NCBI GenBank assembly: GCA_027492035.1
Contig: JAOZFT010000004.1
Coordinates: 49,929-113,928, forward strand
Reading direction: 5' to 3'
Source of the DNA: Thermoproteota archaeon
GTDB taxonomy: Archaea; Korarchaeota; JAOZGF01; JAOZFZ01
Length of the DNA: 64,000 bases
Shown: piece after piece, positions 1 through 64,000 of the stretch
Position numbering within the stretch: position 1 is the stretch's first letter
Layout of the letters: every line of letters starts with the position of its first letter
Program-made: the position numbers and the translations under genes
The notes under the pieces: model-generated
The model's input: only the letters and a program-made list of their open reading frames with translations
The model's database searches: none
What the model was told of the DNA's origin: nothing

Positions 1-1810
1 TCACCCTTTTGGGGATTTCCTCCACGTCCTGTATTGAAAGTTTGTTAGCTATTTTCTTGATTAATTCTTCAGAGTAAAAACCCTCCTTAACAGCTATTGC
101 TTCGAACAATGGATTAATTTCAAGTAGATTTCTACCTAAACTTTCAGCTAAATTCCTCATAAAACAAATAGAGAACAAAGGTTCTATGCCTGAGGAACAG
201 TTTGCGATTATACTTATTGTTCCTGTTGGCGCTACTGAAGTAACTGTTGCATTCCTGAGGGCTTTGTATCCCTTTTTATCCCATATGCTTCCCTTGAAAT
301 TAGGAAAGCTTCCTTTTTCAAGACCTAACTCAACAGATTTCTTCCTTGCTTCTTCAGAAATAAACTTCATAACTTTTTCAGCTATTTTAACAGCTTCCTC
401 TGAAGCGTAGGATATGCCCAGTTTAATAAGCATATCAGCGAAACCCATCACTCCCAGACCTATTTTTCTATTAGCTTTTGTAGCTCTTTCTATTTGCGGA
501 ATAGGGTACTTATTAGCATCAATTACGTTATCCAAAAATTGGACAGCTAACCTAACTGTCTCCCTCAGTTTCTCCCAATTTATTTGGTTATCCTCCACCA
601 TGAGGGACAGATTTATTGAACCTAAGTTGCAGGATTCATAAGGAAGAAGGGGTACTTCACCGCAAGGATTTGTGCTTTCAATAACGCCTACGTGAGGAGT
701 TGGATTGTACTGGTTTATTCTGTCAATAAATATTAGGCCTGGTTCACCGTTTTTCCAAGCCATTGTAACTATCAAGTTCCAAATTGCAAGGGCCTTCAAT
801 TTCTTGACAGGTTTATTTGTCCTGGGGTTTATTAATTCAAAGTCCTTACCTTTCTCCACTGCAGACATGAATTCATCTGTTACAGCTACAGAAAGATTGA
901 AATTGCTTAAAACCCCCTCTTTTTCTTTAGCAACTATAAAATCGAGAATATCAGGATGGTCAACCCTAAGTATTCCCATGTTAGCCCCTCTCCTTTTCCC
1001 TCCCTGCTTTATAACATCTGTAGCTACATCAAAAACTCTCATGAAAGAAACAGGACCAGATGCTACACCTCCGGTTGACCTGACCACGTCTCCCTTAGGC
1101 CTAAGCTTTGAGAAAGAAAATCCTGTTCCTCCACCTGATTTTTGGACAAGAGCCATGTATTTCACGGCGTTAAAAATACTTTCCATGTCATCTTCTACAG
1201 GAATTACAAAACAAGCTGATAACTGCCCTAAATCTGTTCCAGCATTCATCAGGGTTGGAGAGTTAGGAAGAAACTCAAGTTTAGTCATCATCTTATAAAA
1301 TTTCTCTTCTAACTTCTTGATTTCTTTCTCATTCTTTTTATACTTCCTTTCAACCTCAGCTATCGTCTTCGCAACTCTACGGAAAAGTTGAGCTGTAGTT
1401 TCAATTACTCTACCGTTTTCATCTTTTCTCAAATATCTTCTTTCAAGGACAAGTATTGAGTTAAGTGGAAGCTTCAATTCGTCAGTGATCCCTAATGAAG
1501 CTTTAACCCTCCTTATTTCAGCCCTTTTCTGCCTGTAAAGGATGTAAGCCTTAGCCGTTTTGTAATGCTTATTTTCAACAAGAACTTTCTCCACTAGATC
1601 TTGAACCTGTTCAACACTAGGTATTTCGCCTGGTTTCAACTTTTTCTTAAGCAATTCTACAACTTGGCCAGCTAATTCTTCCGCCTTCTTTCTATCTTTC
1701 CCACCTACAGCCTTAGCAGCTTTCCATATTGCCTCAGTTATTTTTTCTTTGCGAAAAGGAACTTTCCTTCCATCTCTTTTAATTATTTCTTTTATTTCCC
1801 CGCTTTCCAA
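1..1810 (-). CDS. nrdJ: Adenosylcobalamin-dependent (class II) ribonucleotide reductase, partial
   Basis: This gene is absent from the ORF track because it runs off the left edge; I translated it from the minus strand. It should reduce ribonucleotides to deoxyribonucleotides with a cobalamin-generated thiyl radical. The N-terminus has an ATP-cone-like stretch ([19 protein letters not shown]), followed by [13 protein letters not shown] (first redox cysteine), [26 protein letters not shown] and the active-site [18 protein letters not shown]. This is the class II/NrdJ pattern. The start is a TTG at 1810 with an in-frame TAA directly before it and GGTGG a few bases upstream, so no earlier start is possible. 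About 603 residues are present and the C-terminal cysteine pair is outside the window. No intein is seen at the NPCGE site. The family call is firm. The B12 requirement fits the corrinoid-rich gene content further right. Confidence 0.93.
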
Positions 1811-2134
1811 TTAAGCCACCTAGAAAACAAAGATTTCAAAGATGAAAATTTTTTTAAGGGGGAAGCTGCCGAGAAAGGAACATGATTCAAATACACAACT
1901 ACTTTACTTACGTGAATAATAAAGGCACCCAAGAAAAAGGGGGTATACCTAAGAATTTTAAAACTTTTCTGATTTGAAAAAAATTTACCTGTTACAAGTA
2001 AAGATAAACGAAAAGAAAAACTCGAAGGAGGAGAAAAATAAAAATTAATTAGTGAAACACAAATAAGAAACGTTGCAAGTTTTTGAAAAACAGAAATTTC
2101 TTCAGGAAAAAAGGAAAAAGGAGAGAGGTTCCAT
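1811..2134. other. Intergenic region between nrdJ and DedA gene
   Basis: This 324-bp divergent gap is A/T-rich and holds no ORF or RNA gene that I can support. On the minus strand a run reading CTTAAAAAAATTTT near 1838-1853 could be the TATA region for nrdJ. A clear Shine-Dalgarno (GGAGAGAGG) lies just before the TTG start at 2135. I see no cobalamin riboswitch. Confidence 0.5.
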
Positions 2135-2866
2135 TTGAAAGAAAAACTCTCAGAAAAAATGCCAGAAATTTGCTTAACAATTACTTCGATAATGATTGCT
2201 ATTGTGTTTGCAATAATTTACATTGTTAAATGTTCGCAGCCTATTAAACTAGACTTCACGGGTTTTATTGAAAACATAGGAAACAAGATTATTGATTTAA
2301 TAGAGGTAACAGGTTATCCAGGAATCCTTTTTCTCATGGTTCTGGAAAGCGCCTTAATGCCAATACCCAGTGAAATAGTTATGCCCTTTTCAGGTTACTT
2401 AGTTCTACAGGGGAAACTAAACTTTACAGGAGTAGTTTTAGCCGGTTCGATTGGAAATTTAATAGGATCCCTTTTATCCTACTTGATAGGGTTAAAGTAT
2501 GGAAGAAACTTCCTTGTAAAATACGGAAAATTCCTTTTGATAAAGAAGGAACATTTAGAGCTTGCAGAGAAATGGTTTAAGAAATACGGAGACAGAACTG
2601 TTTTATTCAGCCGGCTACTGCCAGTAATAAGAACTGTTATTTCATTACCAGCTGGAATAGGAAAGATGGAGGGGGGTAGATTTACTTTATATACAATAGT
2701 TGGAGTGGTACCCTGGTGCTGCTTCCTAACCTATGCAGGAATTTTGTTAGGGAAAAATTGGACATGGATAGAGAAAATTTTACATAACGCCTCTATAACG
2801 ATTACACTCCTCCTAATAGCTGCTTTAATAGTTTACTTTTTAAAGAAAAACATAATGCAAGGCTAA
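2135..2866 (+). CDS. DedA/SNARE-associated (VTT-domain) membrane protein
   Basis: This 243-aa integral membrane protein belongs to the DedA family, thought to act in lipid scrambling or transport and membrane homeostasis. An N-terminal membrane segment (about 10-32) precedes the family core. The core carries ESALMPIPSEIVMP (conserved acidic/proline entry motif, about 73-86), a glycine-rich GSIGNLIGSLLSYLIG helix, and FSRLLPVIRTVISLPAG (the conserved arginine re-entrant motif). A final hydrophobic helix is followed by a basic tail. TTG at 2135 follows GGAGAGAGG at good spacing and is preferred over the internal ATG. The gene stands alone. Substrate is unknown. Confidence 0.88.
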   Translation: MKEKLSEKMPEICLTITSIMIAIVFAIIYIVKCSQPIKLDFTGFIENIGNKIIDLIEVTGYPGILFLMVLESALMPIPSEIVMPFSGYLVLQGKLNFTGVVLAGSIGNLIGSLLSYLIGLKYGRNFLVKYGKFLLIKKEHLELAEKWFKKYGDRTVLFSRLLPVIRTVISLPAGIGKMEGGRFTLYTIVGVVPWCCFLTYAGILLGKNWTWIEKILHNASITITLLLIAALIVYFLKKNIMQG

Positions 2867-3084
2867 TTTACTTGTGTAGTTCCTTTCTTAATATTTAACT
2901 CCAGAAAAAGTGGAGATAAAGTTAAGGAAAAACAGAAAATAATAAGTTCCCTTTAACAACAGTATTATTTATAGTTTTGCCCTTTTTTATTACTTCTTGA
3001 AAAGGAACCTAAATTTCTTCTCAGCTAAATTTTTCTCACAAGTTTCAGAAAATTCCATTCAATTTTAAACTGGAAGTGTTGAAG

Positions 3085-4239
3085 ATGGGGGAAGTCCTAG
3101 TTGGAACATCGGGTTGGAGTTACGTTGAGTGGGTAGGACCCTTTTACAAAGAAGAAAAGGGAATGTTAAAGTTTTACTCCTCAATTTTTTCTTCTACAGA
3201 GGTTAATTCAACTTTCTACGCCTTGCCCCCCAAATGGATGGCTTTCAACTGGATAAAAAACACCAGTGAAGGATTTCTTTTTTCTTTAAAGATTCCTAGA
3301 CAGATTACTCACAAGTTGAAACTTGAAAACGCCGAAAAAAGCTTAAACGAATTTCTGTCTTTAATTGATCCTTTAGCTAAAAAAGGTAGACTCGGAGCCT
3401 TTCTTATTCAGTTACCCCCCAAACAAGAGCGTGACACAGAGAAATTGGAATCCTTCCTTTCAATTCTACCAGAGAAGTTCAGTTTTGCTGTTGAGTTCAG
3501 ACATTTAAGTTGGCTTGAGGAGGAGGTTTTTAAGATTTTAGAGAAATATAACGTGTCTTATACAGTTGTCGATGAACCCCTTCTTCCCCCTTTAGTGAAA
3601 GTCACTAGCGATTTTAGTTACGTAAGGTTTCATGGGAGAGGCAGGAAATATTGGTATAATTACCTTTACTTAGAGAAAGAATTGAAGGAGTGGGTTCCTA
3701 GAATTGAAGATTTGAAAAATCAGGTTAAGAGGATTTATGTTTATTTTAATAACCATTTCAAGGGTTATGCTCCGAAGAACGCTTTAGAACTTTTGAACAT
3801 GCTTGGAACCCCCTCAAATAAAGAAATGAGGGATGTAAAGAATAGACTTGATAAATGGTTTGAAACAGGAGAAGTAGTTATTAGGCCTATACTTACAAAA
3901 TTGCCTTCGAAAGGAAAGATTGGATTAAAGGAATTATTGGAGGTTTTCACGGATAGAAGAAGGTTAGAGAGAGCAAGGAAAATAGAATGTGGGGAAGTGA
4001 GGTTTTTAAAAGCAGATGAAAATTTAATCGAGGGAAAAGTTAAGGATTACACCGTAATAATTGACTTAAAGAATAAAGTTTTAAGTCATGATTGCGCCGA
4101 TTGGGGCAAAGTATGTTTAAAAAAGCTTTTTTGTAAACATGTGGCAGCTTTTTTCTTAAACATGAAGACGAAAAAATCTAAACAAACACTTATGAAAATT
4201 TATGAGGAAAGGGGTGACTGGAAGTTTAAGCCTTTATGA
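3085..4239 (+). CDS. DUF72 (YecE-like) protein fused to a SWIM-type zinc finger
   Basis: The first about 240 residues match DUF72/YecE, a TIM-barrel-like family of unknown function: VLVGTSGWSY at the start, STEVNSTFYALP, SLKIPRQITH, IQLPPK, VEFRHLSW and YVYFNNHFKGYAPKNA. The extra about 140 residues end in HDCADW...FCKHVAAFFL, which resembles a SWIM zinc finger with the first cysteine replaced by histidine. DUF72 proteins are normally about 230-280 aa, so this is an extended two-domain form. The track start is GTG 3076; I prefer ATG 3085 because GGAAG lies 8 nt upstream and the family starts right after it. The SWIM domain suggests nucleic-acid or protein binding, which is inference only. Confidence 0.82.
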   Translation: MGEVLVGTSGWSYVEWVGPFYKEEKGMLKFYSSIFSSTEVNSTFYALPPKWMAFNWIKNTSEGFLFSLKIPRQITHKLKLENAEKSLNEFLSLIDPLAKKGRLGAFLIQLPPKQERDTEKLESFLSILPEKFSFAVEFRHLSWLEEEVFKILEKYNVSYTVVDEPLLPPLVKVTSDFSYVRFHGRGRKYWYNYLYLEKELKEWVPRIEDLKNQVKRIYVYFNNHFKGYAPKNALELLNMLGTPSNKEMRDVKNRLDKWFETGEVVIRPILTKLPSKGKIGLKELLEVFTDRRRLERARKIECGEVRFLKADENLIEGKVKDYTVIIDLKNKVLSHDCADWGKVCLKKLFCKHVAAFFLNMKTKKSKQTLMKIYEERGDWKFKPL

Positions 4240-4248
4240 TTCAGTTAC

Positions 4249-4539
4249 TTAAAAATTTTTTAATTCTTTATTTAGCAGTTCAGCCATTATATGGCTTGTT
4301 ACCTCAACATACACCTGCGATACCCCCTCTATTTTGGAAATCCTTTCTTTAATTTCTTTACCTATCATTAAAGCAAAAGCAGGTGGACAAAAAGGTGAAG
4401 TTAAGTGAAACTTTACTTTAATAGTACTATTTCTAATTTTTACTTCATCCACTAATTTCAACTCTGTAATAGGTACACCTATTTCAGGATCTAAAACTTT
4501 ACTTAATTCTTGAAGGATCTGGTTTTCAGTAACCGTCAT
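4249..4539 (-). CDS. MIP18/DUF59 family Fe-S assembly protein
   Basis: This 96-aa protein matches the MIP18/DUF59 family (SufT/PaaD-like), which helps mature Fe-S proteins. Visible hallmarks are LSKVLDPEIGVPITELKLV at the N-terminus, a beta strand, and LTSPFCPPAFALM containing the conserved cysteine seen in many members. The full family length is present. It is convergent with the DUF72 gene, whose stop lies just 9 bp away. The host has many Fe-S enzymes in this window, which is consistent with such a role, but the actual client proteins are unknown. Confidence 0.86.
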   Translation of the reverse strand: MTVTENQILQELSKVLDPEIGVPITELKLVDEVKIRNSTIKVKFHLTSPFCPPAFALMIGKEIKERISKIEGVSQVYVEVTSHIMAELLNKELKNF

Positions 4540-4642
4540 AATTATTTCACCTCTTTAGGCTTCTTCTTCCCCTCTAACCAAAAAAATGAAACTCAATATT
4601 TAAAAAAAGTGAATATTCCTTTTCACAAAGGAGGTAGGGATT

Positions 4643-5206
4643 ATGGAAAGCTTGATTGAAGAGATTTTGCAGTGGGGCAAAATTATTTATGAAAGAGGGC
4701 TTGTTTCGGGAAGGAACGGAAGCATCAGTGCAAGAGTTGGAGATTTCATGTACATCACAAAAAGAGATACACCCCTCTTTATGCTCAAACAGGAAGATAT
4801 AATGACTTTTCTGATTTCGAAAGATGAAAAAAACTCTGATTCTGGAATTGACGTCATTGTTCATAGGGAAATTTATAGAAACTCTAAATTTAATGCCATC
4901 ATTAAAGTTTACCCCTTGTATTGCATGGTTTATTCAACTGTTTTTAACCAGCTTGAAACTACTGGTTTACCCTACAAACTTACTAAAAACTTGGGAGTAG
5001 TGCCTGTTTTAAAGTTTGAAAACATTCAAAAACTGGTTCATGAAGTAGTGAGGAGTTTAGGGAGGAGTAAATTGCTGATGATTCATTCGTATGGAGTGTT
5101 GAGCACAGGTTTTGATTTAAGGGAGTGTTTTAATCAAGTTGAAGAGCTTGAGTCCTTTCTTAAGTTTAAGTTTATGTTAAAACTTGGACAAGGTCTTCAA
5201 AAATAA
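4643..5206 (+). CDS. Class II aldolase/adducin-family protein with degenerate metal site
   Basis: This 187-aa protein has the class II aldolase/adducin fold signature: WGKIIYERGLVSGRNGSISARVGDFMYITKR (the N-S-G phosphate-binding region), an internal IVHREIYRNSKFNAII stretch, and a late MIHSYGVLSTG. In active fuculose/ribulose-phosphate aldolases the middle segment reads like AVVHTHP, giving two zinc-binding histidines. Here it reads AIIKVYPLY, so that pair is missing, while the later histidine (IHSYG) remains. Length is slightly short for the family (about 200-220). The start is decided by a perfect AAAGGAGGT 9 nt before ATG 4643. It may be a non-catalytic homologue or use a changed substrate. 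Confidence 0.75.
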   Translation: MESLIEEILQWGKIIYERGLVSGRNGSISARVGDFMYITKRDTPLFMLKQEDIMTFLISKDEKNSDSGIDVIVHREIYRNSKFNAIIKVYPLYCMVYSTVFNQLETTGLPYKLTKNLGVVPVLKFENIQKLVHEVVRSLGRSKLLMIHSYGVLSTGFDLRECFNQVEELESFLKFKFMLKLGQGLQK

Positions 5207-5314
5207 AGCAGTTTAGATTTTCAGAGGATGAAAGGCCCCTTTTAGTTGATTAGCTATTTTATTTTTTCTTTTTGACGAAAACTCCTTTTTTGAACAGTTT
5301 CCAAAACAAAAAAC

Positions 5315-5322
5315 TTTATATA
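5315..5322 (+). promoter_or_regulatory. TATA box of S-layer-like gene
   Basis: TTTATATA preceded by an A-rich stretch (CCAAAACAAAAAAC) lies 57 nt before the ATG at 5379. This is a near-consensus archaeal BRE/TATA arrangement and predicts transcription from about 5345, with a short leader containing AAGGTGA. Confidence 0.65.
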
Positions 5323-5378
5323 CGGACTCTTCCTTTTGAGAAAAGCAAGTTTTCCTTTTTCTAAGGTGAACTGTTAAA

Positions 5379-6086
5379 ATGTTAAAAAAGAAATTTTTTA
5401 AGTTCCTTGTAACAGTATTGGCTTCTGCCCTCTTATTAGCTACGTTAATGCCTCCATGTTTTTCTTTTCAAGAAATTGACTTATCTAACCGCTTCTACCT
5501 TGTCCAGAGCCAGAAAGTTCTTGTCATAACAGGTGACAACCCTGTGCCTGAAGATTTAAAAGCTGCCCAATTGGTTGCTGATTCTTTGAAGGAGAAAGGG
5601 AACTCTTCTGTTGAAATAGTTTCAGTTTCCCAAGTAAATAAGGAAGAGATAGAAACAAATAACTTGGTTTTAATAGGGGGTCCCTTAAGCAATTTCTGGT
5701 ACTACAGGTTACAATCACACTTCTCTTCATGGTTGACATATTACAAGGACAAGTGGACACTTGCAATTTCAGGTGTTCTCATTCAACATTTAAACAGCGG
5801 TTTCATAGATTTAGAAGTTAATCCCTATAATAGCAACAAGTTTGTTTTCATTGTCGCTGGAATGACTAGAAATGGGACTCTTGCTGCAGGAATGGCTTTT
5901 GCAGAGTCTGATTTGTTAGCAAACAAAATAACAATTGTCAACTTTGTTGAAGGAGGTTATAAAGAAGTGATGTGCTTACCTTGGTTGGATGAGACAGTTA
6001 GAGAGAGACTGCAGTTAACACTTCCAGTAATGGGAAGCCTTTCCAGGACAGTCTTTGTTTTAACAAATTTTAAATTGATAGGTTGA
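5379..6086 (+). CDS. Secreted S-layer-like protein (short)
   Basis: This 235-aa protein has a classic signal peptide (MLKKKFFKFLVTVLASALLLATLMPPCFSF). The mature part resembles the N-terminal domain of archaeal S-layer-like proteins: KVLVITGDNPVPEDLKAAQL, VLIGGPLSNFWY, and FIVAGMTRNGTLAAGMAFAE. The same IGGP-S-N and AG...GT blocks recur in the partial gene at the right edge of the window, so the two are paralogues. There is no C-terminal membrane anchor, so the protein may be free or bound to other surface proteins. A strong TATA box and AAGGTGA ribosome site precede it. The exact function is unknown. Confidence 0.72.
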   Translation: MLKKKFFKFLVTVLASALLLATLMPPCFSFQEIDLSNRFYLVQSQKVLVITGDNPVPEDLKAAQLVADSLKEKGNSSVEIVSVSQVNKEEIETNNLVLIGGPLSNFWYYRLQSHFSSWLTYYKDKWTLAISGVLIQHLNSGFIDLEVNPYNSNKFVFIVAGMTRNGTLAAGMAFAESDLLANKITIVNFVEGGYKEVMCLPWLDETVRERLQLTLPVMGSLSRTVFVLTNFKLIG

Positions 6087-6093
6087 AAAGTTT

Positions 6094-7659
6094 TCAGGAG
6101 GATTTCACATACTCCAACTTAACCCCTTTCTTTAATAACTTAATTAGTGTCCTCCCTTCCCTTGATCTTCTCTTAATTTTTATTTTTCCATCAGAGCCGC
6201 AGTGAGCAGTGAAAATATATCTTCCGTCAGCATAAATATCTGTTTCACTGTTTTCAAAGCCTCCAGGAAGCTTTAGAACAATCATTCCACGGATGATTTT
6301 GTAATATTCTTCTTCCTCTTCTTTAATAGGCATAACAACAACTTCTTCACCGAAAGAGTAAAGTTCATAGTCTAACTCACCTGTTGAGAGATCTCTTACC
6401 TCAATAACTGGACGTGACAACGCCCTGTCTGTGAAACCAGTTGGAACCTTTGTTTTTATTTGGAGAGTGTAAACTTTCTCTATTCTCCCTTCTTTAATAA
6501 ATATGACTGTATCAACTATTTGAGGAATCATGCCTAGCTCTACTCTTCCTATCAGTCTCTGTATAGCATCAACTGGTGAGGAAGCATGAGTCACCCCTAT
6601 CATCCCTACACCTGCTAACCTCATATCGGTGTAAACTTCAAAATCTGATGTTTTCCTCATTTCATCAAATACTGTGTAATCAGGCCTTACAAGCAGCAGC
6701 ACATCCGCTGTTTTAGACATGTCACCCTTTATTGAAGTGTACTGACTTACTTGTGGGGGCACAACTAAATCTCTTGGACTTTCCATTGTTTTAACGATTT
6801 TACCCTTTTTGAAGTACCATTCAGCTAAAGCTTGAGCAAACGTGGTTTTACCTGCTCCAGGGGGGCCTGAAATAAGTATTCCTTCCGCTTTTTCACCTAG
6901 TCTTTTAATTAGTTTTCTTGACATGTCGTAATCTTCCAGTTTCACTTTCACAATCGGCCTTACGGCTGTTATTTCAAGCCTTTCAGAGAAAGGAGGAACA
7001 GCTATTACTATTCTGTACTGGTGGAGTTGAATAACTGAAACCCCTTCTTCGTCTATCTCCACGAAACTATAGGGGTCTCTCCCTACCTTTTCTAGTATTT
7101 CAATAATCATTGCCTTCATTTCTTCAGTAGTTAACTCTTTATCAGACAGTTTAACCAGTCTCCATTTCCCAGGCTCCCCCTTTTTAGCTAACGGCTTACA
7201 CCCTTCTTTCAAATGGATACTCATGACACCAGGTTCGAAAAATTTCTCTATAAAAGTGTTTCTGGTTTCAGGCCTTATTAAAATACTTTTCACCCCTTCA
7301 AGTTCAGCTATTTTACTTGTTACAAATTTAGCTGTTAAGAGAGTAGCGTTGTTTTTTTTGGCTATTTCTCTGCTTACTCTTGAAGCTGTTTTTTCGTTAA
7401 CTTCCCCTTGAGTAAGTGGTTCATAGATTTCTAGGTTTATTATTCCCTCCTCATGGCATTTTTTCAATTTTTCCAGTTCATCTAAAGCACTTAAGCTTCG
7501 AGTCTTACCCTTCAAAAATTCTTGTTCCGTTAACCTTAAAACCTCAGAGGGAATTATTAGGTCCCCCCTGATTTTTTTGGACCTGAAGTAATCCGAAACA
7601 AAGGAGTTGTAGATTGATGAATAATCTGCTACATAAACTTGTTGCACTCTGGTTCCCAT
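6094..7659 (-). CDS. PIN-KH-PilT-type ATPase
   Basis: This 521-aa archaeal protein combines an N-terminal PIN-like region (VYVADYSSIYNS, with D12 as the first acidic residue), a middle region, and a PilT/VirB11-like secretion-ATPase core. The core has P-loop SGPPGAGKTTF at about 265-273, ESPRDL, and a DEMRKTSDFEVYTDMRLAG Walker-B/His-box-like segment. A C-terminal KH-like region (EEEYYKIIRGMIVLKLPGG) follows. Such proteins are near-universal in archaea and thought to act on RNA, but the role is unproven. It follows the unknown 170-aa gene with a 25-bp gap, probably in the same transcript. It is not part of a pilus operon. Confidence 0.85.
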   Translation of the reverse strand: MGTRVQQVYVADYSSIYNSFVSDYFRSKKIRGDLIIPSEVLRLTEQEFLKGKTRSLSALDELEKLKKCHEEGIINLEIYEPLTQGEVNEKTASRVSREIAKKNNATLLTAKFVTSKIAELEGVKSILIRPETRNTFIEKFFEPGVMSIHLKEGCKPLAKKGEPGKWRLVKLSDKELTTEEMKAMIIEILEKVGRDPYSFVEIDEEGVSVIQLHQYRIVIAVPPFSERLEITAVRPIVKVKLEDYDMSRKLIKRLGEKAEGILISGPPGAGKTTFAQALAEWYFKKGKIVKTMESPRDLVVPPQVSQYTSIKGDMSKTADVLLLVRPDYTVFDEMRKTSDFEVYTDMRLAGVGMIGVTHASSPVDAIQRLIGRVELGMIPQIVDTVIFIKEGRIEKVYTLQIKTKVPTGFTDRALSRPVIEVRDLSTGELDYELYSFGEEVVVMPIKEEEEEYYKIIRGMIVLKLPGGFENSETDIYADGRYIFTAHCGSDGKIKIKRRSREGRTLIKLLKKGVKLEYVKSS

Positions 7660-7684
7660 TTCACTTGTTCCCCCATTCCAATAG

Positions 7685-8197
7685 TTAGAGACCTTTTAGT
7701 AATATTTCTTCCTTGAAGTTTTCAAAAAGTTGTTTTCTCCTTTTTAGTTCAGGTATTTTTTCAGTGAAAACCTCTGAACCATAAACCCTTTCTATTAACT
7801 TAAAAGCCAATTCAATAATTTCAACAGCGTCTTTAAAAAAGTTTAGTGTTCGCATCTCGACATTTCTAGCCAGTATCTTTACCTTATCCCCTTCCCTTAT
7901 AAGTAATTCATCAAAATAGAGATTTCCTTTATCATCCTCCTTCATTTGGGCGTCAACAGAGAAGAGGGATGGGTTACCGCTTTCATCAATAAATAAGTGT
8001 CCACTGTAAAAACCTTCATTATAGAGAGCAATACACGCATTTAACAAATCAATTATTACTGACTCAAAATGGATCCTGAATTGTTTAACGAAAGGGTTCA
8101 GTGTTTTGCCTGAATCAAGTCTGTTAAGGGATAGTTTAAGCGTACAAATTATTCCTTTATCCCTTTTTAGTTCAAAGTTTTCCAGGGTGAAAAACAA
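7685..8197 (-). CDS. Conserved-looking hypothetical protein
   Basis: I do not recognise this 170-aa protein. It has no signal peptide or membrane segment. It looks alpha/beta with a central SGHLFIDESGNPSLFSVDAQ stretch and a C-terminal charged helix (ELKRRKQLFENFKEEILLKGL). The start is TTG 8197, supported by AGAGGTT 7 nt upstream. It is divergent from the DUF99 gene and sits 25 bp upstream of the PIN/KH ATPase gene, so the two are probably co-transcribed. That suggests, weakly, a partner in RNA-related processes. Confidence 0.6.
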   Translation of the reverse strand: MFFTLENFELKRDKGIICTLKLSLNRLDSGKTLNPFVKQFRIHFESVIIDLLNACIALYNEGFYSGHLFIDESGNPSLFSVDAQMKEDDKGNLYFDELLIREGDKVKILARNVEMRTLNFFKDAVEIIELAFKLIERVYGSEVFTEKIPELKRRKQLFENFKEEILLKGL

Positions 8198-8311
8198 ATT
8201 TTTTAACCTCTAAACTTACTTTTCCTTTTGAACCTTATTTAAATCCTCTTTCCACTCTTTCTTTTTAAATCCGTTACTTTTTGTTAAGGTTGATGCAGGT
8301 GGGAGGGTAAG

Positions 8312-8887
8312 ATGAAGAATTGGAAGAGAGGGGTGCGAGTTTTAGGTGTTGCTGAATCCTTTGCAAAGAAGGAGAAATTTTCTTGGGTTGTGGGAGTTGT
8401 TATGAAACCGAACCTTTTCATTGACGGAGTTAAGTTTGTTAATTTAACTGTTGGGGGGCTGGATGGAACAGAGAAAATAATTAAGTTGATTAAAAAATTT
8501 AACCGAAACGACATAAGGGTTTTGATGTTTAATGGCTGCGTTATAAGTTGGTTTAACATTATTTCGCTTCCAGAGATTTACGAAGAGTTCAGAATTCCCT
8601 TAGTTTGTGTAACTTACAATGAATCAGAGGGATTAGAGAAATTTTTGAAGGAGTACTTCCCTTCATCTTATAAGCAAAGGCTGAAACTTTATTTGGAGAA
8701 CGGACCGAGAGAAAAGGTGAAATTGAAAACCGGTAAAGAGGTTTTTCTTAGATTTTTAGGTTTAAATAGAGAGGAGGCTGCGGAATTAGTAAATCTTTTC
8801 ACTGTACAAGGGAAGAAACCTGAACCTTTGAGAGTAGCTAATTTAATAGCTAGAGAGTTAAGGCTAACTGTTAAGGAGAGTAAATAA
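8312..8887 (+). CDS. DUF99 family protein (endonuclease V-like fold)
   Basis: This 191-aa archaeal DUF99 protein shows RVLGVAESFAKK at the N-terminus, WVVGVVMKPNLFIDGV, TVGGLDGTEKI, and DIRVLMFNGCVISWFNI followed by PLVCVTYNESEGLE. These are the family's conserved blocks. DUF99 is related to the endonuclease V/RNase H-like fold, but no activity has been firmly shown for it. Length is normal. ATG 8312 follows GGGAGGGTAAG. It stands alone between divergent neighbours. Confidence 0.88.
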   Translation: MKNWKRGVRVLGVAESFAKKEKFSWVVGVVMKPNLFIDGVKFVNLTVGGLDGTEKIIKLIKKFNRNDIRVLMFNGCVISWFNIISLPEIYEEFRIPLVCVTYNESEGLEKFLKEYFPSSYKQRLKLYLENGPREKVKLKTGKEVFLRFLGLNREEAAELVNLFTVQGKKPEPLRVANLIARELRLTVKESK

Positions 8888-9067
8888 TTTAATTGTTTAG
8901 GAAACTTTTCTGAATGTTTCCAAAGGTAACTTTTTTAAAAAAAATTGAAAAAAGAACCTTGGAAAAAGAAAGTATTGTTTTCAATCCCCTAAGCTTTTTT
9001 TAAGAAAAAGAAGCAATACAGATACCTTTTTTCAACAGTACTTTTTGTTAAAAAAGAGGCTTCATCC

Positions 9068-10189
9068 ATGAATGAAGAAGAAACTGTTGTGACACCTTGG
9101 GAAGTGAAAGGGAAACTTGACTATGTAAAACTAATTGAAGAATTCGGTACAAAACCATTAACTAAAGAAATAATTGATAAACTTAAGAGTATCAGTGGTG
9201 GCCAGCATCACCTGATGATCAGAAGAAAACTTTTCTTTTCACACCGTGACTTCGACTTAATACTTAACCTTTACGAGGAAGGAGAGAAAATAGTGCTTTA
9301 CACAGGTAGAGGCCCATCCGGGCCTGTGCATCTTGGCCATTATGTCCCCTGGATTTTCACAAAATATCTTCAAGACGTTTTACATGCAAAGCTTTATTTT
9401 CAAATGACAGACGATGAAAAATTTCTTTTCCACAGAAACCTAACTCTTAAAGAAACAAAGAAATACACCATTGATAATGCTTTAGACGTGATTGCTGCAG
9501 GTTTTGACCCTAAAAAAACAAAGATCATAGTGGATTCAGAAAATATCTCATATCTTTACAAGATAGCTCTTAAAGTTGCTAAAAACATAACTTTTTCAAC
9601 TATGAAAGCTGTTTTTGGATTCAAGGCAAGCACAAACATAGGTTTGATTTTTTACCCAGCCATTCAAGCAGTACCAGCTTTTCTAGAAATGGAGTTGACA
9701 GGTGAAAGAACATATACGTTAATTCCTTGTGCCATTGACCAAGATCCTTACTGGAGAATTACACGCGACGTGGCAGCAAAAATAGGGTACACTAAACCTG
9801 CAAGTATTTACAATAAGTTTTTTCCAGGTTTATTAGCAGAAGGTAAAATGTCTTCCTCAATCCCGGAAAGCACAATTTACATGACTGATAGAGATGAAGA
9901 TGTGAAAATGAAGATAATGAACGCTTTCACAGGGGGGCAGCCGACAATTAGAGAACAGAGAGAGAAGGGAGGGAACCCTGAAATATGCACTGTTTTCCAA
10001 TACCTTTACTTCCTTTTTGAACCGAGAGATGACAAGATAAGGGAGAGAGAAAAAGCTTGCCGAAAAGGCGAAATTCTTTGTGGGGAATGTAAACAATATT
10101 TGATAGATAAGATAATTAAGTTTTTAGGGGAACATAGAAAGAAAAGAAAGAGGGCTGAATCTTTACTTGACAAGTTTTTAATGAAGTAA
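9068..10189 (+). CDS. trpS: Tryptophanyl-tRNA synthetase, archaeal type
   Basis: This 373-aa class I tRNA synthetase charges tRNA-Trp. The HIGH-like motif is GPVHLGHYVPW, and the KMSKS motif appears as KMSSSIPES. The TGRGPSG and TFSTMKAVFGF blocks and the CAIDQDPYWR segment are typical of archaeal/eukaryotic TrpRS. Length is as expected for archaea. The C-terminal part contains CRKGEILCGECK, a known feature of archaeal TrpRS. ATG 9068 is preceded by GAGGCTT. It is monocistronic as far as can be seen. Confidence 0.96.
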   Translation: MNEEETVVTPWEVKGKLDYVKLIEEFGTKPLTKEIIDKLKSISGGQHHLMIRRKLFFSHRDFDLILNLYEEGEKIVLYTGRGPSGPVHLGHYVPWIFTKYLQDVLHAKLYFQMTDDEKFLFHRNLTLKETKKYTIDNALDVIAAGFDPKKTKIIVDSENISYLYKIALKVAKNITFSTMKAVFGFKASTNIGLIFYPAIQAVPAFLEMELTGERTYTLIPCAIDQDPYWRITRDVAAKIGYTKPASIYNKFFPGLLAEGKMSSSIPESTIYMTDRDEDVKMKIMNAFTGGQPTIREQREKGGNPEICTVFQYLYFLFEPRDDKIREREKACRKGEILCGECKQYLIDKIIKFLGEHRKKRKRAESLLDKFLMK

Positions 10190-10532
10190 ATTTTTAAACA
10201 GTTACTTCCTACACAAATTTATTGAAAGAATTTTAGAGATGATGAAAAAGATTAGAAAGGATTTCTTAAATGACTTTCTGACGGGCAAACTGATCTTTTT
10301 CTCTTTATTAAGGGAGAGCACTAAGAGAATTAGGCAACATTAGGAATAAATAAAAACAACGTGGGCTGGAGAGGCCTATAGAAAACTTTACTTACATTTA
10401 GTATTGCCTAAAATATTTTGAGTTACTTCTTTTTAAACTGCTTTTTCTAAATTTTTAGGTTGAAATAATGAACTTTCTTACCTATAAACTTCTCTTGTCT
10501 TTTTTGGGAAGCCTTTTAATGAACATAACAAA
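10190..10532. other. Intergenic region downstream of trpS
   Basis: About 340 bp between the convergent trpS and pyrG-side genes hold no convincing gene. One ATGATGA (10239-10245) followed by CTGA about 32 nt later loosely resembles box C and box D of an archaeal C/D guide RNA. The D' and C' boxes are not evident, so I do not call an RNA here. Confidence 0.4.
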
Positions 10533-10721
10533 TTATATTTTTCTAAACACGGAAAAACCAAGCATCCTTTTTGTCATCAGAATTTTCTTTGAAGCCTGTC
10601 CTTTTACAGCTAACGGATCAATACCTTTTTTTGAATCAATAGCAAGCTTATTTATTATTTGTTCTTCGATTTTTATGAACTTCTTTTTAAAGTTTTTTGG
10701 CCTTTTGCCACTGTGAAGCAT
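10533..10721 (-). CDS. Possible small basic protein downstream of pyrG
   Basis: This 62-aa reading frame starts within the last codons of pyrG (35-bp overlap) and could be translationally coupled to it. The product is very lysine-rich with a helix-forming start (KNFKKKFIKIEEQIINKL) and a tail KGQASKKILMTKRMLGF. No Shine-Dalgarno is visible before ATG 10721. The opposite-strand frame (10468-10716) is a low-complexity hydrophobic shadow. I cannot name a family, and it could be chance. Confidence 0.35.
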   Translation of the reverse strand: MLHSGKRPKNFKKKFIKIEEQIINKLAIDSKKGIDPLAVKGQASKKILMTKRMLGFSVFRKI

Positions 10722-12336
10722 TTAATTTGTTGCTGATACATGCTTCCACAAATCCTTTAAACAACGGGTTAGGTCTTAACGGCCTTGAAGTGAATTCTGG
10801 GTGGAATTGACTGGAAACCATGAAAATGTGACCCGACAACTCTGCAATTTGCATTATTTTACCGTCAGGTGTTGTTCCTGAAAAAACAATTCCATTCTTT
10901 TCTAACACATCCACGTATTCCGGATTAATTTCATATCTATGTCTAAATCTTTCAACTACTTCTGTTTTCCCGTAAAGTTTGTATGCTAAGGTGTTAGGTT
11001 TTATTTTAACTCTTTGACCACCTAGTCTCATTGTTGCACCATATTTATGTTTTTCTATAAGCTTCTTCTGCCAAGGGAGGAGGTCAACAACGGGGTGAGG
11101 GGTATCTGGATCAACTTCAGTTGTATGGGCCCCTTTTAAGCCGCATACGTTTCTAGCGAATTCAACAATGGCTAACTGCATACCAAAACAAAGCCCCAAA
11201 TAGGGGATGTTGTTCTCCCTTACATATTTGATTGCAGTTATCTTTCCTTCAACACCAAAGCTTCCAAAACCACCTGGTACAATTACACCGTTAAACTTTT
11301 TCAGAGTAAATAAATTGGCTATGTTTTTCTCGAATGTTTTGGCGTCTATAAATTTAATATCTGGTTTAACGCTGCTATACCAGCAGGCGTGTTTAACTGC
11401 CTCTATTACTGAAATATAGGAGTCTGGTAACTTGAACCTCCCTGTATCAAAGTATTTCCCAACTATTGCTATTTTTACGCTGTCATTTAACTTTTTAACT
11501 TTCTCAATGAATTCCCTCCATTTTTCAAACTTAGGTGTTCTTGAGGACATATGGAGTTTTTTCAATATTTTATCTCCAAGTTTCTGTTTTTCAAATACTA
11601 GGGGGAGTTCATAGATGTTTTCTAGGTTAGGGTCTGAAATCACATATTCTTCTTTAACGTTAGAGAAAAGAGCTATTTTCTTTTTCCTTACTTCGTCCAA
11701 AGGTTCTTCAGACCTGCAAACAACAAAGTCGGGAAGGATACCTAACTCCCTTAATCTGGCGACACTATGCTGAGTTGGCTTTGTTTTAGCCTCTCCTAAA
11801 TGTGGAGGGACAGGGACATAACTTACATGGACAAAAAGCACTTTTTCTCCGTCAAACTTCATTTGTCTTGCTGCTTCAAGAAAAAGAACGTTTTCGTAGT
11901 CACCCACAGTTCCACCTATCTCTATGAGTGCAAAGTCCATGTTGTCCGCTACACAACGATACCTTCTTTTTATTTCATCAGTTACGTGAGGGATAGGTTG
12001 AACTGTTTGTCCAAGGTATTCGCCACTTCTTTCCTTCATTATTACTTCGTAAAAGACTTGTCCAGTGGTTATGTTGTGGGATTTAGAGAGGTTCAAGTCT
12101 AGGAAGCGTTCATAATGTCCAAGGTCTTGGTCTATTTCTCCACCGTCTTCTGTAACCCAAACCTCCCCATGTTCCGTGGGGCGGAGAGTACCGGCGTCGA
12201 AATTAATGTAGGGGTCTACCTTTGCAGCTGTCACTTTAAACCCTCTGAATTGAAGCATTTTAGCTATGGAGGCAGTTGCAACACCTTTCCCTAAACCACT
12301 TAGAACACCGCCTGTGACAAAAATATAAACAACCAT
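10687..12336 (-). CDS. pyrG: CTP synthase
   Basis: This 549-aa enzyme makes CTP from UTP, ATP and glutamine. The N-terminal synthetase domain has FVTGGVLSGLGKG (P-loop), KVDPYINFDAGTLRPTEHGEV and EIGGTVGDYE. The C-terminal class I glutamine amidotransferase domain has VPGGFGSFG, the nucleophile block YLGLCFGMQLA, and HPEF near the end with the catalytic His/Glu. Length is normal. ATG 12336 follows GGGAGATGAG. It lies downstream of scpA on the same strand with a 55-bp gap. Confidence 0.97.
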   Translation of the reverse strand: MVVYIFVTGGVLSGLGKGVATASIAKMLQFRGFKVTAAKVDPYINFDAGTLRPTEHGEVWVTEDGGEIDQDLGHYERFLDLNLSKSHNITTGQVFYEVIMKERSGEYLGQTVQPIPHVTDEIKRRYRCVADNMDFALIEIGGTVGDYENVLFLEAARQMKFDGEKVLFVHVSYVPVPPHLGEAKTKPTQHSVARLRELGILPDFVVCRSEEPLDEVRKKKIALFSNVKEEYVISDPNLENIYELPLVFEKQKLGDKILKKLHMSSRTPKFEKWREFIEKVKKLNDSVKIAIVGKYFDTGRFKLPDSYISVIEAVKHACWYSSVKPDIKFIDAKTFEKNIANLFTLKKFNGVIVPGGFGSFGVEGKITAIKYVRENNIPYLGLCFGMQLAIVEFARNVCGLKGAHTTEVDPDTPHPVVDLLPWQKKLIEKHKYGATMRLGGQRVKIKPNTLAYKLYGKTEVVERFRHRYEINPEYVDVLEKNGIVFSGTTPDGKIMQIAELSGHIFMVSSQFHPEFTSRPLRPNPLFKGFVEACISNKLNASQWQKAKKL

Positions 12337-12391
12337 TTAATTACTCATCTCCCCTTTTTCCCAAATTTTGTGAAAGAGACTTGCTAAAATT

Positions 12392-13069
12392 TTAAATTAA
12401 TCTCTTCTCAATTTGTTTTAAGTATTGGTTTCTTGTTTCAGAAAATTTAGGAATTATTATGTGAATCTCTCCGAAGTTTTCGTCTTGTGAGATGTCGATT
12501 TTCTTACTTTTAACAAGGAAAAGAATGGAAATAAAAAGATCTATTATTTCTTCTTTGGGTTTACCTGAAATTAAGGCTGTAAAAGAGATTTTGCTTTTTC
12601 GGAGAAGCATCAACAGGGAATAGGTTTTGTGTATAGTTTCTGAAAAGTCAAATGTAAATACTTTATTGCTGAATTCTTCCCTTTCCTCTATCTTATTTAC
12701 TTCTGTTTTTCTCCTCCAGTACTTTCCCATAGATGCTTTAAGTGCAGAAACTAGTTCATCGTAGGTTATAAACTCCCTTGTTTTGAGAATAGGCACTAAA
12801 TTTACTTCCTCTGGATTTGTTTCTACCTTACGCACTTGCCTTTTTGAAACTTGCTTTTTCTTTTTCAAAATGTACTCTATCTTCATCCTCAGAAGGATGG
12901 CAGCAGCTAAAATTACTCTTCCAGAAATTTTGAGGTCTACTTCCACTTTCTCTATTTCTTTTAAATACTCATCTGCTAAAGCTGAAATATCTATTTCCCA
13001 AGGGTTAAATTTCTCTTTTACTATTCGGTAAAGTAACCCTTCCCAATCCCTGAAATTAATTTTTTTCAT
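12392..13069 (-). CDS. scpA: Segregation and condensation protein A (kleisin)
   Basis: This 225-aa kleisin bridges SMC heads in chromosome condensation. It shows FRDWEGLLYRIVKEKFNPWEIDIS and ISGRVILAAAILLRMKIEYIL at the N-terminus (binds the SMC neck). A C-terminal winged-helix-like end (FTALISGKPKEEIIDLFISILFL...ISQDENFGEIHI) binds the head. It overlaps the smc stop by 4 nt (ATGA), so the two are translationally coupled. No scpB is seen in the window. Function is well supported by sequence and by the neighbour. Confidence 0.93.
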   Translation of the reverse strand: MKKINFRDWEGLLYRIVKEKFNPWEIDISALADEYLKEIEKVEVDLKISGRVILAAAILLRMKIEYILKKKKQVSKRQVRKVETNPEEVNLVPILKTREFITYDELVSALKASMGKYWRRKTEVNKIEEREEFSNKVFTFDFSETIHKTYSLLMLLRKSKISFTALISGKPKEEIIDLFISILFLVKSKKIDISQDENFGEIHIIIPKFSETRNQYLKQIEKRLI

Positions 13070-15921
13070 TTTTTAAACCTTAACATTACCACTCGCGAAA
13101 GGCCATCTTTCATTGTTACACCCACTAGCTGGTCAGCTTCAGCTAAAGTTTCCTTTTTAAGTGAAGCTAAAATGAACTGGGTTTTTCTTGATTCCTCCTT
13201 TAACAACTTAGCGAATTTTTTACAGTTTAAAACATCCAAGGAGGAGTCAACTTCATCAAAAACATAGAAGGGAGATGGTTTAAATTTCTGGATAGCAAGT
13301 ATGAAAGCTAAAGCCGTCAACGTTTTTTCTCCACCTGACAAAGCATCTATGTTAACTATTTTCTTTTCTGGAAGTTTAACTTCAATCACTAAACCGCTCT
13401 CTATTTCGTTTTCGTCCTCAAGCCTAAGTTTACCTTCTCCACCTGTTAGTTTATTAAAGACAAAGTTAAAGTTTGCAGAAACTTTTTCTAAAGTTTTTTT
13501 AAACACTTCCTTCTTTTTCTTTTCAATTTTATTAATTAAATCAAGTATTCTCTCCCTCTCCTCCAATACTTTTTGATACTTACTCTCTAAGTCATCTAAT
13601 TCTTTTTTGAAAGAAAAATATTCCTCTTCAGCTTTGAAATTTAATTTCCCAAGCTGAGCAATCAATTTTTCAAGTTTTTCGATTTCCATCTTAGCCTTGT
13701 TTTCGTCTATGTCACCGAAAAGGTCTAGTCTTAAGCCTTTACTTTTCACTTCCTTCTTTAATCCTTCAAGTTCTGAATTTACTACAGCGAAGTTTATTTT
13801 TAGTTGCTCAAGTTGTTTTTTGCTCCATATGCTCTCCCTGAAAAAGCGGTCTTCTTCTTCCCTTAACTTTTTTAGATGCTCCTTAAGTTTTTTCCTTTTA
13901 CTTCGCAATTCTTCAAAATTCATCCATTGATTTCCCATTTCAAGTAGTTTTTTATTTAATTCATTTATCTCCTTTTCTAGTTTAAGGTTTTCTTTTTCAA
14001 AGCGTTTTATTTCGTCTTCAACCTTAGTTCCTTTTTGGAAAACTGTTTTTTTAGCGTAGCCCCCAAAAACTACACCATCTTTCTCAACTAAGTTACCGTT
14101 TAAATCCACTACCCGGTATTTCCCTATTTCACTTCTCCTTAATTTACGTATATCCTTTACAAGTAAGGTTCCCCCGAACACGTAATCAATTACTTTTCTG
14201 AATTTTTCGTCGTATTGAATGAAATCCTTTATTAAACCTAAACTTCTACTTTGCGGAGGTGGAGGTTTTTTTGTTTTGACGGTGTCTAATGGTATAAACC
14301 TTGCCCTTCCCACCTTTCCCTTTGTTAATATTTCTATACATTTCTTAGCTGTTTCAAAAGTATCAACCACTATTAAGTTTAGTTTGGAACTTACCGATGA
14401 CTCAATTGCTCTTTCATAGCCTTGTTTAGGTTTTATTAACTCGGAAAGTAAACCGTAAACCCCAGGTAGATTCTTGAGATGAATTGCTGCTTTTGGTTTA
14501 AATTTATCCAGGAGAGTGTTTAGTCTTTTAATTTCAGCTTCGTTAGCTTTCAGTTGAGCTTTTTTTACTTTTAAATTACTTTTTAAGTTTTCGTAACGTA
14601 TAGATTCTGTTTCTTCAATTAATTTTTTCTCAATTCTTTCTATATCAGCCGTTTTCTCCCTTATTTCTTCCCTTATTTTGACTAATTCTTCATCATAATT
14701 TATTTTAGTGTAGTTTTTTATTTGGTTCTCTATTGAAGCCTTTTTCTCGTTTAAGCTTCTGAAACGGGAAACTAAGATACTGTCTTCCAAGTGCTTCCTT
14801 CTTTCCTCTAGTTCAAAGTACTTCTTCATTTTTTCTATTTCTTTCTCTAAATTTTCAACTATTCTCCTTTTCTCGTCAATTATTATTTTTATTTCTTGGA
14901 GTTTTTGAAGAGTTTCCTCTAGCTTCTTTAAAGCTCTCTCTTTCTTTTCTTCATATTCACCTATGCCGCTTATTTCGTCTATTATTCCTCTCCTTTCTAC
15001 AGGTTTCATTTTAACAATTTTTGTTACGTCACCTTGTAACACAATGTTATGACCACTTGGTTGGAGACCATACCTAGCTAACATGTCCATAACAACTGTC
15101 CTGGTTGCTCTTTCCCCGTTTAACCTGTAAACACTCTGTCCTTTATTTGAAATCTCTCTTGAGATTTCGATCTCTTCCCCTTCCCCCTTGAGCTTTAAAG
15201 AAACTTTAGCTTTCTTTTTTTTCAGTTTATTGCAAATTAATTGGGTTAAGTTTTCAGCTCTTAGGTTTTTGGAGCTTCTAACCCCTAATGTGAAGTTTAT
15301 TGCTTCAATAATGTTTGAGTTGTGGATAAAAATGTTGTTACCTACAAAATTGTGTGTAAAGGGAATGAATAAATCATAAACTTTCCCCTTCTCTTGGAAA
15401 TAATTTATTTTCTTAATTATGTCAATTCCCAGTTTGTCACTTTTTTCCACATAAGAAAGTATTTTTATTCCTTCTTCCAAGCTTCTTGCTTCTAAAAACT
15501 TGAAGATGTTGTTTTGAATAACTAGAATGGGATGGTCAGAAGTTGTCTCTATTTTTCTCCCTTTAATTGTTTCTATTTCCAGTATTTCTCCGTTGTTCAT
15601 TTTTTCTACGAAAAAAGACAATTTACTTTTGCAAAGGGAGCTGGTGGCTGGGTTAAAAGTAAGAATTTTGTAAGGGGATTCCTTCCAGTAGTAGAAAAAG
15701 CCTTCAGGTGAAGGTTTTCTTTCACCTTTCTTCTTTGCTTCATCCACTATTTTCTTTATTTCAAGTGGTTCATTGTCTACTAACTGAATCAAAGTGTCCC
15801 CTTTTACACATTTCCCGCTTCCGTTAGGTCCAGTTATAGCATTAAAACCTGTTGAGAAGGGGATCTTAGCTCTTTTAAAGGATTTGAAATTTCTGAGGGT
15901 TATTGATTCAATTTTCAACAA
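13066..15921 (-). CDS. smc: SMC chromosome segregation ATPase containing a mini-intein, with short arms
   Basis: This 951-aa precursor yields a 787-aa SMC after removal of a 164-aa intein (residues 38-201). Domains in order: N-terminal ATPase with FNAITGPNGSGK at 26-37 and SNIIEAINF resuming at 202; coiled coil about 322-475; hinge about 482-625 (LPGVYGLLSELIKPKQGYE...VVDLNGNLVEKDGVVFGG); returning coil about 630-825; C-terminal ATPase with signature DALSGGEKTLTALAF and Walker B FYVFDEVDSSLD. Prokaryotic SMCs are usually about 1,150-1,190 aa. The loss is in the arms (about 155 residues before the hinge instead of about 330). The first gene of an smc-scpA operon. Confidence 0.95.
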   Translation of the reverse strand: MLKIESITLRNFKSFKRAKIPFSTGFNAITGPNGSGKCVKGDTLIQLVDNEPLEIKKIVDEAKKKGERKPSPEGFFYYWKESPYKILTFNPATSSLCKSKLSFFVEKMNNGEILEIETIKGRKIETTSDHPILVIQNNIFKFLEARSLEEGIKILSYVEKSDKLGIDIIKKINYFQEKGKVYDLFIPFTHNFVGNNIFIHNSNIIEAINFTLGVRSSKNLRAENLTQLICNKLKKKKAKVSLKLKGEGEEIEISREISNKGQSVYRLNGERATRTVVMDMLARYGLQPSGHNIVLQGDVTKIVKMKPVERRGIIDEISGIGEYEEKKERALKKLEETLQKLQEIKIIIDEKRRIVENLEKEIEKMKKYFELEERRKHLEDSILVSRFRSLNEKKASIENQIKNYTKINYDEELVKIREEIREKTADIERIEKKLIEETESIRYENLKSNLKVKKAQLKANEAEIKRLNTLLDKFKPKAAIHLKNLPGVYGLLSELIKPKQGYERAIESSVSSKLNLIVVDTFETAKKCIEILTKGKVGRARFIPLDTVKTKKPPPPQSRSLGLIKDFIQYDEKFRKVIDYVFGGTLLVKDIRKLRRSEIGKYRVVDLNGNLVEKDGVVFGGYAKKTVFQKGTKVEDEIKRFEKENLKLEKEINELNKKLLEMGNQWMNFEELRSKRKKLKEHLKKLREEEDRFFRESIWSKKQLEQLKINFAVVNSELEGLKKEVKSKGLRLDLFGDIDENKAKMEIEKLEKLIAQLGKLNFKAEEEYFSFKKELDDLESKYQKVLEERERILDLINKIEKKKKEVFKKTLEKVSANFNFVFNKLTGGEGKLRLEDENEIESGLVIEVKLPEKKIVNIDALSGGEKTLTALAFILAIQKFKPSPFYVFDEVDSSLDVLNCKKFAKLLKEESRKTQFILASLKKETLAEADQLVGVTMKDGLSRVVMLRFKK
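15319..15810 (-). other. Mini-intein inside smc P-loop
   Basis: The Walker A motif GPNGSGK-S of SMC is interrupted after the lysine by 164 residues with intein hallmarks. The first residue is Cys (CVKGDTLIQL, block A). Block B is TTSDHPILVI with the conserved His. Block F is VYDLFIPFTHNFVGNN. Block G is NNIFIHN, with a penultimate His and terminal Asn, followed by extein Ser as the +1 nucleophile. There is no room for a LAGLIDADG endonuclease, so this is a mini-intein that can splice but not home. SMC can bind ATP only after splicing, because K37 and S202 must be joined. Confidence 0.93.
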
Positions 15922-16191
15922 AGCAACCTCTCAAAAAGGGATGAAGGAAAATCTTTTGCAGAATCAACAATAAGGAAGAAACGTGTCCCCTTGAAAAGGA
16001 TGAGAACTTTTAAAAGTTTATTTTTAAATTTTTATACTTAAAAGGAAAATTAAAAATCATTAAAACAATTTGATGTTTTCCATTGGAAGGGACAGAGGGG
16101 TAAAAATAGGGCAGGGAGTTAATTTGTACTTGTTTGAAAACCCTTAAAAAGTTTTTTCATTAGAGAAATAAGGAAGTAATGGAGAAAAAAT

Positions 16192-17313
16192 ATGTGGATG
16201 CCCCAAAGGCTTGACGCTTTAACAGTCTGGTTTAATAAGGAAGTAAAGGAAAGATTAAAATGGTATTATGAAGTAATGGCTGAAAAGAAACCAGCTAAGT
16301 ACTTGATCTGTAAAAGAGTACCTACAGAATTGAAACTGGAGGAAGCAAGTGAAAAAGAGCTGTGGAGCGAACATAAAAGGTTAAGTGAAGAGTTTAAAAA
16401 AATTTGGAACAAAATAAAAAAGGGAGAGTTAAAATTAAATGAGTTAAAAAGGGCAAAAACAAATTTTTTAAGCTTAAAGATAGAGATAGTAGAAAGGATA
16501 CTGGAAAATTGCCATTTCTGCGAAAGAAAATGCAGAATCAACCGAAGAAAGGAGGTAGGGTACTGCAAGTTAAAAGATAAAAGTTATGTTGCATCCTTCT
16601 TCCTCCATTATGGTGAAGAAGCCCCTTTAGTCCCAAGTGGCACAATATTCTTTCTAGGTTGCAACTTCAGCTGTGTTTTTTGCCAAAACTGGGATATAAG
16701 TCAAGAATGGAGGAGAAACAACAGGGTAAACGGAGTTAAAGCAGATCCTGAAGTTTTAGCAAGAATCATCAAGGAACTAAAAAGTAAGAGGGCGAGGAAT
16801 ATTAATTTCGTTGGAGGCTCCCCTACCCCAAATTTGCACACGATTTTGAATTCCTTAAAGTACATAAGCGTCAACGTACCTCTGCTTTGGAACAGCAACT
16901 TCTACATGAGCATGGAAACAAACAAAATCTTAACTGAAGTGATTGATATATGCCTACCAGACTTAAAATATTTCAACGACGAATGTGCTTTAAGGTTGTC
17001 GAAGGTTCCAAAATATTTTGAAAAAGTGTCTAGGAACATCAAGTATTTTCATGATGAAGAAGTAGATACAATCATTAGACACTTGGTTTTACCTAACCAC
17101 CTGAATTGCTGCAGCAAACCCTTACTGGAATGGATAAGTGAAAACTGCCCACATGCCTTAGTGAATTGCATGAGTCAGTACAGACCTGAGTTTCTGTGCA
17201 AAAGACACCCTGCACAGTACCCTGACATAAACAGAAGACCTAGTCAAGAAGAAATGAAAGAGATACACAGTTACTGCGACAAATTAGGTTTAGTGTGGCG
17301 TCCTATTTCCTAG
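16192..17313 (+). CDS. Radical SAM protein, pyruvate formate-lyase-activase-like
   Basis: This 373-aa protein has the radical SAM motif CNFSCVFCQNWDIS (C-x3-C-x2-C) in its middle. It is preceded by a second cysteine cluster CHFCERKCRINRRKEVGYC, a pattern seen in PflA-like archaeal/bacterial proteins of unknown substrate. VGGSPTPNLHTIL is the GGxP-type SAM-binding stretch, and DICLPDLKYFND is also conserved in this group. The first about 100 residues are a charged helical extension. The C-terminus ends in YCDKLGLVWRP. It lies alone, and no glycyl radical enzyme is in the window, so the target is unknown. Confidence 0.82.
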   Translation: MWMPQRLDALTVWFNKEVKERLKWYYEVMAEKKPAKYLICKRVPTELKLEEASEKELWSEHKRLSEEFKKIWNKIKKGELKLNELKRAKTNFLSLKIEIVERILENCHFCERKCRINRRKEVGYCKLKDKSYVASFFLHYGEEAPLVPSGTIFFLGCNFSCVFCQNWDISQEWRRNNRVNGVKADPEVLARIIKELKSKRARNINFVGGSPTPNLHTILNSLKYISVNVPLLWNSNFYMSMETNKILTEVIDICLPDLKYFNDECALRLSKVPKYFEKVSRNIKYFHDEEVDTIIRHLVLPNHLNCCSKPLLEWISENCPHALVNCMSQYRPEFLCKRHPAQYPDINRRPSQEEMKEIHSYCDKLGLVWRPIS

Positions 17314-17652
17314 GAAACACTGACATCTGATAATGAAAGGCAAGTCAGGGAAGAAACAGTACAAGGTTTTATCAAATGAATAGAGGGAATATCAGAAAAT
17401 GAATTTAAGGTCCGTATGGGTTTCATGTTGCAATTAAGATGCTATACAACACGGAATTCTTCAAGTAATAAAGAACCATGAAAACTTGAGAATTGGAAAT
17501 AATCAAAAGTTAACTTTTCACTTAAGGAGGGTTATTTCTGGTTACTTTTCGTAATAACTAGATATATCGAAAAATTTAAAACTCTTAAATAACATTTCAA
17601 TATCAATACATATTTAGGTATAGGAGGTAGGAGGGAAGGGGGAAGAAAAAAC
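17314..17652. other. Intergenic region before ABC operon
   Basis: This 339-bp gap holds no intact ORF. The end carries TATA-like AATTTAAAAC and AACATTTCAATATC stretches and a very strong GGAGGTAGGAGGG before the GTG at 17653, so the ABC operon promoter is probably within about 17560-17620. A 30-codon open stretch near 17390-17480 is discussed under rejected items. Confidence 0.4.
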
Positions 17653-18789
17653 GTGCTGAAGTTAATTTTCAAAATGGCTTTCAGAGATTTTATTATGCGT
17701 AAAGCAAGAACTATTTTAACAATTTTAGGTGTAGCTATCGGTATAGCTACAGTAGTTTCCCTTGTTTCAATTTCAACCGGAACTAAAGCGCAAATGGAGA
17801 AATCTTTAGCTGGATTAGCCGACTTCATGGTTTCTCCATCTAGTAACGCCTTCGGCACTGGAAGTAAAATGGACTACACTTACTACCTTTACATCAGGGG
17901 ATTCCCTGAAGTAGAAGCTGCTGCACCTTACTTGGAGGGGATACTGGCTGTTAATAATAAATTATCGCTTATTATTGGATTGGATCCTTCCATCGACGCT
18001 ATCCATAGCTCTCCAATAAAAGAGGGAAGAAGTATTAATTGGTCAGCTAAAGAAGCAGTTGCAGGATATGCAGCTGCTCAGTCACTCAACCTAAAAGTTA
18101 ACATGATTTTACATATTTCTAAAGGACCTGGATACAAGGGAGAAGATTTTAAGCTTGTTTCAATTCTTGAAAGGACAGGAGGGTTCATAGATGGAGAGAT
18201 ATACATACCTTTACAGTACATGCAGAGAATAATGAAAGCTGAAGGTAAAATAAACGGTGTAATTATTAAGTTGAAAAGTCCTAACTTGGCGAATTCCTTC
18301 AAACAAAGAATAAAAAAGAACCTCCCTGACCTGGAAGTGTTCTCACCAGGGACCATAATGGAAAACATAGGAGAAGTTCTGTCTCTCCTGGACTCTGTTC
18401 TTCTTGCAATAAGTGGGGTATCTTTACTCGTAGGCGTAACAAGTGTTCTATCCACCATGATCACAAATGTAATAGAGAAAACCAGGGAGATAGGGGTTAT
18501 GAAAGCTATAGGGGCAAGTAGACGGCAAATATTAACTATTTTCCTTTTCCAATCCGTAATTGTTTGCTTAATTGGGGGAATTTTGGGTGTTTTCTTCAGT
18601 ATAGGGGTTTCTCCCTTCTTGGAGCAGCAAATTAGTTTAGCTTCCGGAATATCTTTCCAAGCTGTTTACTCCCCTGAACTTGTGCTTGGAGCAATTGCTT
18701 TATCGTGTTTGTTAGGTGTCGCCTCAGGTTTCATTCCTTCGTGGAAAGCAGCTAATATCCAACCCGTGGAGGCCCTAAAATATGAGTGA
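17653..18789 (+). CDS. ABC transporter permease, MacB/FtsX family
   Basis: This 378-aa membrane protein has one N-terminal helix (ILTILGVAIGIATVVSLVSI), a large extracytoplasmic domain (about 45-240) and three C-terminal helices. The order is typical of MacB/LolC/FtsX permeases. MITNVIEKTREIGVMKAIGASRRQI is the conserved coupling segment, and [17 protein letters not shown] the conserved C-terminus. Such permeases move or mechanically act on substrates at the outer membrane face rather than transport across the bilayer. It overlaps the ATPase gene by 8 nt. GTG start follows GGAGG-rich DNA. Confidence 0.9.
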   Translation: MLKLIFKMAFRDFIMRKARTILTILGVAIGIATVVSLVSISTGTKAQMEKSLAGLADFMVSPSSNAFGTGSKMDYTYYLYIRGFPEVEAAAPYLEGILAVNNKLSLIIGLDPSIDAIHSSPIKEGRSINWSAKEAVAGYAAAQSLNLKVNMILHISKGPGYKGEDFKLVSILERTGGFIDGEIYIPLQYMQRIMKAEGKINGVIIKLKSPNLANSFKQRIKKNLPDLEVFSPGTIMENIGEVLSLLDSVLLAISGVSLLVGVTSVLSTMITNVIEKTREIGVMKAIGASRRQILTIFLFQSVIVCLIGGILGVFFSIGVSPFLEQQISLASGISFQAVYSPELVLGAIALSCLLGVASGFIPSWKAANIQPVEALKYE

Positions 18790-19654
18790 AAATATGGATA
18801 AAGTAGTAATAAAGTTAGTTGAATTAACTAAGATTTATGAAGTAGGAGTACCTGTGAAAGCTTTAGATAACGTAAATCTGGAGATAAGGAATGGTGAATT
18901 CGTTTCAATAGTGGGGCCTTCAGGTTCAGGAAAATCAACGCTTTTAAACATGATAGGTTGTATGGATAAACCTACTTACGGCAAAGTTTACGTAGATGAA
19001 GTTGATGTTACACAGTTGAAGGAAAAGGACTTAGTTAAGTTAAGGGCTGAGAAGATAGGTTTCGTTTTTCAAATGTTTAATTTAATCTCTACCTTAACTG
19101 CTTTAGAAAACGTTCAACTACCCATGCTTTTTTTAGGCAAAGGATATAAGGAGTCTTTAGAAAGAGCTGCTTTGTTGCTTAGATTAGTTGGTTTATGGGA
19201 TAGAATGAACCACAGGCCTCTCCAGTTAAGCGGTGGACAAAGGCAGAGAGTAGCCATAGCCAGAGCTTTAGCTAACGACCCTCCCATAATTCTAGCCGAC
19301 GAACCAACCGGTAACTTGGACAGCAAAACCGGTCAAGAAATCATTGAAATTATGCGGGAAATAAATGAAGTGACAAATAAAACATTTGTAATTGTTACCC
19401 ATGACTTGGAGGTGGCTGAAAAAACCGACAGAATAATTTTCTTGAAGGATGGAAAAGTAATTACGGAGAAAGGTAAGATTGAAGAGAAGAAAAGTTCTAT
19501 TGAAAAACTTTTGGGAGAGTTGGAGAAACTGAAGAGGGAACTGCTTCTTCTCAACATAATGAAGGAAAGCTTAGATGCTGAAACCTATAATTGGAAAAGG
19601 ACGGAGATTTCGGAGAAGATAATGCAAATTGAGGAAGAGGTGGAGAGAAGGTGA
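18782..19654 (+). CDS. ABC transporter ATP-binding protein, LolD/MacB type
   Basis: This 290-aa ATPase powers the neighbouring permease. Walker A is GPSGSGKST (about residues 41-49), the Q-loop sits in FVFQMFNLI, the signature is [15 protein letters not shown], Walker B is [12 protein letters not shown], and the switch His is in VTHD. The about 65 C-terminal residues are a charged coiled-coil extension not found in standard LolD-type subunits (usually about 225-235 aa). Start and stop overlap both neighbours (8 nt and 4 nt), showing a tight three-gene operon. Confidence 0.93.
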
Positions 19655-21927
19655 AAAGAAAACTAACATTAGTTTTAACGCTTACAGCGCTGGTTATTAT
19701 CTCTCAATATTTACATATTCAGATTTCTTTTTCAAGTGAAGAACCACGCGAAGGCCCCGAAATATCAGTTAATAAGGATGTGAAGTATGAGCTAAGTGTC
19801 AGTTTTACAGGTAAGAAAGCAGCATTTACAGAGGACGTCCAGTTAACAATTTTTAACAGGGGAAGAGAAACTCAAAAAATAAATTTGACAGATAGGGTTT
19901 TCCAAGGAAAAATTGAAACTTTAACATTTAAAGAGGGACCTAGAAACAGTTTTTCGGAGAAAATAGGTGATGTTCTTTACCTGGAATGGATAAATCTTGA
20001 AGTGAAACCGCATTCAACAACCGTGATACATTACGAAATCGACACGGATTTCGCATTAATTAATGCAAAAGTAACTTTTTTAGTAAATGGGGAAAAATCT
20101 AAAGTTATTCATGTTTCAGGTGACCGGTACCTGTTTGTTAACAGGTCTGACAATTTGTCGCTTTTAATCAATTTAAGTAATGAGTTGCCTGTGTGGGTGA
20201 ATGAAGTAAAGTACTACCCCTTCCAAATTCTTTTATCTGTAAATATACCTGAGGATTACTTTATGTACGTCAAAGCAGATCCTGAACCTACTTTATCAAG
20301 TTCTTTAATGGGGGTAGAGGTTAAAACTTGGAGTTTTACCCTATCAAACAGTTCTGAAAAAATTAAACTTAATCTTAGAGCGAAAAGAAACGCTTCTTTA
20401 GGCTTTGTAGAAGTAGACCCGATTAGAGTGGTGGTTTTACCTCAACCTAAAGAAACCATTCAAATGCTTGAGAATTCACGGGAGAATATGCAGAAATCCA
20501 TAGATCAACTTAACAACATGAGCAAATATTTAAGTAATTTCAGCAATGTTTTAGATGCTGAAACTAAGCTTTTAAATGCTTCACTGCGTTACATGAATTT
20601 TGTTTCTAATTCCCTCAGGAATTTATCTGGTGGGACAAGGAATATTTCTTCAGCTCTAAACTTAACAAGTAAAGGATTAAAGAACCTTTCCAACCTGGTT
20701 GGTGACACAGTTACTAGACTGAGGGTTTCTACCAGCTCTATACCTTCAAATCCACCTTTCCTTCTCCACGTATCTGAGATTCCAGCTTTACCTCCAAATT
20801 TCCCAATACCTATAAACTCTTCTTTATTAAACAAATTAAAGGAAATGTTTTCGGAGGTAACTCAGGAAGTTGTGGATAAAGTGAACTCATTTATTACCAA
20901 TATTTGGTCCAGTTTTATTTCACAAGTTGTAACTCCGTTGAGGAGACTAGTTCTGGAGCTCGAGTTTCTAAAGAAACAATTGAACTATGTTTCTGACTCC
21001 GTTTCTTTATTAACAAATGCAACAGGCAACGTTTCCACTGCTTTAAAACTACTTTCAAACCAAACAATGAATATACATGATTTAATCAATGAATCCTATC
21101 AAGTGACTCTGCATTCAAAAAAGGCTGTAGATAAAATGGTGGACGAAATAAATTCTCAAATTTCTAATTTAACGAGGAAGAAAAAAGACCTTGAGAACGA
21201 AATAAAACTTTTAGCCATGAATACTCCCTTAAACATGCCTGTTTCAATTGTTTCCGTTAAAAATGGAGGAATCCATTTCTCAATTAAAAAAATCGGCGAC
21301 AAAAACTGGGAAGTAAGGGATTTGCAATTAGGCGAAGCTTTAGGGCTTAATTTAACTTGTGTCTCAATCTGTTTTGATGAAACGTCGGAAGTAAAAACTT
21401 TTGTGCAGGGAGAGGGAGGTGAATTTGTGGAAGTTAACCCCACTTCCTTAAACATGTATGTAGGAAATGGAACCATAACCTTTTTACCCTATAACTCTGA
21501 TGCAGGAAACGAGAGACCCTTTTTAAAAAGTTTAACAGGTTCAGAAATTAGGATAAGGATAAAGTCAAAGGAAAAACCTAAAGTGAAAGCGGTGCTGGAT
21601 CTAGTAAACAGTTCTTGGTTAAGTTTTGAAGAGAATAATGAATATGTAGTATATGTTCGGTTGCCGAAAATCTCCTATGGTTTCATTCCGAAAAGTTTAG
21701 AAACACCCAACTTCAACTTAACTCAGGAAAGAGAGAAAGTTTCAGGTTTTAAGTTTGAAAGATGGATGTGGATTCCCTTACTTACTATTCCATTGATAGC
21801 AACAACGCTTTTGATATTAAGAGAGAAGCCTCCTAAAGTTGTTGTCACTGATAAATTAATTTCAAAGGTTGACGAATTAGAAAAGAAACTGAAAAGTTTA
21901 AGGAACAGCCGAAAACCTGTTAAATAG
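19651..21927 (+). CDS. Large surface protein with coiled coil and C-terminal membrane anchor (ABC-linked)
   Basis: This 758-aa protein has a signal/anchor at the N-terminus (LTLVLTLTALVIISQYLHI). A beta-rich extracytoplasmic half and a long Asn/Ser-rich coiled-coil region (about 270-530, with many NxS/T sequons) follow. A C-terminal membrane helix (MWIPLLTIPLIATTLLIL) ends in a short charged cytoplasmic tail. GTG 19651 overlaps the ATPase stop by 4 nt. The architecture, anchored and coupled to a MacB-type ABC pair, suggests a surface component or periplasmic-adaptor analogue of that transporter. No enzymatic motif is visible. Confidence 0.75.
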   Translation: MKRKLTLVLTLTALVIISQYLHIQISFSSEEPREGPEISVNKDVKYELSVSFTGKKAAFTEDVQLTIFNRGRETQKINLTDRVFQGKIETLTFKEGPRNSFSEKIGDVLYLEWINLEVKPHSTTVIHYEIDTDFALINAKVTFLVNGEKSKVIHVSGDRYLFVNRSDNLSLLINLSNELPVWVNEVKYYPFQILLSVNIPEDYFMYVKADPEPTLSSSLMGVEVKTWSFTLSNSSEKIKLNLRAKRNASLGFVEVDPIRVVVLPQPKETIQMLENSRENMQKSIDQLNNMSKYLSNFSNVLDAETKLLNASLRYMNFVSNSLRNLSGGTRNISSALNLTSKGLKNLSNLVGDTVTRLRVSTSSIPSNPPFLLHVSEIPALPPNFPIPINSSLLNKLKEMFSEVTQEVVDKVNSFITNIWSSFISQVVTPLRRLVLELEFLKKQLNYVSDSVSLLTNATGNVSTALKLLSNQTMNIHDLINESYQVTLHSKKAVDKMVDEINSQISNLTRKKKDLENEIKLLAMNTPLNMPVSIVSVKNGGIHFSIKKIGDKNWEVRDLQLGEALGLNLTCVSICFDETSEVKTFVQGEGGEFVEVNPTSLNMYVGNGTITFLPYNSDAGNERPFLKSLTGSEIRIRIKSKEKPKVKAVLDLVNSSWLSFEENNEYVVYVRLPKISYGFIPKSLETPNFNLTQEREKVSGFKFERWMWIPLLTIPLIATTLLILREKPPKVVVTDKLISKVDELEKKLKSLRNSRKPVK

Positions 21928-22954
21928 GTTTTAGGAAATCGCCTTTATAGCCTAAAACCATATGCAAATACTTAGCGTCCTCTTTTAAGTCTTCAATTTC
22001 TTCTATGTCCCCTCTCACCTTCACCTTTTCACCTTTTTTAACATGTTCAGTAAACCTGCCTCTAAAACTTGTTAATTCCTTTATTTTCTCTAAGCCAGGG
22101 AGGTTACTAATTGGTTTGACGTTGCCGACCACGTATTTGCACGGTGTAAAAATGGAGTCCTTATCTTCCCATATTTCACAAGTTATGGTTCCTTTACCTA
22201 TGAAACGAAACTTTAACTCTCCATATTTGTACCTGATTTCACTCCTTTTTTTCACAAGCCTGACAAAATAGTCTTTATCCTTTATTTTGCCGTGAAGAAT
22301 TTTCTTGGCTTCAATTTTTCTTAGGTGCATATTTGAAACTGCTTTTTCACCCCATCTAAAGGACACTATCCTTTTAACTGTTTCCAAATTATAAGGCTTA
22401 ATTTCTCCTTCATTCCTCATTTCCTTCAGTGCAGAGTAAACTTTTCTACTTTCCCTTTCACCATAAACAACTAAATCTATGTCTGAATCCTTTGTTTCTA
22501 AACCCACCAAAACAGAACCGGAGACCCCTATGGAGGAAAAGAAACCCCTTCTTTCATTAAGTTCCCCCACAAATTCACAAATTAAAGTTTCCAGTTCACT
22601 TTTCCTCTTTTTTAAAGTAAGCTCCTTGATTTTTTCTACTGGGTTATAAATTTCCTTTATTTCACTCAAAGGAACACTTTGAATCAGTTTACTCATTACT
22701 GGGTCAAAATAAAGATATTTTGGGTATTTCTTCCTTAAAAGATTGAAGCTTTCATTTAGGTCGTAAACTCTCAAATATTTCCTCTTCCCTCTTCTCCTAT
22801 TTCCTTTACTTGAAGGAACATAACATAAAAAAGCTGTTACCCTATTTGGTGGATGGACTCCTCCTTTAACATGGAAAAGTAATCCTTCATTTGTTTCAAG
22901 ATAAAACCCCTCATTTAATTCAGGGAATTCCATTTTTAGCCACATCCTTTTCAA
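21920..22954 (-). CDS. Archaeal nucleotidyltransferase-like protein, copy 1
   Basis: This 344-aa member belongs to the archaeal family often labelled DNA polymerase beta-like. The N-terminus contains LLFHVKGGVHPPNRVTAFLCYVP. The catalytic NTP_transf motif is GVSGSVLVGLETKDSDIDLVVYG (GS then DxD), and an OB-like C-terminus contains VKVRGDIEEIEDL. Two paralogues lie just upstream, separated by a NikR-like gene. The TTG start at 22954 has AGG at workable spacing, and ATG 22945 or 22933 are alternatives. It overlaps the convergent ABC exoprotein gene end by 8 bp. Substrate is unknown. Confidence 0.78.
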   Translation of the reverse strand: MKRMWLKMEFPELNEGFYLETNEGLLFHVKGGVHPPNRVTAFLCYVPSSKGNRRRGKRKYLRVYDLNESFNLLRKKYPKYLYFDPVMSKLIQSVPLSEIKEIYNPVEKIKELTLKKRKSELETLICEFVGELNERRGFFSSIGVSGSVLVGLETKDSDIDLVVYGERESRKVYSALKEMRNEGEIKPYNLETVKRIVSFRWGEKAVSNMHLRKIEAKKILHGKIKDKDYFVRLVKKRSEIRYKYGELKFRFIGKGTITCEIWEDKDSIFTPCKYVVGNVKPISNLPGLEKIKELTSFRGRFTEHVKKGEKVKVRGDIEEIEDLKEDAKYLHMVLGYKGDFLKPI

Positions 22955-22996
22955 AGAAACCTGGATAGAAGGGTTTGAAAAGGTTTAAAGGATGCA

Positions 22997-23407
22997 TTAA
23001 TGAAAAAAAAGTATACTATCAGCTAATTTAACCCCTTTCACTGTTTCAAGTTCTTTAAACAATTTCTTTATCTTCCTTCCTTCCCCTAAACAAATAATTG
23101 TTTCTAAACAGTCCTCTTCTAAATGAATATGAGTGGAACTCATGACAATGTCATGGAAAAGATGCTGTTTCTCAGTTATCTCTTCTTGGCAACCATGTTT
23201 CTCATGGTCATAAATCAAACTTATTACTCCAATATTAGCTTCTTCTTTTTCAAAAGTTTTATGTTTATTTATTAGTAATCTTATAGCAGCTCTTATTGCT
23301 TCAGACCTATTAGCAAAACCTGTTTCATCAATGAAAGAGTCAAGCTCTTTCAAAAGACTGTTAGGCAAACTAACACCGAACCTAACAATTTCTTTTTGAG
23401 GCATCAA
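22997..23407 (-). CDS. nikR: NikR-like nickel-responsive regulator
   Basis: This 136-aa protein has a ribbon-helix-helix N-terminus (IVRFGVSLPNSLLKELDSF) and a C-terminal ACT-like domain with HDIVMSSTHIHLEEDCLE. That matches the NikR nickel site H...HxH...C. NikR binds Ni(II) and represses nickel uptake or Ni-enzyme genes. Its placement between nucleotidyltransferase paralogues is not an obvious regulon. Likely clients in this genome are the nickel enzymes CODH/ACS, whose genes lie 10 kb away, but no operator is identified. The full family length is present. Confidence 0.88.
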   Translation of the reverse strand: MMPQKEIVRFGVSLPNSLLKELDSFIDETGFANRSEAIRAAIRLLINKHKTFEKEEANIGVISLIYDHEKHGCQEEITEKQHLFHDIVMSSTHIHLEEDCLETIICLGEGRKIKKLFKELETVKGVKLADSILFFH

Positions 23408-23484
23408 AATTCTTCCTCACATTTTAAGGAACTCTTCCGTGGAGGTGTCTTATGAAAACATGCTATGTTTTTAAACTTAAAAAA

Positions 23485-24549
23485 CTATTCTTCAATTTCT
23501 TTTATATATTCATCTTCTCTGAAGGCGCTGGAACCGATTACTACCCTGAAATACTCTCCATTACCTTTAACTTGCATAACTTTTTCAAGTTCACCTTTAA
23601 CTTCTATCCTGTCCCCCTTTCCTGCAATATCCATGAATAAACCTTCGTAAGAAACTACCTCTTTTATTTTTCCAGGTTGCAGATTTCCATTGAACAATGA
23701 AACCTCACTTATTTTGTAAATGGAGGGAAGGAAAACAGCTTCAGATGAATCTTCAACTGTAGCTTTCAGGATTACTTGCTTAATTGGAAGGTAAAGTTTG
23801 TCACCGTATTTTTCCTTTATTTCTTCATCTTTCCTTACTGGATGGATAGAGAAATAAGTGTTTTGGTAGAAGCCGTAGTTCCACCTTCCCTTTCCAATGT
23901 GATAGAGTTCTTTGTAGCCCAAGGTTTGAAAAAGAGACATCCTTTTCTCAACCCATTCCTTCAACTTTTCTTTAGTTAAAGGTTTCAACTGAGCTTCTTT
24001 ACATTCCAAAATTTCTTTAAGGACTTCCTTAACCCTAAAAGAGTTTCTAGAGCCGTAAACAATTAAATCTATATCTGAAAATTTTGGGTTATGGATTCCA
24101 AGCAATATCGAACCTGTTACTCCGAAATTATTTATTTCTACACCGCTTAAATCAGAAATTTCTTTAACAAGGCTTACTGTTTTCCTTTCCAGTGTATCGA
24201 TTTTTCTTCGGTTTAAAAGTTTTTTAAGTTTTTCTTCAGGCTTATAATATTTTTTAATCCTTTCCTTTGGTACAAAAGAGAAAAACATGTTTCTAACTGG
24301 ACATTTCGAAACATAAAGGGGGTAGTTGTTTTTTAGGAAATCAATGGTTTTCTTAACTTCAACTGCATGGTAGTGGGTAAGTTTTCTTTTATAACTTACT
24401 CCCTTCCCCCTCCATTCCCCATCTTTGGCTGGTGTGTACTTTAGATAGGCAGTGTACTTGTTTTTTGGATGTAAATAACCTGTTACACAGAAAAACATGT
24501 CCTCCCTTGTTTTTATGAAGTCACGGTCTTTAGGTTTTCTTATTTTCAT
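23485..24549 (-). CDS. Archaeal nucleotidyltransferase-like protein, copy 2
   Basis: This 354-aa paralogue of the neighbouring copies shows MFFCVTGYLHPKNKYTAYLKYTP at the N-terminus. The GVTGSILLGIHNPKFSDIDLIVYG catalytic block keeps GS and DxD. The C-terminal OB-like segment is GDRIEVKGELEKV...VVIGSSAF. It overlaps copy 3 by 4 nt (ATGA) with GGTGAAGAA upstream, so the two are co-translated. The catalytic residues are preserved, so all copies may be active. Confidence 0.8.
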   Translation of the reverse strand: MKIRKPKDRDFIKTREDMFFCVTGYLHPKNKYTAYLKYTPAKDGEWRGKGVSYKRKLTHYHAVEVKKTIDFLKNNYPLYVSKCPVRNMFFSFVPKERIKKYYKPEEKLKKLLNRRKIDTLERKTVSLVKEISDLSGVEINNFGVTGSILLGIHNPKFSDIDLIVYGSRNSFRVKEVLKEILECKEAQLKPLTKEKLKEWVEKRMSLFQTLGYKELYHIGKGRWNYGFYQNTYFSIHPVRKDEEIKEKYGDKLYLPIKQVILKATVEDSSEAVFLPSIYKISEVSLFNGNLQPGKIKEVVSYEGLFMDIAGKGDRIEVKGELEKVMQVKGNGEYFRVVIGSSAFREDEYIKEIEE

Positions 24550-25574
24550 TTCTTCACCGTTTTAACAAATTCCTCTTTCAAACCTGAACCTATAATTACC
24601 CTATACCTACCTGAGCTTGACTTTTCAAGCATTCCTTTAACTATAACCACTTCACCTCTTTTCAAGTAGCTCCTATACAAGCCGATCATAGAGACTATTT
24701 CTTCCACTGTAACATTAGGAGTTCTCCCCTCTAAAAAACATTTTTTTACCTTGTAAATTACTGGCCTGAACATCGACTCCGCAGTGTCAGCAACTTCACA
24801 AGTTACTGTTACAGGATGTAAAGGTTTCCATTCCTCTTCATTTCTTATTTCATTTATTAGCCTTGTAGCGTTTAAAACAAACCTTTTTCCATTGTAGAAT
24901 CCGGTATTCATTCTCCTTTCCTCCACTTCATTCTTTCTTGAAATTTCCAAAACTTCTCTTTTCTCTAGCACCTGTAAAGTTTTAATTACTTTTTCATAGT
25001 TTCTGGAGCCGTAAACAGCTACATCTATATCACTTTGCTCACTATGCATGCCTAAACTTATTGAGCCATGGATGCCGAAAAAATCAATTTTCACTTTTGA
25101 GTAAAACGAGAGGAGATGAATCAAATTTAATGCTTTTTTTTCCAGTTCATCCTTCATTCTCTTACTTAAAAGTTTTTTTAAGCATTCATTTGGGCGGTAT
25201 ACCTCCTTTATTTTGTCACGTAAGGGAGCAATCAACCATTTCTTCAGGTTCAAGTCATAAAAAACGTAACCTGGGAAATGACTCTTCAAGGACTTTATTA
25301 TTTGCGAGTAATTTTCTGGAGAGTAAAGTAAAGCTGGCCTAACCATTTCTACACTTTTAAAAAACCATTTTTGACTAAGCCATTTAAGTTTGAAGTTGTA
25401 AGCCAGTTTTGAAGGGATGTATTTGAGGAAGCTTATTACCCTGTTCCAGGGATGTTTATAGCCGAAAGTGTAAAATATAAAATTGTCCTTTGAAACTATG
25501 ACATCACCATCCCTGAAAATTCCATTTCCCGGCGTGTAAGGTTTTCTATTTTTCATTCCCTCCCCTTCTTTCAT
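24546..25574 (-). CDS. Archaeal nucleotidyltransferase-like protein, copy 3
   Basis: This 342-aa paralogue begins the run. FIFYTFGYKHPWNRVISFLKYIP, GIHGSISLGMHSEQSDIDVAVYG (catalytic GS and DxD), and GEVVIVKGMLEKSSSGRYRVIIGSG correspond to blocks in copies 1 and 2. It follows the ATP-grasp gene after 15 bp and is probably in the same transcript. The three copies differ strongly in sequence, so they are old duplicates rather than a recent amplification. Confidence 0.8.
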   Translation of the reverse strand: MKEGEGMKNRKPYTPGNGIFRDGDVIVSKDNFIFYTFGYKHPWNRVISFLKYIPSKLAYNFKLKWLSQKWFFKSVEMVRPALLYSPENYSQIIKSLKSHFPGYVFYDLNLKKWLIAPLRDKIKEVYRPNECLKKLLSKRMKDELEKKALNLIHLLSFYSKVKIDFFGIHGSISLGMHSEQSDIDVAVYGSRNYEKVIKTLQVLEKREVLEISRKNEVEERRMNTGFYNGKRFVLNATRLINEIRNEEEWKPLHPVTVTCEVADTAESMFRPVIYKVKKCFLEGRTPNVTVEEIVSMIGLYRSYLKRGEVVIVKGMLEKSSSGRYRVIIGSGLKEEFVKTVKK

Positions 25575-25589
25575 GCTTCCCTTTCTCTG

Positions 25590-26744
25590 TTAAATGGCTT
25601 CAGTGATTCTTTTAGCTTTCCTCTTTAAATTTTGAAACACTTTTAAATAGTTTTTATGAGTGTCTACAACGCTGCAAACAGGCTCTCCTTTTTTAACCTC
25701 TGTATTCGGGGGAGAAAGATCTTTCACAAAACTGTAAAGTTTAAGGTTTGGCACCTTCCCTTTCCTGGGCGAAAAAACAACTCCTCTCCCGCTGAATTTT
25801 TTAGCTTTAAATTTTTTCTTCGGTAATTCTCCGTTACAGGCTTGCAAATGTAACTGAGTTAAGTTTATTTCGTATGCCCTTTCAATACACCCTATGCTTC
25901 CTTGAAACCTGGGGTTGACTTCAACAAGGTAAGGGATTCCTTTCTTTAGAATAAAATCTATTCCGTTTGATCCGACGAGGCTGAATTCATTCGTTAAAGC
26001 ATCAACAATTACCTCAATTTGTTTTTTGGTTTCAGGTTTAACTTTGTACGGTGAAATATTGCCGCAGAAAGTGAAATCCCCAGGCGAATTTAACCATTTC
26101 TCCCCTATTAATTGCCTGTTTATTGAAACTAGAAAGGCTTCTTCTCGGTTTGAAAGAAAGGATGCGCTTGCATCCACCCCTTCCACATACTTCTGCACTA
26201 GAACTTCCCCCTTAACAGCAGGGATGTCGTCTTCTGTTAAAATAAGTTTTTTCCCTTTACCGCCACTTCCGAATGGGGCCTTTAAAACTAAGGGGGGTTT
26301 CATTTCGTTTAAGATATTTAAAACTTCATCGTAGCCTTTAACAATTTCTGTTTCTGGGAAGTTAATCCCTCTCTCCTCCAGAAAACTGAAAAATTTTCTC
26401 CAATTCCTCACATTCCTCACCGAATCAGCACCGTTTCCCTTCAAAGGGAAAATTTTACTTATTTCCTTCCAGAAAAAGGGGAAATCGTCGAAACCAGAGG
26501 TTACCAGACAAAAATCAATCTCTTCAGTTTCCTTCAGTTTCCTCAGTTCCTGTAGACATCTCTTGATTCCAGTTTTAATGTCCTCAAGCTGAAACCAAGG
26601 GATTTTAATTGTTTTAACCGTCTTATCAACTACATCTAAATCTTTCCAATAGGTTACACAGTATATTTCATGGTTTAAATTTTTCAGCGATTCTACAACC
26701 CCCCTTACGTTATAGCCAACTACCAATACTTTCAAAGGAACCAC
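25590..26744 (-). CDS. ATP-grasp carboligase-like protein
   Basis: This 384-aa protein has the order of ATP-grasp ligases: an N-terminal VLVVGYNVRGVVESLKN Rossmann-like part and a central ATP-binding segment PPLVLKAPFGSGGKGKKLIL. EVLVQKYVEGVDASASF follows, and metal-binding LVEVNPRFQGSIGC at about 270. It resembles the archaeal group described as ATP-dependent carboligases related to biotin carboxylase (COG2232). No biotin/lipoyl domain is present. It is the first gene of the minus-strand run with the nucleotidyltransferases. Substrate is unknown; a role in cofactor synthesis is possible. Confidence 0.75.
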   Translation of the reverse strand: MVPLKVLVVGYNVRGVVESLKNLNHEIYCVTYWKDLDVVDKTVKTIKIPWFQLEDIKTGIKRCLQELRKLKETEEIDFCLVTSGFDDFPFFWKEISKIFPLKGNGADSVRNVRNWRKFFSFLEERGINFPETEIVKGYDEVLNILNEMKPPLVLKAPFGSGGKGKKLILTEDDIPAVKGEVLVQKYVEGVDASASFLSNREEAFLVSINRQLIGEKWLNSPGDFTFCGNISPYKVKPETKKQIEVIVDALTNEFSLVGSNGIDFILKKGIPYLVEVNPRFQGSIGCIERAYEINLTQLHLQACNGELPKKKFKAKKFSGRGVVFSPRKGKVPNLKLYSFVKDLSPPNTEVKKGEPVCSVVDTHKNYLKVFQNLKRKAKRITEAI

Positions 26745-26965
26745 TTCTTTGTAAAATTTATTTTGTTTTACCTATTTAAAGGGGGAAATTAGAAACGAAA
26801 CAAGAGAAAATTTGAGAACAGGCACTTCGCATAACAGAAACTTTTTTATTTTCCCTTTTCAAAGTTTTAAAAGAAGTATAAAAGTTTAAAAATAAACTTT
26901 AACTATTTCGCCTTCCTTTCTTCTTCTTGCAAAAGGAGAATAAATTTTAAAGTAGAGGAAAAAAG

Positions 26966-26986
26966 TTTATATAAATCATTTATAAA
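26966..26986 (+). promoter_or_regulatory. TATA box and putative operator of fd-aor-cooC-mt operon
   Basis: The stretch reads TTTATATAA, three bases, then ATTTATAAA. It contains a good TATA box 45-52 nt before the ATG at 27018 and an imperfect inverted repeat (TTTATA...TATAAA). The same 21 bp, with 19 identities, lies upstream of cdhA (39540-39560), which suggests shared regulation of the two operons. Confidence 0.6.
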
Positions 26987-27017
26987 TTCTTGGAAGGATT
27001 GGTCCTGGTGCTGTAAA

Positions 27018-27452
27018 ATGCCTATTAAAATCAGGGTAGATCATCCAGATAGATGTATGGGCTGCTATAACTGTGTTTTTGCCTGCAGCCGAGAACTGTA
27101 CGGAGTGATTTCTAAAAGATTTTCTGCAATTCAGGTGCACGATTCAAAAACTTCAAATACGTTTCTCATAAGGGTTTGTGTCGGCTGCACCGACCCTGAC
27201 TGCGCCAACGCCTGCCCCTACGAAGCATTGAAACCTCGGCCGGAAGGAGGAGTTGAACTTGTCAACCCTGACAAATGTAAAAAATGTGAAGATAGACCCT
27301 GCATACCAGCATGTCCAGTGAATGCTTTACCATGGGACCCTATCAATAAGAAACCCATAATTTGCACAGAGTGCGGTGAATGTGCCAAATACTGTCCACA
27401 TGAAGTTATTTTTTACGGAGAAGTGATTGAAGCTACACCGTCTCCGATTTAA
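27018..27452 (+). CDS. Multi-cluster ferredoxin, AOR-associated electron carrier subunit
   Basis: This 144-aa protein carries four [4Fe-4S] cysteine sets: CMGCYNCVFAC, CVGCTDPDCANAC, CKKCEDRPCIPAC and CTECGECAKYC. It is of the HycB/YdhY/AorB type. It directly precedes the AOR gene (16 bp) and most likely accepts or gives electrons to the tungstoenzyme. It is cytoplasmic, with no signal. GGTG lies 7 nt upstream of ATG. It is the first gene of a five-gene operon with aor, cooC, a corrinoid protein and the MtmB-like methyltransferase. Confidence 0.9.
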   Translation: MPIKIRVDHPDRCMGCYNCVFACSRELYGVISKRFSAIQVHDSKTSNTFLIRVCVGCTDPDCANACPYEALKPRPEGGVELVNPDKCKKCEDRPCIPACPVNALPWDPINKKPIICTECGECAKYCPHEVIFYGEVIEATPSPI

Positions 27453-27468
27453 AAGGAAGGGAGAAAAA

Positions 27469-29220
27469 GTGGAGAAAGTACTTTTTATAGATCTAACTGA
27501 AAGGAAAGTTTGGAGTGAAGAGAAGGGGGAATTGTTTAAAAAATTCCTAGGAGGATCAGGAGTTGCAATAAATTTGCTTCATGAACTTTGCCCTGAAAAA
27601 GAGGATCCTTTCTCACCTGAGAACCCGATAATTTTCGCTGTAGGGCCCCTGTTAGGGGTTTACCCATCTTGCACAAAAACAATAGCAATGTTTAAATCTC
27701 CTTTAACAGGGAATTTAGGTGAATCACACGCAGGAGGCAGGTTCGGTACAGCTTTAAGATGTGCTGGCTACGGCGCAGTAGTTATAAAGGGAGTTTCAGC
27801 AGAACCTGTTTACTTAGATATTTACGACAATGACAAGGTGTTGTTTAAAAGAGCCGCTTCCTTCCTTGGGCTTCCACCCAGAAGAATAATAGATTATCTG
27901 AAAAGAGAGGATGTGCTGGGTTTAGAGAGTGTAATTGCAACAGGGTTAGCAAGTGAAAAATTTGTCGCGTTCGCAGGGGTAATAGTTGATAAACACTTCT
28001 ATTTTGGAAGATTAGGTTTAGGTACAATTTTTGGAGCAAAGAATTTGAAAGCCATAAGAATAACTTCTGACGGTAAGATTCCGATAAAAAACGTAGATGA
28101 ATACAAGATTTTGTATGATGAAATTTATGAGAAGATAGTTAAAACGGATGCTATGGCTAAATACCATAACTTAGGAACTCCTCAAAATGTTCATTCTTTA
28201 AATGAAATAAGAGGCCTTCCAACAAGAAACTTTCTTTCAGGATATTTTGAAGAAGCTGAAACCATTTCAGGAGAATATTTTGCAGATAACATTTTGTTAC
28301 GTAAAATGCCATGCTCCCACTGCCCAATAGGATGCAAACATGTGGCACTGGTTAAGGAACAATTTGCTGCACAACATGAGCTAGAAGTTCTTGAACTTCC
28401 ATACGACTATGAACCAATTTATTCACTTGGTTCAAACCTTGGAGTAAGTGACACAGTAGGGGTGCTTAAGCTTATTTCAACCTGTGACCTTTATGGCTTG
28501 GACGCCATGATAACAGGCAACTTACTTGCGTGGGTTACTGAAGCATTCATGAGAAATTTAGTGACTGAAAAAGAAACCTTGGGACTGAAACCTAAATGGG
28601 GTTATTACGAAACCTACATAAAAATGATTGAAAACATAGTTAAAATGCCTAACTCTTTCTATGCGAGTCTTGCAATGGGTAAAGTGCCTGTGAAGGAGGG
28701 AGAAAGTTTCTACATGACAATTGGCGGTAACGGAGTAGCAGGTTACCACACAGGCCTAGCCCAAGTTTTAGGTACAGCCATTGGCGCTAGACACTCCCAC
28801 GTAAGCAACGCAGGATACTCTTTAGACCAAAAGTACTTAGGAAAAGAATTACCACCCGAAGAAATAGTTGATACATTAATAACTGAAGAACAGAAGAGAT
28901 GCATACTTGAATCATGTGGAGTGTGTCTATTCGCGAGAAGAGTTTATGATTTAGAACTTATTTCGAAAGCTTTAAATCCTTTAGGCTGGAATTACTCAGC
29001 AGATGAACTCAGAGAAATCGGTAAAGAGATTTATAGGCTGAAGTTTAAGTTTAAGTTCAGGGAAGGGTTCCAATTTGAAACTTTGCACATCCCAGAAAGG
29101 TTCTTTGAAACCCCCTCAGCTAATGGCTTAATAAGTAAAAAGAAATTCTTTAAAGCATTAAATTACGCAGCGAAAAGGATAAAGGAACTAGCTGAAATTC
29201 CAGTGGTTGAAAAGAAATGA
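27469..29220 (+). CDS. aor: Aldehyde:ferredoxin oxidoreductase family protein
   Basis: This 583-aa tungstopterin enzyme of the AOR/FOR family interconverts aldehydes and acids with ferredoxin. The N-terminal domain contains LGGSGVAINLLHE, GNLGESHAGGRFGTALRCAGY and GRLGLGTIFGAKNLKAI. The [4Fe-4S] ligands are CSHCPIGC at about 282-289 and the distal Cys in LESCGVCLF. The track begins at 27427 inside the ferredoxin gene; I prefer GTG 27469, which has GGAAGGGA upstream and restores the normal N-terminus (VEKVLFIDLT). It overlaps cooC by 4 nt. The aldehyde substrate cannot be deduced. Its operon with a corrinoid methyltransferase is unusual. Confidence 0.9.
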   Translation: MEKVLFIDLTERKVWSEEKGELFKKFLGGSGVAINLLHELCPEKEDPFSPENPIIFAVGPLLGVYPSCTKTIAMFKSPLTGNLGESHAGGRFGTALRCAGYGAVVIKGVSAEPVYLDIYDNDKVLFKRAASFLGLPPRRIIDYLKREDVLGLESVIATGLASEKFVAFAGVIVDKHFYFGRLGLGTIFGAKNLKAIRITSDGKIPIKNVDEYKILYDEIYEKIVKTDAMAKYHNLGTPQNVHSLNEIRGLPTRNFLSGYFEEAETISGEYFADNILLRKMPCSHCPIGCKHVALVKEQFAAQHELEVLELPYDYEPIYSLGSNLGVSDTVGVLKLISTCDLYGLDAMITGNLLAWVTEAFMRNLVTEKETLGLKPKWGYYETYIKMIENIVKMPNSFYASLAMGKVPVKEGESFYMTIGGNGVAGYHTGLAQVLGTAIGARHSHVSNAGYSLDQKYLGKELPPEEIVDTLITEEQKRCILESCGVCLFARRVYDLELISKALNPLGWNYSADELREIGKEIYRLKFKFKFREGFQFETLHIPERFFETPSANGLISKKKFFKALNYAAKRIKELAEIPVVEKK

Positions 29221-30014
29221 AAATTTGTATTTCCGGGAAAGGGGGTACAGGAAAAACAACTCTTGCAGGGACTCTTTCACGCTTGTTCGGGAGGGATGGT
29301 TATAAAGTTTTAGCAATAGACGCTGACCCAAACACTACACTAGCTTCAGCACTGGGCATACCGCCTGAAACAGCTGAAAAAATAATACCTATTTCCGAAA
29401 ATAAGGAATTAATCAAGGAAAGAACAGGCACCCAACCAGGAAGTTCATGGGGTGTTTTCTTCAACCTTGTACCTGATGTAAGAGATATAAAGGATAAGTT
29501 CAGTATTCAAGCACCCGACTCAGTATCTTTACTAGTGACTGGAACAATTGAATTCGGTGGAGGAGGCTGCTTCTGCCCAGCAGCTGCTTTACTGAAAACC
29601 CTCCTTAGTTATCTTATAGTGAGGGAGAAGGATGTGGTAATTGTTGACATGGAAGCAGGGCTAGAGCACTTGGGACGGGGAGTAACAAAAGAATTTGATG
29701 TCCTTTTAATCGTAGTAGAACCCAGCCTCAAATCCTTAGAAACAGCCGAGAAGATAAGAAAATTAGCTGAAGATTTATCAATAAAGGAAGTATTTGTTGT
29801 CCCTAATAAGGTCTCCACTAAAGAACAATCAAGAAGAATCAAGGAGTATCTTTCTAACAAGGGATTTGAAGAAATAGGGGAAATACCTTATGACACAAAC
29901 GTGATTGAAGCAGACATGGTTGGTAAAGCTTTACTTGATTACAACCCAAACTCTAAAGCAGTGAAAGCAATAAAGAAAATTTACCAAGGACTTGTTAAAC
30001 TAAATCAACATTAA
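29217..30014 (+). CDS. cooC: CooC-type nickel-insertion ATPase
   Basis: This 265-aa MinD-like ATPase matures nickel carbon monoxide dehydrogenase or ACS. The deviant Walker A is GKGGTGKTT at 7-15, VLAIDADPNTTLA follows, and the CxC metal motif is in GGGGCFCPAAALL (C118, C120). VIVDMEAGLEHLGRG is the Walker B/switch region. The ATG overlaps the AOR stop (ATGA). It is the expected accessory for the CODH/ACS encoded about 10 kb away, but here sits inside the methyltransferase operon, linking that operon to CODH/ACS. Confidence 0.93.
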   Translation: MKICISGKGGTGKTTLAGTLSRLFGRDGYKVLAIDADPNTTLASALGIPPETAEKIIPISENKELIKERTGTQPGSSWGVFFNLVPDVRDIKDKFSIQAPDSVSLLVTGTIEFGGGGCFCPAAALLKTLLSYLIVREKDVVIVDMEAGLEHLGRGVTKEFDVLLIVVEPSLKSLETAEKIRKLAEDLSIKEVFVVPNKVSTKEQSRRIKEYLSNKGFEEIGEIPYDTNVIEADMVGKALLDYNPNSKAVKAIKKIYQGLVKLNQH

Positions 30015-30051
30015 AAATCCCTAATCCATAAAAAATTGGAGGAGGGGCTTA

Positions 30052-30729
30052 GTGCCACCTGACTTGCTGACAGAAATAAAGGAAGCATTAATTTTTGGGA
30101 AATACGATACAGTAGAGAAAAAGGTAAATGAAGCATTGAAAAAGAAAGTTCCACCAATGAAAATCCTAAATGAAGCCTTAATTGAAGGAATGAAAGAAGT
30201 CGGGAGGAAATGGATTGATGGCGAAGTTTTTCTAGCCGACGTAATGATGTCAGCTGAAGCAATGAGGAAGGGAATGAATTTAATTGAGCCATTAATTTCT
30301 AAACCAGGAAAGGAAAGGAAGATTAAGGGCAAAGTGTTAATTGCAACCATTTATACCGACATCCATGACATAGGGAAGAAAATAGTTGCAGCTTTACTGC
30401 AAGCTGAGGGGTACGAAGTAATTGATTTAGGAGTTGATGTCCCACCTTCAAAAATAATTGAGGAGGCTTTAAAGAACAAAGTGGATTTAATTGGTGTTTC
30501 ATGCCTCTTAACAACCTCTATTCTCTACATAAAAGACTTAATTGACTTCCTTTCCACAAGGAAGCTGAGGAATAAATTTATTGTTGCAGTTGGAGGAGCT
30601 GCTTTAACAAAAGATAAATCTGAGGAGATAGGGGCTGATCTCTACGCCGAAACAGCGGAGGAAGCAATTAAAGAAATAAATGAAAAAATTAAAGAGTTTA
30701 AAGCAAGAGGTAAGGAGGGAAATGATTGA
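30052..30729 (+). CDS. Corrinoid protein of a methyltransferase system (MtmC-like)
   Basis: This 225-aa protein carries a corrinoid between a methyltransferase and an acceptor. The N-terminal helical B12-binding-2 domain (about 1-90) contains ALIEGMKEVGRKWIDGEVFLADVMMSAEAM. The Rossmann-like B12 domain follows with TDIHDIGKKIV (DxHxxG; H105 as the lower cobalt ligand), IDLGVDVPPSKII, SCLLTTS and GGAALT. Length equals MtmC/MtbC/MttC. GTG 30052 has GGAGGAGGGG upstream. It overlaps the MtmB-like gene by 8 nt, so the two are almost certainly partners. No RamA-type reactivator is next to it. Confidence 0.92.
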   Translation: MPPDLLTEIKEALIFGKYDTVEKKVNEALKKKVPPMKILNEALIEGMKEVGRKWIDGEVFLADVMMSAEAMRKGMNLIEPLISKPGKERKIKGKVLIATIYTDIHDIGKKIVAALLQAEGYEVIDLGVDVPPSKIIEEALKNKVDLIGVSCLLTTSILYIKDLIDFLSTRKLRNKFIVAVGGAALTKDKSEEIGADLYAETAEEAIKEINEKIKEFKARGKEGND

Positions 30730-32086
30730 CCCCTGGGAGATTATAGGAAGGGGGGAGGAGGGACCCCACATACCTGAAAAAGAATTTGACATGAACCTTT
30801 TCAAAAAACTAGCTTCTTTAGAGAAAGAGTACGAAATAAAATTCAACGGAGAGCCCCTCCTTCAGGATAAACAAATGATAAACTCAATTTATGAAGCAGG
30901 TTTAGAGTTAGCTGTAGAAACAGGTTTCTATTTGCTTGACACACAAAGGAGAATTCTTTTCACAGAGGATGAAATAAAGTATTATTTATCTAAATCCAAG
31001 AAAAAACTAGTTTTAGGCGAAGGGAAAGAAGCTGAAGAATTGGTGAAAAGGGAAATCAATGACAAGAAACCTCCTTTGTTAATAGCAGGAATGGCTGGAA
31101 CCCCTTTACCGGAAAGGGATTTCTTTATTAAAAGCGCCATGTCATACGTTAAAGAAGAGGTGGTGAAGGGTTTAGATCATGGCTCAATAACATCAGTTGA
31201 AGGGAGAGAAGTAAGAACTGGAAGTCCTTTAGAAATTCATGCAACTAGAAGAGAGATAACTTGGTTAAGGGAGGCTTTGCAGAGGGTAGGTAGACCTGGT
31301 TTACATTTACTAGACGGGGAATCAAGCATAACTTCAAAGGGAGTTTTATCTGTGCTTTCACCAAACTATTTAAGAAAAACAGACGCATACTTTGTGCCGG
31401 TGCTAAATGAAATGAAGACAGATTACGTTAGGTTAAGTAAAGCATTAGCTGGAACAGAATACGGTTGTTTAATTGCGAGCTTGGTTGACCCAATTCTTGG
31501 AGGATACTCAAGAGGCCCAGAAGGAACAGCTATTTGTTCAATTGCAGAGTTAATACTGAGCAAAATAATTTATCAAGCCAACTATTTTCTCCTACATCCC
31601 TCAGATATAAGGGTGAAGTCAACAACCACACCTCAGTGTACATGGGTCCTAGGTGCAGTAGGGCAAGCAATAAGTAAGAACACAGACCTTCTTGTTTTTG
31701 CAGATGTTTGGGTTACTTCAGGAGCAGGCACCGAAACTGTTTTCCAAGAAATAGTTCCTAACACCTTAGTGGCTACCTACTCTTCACTGCATTTATTGGG
31801 GCCTGTTACCGCTTGCGGTTTATTACCTAACGGTACAGGTCTTGAGGCAAGATACATGGGGGAAATAGCTGAAACAACAGCAAAGAAACAGCTTAAACCG
31901 GAGATAATTAACGAAGTAGCTTCCCGTTACTTAAATCTCTACATTAACAAGTTATCTTCACCAGATTTAGGAATTAGTTTTAAAGGTCTTTACAACATGG
32001 AGAAAGTGACACCGAGAAAAGAGTATCTGAACACCTTTGTCGCTAACTTTGAAAAGTTTAAGAAAGAAATAGGTATCCACGATTAA
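30722..32086 (+). CDS. MtmB-like methyltransferase without pyrrolysine
   Basis: This 454-aa protein aligns, from memory of Methanosarcina MtmB (458 aa), along its length: NGEPLLQDKQMINSIYEAG, VLGEGKEAEELVKR, GRPGLHLLDGESSITSKG, NEMKTDY, ILGGYSRGPEGTA and LEARYMGEIAETTA. The pyrrolysine position (202 in M. barkeri, GRPGMGVO) corresponds to L197, codon CTA at 31310-31312. There is no in-frame TAG. Residues I recall as lining the MtmB pocket (E259, Q333, Y335) are also not kept. So the fold is kept but substrate or chemistry must differ. ATG 30722 follows AAGGAGGGA; the 14-residue track extension is rejected. Confidence 0.88.
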   Translation: MIDPWEIIGRGEEGPHIPEKEFDMNLFKKLASLEKEYEIKFNGEPLLQDKQMINSIYEAGLELAVETGFYLLDTQRRILFTEDEIKYYLSKSKKKLVLGEGKEAEELVKREINDKKPPLLIAGMAGTPLPERDFFIKSAMSYVKEEVVKGLDHGSITSVEGREVRTGSPLEIHATRREITWLREALQRVGRPGLHLLDGESSITSKGVLSVLSPNYLRKTDAYFVPVLNEMKTDYVRLSKALAGTEYGCLIASLVDPILGGYSRGPEGTAICSIAELILSKIIYQANYFLLHPSDIRVKSTTTPQCTWVLGAVGQAISKNTDLLVFADVWVTSGAGTETVFQEIVPNTLVATYSSLHLLGPVTACGLLPNGTGLEARYMGEIAETTAKKQLKPEIINEVASRYLNLYINKLSSPDLGISFKGLYNMEKVTPRKEYLNTFVANFEKFKKEIGIHD

Positions 32087-32123
32087 AAGTTTAGAAAGTT
32101 ACCTGTTTGCAATGGTTAATTTT

Positions 32124-33494
32124 TCATTGACGTAACCATTTCTTTTCAAGAAACCCTTTGATTTCTCTTGAATCAAAAGGCCCAACCAGGACTTCCCAGC
32201 CGCTAACATCCTCTATTTCTCCACCTAATTTAGCTGCCCTACCTGGAATAATTATTTTCTTATGTTTAACCTTTTCTTCAATTCTGTTTTCTTTAATGAG
32301 TCTAGCTACACTGTCAGGGTTTATTTTATTCCCTGCAACTGAAGTGTTGACACTTAGCCCTCCTGTGTCAACAACAAGCAAGTAAGTTGAAATTCCTTGA
32401 ATTTTTAAGTCATTTGAAACTATGTGGTAGGTTAGAGAGTAGTTTGTAGTCATCATTACGGGAGAGTTTTCGTCAGGAGACCCTATCACGTAAAGTCCTG
32501 GTTTTATTTGTAACGGAATCCTTGGGTCGATGTAGATTGCTTGTCTTAGCAACATTAAAGGAAGAACTGCCCATTTTACGATGTTGGAGAGGATAATTAT
32601 TCCTCCATACCTTAGAAGAAAGGCTGCTGATGCCATTACCTCCCAGTAATCCTTAAAATTGCCATTATTTACCTTGATCAAGTTTGGGAAAACCAAAGTC
32701 GGGTAACCTAGAGTTTTAATTTTCTTCTCAACAGCTCCCCTCCTAATAATTGTTAGTGAACTTATTTCATCCATTAAGTTTTGACCAGGAGGAATTATTA
32801 ATATTTCATTAACTCCGAATTGATTTAATCTGGTAATTAAGGTTTTAACTTCCTCTAGATTGCTTCCATGAACAGCTACGGGGGTTTTAAATTTCTTTGC
32901 AAGCACAGCCATTTGATTCACGTTCATTGACGTAACTGGACATATTAAGGGTTTATCTTCACCCACAAACTCTAAAGCTTTCATTAAAGAGTAGGGAGTA
33001 GTGCTGCAAAGAATTAATGGGAGATTTGTGTGTTGTTTCACTATTTTTAAGGTTTCTACAAATTTTTCAGCGTTACCAGAAACAGACTTCACAGCAAACA
33101 TGTTCAGTTTTAACGTCTGCCCCATTCTCTCAATTCTAAATTCTTCAGCTTCCTTTATTTTTTCAATTATTTCCTCGCTAGACATTCTGTCACTTATTTC
33201 TACTGCGAACAAAGCTTCATTGTAGAATTTCTCTTCATGTCTAAACGCAACTTTCTCTCCCCCTATAACTACTTTGTTTCTTCCAGTACCTATCTCAACT
33301 TTTACAACTGGGGGAGCAGTTTTTGTTAAAAGTGCATCCTTAGCTTCCTCGCTTAAGTAGGGGCATTGTGAAGGGTTTGCCTTCCCTTCAACTATTTTGA
33401 AAGCGAACGCCATACAAGTAGGTACCCCGCATTCTCCACAGTTCTTTTTGGGAAGAAGTTTATAGATGTCGGTAGGACTTATTTTTTTAGCCAT
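32124..33494 (-). CDS. cdhE: CoFeSP large (gamma) subunit, second copy
   Basis: This 456-aa protein is the corrinoid- and [4Fe-4S]-binding gamma subunit that carries the methyl group to ACS. The N-terminal cluster motif is CGECGVPTC followed 16 residues later by another Cys. A TIM-barrel part and a C-terminal corrinoid domain follow (SPDENSPVMMTTNYSLTY, LLVVDTGGLSVNTSVAG, IPGRAAKLGGEIEDVSGW). It is diverged from the cdhE at 34706-36100, mostly in the barrel, with the C-terminus highly alike. I chose ATG 33494 (MAKKIS) since the other copy starts MAKELS at the same point. It is convergent with the methyltransferase operon. Confidence 0.92.
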   Translation of the reverse strand: MAKKISPTDIYKLLPKKNCGECGVPTCMAFAFKIVEGKANPSQCPYLSEEAKDALLTKTAPPVVKVEIGTGRNKVVIGGEKVAFRHEEKFYNEALFAVEISDRMSSEEIIEKIKEAEEFRIERMGQTLKLNMFAVKSVSGNAEKFVETLKIVKQHTNLPLILCSTTPYSLMKALEFVGEDKPLICPVTSMNVNQMAVLAKKFKTPVAVHGSNLEEVKTLITRLNQFGVNEILIIPPGQNLMDEISSLTIIRRGAVEKKIKTLGYPTLVFPNLIKVNNGNFKDYWEVMASAAFLLRYGGIIILSNIVKWAVLPLMLLRQAIYIDPRIPLQIKPGLYVIGSPDENSPVMMTTNYSLTYHIVSNDLKIQGISTYLLVVDTGGLSVNTSVAGNKINPDSVARLIKENRIEEKVKHKKIIIPGRAAKLGGEIEDVSGWEVLVGPFDSREIKGFLEKKWLRQ

Positions 33495-33505
33495 ATTTGC
33501 CGCCT

Positions 33506-34513
33506 TTACCTGGTTTTTAACCACTCCTCCACAGTTATAAACTGCTTAGGTTCATTGAAGAAATTATTAACGAATTCATTTATCAGCTTCGCTGCTTCAG
33601 GGTGTAGGGATGAAGATATGTTTGCTCCAGCCATTATCCCAGTTATTGCCGTTAAAACTTCGAAAGTTATTCCTGTTTTTTCTGTTTCGAGTTTATCTTC
33701 TTCCTGAAGTTCCCTTGCAAGCCAGCTTTCACTTGAAAAAATAATGCTTGGACTTTGAAGGATTTTGTCTCCTCTAAGGGCCCTTATTTTTACTCTTTCA
33801 AGCGTTGAAAAAGTATATTCGATGCCGTAACCTAAAGCCCCCGTGGTCACATCCATAATTATTTCTTTATTTGTTAATCCAAGGTTTAAGAGGGAGGTAT
33901 TAAGTTTAAGTGCTTGGTTTACATCCATGTTTGTTTTTGCAAGTACAGGGTGTTTCTTTTCCAGACAAGCCTTACCTATTTCTTGGAAAGCATTAGTGTA
34001 CACAGGCCCTATTAAACATTTTTCTCCTTCACATATTTCAGCTGATTTCGTCAATATTTCATTGTTTTTCCTGTAATCATCCATTTCAATGATGTCCATT
34101 ACCCCTGTAATTAGGAGGGGGACCTTAACTGCTTGAAGAACTTCCTCAATAACGTTACTTATCTCTTTTTTGAAAGTTTCATTCCTTATAGAGAAGGCAT
34201 CTGTCAATCTTAAGTTAACCATTTCTGCTTTAAATTTATTAACAGCTTCTCTACTCCATTCAACAGGGTTATCTACCAAGTCACCGAAGAAATTAAACAG
34301 GGAACCGGGTAAAGGAGCATGGTAACAATACACTTCGTGAGCTATTCTTGGGGGGTTAGGGTTGATCCCTTCAAAACTGTAGAGAGGTAAGTATTTGTCT
34401 CCCCCTACAGTTACTGAGTAACTTCTAGTTCCCCCTTCAGTTTTTGTGGCCCCAATCTCAACTTCTTTAATTTCGCCCTCATATTTTTCGAAAGAAATGG
34501 GAATACTTGACAT
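33506..34513 (-). CDS. cdhD: CoFeSP small (delta) subunit, second copy, short form
   Basis: This 335-aa protein is the TIM-barrel delta subunit that pairs with CdhE. Family blocks are VEIGATKTEGGTRSYSVTVGG, NPPRIAHEVYC, IIMDVTTGALGYGIEYTFS and MAGANISSSLHPEAA. It starts only about 10-15 residues before the first conserved block, while CdhD1 (36116-37306) has about 65 extra N-terminal residues. The missing segment resembles docking peptides discussed for the 74-aa gene. ATG 34513 is chosen over TTG 34528 because GGTG lies 9 nt before it. The gene is 11 bp upstream of cdhE2, and the pair is separate from cdhD1E1 by about 190 bp. Confidence 0.92.
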   Translation of the reverse strand: MSSIPISFEKYEGEIKEVEIGATKTEGGTRSYSVTVGGDKYLPLYSFEGINPNPPRIAHEVYCYHAPLPGSLFNFFGDLVDNPVEWSREAVNKFKAEMVNLRLTDAFSIRNETFKKEISNVIEEVLQAVKVPLLITGVMDIIEMDDYRKNNEILTKSAEICEGEKCLIGPVYTNAFQEIGKACLEKKHPVLAKTNMDVNQALKLNTSLLNLGLTNKEIIMDVTTGALGYGIEYTFSTLERVKIRALRGDKILQSPSIIFSSESWLARELQEEDKLETEKTGITFEVLTAITGIMAGANISSSLHPEAAKLINEFVNNFFNEPKQFITVEEWLKTR

Positions 34514-34705
34514 TTCAGTTTTCACCAAAAAATTACTTGGGTGAACAGAAACCTCTTTTTCAAATAAGTTTTTCCCTTAAAACAGTTTATTTGTCTCCTT
34601 CTAGAGGTGCAAAGTTCCCTTAGGAAAGGAAACGTGACTTCAAGGATGGGGTTAACACTGGATAATTTCTTTTGTGAGAGAAAAAATGTAGGTGTTAGGA
34701 AAAAA

Positions 34706-36100
34706 TTACTTCCATTTTTCTTGCATAAATTTAGGTATTCCTGAGGAATCTAATGGCCCTACAAGCACTTTCCAACCGCTTTTTTCCTCTATTTCTCCAC
34801 TTAACCTTGAAGCTCTGCCAGGGATCACTATTTTTCTATGTTTCACTTTTTCTTCAATTTTGCTTTCCTTAATTGAATCTGCGACTCTGTCAGCAGTTAA
34901 TTTCCTTCCTGCAACAGCTGAATCAACAGATAACCCTTCTGTATCAACAACTAAGAGGTAGCAATCCAGTTTAGCTGACTGTATATCTGCAGCAACTGTG
35001 TAATAGGTTAAAGCGAAGTTGGTAGTGAATAATACAGGTGAGTTTTCGTTAGGTTGTCCAAACGTCCTTATTCCTGGTTCAACAGCCACAGGTTTCCTTG
35101 GGTCTGTATATATGTTTTCTCTTAGGATAATTTGAGGCAGAAGACTCCAACCTTCCAAGTTATGAACTATTAATGCATCTGCAAACCTCACTATCAACAT
35201 ACCGGCTAAATATGTTTCCTCCCATTTCTTATCCAGTATACGTCCTTCTTGAGTCCAAGCAGTTATGGGAGTGCCTATTAACGGGAAACTAAGTAATTCA
35301 TCATTTTCCTTAAAAGCTGCTCTACGGATCATTGTGAAATTGTTCAGGGTTGCTGAGACTCCATCGCCTGGAAAAGTACCTGGATCTAGAACTAAATCTT
35401 CGATTCCGTACTCTTTCATAGTTTTCACCAATGACTTAAGCAATGTTATATCGTTAGGTGCAAAAATTGTTAAGGGGCAATTATACATTGAAGCTAGTTC
35501 ACCCATTTTGTCCCAGTTATCTTTTGTAGCTGCGTAAATAAGAGGCTTGCTGTTTTTAGCTTCTGACAAACCTGACTTCATGACTTTAGGGTTGAAGGTG
35601 CAAAGGATCATTGGTAAACTTGTGTTTTCAACAACTGTTTTAACTGTTTCCCCGAATTTTTCAGGATCTTCTGTTACTGACCTCACAGCCACCAAGTTTA
35701 GCTTTAATTCTTTGCCTATGTAGCTATAGGAGAAGTTTTCAATTTTCTTAACCCTCTCAATTAATTCGTCTTTAGGCAGGTCATCTGTAACATCTACAGC
35801 TATAGCTGTTGGGTTTATGTAAGTTAATTCATGTCTATACATCACATACTCTCCACCTATTTTCACTTCTTTAGTTGGGCTTTTAATTACTACCTCTTTC
35901 AGAGTAGGCTTTATTAAATCCCAAATTTTTTCTCGGTTTCTTCTGTATTTACTTGTTAAAAGAGGTTTACAGGCGTCAAGTCCAATTTCCATTGCAACAA
36001 GTTTAGTTGCAAAAGCCATACAGTTTTCTAGGCCACATTCTTTACAGTTAGTTTTGGGAAGGAGTTTATAGATGTCTAGTGGACTTAATTCTTTAGCCAA
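34706..36100 (-). CDS. cdhE: CoFeSP large (gamma) subunit, first copy
   Basis: This 464-aa gamma subunit has the N-terminal [4Fe-4S] motif CKECGLENC plus a Cys 16 residues on. KEVKIGGEYVMYRHE follows, and the corrinoid domain end is VLFTTNFALTYYTVA, LLVVDTEGLSVDSAVAG and IPGRASRLSGEIEEKSGW. It uses a TTG start behind AGGTGA. It follows cdhD1 after 15 bp and so belongs to the cdhC-small-cdhD-cdhE operon. It is the likely housekeeping CoFeSP of the archaeal CODH/ACS complex, taking methyl groups from methyl-tetrahydropterin. Confidence 0.94.
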   Translation of the reverse strand: MAKELSPLDIYKLLPKTNCKECGLENCMAFATKLVAMEIGLDACKPLLTSKYRRNREKIWDLIKPTLKEVVIKSPTKEVKIGGEYVMYRHELTYINPTAIAVDVTDDLPKDELIERVKKIENFSYSYIGKELKLNLVAVRSVTEDPEKFGETVKTVVENTSLPMILCTFNPKVMKSGLSEAKNSKPLIYAATKDNWDKMGELASMYNCPLTIFAPNDITLLKSLVKTMKEYGIEDLVLDPGTFPGDGVSATLNNFTMIRRAAFKENDELLSFPLIGTPITAWTQEGRILDKKWEETYLAGMLIVRFADALIVHNLEGWSLLPQIILRENIYTDPRKPVAVEPGIRTFGQPNENSPVLFTTNFALTYYTVAADIQSAKLDCYLLVVDTEGLSVDSAVAGRKLTADRVADSIKESKIEEKVKHRKIVIPGRASRLSGEIEEKSGWKVLVGPLDSSGIPKFMQEKWK

Positions 36101-36115
36101 GTTGCGTCACCTTTT

Positions 36116-37306
36116 TCAGAATTTTTTAGTAACCCAGTTAATAACTTCCTGAGGTTTTACAGGCTTTTGCTCCACCAGCCTCTGAATTACCGACTTCACT
36201 GTTTCAACTGCTTTGGGATGCATCATCATGAATAAGTCAACTCCAGCTAAAAGCAGAGTTAATGCAGTAACCACTTCCCATATTGGTCCTCTTAGCTCCC
36301 TAGGTTCCCATTCTGGTCCTAGTTTTATCCATGCTTCTCTAGCAGCCCAAGCATTGGTTGTGCCTGAGGATAATGGGTGCTGCAGCTCCTCGTCGCCCAT
36401 TAACGCAGCAAGCCTCGTCCTTTCCATTATAGTGAATGCATAATCTAAACCATAACCTAAAGCTGCAGTGGTTGTATCCATTATTATGTTTTCTTTGGGT
36501 AAGTACTCGTAGAGTTTACGGTCAAGTTCTTTCTGCTGCTGCATATCCATTGAAGTAAAGGCAATTACGACATGGCCGTGCTCCTTAATAGCTTTGGCGG
36601 CTTTTTCCAGATCCATGTCCAAGGTAACTGAGTTGATAAGTATTCTTTCTCCTTCAGCAGCCTCAGCCACTTTCTCAAAAACCTGTAAATCCTTTACAGG
36701 GTCTCCGCAACCCCCTACTGTCAAGGGTACTTTAACTGCTTGAAGAACTTCCTCCACTGTTTTCGCAGCCTCACTTGGAGAAGTGTTTTCACGTAAGGGG
36801 TCTATGCTTTCCATGTGAAGGTTTATCATTTCAGCACCGAATTTGTTGACTGCCTTTTTAGCCCATTCTGCAGGATCATCTAACACATCTCTCCAATTAT
36901 TTTTCACTGCTTTAGCCATGGGTATCTTGGTGTCGAAAACATCCAGTGAAACAACAGGGGGGTGGGGAGTAGGTGATTCAAAAGTGTAAAATGCAGGAGA
37001 AGTTTCTCCTCCCACCACTACGGTTTTATCCCTAGTACCTCCTTCCTTTTTAGTGGCTCCGATTTTTACTTCAACAACTCTTCCAGGGTAAATTTGAATA
37101 GGGGGGGTGAATTCAGTCTTTAAAATTTCAGTTGGTTTTTTGATTTGTGGAACAGCGGCAGGGTAGGGAATAAACCTTTGAGGCACTGGTTCAAACTCCA
37201 ACTCTGAAAATTCAGCTTCAATGTTTTCTAGGATCATTTCAGAATTGTTTAATTTTTTAATTAGGTCAAGTATGGAGTTGAAGAAAGAATTAGCTTCCTC
37301 GCTCAA
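36116..37306 (-). CDS. cdhD: CoFeSP small (delta) subunit, first copy, long form
   Basis: This 396-aa delta subunit has the family barrel (VEVKIGATKKEGGTRDKTVVVGG, PHPPVVSLDVFDT, IIMDTTTAALGYGLDYAFT, LLAGVDLFMMMHPKAV). It also has an N-terminal extension of about 65 residues with LIKKLNNSEMILENIEAEF and a proline-rich linker. That extension is shared in part with the 74-aa gene next door and absent from CdhD2, so it is probably a docking segment to the ACS/CODH core. TTG start with AGAGGTAG upstream. Gap to the 74-aa gene is 6 bp. Confidence 0.94.
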   Translation of the reverse strand: MSEEANSFFNSILDLIKKLNNSEMILENIEAEFSELEFEPVPQRFIPYPAAVPQIKKPTEILKTEFTPPIQIYPGRVVEVKIGATKKEGGTRDKTVVVGGETSPAFYTFESPTPHPPVVSLDVFDTKIPMAKAVKNNWRDVLDDPAEWAKKAVNKFGAEMINLHMESIDPLRENTSPSEAAKTVEEVLQAVKVPLTVGGCGDPVKDLQVFEKVAEAAEGERILINSVTLDMDLEKAAKAIKEHGHVVIAFTSMDMQQQKELDRKLYEYLPKENIIMDTTTAALGYGLDYAFTIMERTRLAALMGDEELQHPLSSGTTNAWAAREAWIKLGPEWEPRELRGPIWEVVTALTLLLAGVDLFMMMHPKAVETVKSVIQRLVEQKPVKPQEVINWVTKKF

Positions 37307-37312
37307 TTAAGT

Positions 37313-37537
37313 CTACCTCTTTTCCTCTTTAGTTTTATGCAAAGTTAGTTTTTCAATACTGAGTTTAACCCCCTTAATTTTTTGAACTGATCCTTTAGAG
37401 GAGGGCTTGATGTGCATTTCATCAAAAGTTAAGTTTATGTTTTCAAGAATGGTTTCTGATTTCTCTATCTCTTCAATTAATTCTACAACTGTTTTAAGTA
37501 AAGGTTTTGGTTCCCTTCTTTCACTCAAGTTTTTCAC
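37313..37537 (-). CDS. 74-aa CODH/ACS-associated small protein of unknown function
   Basis: This small gene sits between cdhC (2-bp gap) and cdhD1 (6-bp gap), with GTG start and AAGGAGA upstream. Its N-terminal half (VVELIEEIEKSETILENINLTFDEM) matches the CdhD1 N-terminal extension (LIKKLNNSEMILENIEAEF). Its C-terminal half (KIKGVKLSIEKLTLHK) matches the CdhC tail (SIKGAKINIEKLLLKK). It therefore looks like a tether made of the docking segments of two subunits. I know no named family. A role in assembling ACS with CoFeSP is inferred from this. Confidence 0.7.
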   Translation of the reverse strand: MKNLSERREPKPLLKTVVELIEEIEKSETILENINLTFDEMHIKPSSKGSVQKIKGVKLSIEKLTLHKTKEEKR

Positions 37538-37539
37538 CT

Positions 37540-38955
37540 TTATCTCCTTTTCCTTTTCTTTTCTACTTTTTTAAGAAGCAATTTCTCGATGTTGATTTTT
37601 GCACCTTTAATGCTGATTTTAAAGTTTCCAATTGGTAGCGGTAAAGGCATTCCTTGGACAGGTACTCCAGCTGCAGGTACTGCTTCGATTTCTTCTTCTT
37701 CCTCTTCAGCTATAGCTTCTTCTTCCAATCCCATTTCTTTCCACCTTTCAACAACCGGGTGATTGACTTTTTCCAGGAACTCTTTTAATTCATCTATGTT
37801 CTGCACATCTTTCTCTGTAGCTATTTTATCAACTACATCTTTTGGGATGAAATCTTTTACTCTTTCTTTAAAGTCTGTAGGCATCCAAACAACTCTGTGC
37901 CATCCTCCATCAACCTGCAAAAATTTGGGGGATCTTGTGTATTCTATGGAAATGCCGTGGAAACCGTCTACTTGTCTACCTCCAGCTGTTGCATCCGCCA
38001 TTGTCCCAAACCTTAAACCATTGACAGCGTTACCTTTGAAGTCCCTGTGAATTAGACCCATACCGTCCACTTCAGGGATATAGAAAGCTATGCCTTCAAA
38101 ACATCCACAGGATGTGTGGGGGTATCCAAAAGCAGTGTAAAGCCATACTCTTTCAATAGCACCCAAGGACTTCTCCTTTGCAGCTTTATTGGCTCCAGTG
38201 TACTCTCCCTTCCAAGGATCTAAACATTCACCTTTAGGAATTGCGAAAATTGGTCCCTTTGGGTCTATTTTTGCAGCAGCACGTCCATCATACCAACTTA
38301 TTGCTCCACAATTGGAATAACGTTGGGGAGTGATTATGCAGACATGGGTAGGAGCAAAGGATTGGCAGAGGAGGCAACCGTAGAATTCATCCACTTCTTC
38401 ATCCTTTAACCCTCTAGCTTTAGCGTCTCTGGCTTCATAGACTTTCAATGCCATATTGTATTGTTCCTCTACCTTTTTTGGGTCGGTTAAGAAAGTTACT
38501 TGTATTTTTTCAATTATGGGTAATTCTGACTTATATAATCTGATCATAACTTTCCCTACAAGTTCAAAAGTGTTTAATCCTTTTTTGAAAGAGTTTTTAC
38601 TTACTCTGCACCAGATGTCGTATCTCTGGTTTAAGTGCATGAATCCCTCTATGTAATTTGTGAATTCATGTATTCTTCTTTCAATGACGCCTTCTAGATC
38701 CTCTTCCAGTTCCTTTCCTGCCACTTCCACAAGAATACCGAACGGATACGTTTTTCCCTCTTCTAAATCTTTCAAGTCAGGCCCTACAATGCTTATTTTA
38801 CCATCCTCAACTTCTCCTGGTTTCTTCACTCTTACGAGTTCAAACTTTGTTTTTACCTTCGGCCCCCCTAGTTCAACATACATTTCGTTTTTTCTTATTC
38901 TTTCCCCTTCATAAACTATTCCTACGTCAACAGGAATGTCTTGAAACATGGACAT
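37540..38955 (-). CDS. cdhC: Acetyl-CoA synthase beta subunit, archaeal CODH/ACS
   Basis: This 471-aa enzyme joins a methyl group from CoFeSP, CO from CODH and CoA to form acetyl-CoA at the nickel A-cluster. The cysteine-rich A-cluster region is visible: CLLCQSFAPTHVC, RYSNCGAISWYDGR, and GYPHTSCGCFEG (the Cys-Gly-Cys distal nickel site). VDGFHGISIEYTRSPKFLQ and GGWHRVVWMP are family blocks. As in methanogen CdhC, the bacterial AcsB N-terminal CODH-binding domain is missing. An acidic/proline linker ends in the KGAKINIEKL docking-like tail. It is the first gene of the minus-strand cdh operon. Confidence 0.96.
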   Translation of the reverse strand: MSMFQDIPVDVGIVYEGERIRKNEMYVELGGPKVKTKFELVRVKKPGEVEDGKISIVGPDLKDLEEGKTYPFGILVEVAGKELEEDLEGVIERRIHEFTNYIEGFMHLNQRYDIWCRVSKNSFKKGLNTFELVGKVMIRLYKSELPIIEKIQVTFLTDPKKVEEQYNMALKVYEARDAKARGLKDEEVDEFYGCLLCQSFAPTHVCIITPQRYSNCGAISWYDGRAAAKIDPKGPIFAIPKGECLDPWKGEYTGANKAAKEKSLGAIERVWLYTAFGYPHTSCGCFEGIAFYIPEVDGMGLIHRDFKGNAVNGLRFGTMADATAGGRQVDGFHGISIEYTRSPKFLQVDGGWHRVVWMPTDFKERVKDFIPKDVVDKIATEKDVQNIDELKEFLEKVNHPVVERWKEMGLEEEAIAEEEEEEIEAVPAAGVPVQGMPLPLPIGNFKISIKGAKINIEKLLLKKVEKKRKRR

Positions 38956-39224
38956 TTTTTTCCCCTTCTTTCTTGTACGAATTTGAGCTTAGAGCCTTTT
39001 TAACTCTTTACTACAAACCATTTCTAAAATTAATTTACCTATTTAAATTTTTAACATTTAAAAATCTATCTTTTACCTTCTTGATGCTACTATATCTCTT
39101 TTTTGGCTTTATTTAAGCTGGAGGAAACTTCATCTACAAATAAATTTTTTACAAGGAAATTTAAGGGTTTTGAAGCTGAAAAAGAGGTTATAGGAAGCTG
39201 AGAAATACCGGGTTCTATAAGTTG

Positions 39225-39232
39225 TTTATATA
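39225..39232 (+). promoter_or_regulatory. Orphan TATA box in cdhC-cdhA gap
   Basis: TTTATATA occurs here with T/A-rich flanks, as good a match as the boxes before aor, cdhA and moaB. Transcription would begin near 39257, about 380 bp before the cdhA start and with no ORF in between. It may give a long cdhA leader or a small RNA, or be chance in AT-rich DNA. Confidence 0.3.
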
Positions 39233-39539
39233 GGTCTCTCTTTAAAAAACTTTTTAACAAAATAAAGTTTCTGGAGACTGAAAAATTTGTTTAAATGAAA
39301 AAAGAGAAGAAGAGTACAGTTTTTCCGGGTAGAGATGTTCCTATGCTAACAGGTTTATTTACTGCCTAAGTCCTCCATTATTTGTTTTTCACCAAAAATG
39401 TAAGCTGCTGGATAATTGATTACTTTGTTCAGCTTAATAAAAAGATTTGTAAAGTTTAAAAATAACTGTTGCTTAAAAAAACCGGAAAATAAAATGAGAA
39501 AGGGACAACTGCTACTGAAAAACATTGAAAAGGGTAAAA

Positions 39540-39560
39540 TTTATATAAGTAATTTATAAA
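39540..39560 (+). promoter_or_regulatory. TATA box and putative operator of cdhAB
   Basis: TTTATATAA, three bases, then ATTTATAAA lies 76-96 nt before the TTG start of cdhA. It is identical at 19 of 21 positions to the element before the ferredoxin-aor operon, including the inverted TTTATA/TATAAA ends, so it may bind a shared regulator as well as TBP. Confidence 0.6.
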
Positions 39561-39635
39561 CAATTTTCCTTAAACTTCATTTCCCTAAAGCTGTCCGTTT
39601 CAAAATCCTTTTCCTCTTTCCAGAGGCGATTCATT

Positions 39636-41981
39636 TTGTCAAAAAAGGACTTAAGAGTGAAAATAGGAGAAGTTAAAACAGAAAAAGGCACAATGAAAGA
39701 TTTAGAAATTTCAATTGGGAGAATATTTGAGGAGGAGTGGGAGGAACCGGTTGGCCCAACCCCCTTTCCATCAATCAAGGACTTAAGGAACTGGGACTTC
39801 AAACTCTTAAAACGTTACAAACCATTTTACATGCCTTTCTGCGATTTATGCTGTTTTTGCACCTACGGAAAATGTGACTTGACAAAAAATAAAAGGGGAG
39901 CTTGTGGAATCGACATGGCTGGCCAACAAGCCAGGATTGTTCTGTTAGCCTGTGCAATAGGTGCAGCTACACATTGTGGACATGCCAGACATTTAGTAGA
40001 ACACTTGATTGAGGAATATGGAAGAGATACACCTCTATCAATGGGTGAAAACGTTGAGATAGAGGCTCCACACGTAAGGCTTGTTTGTGGAATAAGGCCA
40101 AGGAAAATAAAAGATTTAGAAATAGCACTTGATTACGTGGAAAATCAAGTAACCCATTTGCTTTCTGCCATACATACTGGCCAAGAAGGGCACTGGATGG
40201 ATTTTGAATCAAAAGTTTTCCATGCAGGCATGATTGACCACGTCGCAATGGAGATAGCTGACATCGCCCAAATAGCAGTTTACAACTTCCCTAAAGCCGA
40301 CCCAGATGCTCCGTTGGTTGAGTTAGGTGCTGGTGTTGTAGACTCTAAGAAACCAACAATACTTGTGGTGGGGCATAACGTCCCTCCAGCCATAGCTATC
40401 GCAGATTACTTGACAAAAGAAAATCTTGTAGGCAGCGTTGAAGTTGCTGGCTTATGCTGCACTGCTATAGATTTGACAAGGTACTCTTCATTTGCAAAAA
40501 TAATTGGTCCAATGAGTTGGACTTTAAGGTTTATAAGAAGCGGATTAGCAGATGTAATAGTAGTGGATGAGCAGTGTGTAAGAACAAACTTAGTTGAAGA
40601 GGCCAAGAAAATCGGGGCGCTTTTCATTGCTACTTCTGAAAAAAACTGTCAGGGCCTGCCTAACAGAACAAATGATCCAGCGGATCAAATCGTGGATGAT
40701 TTAGTGAGTGGAAAACAACCTGGAGTTTTAATTTTTGACACTGAAAAAGTTGGGGAAGTAGCTGTTAAAGCAGCTTTAGCTGTAGCACCTAAGAGGAAGA
40801 AGAAAAGATCTCTTTTAACACCCAAAGAGATCATTGAGGGATCAAAGAAATGCATTAAATGCCAAGAATGCATAAAGGCATGCCCAGATAATTTACCAGT
40901 GATGTATGCAGTGAATGATGCCGCTCGAGGAGATCTTTCTAAGTTAGCTGAACTTTATGAGAAATGTATCGGCTGCGCCAGATGTGAAAGTGCATGCAGC
41001 GTGAATTTGCCGCTTCACACTTACATCATTTCAGCTGCAGAGAAAAAAATGACGGAAGAAAAGTTTAAGATAAGAGCCGGAAGGGGACCTATTAGCGACA
41101 TAGAAATAAGGGAAGTTGGTCAACCTATCGTTTTCGGTGAAATACCTGGAGTTGTTGCCTTTGTAGGTTGTCCAAACTACGCAAATGGTGGAAAAGAAAT
41201 TCCTGAAATGGTTGATGAATTTGCAAAGAGAAGATACATAATTACTCTTTCAGGATGCGCAGCCATGACAGCTGGAATGTTCAAAGATGAAGAAGGGAAG
41301 ACAGTGTATGAAAAGTATCACGGCAGATTTGACGCTGGAGGAGTTGTAAACGTGGGTTCATGTGTTTCAAACCCACACATTTCTGGGGCGGCAATAAAGA
41401 TAGCTAGAATATTCGCTAAAAGGAACATAAGAGCAAACTATGAAGAAATTGCTGACTATGTTTACAACCGTATAGGTGCAGTTGGTGTTGCATGGGGCGC
41501 TATGTCGCAAAAAGCAGCTTCAATAGCTTCAGGTTTTTGGAGACTAGGGGTTCCAGTAATCGTTGGCCCCCATGGTTCGAAATATAGAAGAATGCTGCTT
41601 GGAAGGAAAGACAGGGATGAGGACTGGTATGTTTGGGATGCAAGGACAGGTAAAAAAGTATATGTTGGACCTGCACCGGAACACCTGTTCTACACAGCTG
41701 AAACAAAGGAGGAAGCCATGGTTATGATAGCTAAACTTTGCATAAGACCTAACGATACAACTAAGGGGAGAGCTATAAAACTGACCCACTACATAGATCT
41801 TTACAAGAAATTTTACGGTAAGTTACCTGATGACATACATCTTTACGTCAGAACAAAAGCAGATATTCCATTAACCATGAAAGATGAAATACTCGCATAT
41901 TTAGAAGCTAAAGGATGGAAAGAAAAAGCAACGCCTGACCCGACACTTCTACCTCGATTAATAAGGAAAAAGGAGGGATGA
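39636..41981 (+). CDS. cdhA: CO dehydrogenase alpha subunit, archaeal CODH/ACS
   Basis: This 781-aa nickel CODH reduces CO2 to CO (or the reverse). The B/D-cluster region near residues 69-90 reads CDLCCFCTYGKCDLTKNKRGAC. Family blocks include GHARHLVEHLIEEYG, VVGHNVPPAIAIADYL, and C-cluster-associated CCTAIDLTRY. A ferredoxin domain inserted in the middle (CIKCQECIKAC, CIGCARCESAC) is specific to archaeal CdhA. FVGCPNYANGGKEIP, VVNVGSCVSNPH and GVAWGAMSQKAASI follow. The start is TTG 39636, with GAGGCGATT upstream. It overlaps cdhB by 4 nt. Length matches methanogen CdhA. Confidence 0.96.
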   Translation: MSKKDLRVKIGEVKTEKGTMKDLEISIGRIFEEEWEEPVGPTPFPSIKDLRNWDFKLLKRYKPFYMPFCDLCCFCTYGKCDLTKNKRGACGIDMAGQQARIVLLACAIGAATHCGHARHLVEHLIEEYGRDTPLSMGENVEIEAPHVRLVCGIRPRKIKDLEIALDYVENQVTHLLSAIHTGQEGHWMDFESKVFHAGMIDHVAMEIADIAQIAVYNFPKADPDAPLVELGAGVVDSKKPTILVVGHNVPPAIAIADYLTKENLVGSVEVAGLCCTAIDLTRYSSFAKIIGPMSWTLRFIRSGLADVIVVDEQCVRTNLVEEAKKIGALFIATSEKNCQGLPNRTNDPADQIVDDLVSGKQPGVLIFDTEKVGEVAVKAALAVAPKRKKKRSLLTPKEIIEGSKKCIKCQECIKACPDNLPVMYAVNDAARGDLSKLAELYEKCIGCARCESACSVNLPLHTYIISAAEKKMTEEKFKIRAGRGPISDIEIREVGQPIVFGEIPGVVAFVGCPNYANGGKEIPEMVDEFAKRRYIITLSGCAAMTAGMFKDEEGKTVYEKYHGRFDAGGVVNVGSCVSNPHISGAAIKIARIFAKRNIRANYEEIADYVYNRIGAVGVAWGAMSQKAASIASGFWRLGVPVIVGPHGSKYRRMLLGRKDRDEDWYVWDARTGKKVYVGPAPEHLFYTAETKEEAMVMIAKLCIRPNDTTKGRAIKLTHYIDLYKKFYGKLPDDIHLYVRTKADIPLTMKDEILAYLEAKGWKEKATPDPTLLPRLIRKKEG

Positions 41982-42508
41982 TGAAAATGAAACTCGAACC
42001 CTACCAAAAAGCTGAAATACCTGGACCGTCGAAAGCTTTCGCAATAAGCAATGCGAAACTGCTACTGGCTAAAATAAAGAAAGCGAAGAAGCCTTTAATG
42101 ATTATTGGCCATAAATCTTTAGAGTTAGAAATAAATGGCAAATTACTTATAGACTACTTGGTTGAAATAGCGAAAAAATACAGGATACCAGTTATAACTT
42201 CTACTCCCACCTACCTAGAAATTAAGAGGAGGGGGTATGAAACAGTGTACCCAATGAATTTAATAGAGGCTGCCAGCATGGTTAAGGACCCTTCATGGAC
42301 AGGGTTTGACGGAAAAGGAAATTACGACTTAGTTTTCATTGCAGGATTCCCTTACTATTATGAATGGTTGACCTTGTCAGGTTTAAAACATTTCTCGTCA
42401 ATTGAAACAATTAGTTTAGACCCTTACTATCAACCACATGCCTCATGGTCTTTTCCAACAATGAAGAAGGAAGAATGGGCCAAAATCATAAATGAACTGC
42501 TGGAATAA
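41978..42508 (+). CDS. cdhB: CODH/ACS epsilon subunit
   Basis: This 176-aa protein is the archaeal-only epsilon subunit that forms a tight complex with CdhA and may help with electron or FAD handling. Blocks include IPGPSKAFAISNAKLLLAKIKKAKKPLMIIGH, IPVITSTPTYLEI, and DLVFIAGFPYYYEWLTLSGLKHF. The start overlaps the cdhA stop; GGAGGG directly precedes ATG 41978, so ATG 41981 or 41987 may be the real start. It ends the cdhAB operon. Confidence 0.93.
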   Translation: MMKMKLEPYQKAEIPGPSKAFAISNAKLLLAKIKKAKKPLMIIGHKSLELEINGKLLIDYLVEIAKKYRIPVITSTPTYLEIKRRGYETVYPMNLIEAASMVKDPSWTGFDGKGNYDLVFIAGFPYYYEWLTLSGLKHFSSIETISLDPYYQPHASWSFPTMKKEEWAKIINELLE

Positions 42509-42637
42509 AACATTCCTTTCAAACCTATCCTTTTTTACTAAATAAATTTCTCTAAAAAGTATCTTTACATGTAGGGAGGAGTTGTCGGCAGAACCACATG
42601 CTTCAGTTTTATTTCATTTTAGTTATTGAGAGAGAAA

Positions 42638-43522
42638 ATGAAGAGATTTCCCACCTATAAATTTACCCCACACAAAAAACATTTTTTAACTTTTCCTGCA
42701 ATAAAGGAGATTATTAAAGCATTCAATAAAGGAGTTAGTTGTTTAGAGATAACTTTGGACTTAGGCAAAACGGTTAGCACTATAAAGTTTGAAGAATTTA
42801 ATGTAGTTTTTCCAGATGACGCTAAGATCCATGTTGAAATTTTAAGGAAAGTGAAAGACGAAAGAGCTGTGTATGGAGTGAATCCTACAACTAATTCCCT
42901 ATTTAAGGTTTCGTTTTCAAAAAGTAACTCCTTTTATAAATTGGTGAGCATAGGAAAGGAAGAAGCCCCCACCTTAGAAATAAACGGAATCCATATGCAT
43001 CAAATAAAGAAACTTACCCCCTGGCAAGATTCAAAAAAGAAAGTTTCAGCCGCACAAGTTAGAAGAGGAAGTAAAGTGTTGGACATAGGAACAGGTTTAG
43101 GTTACACCGCAATCCTCAGTTTCCAAAAATCCTTATGTGAAGTGTTAACCATAGAAAAAGACAGGAATGTACTGGAAATAGCTGAATACAATCCCTGGTC
43201 CTGGCCTCTAGCTAACCAGGAAATAAAAATTCTAAACGGAGACGCTTCAAAAGAGATAAAGAAATTTGAAGATGAATACTTTGACAGAATAATTCATGAC
43301 CCACCTAGATTCAGTTTAGCAGGTGAACTCTATAGTTTAGATTTTTACCGTGAACTTTACAGGGTTCTAGCTAGAGGTGGCAAACTTTTCCATTATACAG
43401 GGGAACCGAGGAGGAGAGGAGGCAGATCAGTTATTGTGAAGGGAGTCAGTGGAAGATTAAAGAAAGCAGGTTTCAAAGTTGAAAGAATAAAGGAAACACA
43501 AGGCTTTTTGTGCTATAAATAA
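42638..43522 (+). CDS. Predicted archaeal SAM-dependent methyltransferase (COG2521-like)
   Basis: This 294-aa class I methyltransferase has VSAAQVRRGSKVLDIGTGLGYTAILS (motif I, SAM binding), LTIEKDRNVLEIAEYNPWS (motif II), and FDRIIHDPPRFSLAG (a DPPR motif, like the DPPY of amino-methyltransferases). It ends with GKLFHYTGEPRRRGGRSVIVKGV. An N-terminal helical part (about 1-120) is specific to the archaeal group. The target is not known. ATG 42638 is preferred over TTG 42626 because GAGAGA lies just before it. It lies 130 bp after cdhB, possibly unlinked. Confidence 0.8.
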   Translation: MKRFPTYKFTPHKKHFLTFPAIKEIIKAFNKGVSCLEITLDLGKTVSTIKFEEFNVVFPDDAKIHVEILRKVKDERAVYGVNPTTNSLFKVSFSKSNSFYKLVSIGKEEAPTLEINGIHMHQIKKLTPWQDSKKKVSAAQVRRGSKVLDIGTGLGYTAILSFQKSLCEVLTIEKDRNVLEIAEYNPWSWPLANQEIKILNGDASKEIKKFEDEYFDRIIHDPPRFSLAGELYSLDFYRELYRVLARGGKLFHYTGEPRRRGGRSVIVKGVSGRLKKAGFKVERIKETQGFLCYK

Positions 43523-43647
43523 TTGGTTTAATCACACATTCCTATTTCTAGTTTCCAATTTTTACCTGTTTTAGCCAGGTTCAACCTCGTTAGGAGTTTA
43601 GTAAAGTAAAATTTTTCTCTGAATTCTTGCCTTAAAAAAGGATGTTT

Positions 43648-44067
43648 TCAAGTCTTCTTCCCCTTTCCAAGTAATTTTTTATAAATATTGACTAATCCGG
43701 TATTTGCGGTTATTATCTCGGAAGCCCTCGAATCTAAAGCTGAAGCTAAATGCACCGCTTCTGCAGGAGTTAGTTTCTCTTGCATAACCAATTTAAGAGC
43801 CTTAAACAGTATTTCTTCATTTAACTCAATAAGTTTTAAATTCTTAAAGAAAAGAAACATTTTAGCCTTCTCTAAAGCTATATCTCTACCTATTTCTTCA
43901 TTTAATTCACCAAAAAACTTTACCCAAGTTAAAACTGAAGTACAAGCCCTAATTTCTCCTTTAACGGTTTTTAGCAAATAATTCCTGTACTTCTCCGTCT
44001 TTTCATTTAGATAACCAAGTACAGGTTCCAAAAAAACTTCTGGGAAGAAATAAATCAACTCTCTCAA
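43648..44067 (-). CDS. VapC-like PIN domain protein, degenerate active site
   Basis: This 139-aa protein has the PIN/VapC layout: a first strand (ELIYFFPEVFLEPVLGYL), a middle SVLTWVKFFGELNEE containing the conserved Glu, and PAEAVHLASALDSRASEIITANTGL. Active VapC toxins start with a D-T-N-type triplet and end with T-x-D. Here those read F-P-E and T-A-N, so at least two metal-binding acids are missing. TTG 44067 overlaps the upstream antitoxin stop (TTGA), showing translational coupling. It may be an inactive or drifting toxin. Confidence 0.7.
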   Translation of the reverse strand: MRELIYFFPEVFLEPVLGYLNEKTEKYRNYLLKTVKGEIRACTSVLTWVKFFGELNEEIGRDIALEKAKMFLFFKNLKLIELNEEILFKALKLVMQEKLTPAEAVHLASALDSRASEIITANTGLVNIYKKLLGKGKKT

Positions 44068-44264
44068 CCCTTTTTTCTTTTATGCAAAGGGGACGAACAA
44101 AAACTTTCAATGAATTTTTCAGGTGGAAGGAGAGGCTTCAAAACTATAGCATCCCCTTTCACTTCAAATGTTACAACGCTTCCTTCTTTTAAACCGAAAT
44201 GATCTCTTATGTCCTTAGGAATCACTATTTGACCTCTTGCACCTAACTTTCTGGTGAAGTAAAT
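44064..44264 (-). CDS. AbrB/SpoVT-type antitoxin (not in ORF track)
   Basis: I found this by translating the minus strand upstream of the PIN gene: YFTRKLGARGQIVIPKDIRD then HFGLKEGSVVTFEVKG, a typical AbrB swapped-hairpin domain with a short C-terminal tail. The frame contains no ATG, GTG or TTG before the domain. A good GGAGGGG sits 7 nt before an ATT codon at 44264. A TTG at 44269 is out of frame, but one added T in the T-run would give M-E-F-Y-F-T-R. So either ATT is the start or one base has been lost. It probably represses its own operon and neutralises the PIN protein. Confidence 0.75.
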   Translation of the reverse strand: MYFTRKLGARGQIVIPKDIRDHFGLKEGSVVTFEVKGDAIVLKPLLPPEKFIESFCSSPLHKRKKG

Positions 44265-44382
44265 TCCAAATCCCCTCCAAAAAACAAAATTTTTAACTTC
44301 CCTTACCTTCCTTTCTCCAAACTAAGGAACAAGAAATGAATTAAAAAGTTTTAGTTTTAAGTAATGTGAAGGAGGAAAAGGC

Positions 44383-45684
44383 ATGGTTTATTCACATATT
44401 CAAGATGTTCTTTTAGGCAAATTTAAAGAAGGAGAAACGGTGAACCTGAGAGGATGGGTTTACCTTACAAGAGACCTCGGTAACCTCTACTTCCTGGTTT
44501 TAAGAGATGCTACAGGTTTGCTTCAAACAGTTATAAGAAAAAGCAACACTGAACCTGAACTTTTAGAAAAAATTAAACAAATTTCCCAAGAAACAGCAGT
44601 TTCTTTAAATGGCAAAATCAAGAAAGATGAAAGGGCACCTGGAGGATATGAAATAGAAATCAACAACTTAAATATTTTAGGCCTTTCTAGAGATTACCCT
44701 CTCTCAAAAAAGTCACACGGAGTCGAGTTCTTACTCAACCACAGGCATTTATGGTTAAGAAGTCCTCGGCAAAGAGACATATTGAAAATTAGAGAGTCAG
44801 TTACCTGGTATGCGAGGGAATTTTTTAGGAGAGAAGGCTTCACAGAAGTACATCCACCTATGTTAACTCCTTCAATGGTGGAAGGAGGGGCAACCCTTTT
44901 CGAGCTAAAATACTTTGACAGAAATGCCTACTTAACCCAGAGTTCACAACTGTATTTGGAAGCTTTAATTTTCTCACTTGAAAAAGTTTGGTGTTTAGCA
45001 CCTTCTTTTAGAGCTGAGAAATCAAGAACAAGGAGGCATTTGACCGAGTACTGGCATTTGGAAGCTGAAGAAGCTTTCTACAGCAACGAAGACAACATGA
45101 AACTTCAAGAAAAACTTGTAAGTTACATATGTAAGAAAGTAGCTGAGAAGAACAGAGAAGAACTTGAAACTTTCCAAGTTAGACCTGAGAGGCTGCTGAA
45201 AATTAAACCCCCCTTCAAAAGAATGAAGTATCAAGAGGCAATAGATAAGCTGCAAAGGAAGGGTTTTGACGTTAAATACGGAGATGATTTCGGAGCAGAT
45301 GAGGAAGAAGCCCTCACAAAAGATATGGAGACCCCTTTATTCATAACTAACTACCCTTTAGAGATAAAGGCTTTCTACATGAAAGAAGACCCTAACAACC
45401 CAGGAACGGCACTTTGCGCTGATTTGCTTTTACCAGAAGGGTATGGAGAAGTTATTGGTGGAAGCGAACGTGAAACAAACTATGAAGTATTAGTTAAAAG
45501 GATAGAAGAAACTGGACAGCCTATAGAAAACTATAAATGGTACTTAGACCTAAGGAAATATGGTTCGGTGCAACACTCCGGGTTTGGATTAGGACTTGAA
45601 AGATTGATAATGTGGCTGCTTAAGTTAAGCCATATAAGGGAAGCAGTTCCCTTCCCAAGAACCCCTAGCCGAATCTACCCCTAA
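44383..45684 (+). CDS. asnS: Asparaginyl-tRNA synthetase
   Basis: This 433-aa class IIb synthetase has an N-terminal OB anticodon-binding domain (VNLRGWVYLTRDLGNLYFLVLRD). The catalytic domain includes HRHLWLRSPRQRDILKIRE (motif 1 region), FRAEKSRTRRHLTEYWHLEAE (motif 2, in the Asn-specific form) and GFGLGLERLIMWLL (motif 3). YGDDFGADEEE and the ending PFPRTPSRIYP also favour AsnRS over AspRS. The presence of the OB domain argues against an AsnRS-derived asparagine synthetase. GAAGGAGG precedes ATG 44383. Confidence 0.92.
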   Translation: MVYSHIQDVLLGKFKEGETVNLRGWVYLTRDLGNLYFLVLRDATGLLQTVIRKSNTEPELLEKIKQISQETAVSLNGKIKKDERAPGGYEIEINNLNILGLSRDYPLSKKSHGVEFLLNHRHLWLRSPRQRDILKIRESVTWYAREFFRREGFTEVHPPMLTPSMVEGGATLFELKYFDRNAYLTQSSQLYLEALIFSLEKVWCLAPSFRAEKSRTRRHLTEYWHLEAEEAFYSNEDNMKLQEKLVSYICKKVAEKNREELETFQVRPERLLKIKPPFKRMKYQEAIDKLQRKGFDVKYGDDFGADEEEALTKDMETPLFITNYPLEIKAFYMKEDPNNPGTALCADLLLPEGYGEVIGGSERETNYEVLVKRIEETGQPIENYKWYLDLRKYGSVQHSGFGLGLERLIMWLLKLSHIREAVPFPRTPSRIYP

Positions 45685-45749
45685 TAAGCCTTAAACAAGA
45701 AGTCAGGAAAGTTTAGAAGAGAAATTTGTAAAGGTGACAAAGTTATTTT

Positions 45750-46535
45750 TCAAATTGAAGCATCAGCTTTCTTTAAAGCTTTCTCCACTTCTTCCCTTAT
45801 TATATAACCACCTACGTGGAGAATAGGTTCCTTGAGCTCAGGATCAACAGACATTGTAGCTGTACAAGGGTAACTATGATGAGCCTTCGCTACAGCGTCA
45901 TAAATGGTTTCTTTCTCAATTTTTACACCTATAAGTTTTTTTGCAACATACCATGTAGAGCCGCAAGGAGCGCTCCTTATCACAACAGTAGATGGAACTA
46001 CATCATGCTTATTACCTTTTGTAACAGAGACTTCCAGTAGTGGCCTTCCTATCCCTAACTCATTTATGAACCTTGAAATTAAGGGTTTGTTGTTTTGAGG
46101 CTCCAATGAACAAAAGGGTTTCGGGAAGGCATACTCCAAACCTGTTTCCTGACATTCTCTTTCCAGCTGATTTTTTAAACCCGTAGGAACTTCAGTAAAA
46201 TCTTCAATAGGTACAATTAATCCTTTTACACCATTTTCCTTTAAATAGTAAGGAAGCTCCAGCAACAGGTCTTTATGTAAACCAGAGGCTATACACAGAT
46301 CAACCTCCGGAATTTTTTTAGGCATATACTCTTGAGGTTCATCAATAAAACCTGGTAATTCAGAGGGATTAGGCAACTGTAAAGCTGCTAAAATATTACG
46401 AGCGTAAGTATACACACCGTATTTGCAAGAGTCACAATATAGGCCGCAGGCCTTGCAAAAACTTGGATCATTCACTAAATTCCTTATTACACGTTCCATA
46501 AATTCTCCGCTGTAGATGAAGACTAATTTTAACAT
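45750..46535 (-). CDS. DUF166 family protein (thymidylate-synthase-like)
   Basis: This 261-aa archaeal protein matches DUF166: LKLVFIYSGEFMERVIRNLVND, CKACGLYCDSCKYGVYTYARNI, IASGLHKDLLLELPYYLKENGVKGLIVPIE, CSLEP, and VIRSAPCGSTWYVAKKLIGV near the C-terminus. The family is common in archaea with tetrahydromethanopterin. It has been linked to thymidylate synthesis in name, but without solid biochemical proof known to me. The cysteine set suggests metal or Fe-S binding. It is monocistronic and convergent with asnS. Confidence 0.83.
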   Translation of the reverse strand: MLKLVFIYSGEFMERVIRNLVNDPSFCKACGLYCDSCKYGVYTYARNILAALQLPNPSELPGFIDEPQEYMPKKIPEVDLCIASGLHKDLLLELPYYLKENGVKGLIVPIEDFTEVPTGLKNQLERECQETGLEYAFPKPFCSLEPQNNKPLISRFINELGIGRPLLEVSVTKGNKHDVVPSTVVIRSAPCGSTWYVAKKLIGVKIEKETIYDAVAKAHHSYPCTATMSVDPELKEPILHVGGYIIREEVEKALKKADASI

Positions 46536-46633
46536 TTCCTAATCCACTTACCAATAAAGAAATTAAAACTGGCTTTCCCTTTTCTAAAAAAATTAAATGT
46601 TTTAAATAAGGCCTTTAAACCGAATACTTTCAT

Positions 46634-46873
46634 TTAATCAATTAATTGCATCACACCCTTTGGACAAGCTTTTATACATTCCATACACCGTGTGCATTTA
46701 CCGTAATCAATAACTGGTGGCTTAACCTCTTCTATAGCTGATTCAGAGCATGCATTTACACAATAGAAGCACCCATGGCAATTTCCTATTGCTGCAACAT
46801 ACACTTCCTTGTTGTATTTGTACTTATCTATTTCACTCCTAACTAGTGAACCAAAAAATACTTGTTTTCCCAT
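46634..46873 (-). CDS. Small 2[4Fe-4S] ferredoxin
   Basis: This 79-aa ferredoxin has two clusters, CHGCFYCVNAC and CTRCMECIKAC, in the usual C-x2-C-x2-C-x3-C layout, after an unusual about 30-residue N-terminal strand region (FFGSLVRSEIDKYKYNKEVYVA). It is likely an electron carrier. The upstream DNA contains TATAACTTATTTATAA (46883-46898), which matches 14 of 16 bases of the element before cdhA. No Shine-Dalgarno is evident, so the message may have a very short leader. Confidence 0.85.
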   Translation of the reverse strand: MGKQVFFGSLVRSEIDKYKYNKEVYVAAIGNCHGCFYCVNACSESAIEEVKPPVIDYGKCTRCMECIKACPKGVMQLID

Positions 46874-47110
46874 TTAAACTCGTTATAAATAAGTTATAAT
46901 AACAGTTTATAAAATTTTCTTAGATAAATACGGAAAAATTTTATTAGGTTTTCAAAAGAAGACGAAAAAGAAAATTCAAAAAAGCAGATTTCTTACACTT
47001 CTTTTTAGAAAGGGTTCAATTATTACCTTTCTCAGTTTAAATTATTGAAGAATCTACCGAAGAAATTCTCATATCAGAACCCGAGGGACTGAAATGAACT
47101 TTCCCTATTT

Positions 47111-47662
47111 TTATGTTTCTTTTCCAACTGTAGAAACAGTAACAAAGTAGTCTTTCCCTACATGAAGAAGAGGCCTGAAAACTTTAAGGTTGTAAAGTCC
47201 TTCATTAGTTAAGTATTTTTCTTGGGCTTCAGCTAGAAGCACGTCAGCTAAGAAAAGGTCATGATCGCCTGCTTTAATAACTTCTCTAATCTTACATTCA
47301 ATATAGGCGATACATTCCTTTATTCGGGGTGTTTCCACTTTTTCGCTTTTTTCAATCCTTAACCCTGCCTCCTTAAATTTGTCAACCTTTTCACCGGAAA
47401 CACTTCCACAAAACAATGCCTGTTTCATTAAGTTGTATGAAGGAATGTTAACAACAAATTCTCTTGCCTCTTTGATTATTTTGTAAGAGAATCTAGTGGG
47501 TTTTATGCTTAATACTAGAATAGGGGGGTTCAAGCTAACAGGTGTTATCCATGCAACAGTTATAATATTTGTTTTGTTTGTTTCTTTATTTTTACATGTT
47601 ATTAGTACTGTTAAACAGGGGTGAAGAAGGTAATTAAACTTATTTAATGGGATCTTAACCAC
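47111..47662 (-). CDS. Flavin reductase-like FMN-binding protein
   Basis: This 183-aa protein has the flavin reductase-like split-barrel pattern: PCLTVLITCKNKETNKTNIITVAWITPVSLNPP, LSIKPTRFSYKIIKEAREFVVNIP, FCGSVSGEKVDKFKEAGL, and ECIAYIECKIREVIKAGDHDLFLADVL. Such proteins bind FMN and reduce flavins or act as oxidoreductases of unknown substrate. I choose GTG 47662, because GGAGGTGA lies 5 nt before it. The track start at 47671 overlaps that ribosome site. It lies near the second corrinoid operon but is not clearly joined to it. Confidence 0.85.
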   Translation of the reverse strand: MVKIPLNKFNYLLHPCLTVLITCKNKETNKTNIITVAWITPVSLNPPILVLSIKPTRFSYKIIKEAREFVVNIPSYNLMKQALFCGSVSGEKVDKFKEAGLRIEKSEKVETPRIKECIAYIECKIREVIKAGDHDLFLADVLLAEAQEKYLTNEGLYNLKVFRPLLHVGKDYFVTVSTVGKET

Positions 47663-47744
47663 ACAATTCACCTCCGAAGTTTTTACTTGACAAGCTAGAA
47701 AATTTTGGCATCAGTAATAAGTTTCCTTTAATTTTTTAATTTAT

Positions 47745-48392
47745 TCAGCTTTCTTCAATTAATTTTTTACATTTCTTAACAGCCTCAATCGCGTCTTTAC
47801 CGTAGGAATCTGCACCTATTTCTTTGGCAAGGGTTTCAGATGTTGGTAACCCTCCAATTATGACCTTCACTTTGTTCCTTAAACCTGTTTTAATTAGTTC
47901 AGAAATAACTTCCCCCATTTCTTTAACTGTCACTGAAAGTAGAGCTGACAGTGCAAGTATTTTCGCTTTATTCTTTTTCACAGCCTCTACAAATTCTTCT
48001 TTAGGTACATCTACACCAAGATTTATAACATTGAAACCTGAGGCTTCAAGCATGGTTGCCACAAGGTTTTTACCTATGTCATGAATATCCCCCCTTACGG
48101 TACCTATAACCACTGTATTTCTCACTACATTACTTCTTTTTTCAATGAGAGGCTTCATTTTTTCCATAGCCTCTTTAAACATTTCAGATGCTATTAACAT
48201 GTCTGTTAGAAAGTATTCCCCCCTCTCAAACAGTTCACCGATTCTCTGCATCCCAGGTGTTAAGGCTTCAAAAATTATTTTTTGCACCATAACCCCCTTT
48301 TCTAAAGCTTCTTCAAGAAACTTAAAGAATTCTTTATGGTTCAATTCTATTAATTTCTCCTTTAATCCCTTAATTAATTGGTTCTGCCCCAT
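47745..48392 (-). CDS. Corrinoid protein of a second methyltransferase system
   Basis: This 215-aa methyltransferase corrinoid protein has the N-terminal helical domain (LTPGMQRIGELFERGEYFLTDMLIASEMF) and the B12 domain with GTVRGDIHDIGKNLVATML (DxHxxG ligand), INLGVDVPKEEFV, ALSALLSVTVKEM and IGGLPTSETLA. It differs clearly from the one at 30052. The ATG at 48392 overlaps the UroD-family gene by 19 bp, so the two are coupled and work together. The acceptor of the methyl group cannot be named from sequence. Confidence 0.92.
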   Translation of the reverse strand: MGQNQLIKGLKEKLIELNHKEFFKFLEEALEKGVMVQKIIFEALTPGMQRIGELFERGEYFLTDMLIASEMFKEAMEKMKPLIEKRSNVVRNTVVIGTVRGDIHDIGKNLVATMLEASGFNVINLGVDVPKEEFVEAVKKNKAKILALSALLSVTVKEMGEVISELIKTGLRNKVKVIIGGLPTSETLAKEIGADSYGKDAIEAVKKCKKLIEES

Positions 48393-49423
48393 AACTCCCA
48401 AGCCCTTCTCAGCTTCAGTATTTTCTCAAAAACGTTTTCCTCCCTAAAAGTTCTACCAGGGTAAGGCCTGTGAGTATTTGAAAGAACTAATTTCTTTTTC
48501 CCATGCTTCTTTAGGAGTTTTTCAGGTATTGACAAGAAATGTTCAGGTGTTAAATCATCTCTAAAAAGCAAATCAACCGGTAAACCCGTCATAAAAACTG
48601 TTTCCTTCACTTGCTGCCTGGCTTTCGCAACTAAGTCAACCCATTTTAGAGCATCACTTAAGGTTGATTTAACGCTTAAGTCTAAGGGGTGAAGTGCATC
48701 GTAGAATTTGCTCAACTTAGTTATGAAGTTCTTTCTTGTAATGTCGCCGTCACTATGTAGAATACTTAGTTTCCCTTCCCTTTTTATTTCGGCTGTAAAT
48801 TTTTTATGCCAAGGAAAATAAAGTTTCATAAAAAATTCAGGCCGGTAATTAGGTCCACTGTAACTGCATGCGTCGTCAGCAACCCTTACAGCATCCACCC
48901 ACTCAATTTCTAAACCTACCTTAATAAGTTCCAGTATATATTTTGAAACCTTGCTATAAAGTTCACTTGCCTTCTGCGGATTTAGTTTCGTAAGAGAAGA
49001 GAAATCGAAACGATGGAAAGATAATTCAGTCTGGGTTGAGGGTTTAAATTGTTCCGGTGCACACATGTACTCACACTGCTCCGTGGGGCCAAGAACCTCA
49101 AACACAACAAATTTTTCCTTTGCATAATTTGAAACCTGTTTCTTAAACTTCTCCACAGCTGAAGACACGACATAACTTACTTCAGGCCATTCATACTTCT
49201 CTATTTCCATTTCATCAGCCCATTCAAAAATGCTTTGATTGTTTCTCCTACAAAATGGGCCTTTCTCTCTAAGGAAAACGGACCATTGGGGAATCCAAGC
49301 ATAGCCCAGAACTAAATCACTGAATTCAGCTTCAAATTCTTTATCTAACGTTTCAAGATGCAAAGGCACTCTGCCAGTTTCTTCACCATTAAAAACTTTA
49401 ATTACAAGGTCTCTGCTGTCCAT
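48374..49423 (-). CDS. UroD-family corrinoid methyltransferase
   Basis: This 349-aa protein has the uroporphyrinogen decarboxylase (UroD) fold, which includes corrinoid methyltransferases such as MtaA/MtbA. Visible blocks are MDSRDLVIKVFNGEETGRVPLHLE, WVDAVRVADDACSYSG, LYFPWHKKF, and ILHSDGDITRKNF. In coenzyme M methyltransferases the last block is H-x-C and binds zinc; here C is replaced by D, so it is more likely a methyl-donor (MT1-type) or other UroD enzyme. Substrates could be methoxylated or other methyl compounds. The track adds 83 spurious residues; ATG 49423 has GGGTG upstream and begins the family domain. Confidence 0.82.
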   Translation of the reverse strand: MDSRDLVIKVFNGEETGRVPLHLETLDKEFEAEFSDLVLGYAWIPQWSVFLREKGPFCRRNNQSIFEWADEMEIEKYEWPEVSYVVSSAVEKFKKQVSNYAKEKFVVFEVLGPTEQCEYMCAPEQFKPSTQTELSFHRFDFSSLTKLNPQKASELYSKVSKYILELIKVGLEIEWVDAVRVADDACSYSGPNYRPEFFMKLYFPWHKKFTAEIKREGKLSILHSDGDITRKNFITKLSKFYDALHPLDLSVKSTLSDALKWVDLVAKARQQVKETVFMTGLPVDLLFRDDLTPEHFLSIPEKLLKKHGKKKLVLSNTHRPYPGRTFREENVFEKILKLRRAWELWGRTN

Positions 49424-49625
49424 TATTGCACCCAGCAATTTTCGGATACAGAAAATCTCTTCTAAAATAAAACTTAAACAAAACTCTTTAAAATCCTTTA
49501 TCAGTACAAAATATTTCCCATTTAAAAATGTAGTATTGGAAATGTGAAACTGAAAGTGTTGACTAAAACAAATTAAAGGATATAGAGGAAAATGAAAAAA
49601 ATTCCTACAGTGGGGGAGTGTCTGT

Positions 49626-50180
49626 ATGATTTGGGAGTATTTGTTAATTGGGTCAGCGTTTGGTGCATTCATAGGTTACTTAGCTAACCGCATAGCCGTT
49701 TGGATGCTTTTCCATCCAATTAAACCCTTAAAAATAGGGCCCGTAGTAATGCAAGGTATTTTTCCAAAGAAGAAGAGGGAAATAGCTGAAAGAATTGCTT
49801 TAGTTATATCTGAGAAAGTTATGTCAGGGGAGGAAATAATAAAGTTGACAACAGAGGCTGTTGAAAAGGAACTAAGTCAAAGAAAGTTGTTTTTTCCTTT
49901 TCCGTCATTCACAACCTTTAGAGAAGTAATAAACGCCATAGTTAAGGCCACAGTAACAAATTTTATGAAAAGCTTCCTCTTCCTTAAAGGGACAGAAGAA
50001 AACATTAACATTAAAGAATATATTCTGGAGAAATTTGATGAATTCAGCAATGAAGAATTCGAAAAAGTATTCAAAGAAGCAGTGGGTAAAGAGTTAAATT
50101 ATATTTCAATAAATGACGCAATAATAGGGGGAGTTGTAGGGATCATAGAAGTCTCCCTCCTAACTATCCTTCACATTTGA
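49626..50180 (+). CDS. DUF445 family membrane-associated protein (short)
   Basis: This 184-aa protein starts with the DUF445 hallmark: GSAFGAFIGYLANRIAVWMLFHPIKPLKIG then VVMQGIFPKKKREIAERIALVIS. It ends with INDAIIGGVVGIIEVSLL, which resembles the closing membrane helix of the family. Bacterial members are usually longer (about 350-400 aa), while archaeal members can be short like this. Function is unknown. ATG 49626 has GGGGGAG upstream. It is divergent from the UroD-corrinoid operon with about a 200-bp gap. Confidence 0.75.
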   Translation: MIWEYLLIGSAFGAFIGYLANRIAVWMLFHPIKPLKIGPVVMQGIFPKKKREIAERIALVISEKVMSGEEIIKLTTEAVEKELSQRKLFFPFPSFTTFREVINAIVKATVTNFMKSFLFLKGTEENINIKEYILEKFDEFSNEEFEKVFKEAVGKELNYISINDAIIGGVVGIIEVSLLTILHI

Positions 50181-50316
50181 GCCAGACCTCCCAAAACTGA
50201 GAACTTCTAAACCTTTCAAAATTTTAACCCCTTACTTAATGTTTTTGGACATGCCCTGAAATAAGTGGGAAAATAGAAAAAGGAGAAATAACTTTTTTGA
50301 AGCCTAAAAACAAACT

Positions 50317-50406
50317 GTGAAGCGGGATTACTGCATAGTTGAAATAAGGAACAGGAAAGTTGTAGACGTAAAGTTTGAGAACTTGTTCCCGAAAAAGAAG
50401 AGATGA
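50317..50406 (+). CDS. Possible 29-residue basic peptide before mptE
   Basis: A GTG-start frame encodes a short peptide ending FENLFPKKKR, with coding-like composition (two hydrophobic strands and a basic tail). No ribosome site is evident. It stops 20 bp before mptE. It may be a leader peptide, a remnant, or chance. Confidence 0.2.
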   Translation: MKRDYCIVEIRNRKVVDVKFENLFPKKKR

Positions 50407-50425
50407 AAAAGAGGGAATAGGGGTT

Positions 50426-51190
50426 ATGAGGATAGGGGAGTGGTTAAAAATTTACAGAAGAATAGCCGAAGACTTCGGTTTTGATATGAAAAAAGACCAA
50501 GTAGCAAGTTATATTCTTTCATCCCTCTTAGATTCAGATCACTTGTTCGAACTCACTGCAAAAATTAGAAGGAAGCCGTGTTTAGTTTTCGGTGCAGGGC
50601 CTAGCCTGGCAAAAGATTTCAAAAAAGCATTGAGGCTAGGAGCTACCGAAAAAACAGTTACTGTTTGCGCAGATGACGCTGTAACAGTTTTTAAGCAACA
50701 TAAAACCAAATGTGACGTAATAACTACGGACCTAGATGGGGATTTACAAAATTTAAAGTGGATGTTTCAACAAGGGTCTTTGTTTGTTGTACATGGTCAT
50801 GGCGATAACATTAAAAAGCTTAAGGAAATTGTGCCTTTACTGAAGAGCAGAGTTGTGGGTTCAACACAAGTTTTCGAGACGCCACGCGTCCATAACTTCG
50901 GTGGTTTCACAGATGGAGACAGGGCTGTCTTTTTATGTACAAGTTTAGGAGCTTCAAAAGTGGGTTTGTTGGGGATGGATTTTAGGGGAGAGATAGGGAG
51001 TTACTCTATCAAGGATTTAGATAAGGTTAAAGACCCTTCTTGGGAAGACAAAAAAAGGAAAAAGTTGAAATGGGCTGAAGAATTAATTTCTATTTTGGTT
51101 AAAAAAGAAAGGGTGCCAATTTATAACCTATCTAAAACATGTATTAAAGACGTGCCAAATCTAGGGCTTAGAAAGTTTTTAGGTGAGTAA
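50426..51190 (+). CDS. mptE: 6-hydroxymethyl-7,8-dihydropterin pyrophosphokinase, MptE type
   Basis: This 254-aa archaeal enzyme (MptE/DUF115-like) makes the pyrophosphate ester used for tetrahydromethanopterin synthesis. Blocks are KPCLVFGAGPSLAKDFKKAL, VCADDAVTVFKQHKTKCDVITTDLDGDLQ, FVVHGHGDNIKKLKEIVPLL, TQVFETPRVHNFGGFTDGDRA and KVGLLGMDFRGEIGSYS. The TDLDGD motif binds metal and pyrophosphate. The ATG at 50426 (MRIGEW) with AGGGG upstream is better than the track start at 50375. A pterin route fits the Wood-Ljungdahl methyl branch of this cell. It is followed directly by an acyl-CoA dehydrogenase, probably unrelated in function. Confidence 0.9.
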   Translation: MRIGEWLKIYRRIAEDFGFDMKKDQVASYILSSLLDSDHLFELTAKIRRKPCLVFGAGPSLAKDFKKALRLGATEKTVTVCADDAVTVFKQHKTKCDVITTDLDGDLQNLKWMFQQGSLFVVHGHGDNIKKLKEIVPLLKSRVVGSTQVFETPRVHNFGGFTDGDRAVFLCTSLGASKVGLLGMDFRGEIGSYSIKDLDKVKDPSWEDKKRKKLKWAEELISILVKKERVPIYNLSKTCIKDVPNLGLRKFLGE

Positions 51191-51218
51191 TGGCTTCAGT
51201 TGCGGAGGGGGGAGAAAC

Positions 51219-52367
51219 ATGACCACTTCAAGTTTGAGCAAGACAGAGTTTTTGAATGAAGTTGGTAAATTCGTTTCTGAGAGGATAGCTCCTTTAAGCA
51301 GGGAGATAGATGAGAGAAATGAGTTTCCGAAACTTCTTTATAAAGAAATGGGTGAAAAAGGCATTCTTGGAGTGACGGTTCCAAAAAAGTATGGGGGAAG
51401 AAATTACGGTTTCCCTATTTATTTAAAGGTGGTGGAAAGGGTTGCTAGGGAGTCTTCAGCCGTTGCAGCCTCAATAGCCACTCATGAAATGTTAACGTAT
51501 ATTTTGTTGAAACACGGAACAGAGAAGCAGAAAGAAAAATATTTAACCAGTTTAGTTAATGGGGAAATGGTTGGTGGTTTCGCTATGACTGAACCATGGG
51601 CAGGAAGCGACGTAAACAGTATATCAACTTCTGCAGAAATAAGGGAAGATACAATAATTATTGATGGTGTGAAGAAATTTATTTCAAACGGCACATTTGG
51701 AGACTTGTTTGGGGTTGTTGTGAAGACTGGTGAGTTGGGGAAGGGAAGGGCTGAACTTTCGTTTGTTTTGGTAGAGAAAAAGGATCCAGGGTTTAAAATG
51801 GAGGAGAAACTTGATTTATCAGGTAATAGGGGGTTAGGAGTAGCTAAACTTGTTTTTAACAACTGTGAAGTGGAGAGAGGTAAATTAGTTGGTGAAAAGG
51901 GGGAAGGTTTTAAGATAATTATGGATGCCTTGCTCCTTGGCAAGCTTTCCTATGCAGCTATAGCATTGGGTTTAATGGAGGAAGCTGTGAATCTTTGTCT
52001 TAGTTACACGAGAGAAAGAAAGCAATTTAATCAGCCTTTGTTTAATTTCCAAGCCGTGAATTTCACCATAGCTGAAATGGCGACAGAGTTTGAGGCATCT
52101 AAGGCTTTACTTGAGAAAGTTGCATCGAAGTGGGGGAGGGATGAAAACTTAAACTTCTATGCTTCAGTGGCTAAGTTATTCATAACAGGAAAGGCTTGTG
52201 AAACAGCGCTGAAAGCTGTTCAGTTACATGGTGGACGGGGTTACTTGAGAGGTGAAAAAGTTGAAAAACTGTACCGTGACGCAAAAGGGTTAGAAATAGG
52301 TGAAGGAACTTCAGAAATTCAGAAAAGAATAATAGCTAGGGAACTTTCAAAAATGGGGATGGTTTAA
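51219..52367 (+). CDS. Acyl-CoA dehydrogenase 1
   Basis: This 382-aa flavoprotein oxidises acyl-CoA to enoyl-CoA and passes electrons to ETF. It shows PKKYGGRNYGFPIYLKVVE, AMTEPWAGSDVNS (FAD-binding loop), RKQFNQPLFNFQAVNF, and AVQLHGGRGYLRGEKVEKLYRDA. The catalytic Glu region is IGEGTSEIQ. Length is standard. The ATG at 51219 follows GGAGGGGGGAG, and the track's 12 extra residues are unlikely. It is followed at once (TAAATG) by a 90-aa gene. Chain-length preference is not deducible. Confidence 0.92.
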   Translation: MTTSSLSKTEFLNEVGKFVSERIAPLSREIDERNEFPKLLYKEMGEKGILGVTVPKKYGGRNYGFPIYLKVVERVARESSAVAASIATHEMLTYILLKHGTEKQKEKYLTSLVNGEMVGGFAMTEPWAGSDVNSISTSAEIREDTIIIDGVKKFISNGTFGDLFGVVVKTGELGKGRAELSFVLVEKKDPGFKMEEKLDLSGNRGLGVAKLVFNNCEVERGKLVGEKGEGFKIIMDALLLGKLSYAAIALGLMEEAVNLCLSYTRERKQFNQPLFNFQAVNFTIAEMATEFEASKALLEKVASKWGRDENLNFYASVAKLFITGKACETALKAVQLHGGRGYLRGEKVEKLYRDAKGLEIGEGTSEIQKRIIARELSKMGMV

Positions 52368-52640
52368 ATGAGTGAGAAAGAAAAAGAGGAAAAAGTTGGG
52401 GAGGAATTACCTGTTTCAGAAAAACTGAAAGTAATTAAAAGCGTTACCCTTTACAAAACAAAGAAGTGGTGGTCTGCAGCAGCATTAATTGATTCCTTTG
52501 GAAGAAAACAAGTCGCCCTTTACGTTTGGCTAAACAAGAACGGTAAATGGAAGAGGAACCAGAAATTCGTGGTTCATAGCAAGAAGGAATGGAACGATGT
52601 TCAAAGAACTGTTGAAAAATTAATTTCTGAAATTGAATGA
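52368..52640 (+). CDS. Small hypothetical protein linked to acyl-CoA dehydrogenase 1
   Basis: This 90-aa protein begins right after the acyl-CoA dehydrogenase stop. A charged N-terminal tail (about 1-22) precedes a compact domain: SVTLYKTKKWWSAAALIDS, VALYVWLNKNGKWKRNQK and KKEWNDVQRTVEKLI. The strand-strand-helix order recalls PC4-type single-strand DNA-binding domains, but I cannot confirm that. Being joined to a metabolic gene may reflect operon packing only. Confidence 0.55.
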   Translation: MSEKEKEEKVGEELPVSEKLKVIKSVTLYKTKKWWSAAALIDSFGRKQVALYVWLNKNGKWKRNQKFVVHSKKEWNDVQRTVEKLISEIE

Positions 52641-52644
52641 CACT

Positions 52645-53715
52645 TTACACATTTTCCAAATTGAAAACTATTCCTTTTTTAAAAAATTGTTTGGTTTTAA
52701 GTAATTTGACAATTTCCTTTAAAATTTTTGTTACTTGGCCGACAAGTGATAACTCAGCTATTTTTAGGGCAGGGTTGTCTCTTTTTCCTGTAACTGCAAG
52801 TACGTGTTCAGGTTCAAACCAGTAAAGGTTTTCAAACGTCCCCATTACGCCCCAAAGAATTAAAAGTTTAGGTTTCAATTTTCTATCCACGTAGTTGAAA
52901 GCTTTTTCTTCAGAAGCGAACATATTCGAAGCTGCAAAGGAAGGTATTACTGAAGCACCTATTAATTCTCCGAATTCTTTAAGCAGCAGAAAATTCTCTT
53001 TCTCCCCAAGTTCAAGCCCGCCGCAGACAATTACTTCCTGTTCAGCGAATTTTCTTTCTTCTATACATTCTTTACCTACTATTTCCGTTTTTAAAACTCC
53101 TAAGTCTTTAATTTCTATCATTGATGATGAACCGTACCTGAATTCATCCTTGAAAGGCTCCGGTAAATTTTCAACTTTGACAGTAGCAATTTGCGGCTTA
53201 GTTTTAGGAGTTATAGCTTCAATTTTCTGTTTAGAATTGAAAATTGATTTAGTTTGTATGAGTAATCTGTTGACAGTATCTAAGGACAAATCCTCTACTT
53301 CTGTTACAGCGCCGGTTTTTAAAGCCGCTGACAATTGCCCTGCTAAACTTACCCCTAAATCTGTGTGAGCAAAAAGTAGAACTTCTGGTTTCTTCTCTTT
53401 AACTATTTTTTCCAATGCCTTCTTATAAACTTCCAATGTTTCGTTTATTTCCCCCTTTAATTTTATTAAGTAAACAGTATCTGCTCCATAACTTATTAAT
53501 TCCTTACTTCCCTGTGTTTCTTGTGAGAAACATATTGCTTCAACTTTTGTTCCGAGCATGTTAGCTAGTTCTCTTGCTTTACCAAGCACCTTGATTGATT
53601 TTTTTGAGAAAGTACCCCTCTCTTGCTCAATAAGAACCCAAATGTTTCGGTAGTCTCCTGATTTAATTTCTTTCTGCACAATACTTTCCAAATATTTTTC
53701 TTCAGCTGGAATCAT
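52645..53715 (-). CDS. etfA: Electron transfer flavoprotein alpha subunit, divergent
   Basis: This 356-aa ETF alpha subunit receives electrons from acyl-CoA dehydrogenases. The N-terminal part has NIWVLIEQERGTFSKKSIKVLGKARELA and LLFAHTDLGVSLAGQLSAALKTGAVTEVEDL. The FAD-binding C-terminal part, normally containing a GISGAIQH-type loop, reads LILWGVMGTFENLYWFEPEHVLAVTG instead, so it is an unusual variant. The ATG at 53715 (MIPAEEK) follows the etfB stop by 16 bp and is preferred to the upstream track start. It is the last gene of the acyl-CoA oxidation run on this strand. Confidence 0.85.
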   Translation of the reverse strand: MIPAEEKYLESIVQKEIKSGDYRNIWVLIEQERGTFSKKSIKVLGKARELANMLGTKVEAICFSQETQGSKELISYGADTVYLIKLKGEINETLEVYKKALEKIVKEKKPEVLLFAHTDLGVSLAGQLSAALKTGAVTEVEDLSLDTVNRLLIQTKSIFNSKQKIEAITPKTKPQIATVKVENLPEPFKDEFRYGSSSMIEIKDLGVLKTEIVGKECIEERKFAEQEVIVCGGLELGEKENFLLLKEFGELIGASVIPSFAASNMFASEEKAFNYVDRKLKPKLLILWGVMGTFENLYWFEPEHVLAVTGKRDNPALKIAELSLVGQVTKILKEIVKLLKTKQFFKKGIVFNLENV

Positions 53716-53731
53716 TTCCCAATCATCCCTT

Positions 53732-54499
53732 TCAGTATTTTTCAAGTTGCTTGAGCAGGTAGTGGGCAAGTTGCTTAGGTTTACCTTCAAGTATCTGTGG
53801 CCTTTTTTTTGTTTCAGAGGGCAGAAACTTCTTTTTCACTTTTGTCACTGCTTCCCTCAAAGCCTCTTCTTTTATGTTTAAATCTTTAACTGTTAAAACC
53901 TTAATTTCTTTTTTGTAGGCTTTATGTATTTCCCAAGAGGTTTGGTACCTTTTTGGGAAAGAGTTTTCTTGAATTGTTAAAAGAGCCGGGAGATGAGTGG
54001 AAACTTGAATTATTTGGTCTTGAAATTTAGCTTTCACAGTTAATTCTCTCTTCTCAATCCTGATTTCTTTAACATTAGGTATAAATGGGATATTAAGTAA
54101 TTCAGCCATTTGCGGACCTGTTAAACCGCTACGGTAATCTTGACTTGTTTTTCCGCACAGAATTAAGTCGAAACCTATTTTCTTCATTGCTTCTGATAAG
54201 AGGTATGATTGTGAGAGAGAATTCAGTTCACCCAGCGATGGTGCATTCACCATAACTCCTTCATTTATTCCGAAAGATAATGCTTTACGCAAAACGTTTT
54301 CAGCTTCAGGGTTGCCTAAGCATAAAGCTATAACGTGGGCGTTGATTTCCTTTTGTAAGTAAAGTGCAGCATCTATTACAAACTTGTCATATGGGTTTAT
54401 GGTTAAGGGCACATCGTCTAGAAGCAATGTTTCTGTTCTTTTATGCACCTTTACTTTTTCAGGGTTGTAAATTGGTTTTATACAAGCTACTACTTTCAT
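53732..54499 (-). CDS. etfB: Electron transfer flavoprotein beta subunit
   Basis: This 255-aa beta subunit pairs with EtfA. It shows MKVVACIKPIYNPEKVKV, LTINPYDKFVIDAALYLQKE (adenine-nucleotide-binding region), VIALCLGNPEAENVLRKALSFGINEGVMV, LILCGKTSQDYRSGLTGPQMAELL and HLPALLTIQE. I use ATG 54499; the ORF track adds seven residues that overlap the preceding gene stop. It follows acyl-CoA dehydrogenase 2 by 4 bp, so dehydrogenase, EtfB and EtfA form one unit. Whether this ETF is bifurcating is unclear. Confidence 0.92.
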   Translation of the reverse strand: MKVVACIKPIYNPEKVKVHKRTETLLLDDVPLTINPYDKFVIDAALYLQKEINAHVIALCLGNPEAENVLRKALSFGINEGVMVNAPSLGELNSLSQSYLLSEAMKKIGFDLILCGKTSQDYRSGLTGPQMAELLNIPFIPNVKEIRIEKRELTVKAKFQDQIIQVSTHLPALLTIQENSFPKRYQTSWEIHKAYKKEIKVLTVKDLNIKEEALREAVTKVKKKFLPSETKKRPQILEGKPKQLAHYLLKQLEKY

Positions 54500-54503
54500 T
54501 TTT

Positions 54504-55706
54504 TCAGAGACCTCTCTCAACTATGTCTCGTGCAATAATCCATCTTTGGATTTCGTTGGTTCCTTCATAAATTTCTCCTATTATGGAGTCTCTGAAAGCT
54601 TTCTCTACAGGTAATCCTTCAGTGTAGCCTAAGGAGCTGTAGAGTTGAAGGGTTCTTTCAATTGCCCGTGAAGCAGTTTCTGAACTTAACGCTTTAACCA
54701 TTGCAGAGTACCTTGACACTTTCTCCCTGAAGGCTCGAGACACCTTTTCTTTGTTGGCTATTTTGTGAAAGTACTGTTCAACCATTGCCACTGTTTGGTA
54801 AACTAAATGCCTCGCTGCTTCGTATTCTATCGCTGAGTTAGCTATGAACCATTGAACCATTTCTTTATCCCCTATTTTTCTATCTAACTTATCGTTTAGT
54901 TTCACGTATTCAATCATTTTCTCTATTGCCCACCTGGTTCCTCCTAAAGTGCCTGCTGACAGGGTGGCTCTTCCCCCATCAAGAGCAGTTAAAGCTACAA
55001 TGAAACCGTAACCTACTTTCCCTAAAACGTTTTCTTCAGGTACTCTGCAGTTGTCAAAAACTATTTCATTTGTAGGAGCTGCTCTAATGCCCATTTTCTT
55101 CTCTTTCACACCTACTTTAAACCCTGGGAAATCTTTTTCAACTATGAAAGCAGTTATTCCTCCCCTTGCACCTAAAGCCTTGTTCGTAGCTGCAAAAACT
55201 AAAAAAACATCTGCTATTTCTCCGTTTGAAATAAACATTTTAGTTCCGTTTAAAACGTATTCACCCCCATCCTTTTCAGCTGTTGTTTGGATATTGGCTG
55301 CGTCACTTCCAGCTTCAGGTTCAGTTAACCCGAAGGCACCTATTTTTTCTCCTTTACACATTGAAGGTAAATACTTTTCTCTTTGTTCTTCATTTCCAAA
55401 AAGCCAGATTGGAACCAGGCAAATGCCTGTATGGGCACCTATAATTGTTGCGTGAGCATTATCCACTCTCGCAAGCTCCTCTAACATTATTGAGTAACCT
55501 ATTTCTCCAAATCCAGCTCCACCATATTTTTCAGGGATAGGTACACCAAAGAAACCTGCCTTCGCCAGCTTTTTTATGGTGACTGTCGGAACCTTTTCCA
55601 ATTTATCATACTTACCCACGTAAGGAACAACTTCGTTTTCCAAAAATTCCTTCACAAACTCCCTGAAACACTCCTGCTCTTTAGTGAATGAAAAATCGAA
55701 AGGCAA
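54504..55706 (-). CDS. Acyl-CoA dehydrogenase 2
   Basis: This 400-aa acyl-CoA dehydrogenase is in the middle of the beta-oxidation block. Blocks: GVPIPEKYGGAGFGEIGYSIMLEE, FGLTEPEAGSDAANIQTTAEKDG, GARGGITAFIVEKDFPGFKVG, GYGFIVALTALDGGRATLSAGTLG and IIGEIYEGTNEIQRWIIAR (catalytic Glu of IYEGT). The start is a TTG at 55706 because GGAGG sits 7 nt upstream of it, whereas the track start 55727 lies upstream of that site. It is adjacent to etfBA on one side and the enoyl-CoA hydratase gene on the other. Confidence 0.93.
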   Translation of the reverse strand: MPFDFSFTKEQECFREFVKEFLENEVVPYVGKYDKLEKVPTVTIKKLAKAGFFGVPIPEKYGGAGFGEIGYSIMLEELARVDNAHATIIGAHTGICLVPIWLFGNEEQREKYLPSMCKGEKIGAFGLTEPEAGSDAANIQTTAEKDGGEYVLNGTKMFISNGEIADVFLVFAATNKALGARGGITAFIVEKDFPGFKVGVKEKKMGIRAAPTNEIVFDNCRVPEENVLGKVGYGFIVALTALDGGRATLSAGTLGGTRWAIEKMIEYVKLNDKLDRKIGDKEMVQWFIANSAIEYEAARHLVYQTVAMVEQYFHKIANKEKVSRAFREKVSRYSAMVKALSSETASRAIERTLQLYSSLGYTEGLPVEKAFRDSIIGEIYEGTNEIQRWIIARDIVERGL

Positions 55707-55749
55707 GAGCAACCCTCCTTTTTCCAAGAATTTTTCTCAGAAAAAACGT

Positions 55750-56538
55750 TTATTTCCCTTTGAATTGAGGCTGTCTTTTTTCAATGAAGGCTTGCATTCC
55801 TTCTCTTAAATCTTCAGACTTAGCCAACTCCTTCATGCACTCAAGTTCCACCTTTAAGGCATCTTCTATTGCCAGTTTCTCCAATCCCTCATTTATTGCC
55901 TTCTTAGCAAGTTTAACAGCTAAGGGTGATGCCTTCATTATTATCATACGAGCAATATCCATGGCCGCTCTTAATTCCTCACCATCAGGAACCAATTTAT
56001 TCACTAAACCAATGCGATAAGCCTCCTGTGCACTTACCATTTGACCCGTGAAGATCAGTTCTTTAGCTTTTCCCTTACCTATTAATCTAGCCATTCTCTG
56101 TGTTCCACCCCAGGCTGGAATCAAACCTAAAGTTACTTCAGGTTGGCTAAATCTTGTCCTGTCTGAAGCAACCCTTATGTCACAGGCCATGGCCAATTCA
56201 TTTCCTCCCCCGAGAGTGTAGCCATGTAATGCAGCTATTACGGGTTTAGGTAGTTTTTCAATTTTAGTAAATACTCTATGCCCCTTTTCAACAACTTCTA
56301 CAGCTTGTTCAGGGGATAACTGGGCTAAATCTTTGACATCAGCACCTGCAGAGAAGGCGTTAGGTCCTGCACCGGCAATTACAACAGCTTTAACTTCTTC
56401 ATCCTGAGCTATTTCGTCAAAAACTTTATCTAATTCGTCAAGCATTTTCCTACTTAAAGCATTCACGGGAGGAGAGTCTAATGTCACTATACCTATTCCT
56501 TCTTCCTTCCTATATTTTATTGTTTCGTATTCCGCCAA
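55750..56538 (-). CDS. Enoyl-CoA hydratase (crotonase family)
   Basis: This 262-aa enzyme hydrates enoyl-CoA to 3-hydroxyacyl-CoA. The oxyanion-hole blocks are NAFSAGADVKDLAQ and HGYTLGGGNELAMACDI, and both catalytic glutamates seem present (GGGNELAM and FSQPEVTLGLIPAWGGTQRM). Length and order are those of crotonase. GGAGGTGTTTTTC precedes ATG 56538. It lies between acyl-CoA dehydrogenase 2 and a stand-alone 3-hydroxyacyl-CoA dehydrogenase, so the three carry out consecutive steps. Confidence 0.95.
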   Translation of the reverse strand: MAEYETIKYRKEEGIGIVTLDSPPVNALSRKMLDELDKVFDEIAQDEEVKAVVIAGAGPNAFSAGADVKDLAQLSPEQAVEVVEKGHRVFTKIEKLPKPVIAALHGYTLGGGNELAMACDIRVASDRTRFSQPEVTLGLIPAWGGTQRMARLIGKGKAKELIFTGQMVSAQEAYRIGLVNKLVPDGEELRAAMDIARMIIMKASPLAVKLAKKAINEGLEKLAIEDALKVELECMKELAKSEDLREGMQAFIEKRQPQFKGK

Positions 56539-56669
56539 TGAAAAACACCTCCTTGAAAAACATTACCAAAATATGGGGGAAGGGTTAGAGATTAAATATT
56601 TAACCTTTTCAAAACAGGTTTCTTTTCCTTCACTTTTCATCATGAATTGATTTCAGGGCCTTTATTTTT

Positions 56670-57653
56670 TTAGGTTTGGGCTGTGTAGTCGTAAAAGCCT
56701 CTGCCTGTTTTCTTTCCCCATCTTCCCAGGTGGTAAAGTTGTTTAATTATCTGTACCGGTTTCATTTGGACCAAGCCGCCCCAAGCTTCTTTCAAGCTTT
56801 CTTGTACATGGTAAATCACGTCTATTCCTATCGTGTCAGTTAACTCAAAGGGGCCCATGGGCCAACCTGCCCCTACTTTCATTGCTAAGTCGATATCCCT
56901 GGGGGAAGCTATCCCTTCTTCATACAAAGCGTAGGCTTCGTTTAAGGCTTTTGCTAATATGCGGTTGACTATAAATCCTGGTGTTTCTTTCACTTTTATT
57001 GGCTGCATTAGATATCTTTCATTTCTTAATGTTCTTAGGAAATCTAGGGTGTCGTCGACTACATCATACCTTGTTTCTAGGCCGGGTATGACTTCTATTA
57101 AGGGAAGAACTGTGGCTGGGTTGAAAAAGTGAATCCCTATTACTTTTTCAGGCCTGGTTGTGGCTGAAGCTATTTCCGTTACTGAAAGAGTGGATGTATT
57201 AGTCGCTAAGATTGTTTTTTCTGGACATATCAGGTCTATTTCTTTGAAAACCTTCTTTTTTATGTCTATTCTTTCAACAACAGCTTCAATGACTAGATCC
57301 ACGTCTTTAAATTCATTGTAGGAGTCTGTTACTTTTATTTTCCCCAGTATTTTTTCTTTCCTTTCTGGGGTGTAAGTTGGCTTCAACCTTTCTTTTATTT
57401 GTTTTTTCTGTTCATCCGTAAGTTTTATCCCGTCTTTTTCCTCTATTCTTTTTATTTCATTATCTGCTTTGTGGAGATGGTATTCCACTAACTTATCTAG
57501 GCTTTTTTTTATCCTTTCCAACCCTTTTAAAGCTAGATCCATGTTTATGTCCTTTAATACAACATCTAAGTTATTTATAGCCATTATTTCTGCTATTTGA
57601 CTTCCCATAACCCCTGCCCCTACAACCCCTACTTTCCTTATGAACAGAACCAT
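56670..57653 (-). CDS. 3-hydroxyacyl-CoA dehydrogenase with inserted charged helix
   Basis: This 327-aa NAD-dependent dehydrogenase oxidises 3-hydroxyacyl-CoA. The N-terminal Rossmann motif is GVVGAGVMGSQIAEIMA, then DLVIEAVVERIDIKKKVFKEI and TNTSTLSVTEIASAT. GIHFFNPATVLPLIEVIPG contains the catalytic His, and ETPGFIVNRIL leads into the C-terminal domain. Compared with the about 282-aa clostridial enzyme, about 40 extra charged residues (ADNEIKRIEEKDGIKLTDEQ...) sit between the first helix pair and the GKIKVTDSY strand. It is the first gene of the block on this strand. No thiolase is present in the window. Confidence 0.93.
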   Translation of the reverse strand: MVLFIRKVGVVGAGVMGSQIAEIMAINNLDVVLKDINMDLALKGLERIKKSLDKLVEYHLHKADNEIKRIEEKDGIKLTDEQKKQIKERLKPTYTPERKEKILGKIKVTDSYNEFKDVDLVIEAVVERIDIKKKVFKEIDLICPEKTILATNTSTLSVTEIASATTRPEKVIGIHFFNPATVLPLIEVIPGLETRYDVVDDTLDFLRTLRNERYLMQPIKVKETPGFIVNRILAKALNEAYALYEEGIASPRDIDLAMKVGAGWPMGPFELTDTIGIDVIYHVQESLKEAWGGLVQMKPVQIIKQLYHLGRWGKKTGRGFYDYTAQT

Positions 57654-57761
57654 CCTTTAAACACCACCATTTAGTTTTTGTTCAGAAAACTCCATGGAAA
57701 TAATTGAAGGCAATGAATATTTAAATGAAGAAGTGAAAAAGTTGCTTAAGTAAAAATTTTT

Positions 57762-58448
57762 TCAAGTATCCGGTAATTTCTTCCTTATTACTAAACCGTG
57801 CCAAGTTAAGTCAAGGTTTTGTGTCGAAGAAGATGCAGTAGTTTTTTGTTTTCGCGGAATCAGCGTATCTGAAGGAATTGGGGTATGAATTAAGAGCTCT
57901 TTTTGTTGCCCATATTGAAGGATGGCACGTTCTTTAAAGAAAGAGGGTAATGGATTTTGGTGTAAGTAACGCTTTGGCTTTAACAATGTATAGTGGCTTT
58001 TTGTTAGGAATTGTTGACTCTTCTCCCCCCTCAAAATTTCTATGGCTTCTTTTATGACTTTTTCGACGGGAAACCCGAGGCCTAATCCTTCACAAGATGA
58101 ATCTACATAAACAAAATACTTTTTCGAGTTAAAAGTAAAGATTGCTTCTTCTGGTTTATACTTTTTTAAAGGAGAGGTTTGGACATAAAAAGGAAATGTT
58201 TTACAAGCAACGGGTTTAACTCCTTGAATAGTGCATAAGTTGTTTTTTAAAAAAACACAGGAACCATCAACTCTTCTTTTTAAGTAAATTTTTCCTTTTC
58301 TAACCTCTAAATAGTTTGAATAATATTTCAGAAAGAAGGGAAGTTCTCCTGAATTTATTGGAACCCAGTAATGTCTGCAGCATTTGCCGCAGCCTAAACA
58401 TAACCAATATTTCACGTGTCTCCAAGGAATGAGCCATTTGTTCCACAT
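57762..58448 (-). CDS. YkgJ-family cysteine cluster protein
   Basis: This 228-aa protein has the YkgJ pattern near the N-terminus: LCLGCGKCCRHYWVPI, then DGSCVFLKNNLCTIQGVKPVACKTFPF, where conserved cysteines bind a metal or Fe-S cluster. The C-terminal third (about 160-228) is not conserved and looks low-complexity, ending with HTPIPSDTLIPRKQKTTASSST. Function of the family is unknown. It stands alone and divergent to the moaB gene. Confidence 0.8.
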   Translation of the reverse strand: MWNKWLIPWRHVKYWLCLGCGKCCRHYWVPINSGELPFFLKYYSNYLEVRKGKIYLKRRVDGSCVFLKNNLCTIQGVKPVACKTFPFYVQTSPLKKYKPEEAIFTFNSKKYFVYVDSSCEGLGLGFPVEKVIKEAIEILRGEKSQQFLTKSHYTLLKPKRYLHQNPLPSFFKERAILQYGQQKELLIHTPIPSDTLIPRKQKTTASSSTQNLDLTWHGLVIRKKLPDT

Positions 58449-58500
58449 TTTTTATCCCTGAAGACACACTAAAATCATCTGGAGAGGGAGGTAAGAAACC

Positions 58501-58508
58501 TTTATATA
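58501..58508 (+). promoter_or_regulatory. TATA box upstream of moaB
   Basis: TTTATATA preceded by GGTAAGAAACC forms a good archaeal promoter. Transcription is expected at about 58530, giving a leader of about 95 nt before the TTG start at 58626. The leader has no clear structure that I could fold by eye. Confidence 0.5.
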
Positions 58509-58625
58509 GTTTTAAAGAAAACTTTCTCTCAAAAATTTTTAAGGAAAACCTACAGTTCCTCTCAATAAAATTTTCTAATATGTTTTCTTTCTCTTATAAA
58601 GGTTTAACTAAAGTAGGGGGAAATA

Positions 58626-59162
58626 TTGAAAAATAAAGAAACAACTTCTTTTATCCATAAAGAGAAGGCACCTAAGGAATTCTCTTTCGGCATAATAATA
58701 GTAAGCGATTCCAGGTTTCAACAAGTTTTAAAGCGGAAGGAGATAATTGATGAAAGTGGCAGAGTGCTTGAAGAAGCTTTGAAAAAGGATGGGCATAAAA
58801 AGGTTTTCGAATTTATTTTACCTGATGATAAAGAGATAATAATGGCTTTTGTTAAATTTATAGCGAAAAAAGAGAATTTAGACACCTTAATTTTTATAGG
58901 AGGAACAGGCATTTCCAATAGAGACGTGACAATCGAGGCTTTGGAGGAAGTTTCTGAAAAGAAAATGAAGGGATTTGGTGAAATTTTCAGGTTCCTCAGT
59001 TATAAAGAGATAGGCTCAAGCGCCATTTTATCAAGAGCTGAAGCTTATATTTATCATGGAAAAATTATTTACTGTTTACCAGGCTCACCTAATGCCGTGA
59101 AAGTAGCACTACCATTAATACTTAAAGAAACAGGGCATGTTTTAAGACATTTAAAGGAATAG
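58626..59162 (+). CDS. moaB: Molybdenum/tungsten cofactor protein, MoaB/MogA family
   Basis: This 178-aa enzyme adenylates molybdopterin before metal insertion. Blocks: FGIIIVSDSRFQQVLKRKEIIDESGR, LIFIGGTGISNRDVTIEALEEV (the conserved GGTG...D-T-EA motif), FRFLSYKEIGSSAILSRA and YCLPGSPNAVKVAL. TTG at 58626 has GGGGGA 6 nt upstream. In this cell the cofactor is needed at least by the AOR at 27469. No other moa/moe gene is nearby. Confidence 0.93.
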   Translation: MKNKETTSFIHKEKAPKEFSFGIIIVSDSRFQQVLKRKEIIDESGRVLEEALKKDGHKKVFEFILPDDKEIIMAFVKFIAKKENLDTLIFIGGTGISNRDVTIEALEEVSEKKMKGFGEIFRFLSYKEIGSSAILSRAEAYIYHGKIIYCLPGSPNAVKVALPLILKETGHVLRHLKE

Positions 59163-59186
59163 GCAGAATCAGGGGGAGGCGGGAAC

Positions 59187-59430
59187 TTGGAAGTGGATAC
59201 GAACAAAGTACTGAATAAGAACGAACTCATGAAAATTTTTAAAGTACTGAAGTGAAGAAGCTGGAGAAATCTGGACAGGAGTAATGAATCTCAGTAAGAA
59301 GGGCTGCCCTTTAATGAAGAAATAAATTGGCACCTCTTGAAGGTGCTGAAAGAAATCGAAACTATGGCATGGAGGTGATAAGTTTCCCGTAAAAATTGAG
59401 AAAAACTGGAGGTACATTGAAAAAGATTGA
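59187..59430 (+). pseudogene. Probable remnant of a small helical gene
   Basis: GGGGGAGGCGGG lies before a TTG that opens a 22-codon frame (EVDTNKVLNKNELMKIFKVL). Coding-like character then shifts frame to TEVKKLEKSGQE and later to LPFNEEINWHLLKVLKEIE, each cut by stops. The codon use and helix-like sequence across three frames suggest a decayed gene rather than random DNA, but no homologue is known to me. The rest of this 462-bp gap (to 59624) holds a weak inverted repeat GACCC...GGGTC at about 59459-59478 that could be a terminator. Confidence 0.3.
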
Positions 59431-59624
59431 AAATTAAGCCTCTTTCCCCTTCTTCAGATGACCCAGTTGAAGGGTCTCTACATCTCATTTTATAAAAGGG
59501 GTAATTTCTCTTTAAAAATCTTTCTACTTAAGTGAGGGAGTAAAAGTTAAACTTTTTGAAAACTCTGGATTCTTGTTTCATGTTTTCGAAAAATTGCTTT
59601 CAAAGATTAGTGAGGAGTTAGTTT

Positions 59625-60878
59625 TCAGTTACGCCATTTTTCTTCACGGTATTTCTTGATGTATTTTTTAAACCAAGTTTTGAGATCTTCTTGTTTTGTT
59701 CTTTCGTAAATGTACCCTACAGTTTTGTTATTTATTTTTAGGGGTTCCAGGTTTAATTTGTTTGCATCTAAAATGGTGAACCTCCTCCGTTTTCCCGTTT
59801 CAGTTTTTTTAGATGGATGGTTACTAATTATTGCTTTTACACCTGTTCTTCTCAAGAAATTAACACCATCTGTATCTTTGACGAGAGGGTTTTTTACGTA
59901 AACCATGGTAAACCCTTTTATTGGTAATCTTTCATTTACAGCATGGATTTTTTCCAACGTTAAATTCTCGATTAATGGGACAAAGACTATGGTTTTTTTA
60001 TTTAGTGCCTCGTTTAGTTTTTGTACAAGTAGTTTAAGTTCTCTTAATGTTTTTTTCAGGGAAATGTTTTCTTTACTTACTTTCTTGAAGTTTTCAATTA
60101 ATTTCTTTATTTTCATATCCCTTATAAATAACTCTCTGTCTTTGCTGATTCTCTGGTTCCTTTGCTTTTTGAATTCTTCAATTTGGTAGAGATAGGTGTT
60201 TATTTTTTCTTTGAGTGCATTCATTTCTGAGACCAGATTTTTGTTTTCTACTCTTAATCTTTCTATTTCGGCTTCTTTTGCCTTTAACTTAAGTTCAAGA
60301 TCCTGAAGTGGCAAGTTTTTAGGTTTACCTCCCCTTCTTTGGATAGAAATTTTTCTTGTTTTCCCTTTTTCAAGCTTCGCAATTGCGTTACAAATGGAGA
60401 CACCACGTAAAACAGCGGCTTTTAACTCATCACCGTATAGTTTACCCTTTTTTTCTAAGGAGTGGATATCTATTCTTTCCAATAAGTTTTTGTAAGCCTT
60501 GTATGCTTTTCTAGCAGCTGTATAGGCATCTTTTTCGTGTTGACCCCATTTATTGATTTTTAAACTGTTCAAGCCTTCAGAAAAAATTTCTAGTTTTTCT
60601 TCCTTCGACAAGTCTTTCTTTGGTGCATATATTTGGCTATTCAGAATCCTTGCCACTTTATACACTACTCTAGACGGGTTTTTCTTGTCGACAGCAATAA
60701 TTAAAGGATTCCCCATTTTTGAAATTAACTGAACCACTGCTGGGAAACTGGGCTTCCTTAACTGTGTCTTAAATATTAATTCACCCTTTAAATTAAGAAT
60801 AGCTAAACCTGTTGTGTCGCCAGGGTCTACACCTACAATTAAGTATTTACTTACCCTGTTCTTTTTCAGGCAATTCAC
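59625..60878 (-). CDS. DUF460 family archaeal protein (RNase H-like)
   Basis: This 417-aa protein matches DUF460 (COG2433). The N-terminal RNase H-like region has YLIVGVDPGDTTGLAILNLKGEL, IIAVDKKNPSRVVYKVARILNSQIYAPKKDLS and NKWGQHEKDAYTAARKAYKAYKN, with the acidic pattern of that fold. A long coiled coil (about 205-300) and a C-terminal domain (FTMVYVKNPLVKDTDGVNFL...GVKAIISN) follow. Members I recall are longer, about 600-650 aa, so this may be a reduced form. GTG 60878 is the only start upstream of the domain. Activity is unproven. Confidence 0.8.
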   Translation of the reverse strand: MNCLKKNRVSKYLIVGVDPGDTTGLAILNLKGELIFKTQLRKPSFPAVVQLISKMGNPLIIAVDKKNPSRVVYKVARILNSQIYAPKKDLSKEEKLEIFSEGLNSLKINKWGQHEKDAYTAARKAYKAYKNLLERIDIHSLEKKGKLYGDELKAAVLRGVSICNAIAKLEKGKTRKISIQRRGGKPKNLPLQDLELKLKAKEAEIERLRVENKNLVSEMNALKEKINTYLYQIEEFKKQRNQRISKDRELFIRDMKIKKLIENFKKVSKENISLKKTLRELKLLVQKLNEALNKKTIVFVPLIENLTLEKIHAVNERLPIKGFTMVYVKNPLVKDTDGVNFLRRTGVKAIISNHPSKKTETGKRRRFTILDANKLNLEPLKINNKTVGYIYERTKQEDLKTWFKKYIKKYREEKWRN

Positions 60879-61006
60879 CCTCTAACTTATTGCTAAACAA
60901 GGTTACAGGTTTTTAAGTATGGAAGAATTATTTAAAACGTCACCCTTTTTTAAAAATAGTTCTTTCCTAAAAATTAATGAAAGCAACTCTACTCTGAGGG
61001 AAAGAA

Positions 61007-62380
61007 ATGATTAAATTGTTTCCTAAACCAATAGTTTCTTATTTTTTGATTTATTTAATTTTTTCAGGTTTTGTTGCACCCTTCCAGTCTTATTCCTCGG
61101 AGAATTCAAATAGAAAGTTTAGTTTTTCAGGAAATGGAATAAAAATAGAGTTCTACTTGTCTAAAAATGTTTACTTCACATCTGAAAACATAGATGTTCT
61201 GAATTTCTCTATTAAAAACAATAGAGATGACTCTGTTTTTCTTTCCAGTATAGAGTTTTTTTGGTACTGGCGCCCTATAAGGTGGAGTATAAAGAAATAT
61301 TTACGTGGAGGCTCCCAATACTCCATAAAGAAGTTGTCTCTAGAGATACCTGGAAACTTAGAAACAAAAATATATCCTTTTAGGGTATATGTTTATTTGG
61401 TGAAAGGAAATTCCTCAAGTAGCGAAATTTTCTCTGTCAAAAGCCCAGAATTCTACATAGTTGTGAGAAGGAGTATTTATTCATGCGAAATTGAACAGTT
61501 TAAGTTTCCAAAAGTTGTTGAAAGAGGATCTTCTTCAGATTTCAGCTTTGATTTGAAAAATACCGGTAATAAAGAAATAGAAGAAGTGAATTTATCAGTC
61601 GTGGTCACCAATTCCACTTTATTATCTATTAAGAAAAAAATCCATCTGAAAAGTGAAGATACACTTACCCTCGAATTTAACTTTACTGTACCTTACACTG
61701 TAGCAACAGGTTACCAGAAATATTTTGTTACTTTAGAATTCCATGGTTTTCAAGTAACAAGAGAAGGGGACTTGTTTATTTCGCCTGGAAAAAGGGAAAT
61801 AGTAGAGTTAAATATTGAGTTAGCTAAGGAAAATTTCAAAAAAGCATATTTAACATACCAAACCAGTAGAAATGATGGATTAATCGATAATCAGTTAGAA
61901 GCTTTATATACAGCGTTAAAAATTGAAGAAGAAAATATGATGAAAATGTATAACCAATCAAATTTTGGAGATGCAGGTGAAAAAGCAAAGGAAGTGAATA
62001 ACTTATCTAAACAATTAATTTTGTTAATTTACAAAAAATATTTAAGTGAGGCGGAAAGGAAACTAAATGAGGCAAGGAAACTGTTCAATGCTGCTGTTTC
62101 AGCCGGAGTACACAGGAATACCTTGTTTAAAGCTGAGAAATTAATAAATCAATCAATGGAGGAGATAAGGGGAGGATATTCTTCATTTAATCAAACAATA
62201 AACGAAATCAAGAAACATAGCTTCAAATCTCTTAACTTGTCTCAGGAGGCTGAACTGGAAATAAAGGATGCATTTGAAAGAACTAGAAAGATTCAAGCAC
62301 AAACTTTAGTTTTAATTTTTTCAATAATTTCATTGATTATATTCCTTGTTCTGGTTGTTATAGAGCTTTATTTAGCTTGA
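61007..62380 (+). CDS. Membrane-anchored extracellular protein with beta domains and coiled coil
   Basis: This 457-aa protein has an N-terminal signal (IVSYFLIYLIFSGFVAPFQSYS). Two beta-rich domains follow (about 35-270, the second reading FKFPKVVERGSSSDFSFDLKNTGNKEIEEVNLSV, like CARDB/NEW3-type surface modules). A helical coiled-coil region covers about 270-420, and a C-terminal membrane helix (TLVLIFSIISLIIFLVLVVIELYL) ends the protein. Many N-x-S/T sites suggest glycosylation. The layout recalls the 758-aa exoprotein of the ABC operon but without matching sequence. It has no transporter next to it. Function is unknown. Confidence 0.7.
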   Translation: MIKLFPKPIVSYFLIYLIFSGFVAPFQSYSSENSNRKFSFSGNGIKIEFYLSKNVYFTSENIDVLNFSIKNNRDDSVFLSSIEFFWYWRPIRWSIKKYLRGGSQYSIKKLSLEIPGNLETKIYPFRVYVYLVKGNSSSSEIFSVKSPEFYIVVRRSIYSCEIEQFKFPKVVERGSSSDFSFDLKNTGNKEIEEVNLSVVVTNSTLLSIKKKIHLKSEDTLTLEFNFTVPYTVATGYQKYFVTLEFHGFQVTREGDLFISPGKREIVELNIELAKENFKKAYLTYQTSRNDGLIDNQLEALYTALKIEEENMMKMYNQSNFGDAGEKAKEVNNLSKQLILLIYKKYLSEAERKLNEARKLFNAAVSAGVHRNTLFKAEKLINQSMEEIRGGYSSFNQTINEIKKHSFKSLNLSQEAELEIKDAFERTRKIQAQTLVLIFSIISLIIFLVLVVIELYLA

Positions 62381-62420
62381 TATTTTAATTTCCGAAATTT
62401 TTACAGGAAAAGAACTGTTT

Positions 62421-63314
62421 TCATCTATAACCTATGAGATACTCCTTTACTTCATTTAAATCTTTTTTAACTCCTAATTTCTTTCTAAAGAAATCCAGAA
62501 TTGTTTTTATATCTCTTTCTAAAAGGAAATATGAACCATAATCATTTTTTGTAACCCATTGAGCCCAATCTATCACAGTTATTTTATCAAGTTCCTCAAT
62601 TAAGATGTTGTATTGATTAAGATCACCATGCACAATTTGAACAGTTTCCAGCCAAAATTTTATTTCCTCCATTATTTGTTCCAATAACTTTTCGGGGTGT
62701 AATATTTTCCAGTAGGAGTTAACAAGCATTTCCCCCTTTATTTTTTCTGTTAATAGAACTTGTCTAAACTGGAAAATAGGCTTCGGGACCTTCGCTTTTC
62801 TTGGATAAAGTTTTTTTAAAGCTTTAAATTCTCTTTTAGCTAATTCTTTGGACGTTTCATAGCTCCAGTAAGGAGAAGAGACATTTCTTAACAAGCGGTA
62901 CCTCTTTACCTTCTTAAACGCAGGCATTCCCACTTTCAAAACCTTTACTGCAACTTCTTCATCTTTACTTGTTAAGCCTTCATACACTTTAGATTCTTTT
63001 CCAACCCCTAGTTCTTTGCCTATGTAAACCAGTACATTCATTTCTCCGAGTAATCTTAAAGTTAAAACATCGAAGGCTACAGGTGTAAGCTTAAAGCCTA
63101 CATAGGGTTTACTGCTTAACCTCACCAGTTTCTTTTTATTGAGATTTTTCATTATTTTCTGTGTAAGAGTTGAAGAAAAACTTGTTCTTTTAGCAACTTC
63201 TTTAAGAGGTATAAGGAGGAAGTGTTGTGAAAGCTTCTCGGCTTCCGAAAGGAAGGTTAGTTCTTTGGATGTTAAGTTTTTAGCTATGTACCCAATTGTT
63301 TTAGCAAAGAACAT
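62421..63314 (-). CDS. rio2: RIO2-type atypical protein kinase
   Basis: This 297-aa archaeal RIO2 has an N-terminal winged helix (about 1-85) and a RIO kinase domain. ELGVGKESKVYEGL is the flexible P-loop, EEVAVKVLKVG contains the ATP-binding Lys, and VHGDLNQYNILI the catalytic Asp/Asn. ITVIDWAQWVTKN takes the place of DFG. RIO2 acts in small-subunit ribosome maturation. Length is typical of archaea. ATG 63314 follows GAAGGGAAAAATAA. It is between two surface-protein genes on opposite strands. Confidence 0.94.
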   Translation of the reverse strand: MFFAKTIGYIAKNLTSKELTFLSEAEKLSQHFLLIPLKEVAKRTSFSSTLTQKIMKNLNKKKLVRLSSKPYVGFKLTPVAFDVLTLRLLGEMNVLVYIGKELGVGKESKVYEGLTSKDEEVAVKVLKVGMPAFKKVKRYRLLRNVSSPYWSYETSKELAKREFKALKKLYPRKAKVPKPIFQFRQVLLTEKIKGEMLVNSYWKILHPEKLLEQIMEEIKFWLETVQIVHGDLNQYNILIEELDKITVIDWAQWVTKNDYGSYFLLERDIKTILDFFRKKLGVKKDLNEVKEYLIGYR

Positions 63315-63327
63315 TTATTTTTCCCTT

Positions 63328-64000
63328 CTAGAAGAAAGTTTCTTCTAACACGTCATAGTTGTCTATTTCTCCATCACTATCCATATCTTTTCCTAAAAAG
63401 ACAGCTGCATAATTTGTGGATGTGTTAACTTGAACTTCCTCCTTTTTGCCAAGAGTTAAATTCTGTAAAGCTAAAAGGGCTGTTTTTGTGCCGTGAAGAC
63501 TTAAACCAGCTATTAATAGCAAAGCATATCTCTCGTTGTAGGGGTTTTGAATTTTCTCCAACACCCCCACTGCTTCGTCGGTGTAGTTCTTGTTTGTTAA
63601 AGAGGAAGAAACACGGTGATTAGCTACGTCAAAGAAGACAGGTAATAGGGAATTGATTTTATCCGTTAACATGTTCGAGATTGGGCCACCTATTAAAATA
63701 AGGCTTCGTTCTATTTCTGAAATTTCCACCCTATAATCCACATCCATGTAAATACTTATTGGACTCAACCTTGTACTGAATAAACCGAGTAAGTAGGTTA
63801 CTTGAGCAGCTAAATATGCATCTTTTGCTCTGTGCCCGTATTTCCCGTGAAGATCCGGTGAACCCACAACCACATCGACATCTACTTTACCTTGAGTTAT
63901 GAAATAATTTAGGGGGAACGGGGTTTGTTTATCTTCAACCTGGTTATGTATTAAACCCTGTTCAGGTTGCTCACTTAAAAAGAGAATATAGGTTTTGGAT
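63328..64000 (-). CDS. S-layer-like surface protein, C-terminal part
   Basis: The frame is open from the right window edge to 63328 (about 223 residues), so the N-terminus is missing; the track shows only the part after an internal GTG. Shared blocks with the short S-layer-like protein at 5379 are SLILIGGPISNML and LLIAGLSLHGTKTALLAL, so the two are related. Residues near the end, DMDSDGEIDNYDVLE, form an EF-hand/dockerin-like calcium loop, often used in surface layers. It lies 13 bp upstream of rio2 on the same strand. Size and export signal are unknown because the gene is cut. Confidence 0.7.
   Translation of the reverse strand, partial: SKTYILFLSEQPEQGLIHNQVEDKQTPFPLNYFITQGKVDVDVVVGSPDLHGKYGHRAKDAYLAAQVTYLLGLFSTRLSPISIYMDVDYRVEISEIERSLILIGGPISNMLTDKINSLLPVFFDVANHRVSSSLTNKNYTDEAVGVLEKIQNPYNERYALLLIAGLSLHGTKTALLALQNLTLGKKEEVQVNTSTNYAAVFLGKDMDSDGEIDNYDVLEETFF

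Follow-up and report, generated by a model that had tools for sequence, protein, structure and literature searches.

Why would an archaeon with a single acetyl-CoA synthase encode two corrinoid iron-sulfur proteins (CoFeSPs), and what might the second one do? The question arises from a 64,000-nt stretch of DNA (the window; G000:C9:49929-113928), to whose positions all coordinates refer, in the draft genome of an archaeon, here called G000 (1.87 Mb, completeness 93%). On the minus strand, the genes are transcribed in the order cdhC, a 74-aa gene, cdhD1, cdhE1, cdhD2, and cdhE2, and cdhA and cdhB run in the opposite direction (39636-42508). Five closely packed plus-strand genes form an operon that converges on cdhE2, with 38 bp between mtmB and cdhE2 (Table 1). 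The whole genome contains one match to CdhC, of 471 aa, and PF03599 occurs in exactly four of its genes, namely two D and two E.

Table 1. Features of the CODH/ACS locus and of the operon that converges on it, in positions of the window
Feature	Positions	Strand	Details
Polyferredoxin, convergent operon gene 1	27018..27452	+	Orthologue adjoins CdhDE2 in G001
Aldehyde ferredoxin oxidoreductase (AOR)	27427..29220	+	PDB 1aor 7e-64
CooC-type ATPase, putative nickel-insertion factor	29217..30014	+	CooC genes recur in CODH/ACS clusters
MtmC-type corrinoid protein	30052..30729	+	B12-binding domains; TIGR02370 195.8 bits, just below cut-off
MtmB homologue without pyrrolysine	30680..32086	+	PF05369 8.3e-93; uninterrupted frame
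cdhE2, large subunit of second CoFeSP	32124..33524	-	466 aa from GTG; PF03599 1.6e-102, PF04060 (FeS) 3.4e-15
CdhE2 [4Fe-4S] motif C-x2-C-x4-C-x16-C	33363..33440	-	C29, C32, C37, C54
cdhD2, small subunit of second CoFeSP, without N-terminal extension	33506..34528	-	PF03599 2.3e-38
cdhE1, canonical archaeal-type large subunit	34706..36100	-	PF03599 6.5e-135; groups with phylum relatives in tree
cdhD1, canonical archaeal-type small subunit with N-terminal extension	36116..37306	-	396 aa; TIGR00381 463.7 bits (cut-off 252.9)
Acidic tail motif MILENIEAEFSELEFEP in CdhD1 extension	37187..37237	-	Residues 24-40
74-aa gene	37313..37537	-	CdhD-type segment residues 29-45, CdhC-tail-type segment residues 53-68
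cdhC, archaeal-type acetyl-CoA synthase	37540..38955	-	PF03598 7.3e-67
Basic tail motif FKISIKGAKINIEKLLLKK at CdhC C-terminus	37567..37623	-	Residues 445-463
cdhA, CODH alpha subunit	39636..41981	+	
CdhA N-tail KGTMKDLEISIGRIFEE, resembling tail motif	39687-39737		
cdhB, CODH epsilon subunit	41978..42508	+	Homologues in sister clusters

Is the second pair complete? Its genes encode together a small and a large subunit with PF03599 (CdhD) domains, and comparison with PDB entries matches CdhE2 to CoFeSP large subunits (1.5e-104) and CdhD2 to AcsD (2.2e-51). Translated from TTG, CdhD2 is 340 aa long, and the ATG at 34513 chosen in the preliminary description of this DNA would give 335 aa; cdhE2 has an alternative ATG start at 33494, which matches the start of CdhE1. 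As that description had stated, both CdhE proteins keep the four-cysteine cluster motif at the N-terminus in the same pattern (C19, C22, C27, and C44 in CdhE1), and the C-terminal corrinoid domain of CdhE2 appears conserved. In the two genomes that have the pair, CdhE2 retains 35-38 of 41 near-universal CdhE residues, all four cluster cysteines included, and CdhD2 keeps 26-28 of the 35 near-universal residues of CdhD. Both CdhD2 proteins share changes in the RGxxWE region, e.g., R339 and W343F (CdhD1 numbering), and because of these departures the interactions of CdhD2 may differ. At the level of sequence, CdhD2/CdhE2 is confirmed as a complete second CoFeSP, and the retention of both genes in two related genera argues for a function. 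A RACo-type activator with Fer2, linker, middle, and ASKHA domains is encoded once in G000, away from this locus (C20). The AlphaFold models of CdhD2 (pLDDT 50) and of the 74-aa protein (helices at pLDDT 68) were too poor to use.

How widespread is this arrangement? The second genome, G001, is a sister from the same family (record JAOZFL010000065.1), where the locus reads cdhC-cdhD1-cdhE1-cooC-cdhD2-cdhE2 and converges on genes for AOR and ferredoxin. Its D2/E2 proteins are 47% / 53% identical to those of G000, its CdhD2 again has no extension, and no 74-aa gene lies between its cdhC and cdhD1. Among 393 archaeal genomes searched, only G001, beside G000, has two full-length CdhE proteins; likewise, among the matches listed in a PF03599 search of 297 relatives, two CdhE occurred in G000 and G001 only. 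Scanning a contig database for relatives of D2/E2 returned the sister record alone, a plasmid collection gave one clostridial sequence, and two viral-contig scans gave no match. The portions of PMC10667645 and PMC10469681 that were at hand do not mention a second CoFeSP.

The two small subunits differ at their N-termini: 79 residues precede the first core motif in CdhD1, and 22 in CdhD2. The extension ascribed to CdhD1 in the preliminary description is real, with about 57 residues instead of the 65 given there, and it is not an annotation artefact, as it aligns with that of the G001 CdhD1 (LVLENVVIEADELELEP vs MILENIEAEFSELEFEP) and archaeal-type clusters as a rule encode a long CdhD. Could CdhD2 have an extension hidden upstream? 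It had been said to have none, and stop codons bear this out: the open frame continues for just 16 codons above the start of the gene, and more in-frame stops occur further upstream, so that a longer CdhD2 is excluded. For the sister CdhD2, the frame leaves no more than 4 codons to spare upstream. An acidic motif in an N-terminal CdhD extension, as would be expected of a complex-bound archaeal CoFeSP, is lacking in CdhD2, and a motif scan found the tail motif on neither CdhD2 nor CdhE2. The 74-aa protein, which has no match in Pfam or NCBIfam, does share the segment that had been noticed at the CdhD1 N-terminus (Smith-Waterman score 73, reached by 0/2000 shuffles), and it also resembles the CdhC tail (score 55, reached by 5/2000 shuffles).

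What could such an extension be for? In the archaeal-type clusters that were read, the acidic motif of the CdhD N-terminus has the form xELENVxIEAEELxLxL, and a basic counterpart, FKNAKIYAEKVIIKRK, ends either the archaeal-type CdhC or a separate protein of 58-74 aa; CdhA N-termini bear a third, similar form. In a jackknifed HMM scan, the acidic motif reached at least 3 bits in 29 of 31 long CdhDs. The two below this value are those of G035 and CdhD1 of G000, whose motif is divergent (-0.6 bits when left out of the model), yet aligns with that of the sister. All 13 short CdhDs scored below 0 bits: both D2s, 5 bacterial-type archaeal and 4 bacterial proteins, and those of G040 and G062. The basic motif occurs in 25/25 archaeal-type clusters with the CdhC region read, most of which were in the training set of its model, and in 0/6 bacterial-type clusters. 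When CdhC is without the basic motif, as in G299, G300, and G189, a separate carrier is predicted, and it was found in each case: a gene for 58-74 aa directly after cdhC, whose product had been left out of model building. Column shuffles of the motif profiles reached the observed similarity in 0/200 cases for acidic-basic, 0/200 for basic-CdhA, and 3/200 for acidic-CdhA, numbers that are flattered because the tail segments were picked by eye. Small motif-bearing ORFs also lie beside cdhD in G017 and G299.

Docking, the role proposed for the acidic CdhD extension in the preliminary description, draws its support from three contrasts that agree. The archaeal genomes with a bacterial-type AcsB (G346, G216, G330, G338, and G069) have CdhDs of 303-317 aa with no extension. 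G040 and G062, draft genomes of 92% completeness, keep cdhD-cdhE-RACo with no match to CdhC and no acidic segment, whereas their relative G299 has both CdhC and the acidic segment. The third contrast is that of CdhD2 with CdhD1. The acidic motif goes with archaeal-type CdhC and is absent in bacterial-type clusters, in G040/G062, and in CdhD2; a docking role is well supported by this comparison of sequences. As for structures, a 2024 cryo-EM study of a methanogen enzyme left a ~75-residue C-terminal extension of ACS unresolved and its function unknown, and a structure of ACS in complex with CoFeSP was still lacking in 2024 (PMC11474084). Work on an ethane oxidiser described a flexible, conserved N-terminus of archaeal CdhA, unassigned and suspected to hold other subunits (PMC11493965).

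Where does the pair come from? In trees of 43 CdhE and 44 CdhD sequences, with only four bacterial sequences, the D2/E2 proteins of G000 and G001 group together (100/100) and are excluded from the archaeal-type clade, where a complex-bound archaeal CoFeSP would be expected (99/96 for E2, 100/99 for D2); their position is between archaeal-type and bacterial-type sequences. Constraining E2 with the E1 of both genomes costs 72.8 log units (AU p=3.5e-5), and constraining D2 with D1 costs 38.0 (AU p=0.020), which rejects a recent duplication of CdhD1/E1. Trees of the N- and C-terminal halves of CdhE agree in setting E2 apart from E1. The tests likewise reject a grouping with the proteins of Moorella and Carboxydothermus (p=0.001 for E, p=0.007 for D); that of D2 with bt338, with four bacterial sequences sampled, is not (AU p=0.26). 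By these trees, D2/E2 is not a copy of D1/E1 and has a separate ancestry. Nor does it appear bacterial, as far as the sequences sampled here go: with bacteria thinly represented, nothing supports a transfer from one of the bacterial groups included, and the pair would represent either an old lineage or a transfer from an unsampled group, two origins that four bacterial sequences are too few to distinguish.

How does this pair compare with known systems? It resembles the archaeal ACDS gamma-delta CoFeSP (CdhE/CdhD, e.g., Methanosarcina) in domains, cluster cysteines, D-E gene order, and location in a CODH/ACS cluster, and differs from it in the tail-less CdhD2, in its place outside the archaeal-type clade, and in that G000 also has a canonical pair. 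With the bacterial CoFeSP (AcsC/AcsD, e.g., Moorella, Carboxydothermus) it shares a short, tail-less small subunit, a CPYLSEEA...APPV stretch in CdhE2, and an expected free state. Bacterial-type small subunits are expected to be about 305-320 aa long with no extension, and CdhD2, also unextended, has a slightly longer core at 335-340 aa; a RACo-type reductive activator, as expected beside a bacterial-type CoFeSP, is present in G000. Unlike the bacterial system, D2/E2 does not appear to group with AcsC/AcsD in the trees with their four bacterial sequences, and G000 shows neither AcsE nor an A1-domain AcsB: its only ACS is the 471-aa CdhC, and its Pterin_bind matches are a DHPS-like protein (the best candidate for an AcsE-type methyltransferase, rejected as such), a 527-aa protein, and CdhD1. 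The earlier likening of D2/E2 to bacterial CoFeSP holds for the architecture only. A further comparison is with CdhD-CdhE-RACo of G040/G062, where CdhD is also tail-less and the CoFeSP presumably free, but there it is the sole CoFeSP and derives, in the tree, from the tailed archaeal clade by loss.

What, then, would be the division of labor? In archaeal CODH/ACS, CoFeSP would be held by short complementary tails, an acidic one at the CdhD N-terminus and a basic one that either ends CdhC or sits on a separate small protein, with a related tail on CdhA. CdhD2 is without this tag, and if the tag binds, as we infer, the second CoFeSP would stay free: soluble and mobile, it would serve as a methyl shuttle between methyltransferases and the only CdhC, its likeliest acceptor and presumed partner, as free CoFeSP does in bacteria. 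The donor might be the pterin pool via MtrH, or one of the corrinoid proteins that belong to the methyltransferase systems; G000 has one full-length MtrH match, near two MttB homologues, and three MtmB homologues with no stop codon at the pyrrolysine position. That CdhD2/E2 is a mobile methyl carrier seems likely. The joint reading, in which the second CoFeSP is catalytically competent, stems from an old separate lineage, lacks the tag, and serves the single CdhC, may in our judgment equally well prove right or wrong. More tentatively, archaeal CODH/ACS may be assembled by a tail code, in which a motif of ~15 residues is acidic in CdhD, basic in CdhC or in a small protein that can detach, and takes a third form in CdhA; D2/E2 would then be a CoFeSP without the code, from a deep third lineage distinct from both the bacterial and the archaeal type, so that one cell runs a tethered and a mobile carrier on one ACS. 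We consider this wider idea possible, with the balance somewhat against it.

The co-occurring tail motifs offer a simple hypothesis for the tethering of the methyl carrier in archaea, testable in well-studied methanogens, and CdhD2/E2 provides a natural tag-free control inside one genome. The pair may also offer a lead for understanding how acetyl-CoA synthesis might receive its methyl groups in archaea that have many methyltransferases but in which methyl-CoM reductase is not detected. Marine Korarchaeia described in one report have the Wood-Ljungdahl pathway, MtrH, several methyltransferases, and no Mcr (PMC10667645); the resemblance of G000 to them is a lead only.

Must CdhC be the acceptor? 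A free D2/E2 might instead serve a core methionine synthase or another methyltransferase. CoFeSPs without an ACS seem to exist, given that G040 and G062 have CdhD-CdhE beside a RACo gene with CdhC undetected, and CdhD2 departs from otherwise universal CdhD residues. A methionine synthase is a live rival because Price et al. predicted CoFeSP as the methyl donor for MesB and MesC (PMC7857596) and because the search for Meth_synt_2 (MetE-type), which found nothing in G000 and, in G001, just a partial match, misses MesC (the M. acetivorans control was silent). Those search results nevertheless count against such an acceptor, as does the position of cdhDE2 inside the CODH/ACS cluster in both genomes, and we regard it as rather unlikely.

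Might D2/E2 be dedicated to the adjacent MtmB/MtmC, with quaternary-amine-type methyl groups passing to MtmC, CdhE2, and finally CdhC in a methylotrophic synthesis of acetyl-CoA? The proximity of the convergent cdhE2 and mtmB would fit, as would the finding that McrA has no match in G000. The MtmB homologue, with Leu at the position aligned with Pyl202 (alignment to 1l2q), is of the same non-pyrrolysine kind as the MtqB of the Methanococcoides MtqB/MtqC pair, and MtqB demethylates tetramethylammonium and choline (PMC13044021); the link of mtmC-mtmB to CdhD2/E2 is hypothetical. The preliminary description had overlooked this MtmB, the MtmC-type corrinoid protein, and the CooC-type ATPase of the operon. 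MtmBC is a weak clue, and was rejected as an obligate partner, because the G001 locus has CdhDE2 without it, and the MtmBs of G001 are only about 33% identical to that of the operon. The two gene pairs lie on opposite strands, MtrH of G000 could instead pass methyl groups to pterin, and direct transfer from the corrinoid of MtmC to that of CdhE2 would be unusual, all of which makes this dedicated route improbable. AOR is no better clue: with its ferredoxin it was rejected as a dedicated partner because members of its subfamily are common across the phylum where CdhDE2 is absent.

Another question is whether D2/E2 sits inside the CODH/ACS complex after all, fixed there through other contacts or with the 74-aa protein as an adaptor. 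This protein bears both CdhD-type and CdhC-type segments, and the small ORFs beside cdhD in G017 and G299 would suit such a role, but G001 has CdhDE2 with no 74-aa gene between cdhC and cdhD1 and the tail motif is on neither subunit, so we give this arrangement little credence. Hardly credible is a recent, decaying copy of D1/E1: D2 evolves faster than D1, and cdhE2 and cdhE1 share 80% identity over their first 30 codons, third positions too, but the AU tests and the half trees speak against a duplication at the family level, the cysteines and most conserved residues are retained across two genera, and gene conversion over a short tract would fit the likeness of the 5' ends.

The motifs proposed to act in docking, acidic in the N-terminal tail of CdhD and basic in the C-terminal tail of CdhC, are also found on small separate genes. 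At three loci where CdhC itself is missing the basic motif, a gene 3′ of cdhC encodes a product of 58-67 aa that has it, and at one of them (L044) there is an additional 74-aa gene with a related end. Tiny ORFs with the acidic motif adjoin cdhD at two loci, and their position matches that of the window's 74-aa gene. A RACo-type activator of G278 has an acidic-type motif, FRIEGFRIEGDELDIEI, as its C-terminal end (a weak match, E = 0.04), as if this protein might dock in the same way.

Features described in this part
Feature	Locus	Position	Strand
Basic-motif gene	L139	5245-5421	+
Basic-motif gene	L140	12296-12499	-
Basic-motif gene	L044	4985-5188	+
Acidic-motif ORF, 42 aa	L013	2664-2792	-
Acidic-motif ORF, 33 aa	L139	6203-6304	+
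RACo-type activator, G278	L147	1342-3303	+
cdhE2, first 30 codons	window	33435-33524	
cdhE1, first 30 codons	window	36011-36100	
CdhD-CdhE-RACo, G040	L031	2765-6688	-
CdhD-CdhE-RACo, G062	L096	7257-11289	-
MtmB homologue	window	30680-32086	
MtmB homologue	L083	9670-11052	
MtmB homologue	L084	17181-18566	
MtrH, MttB homologue, corrinoid protein	L084	3860-7013	-
Nucleotidyltransferase-domain proteins	window	21920-25574	-
NikR-type regulator	window	22997-23407	

A short gene-conversion tract is likely at the 5′ ends of cdhE1 and cdhE2, because their first 30 codons share 80% DNA identity, third positions included, versus about 30-57% third-position identity elsewhere.

CoFeSP genes also adjoin RACo in G040 and G062; no CdhC is detectable in either genome, and their CoFeSP apparently works without acetyl-CoA synthase. 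Bacterial-type AcsB-CdhD-CdhE clusters occur in archaeal genomes at L134, L135, L136, L137 and L138.

As for methyltransferases, a single genome holds three non-pyrrolysine MtmB homologues, every one adjoining an MtmC-type corrinoid protein gene and one with amino-acid/amine-type ABC-transporter genes close by. The adjoining genes of L084 for MtrH, an MttB homologue and a corrinoid protein probably form a methyl-to-pterin module. Elsewhere in the window, the NikR-type nickel regulator lies amid genes for three diverged nucleotidyltransferase-domain proteins (342-354 aa) inside 4 kb.
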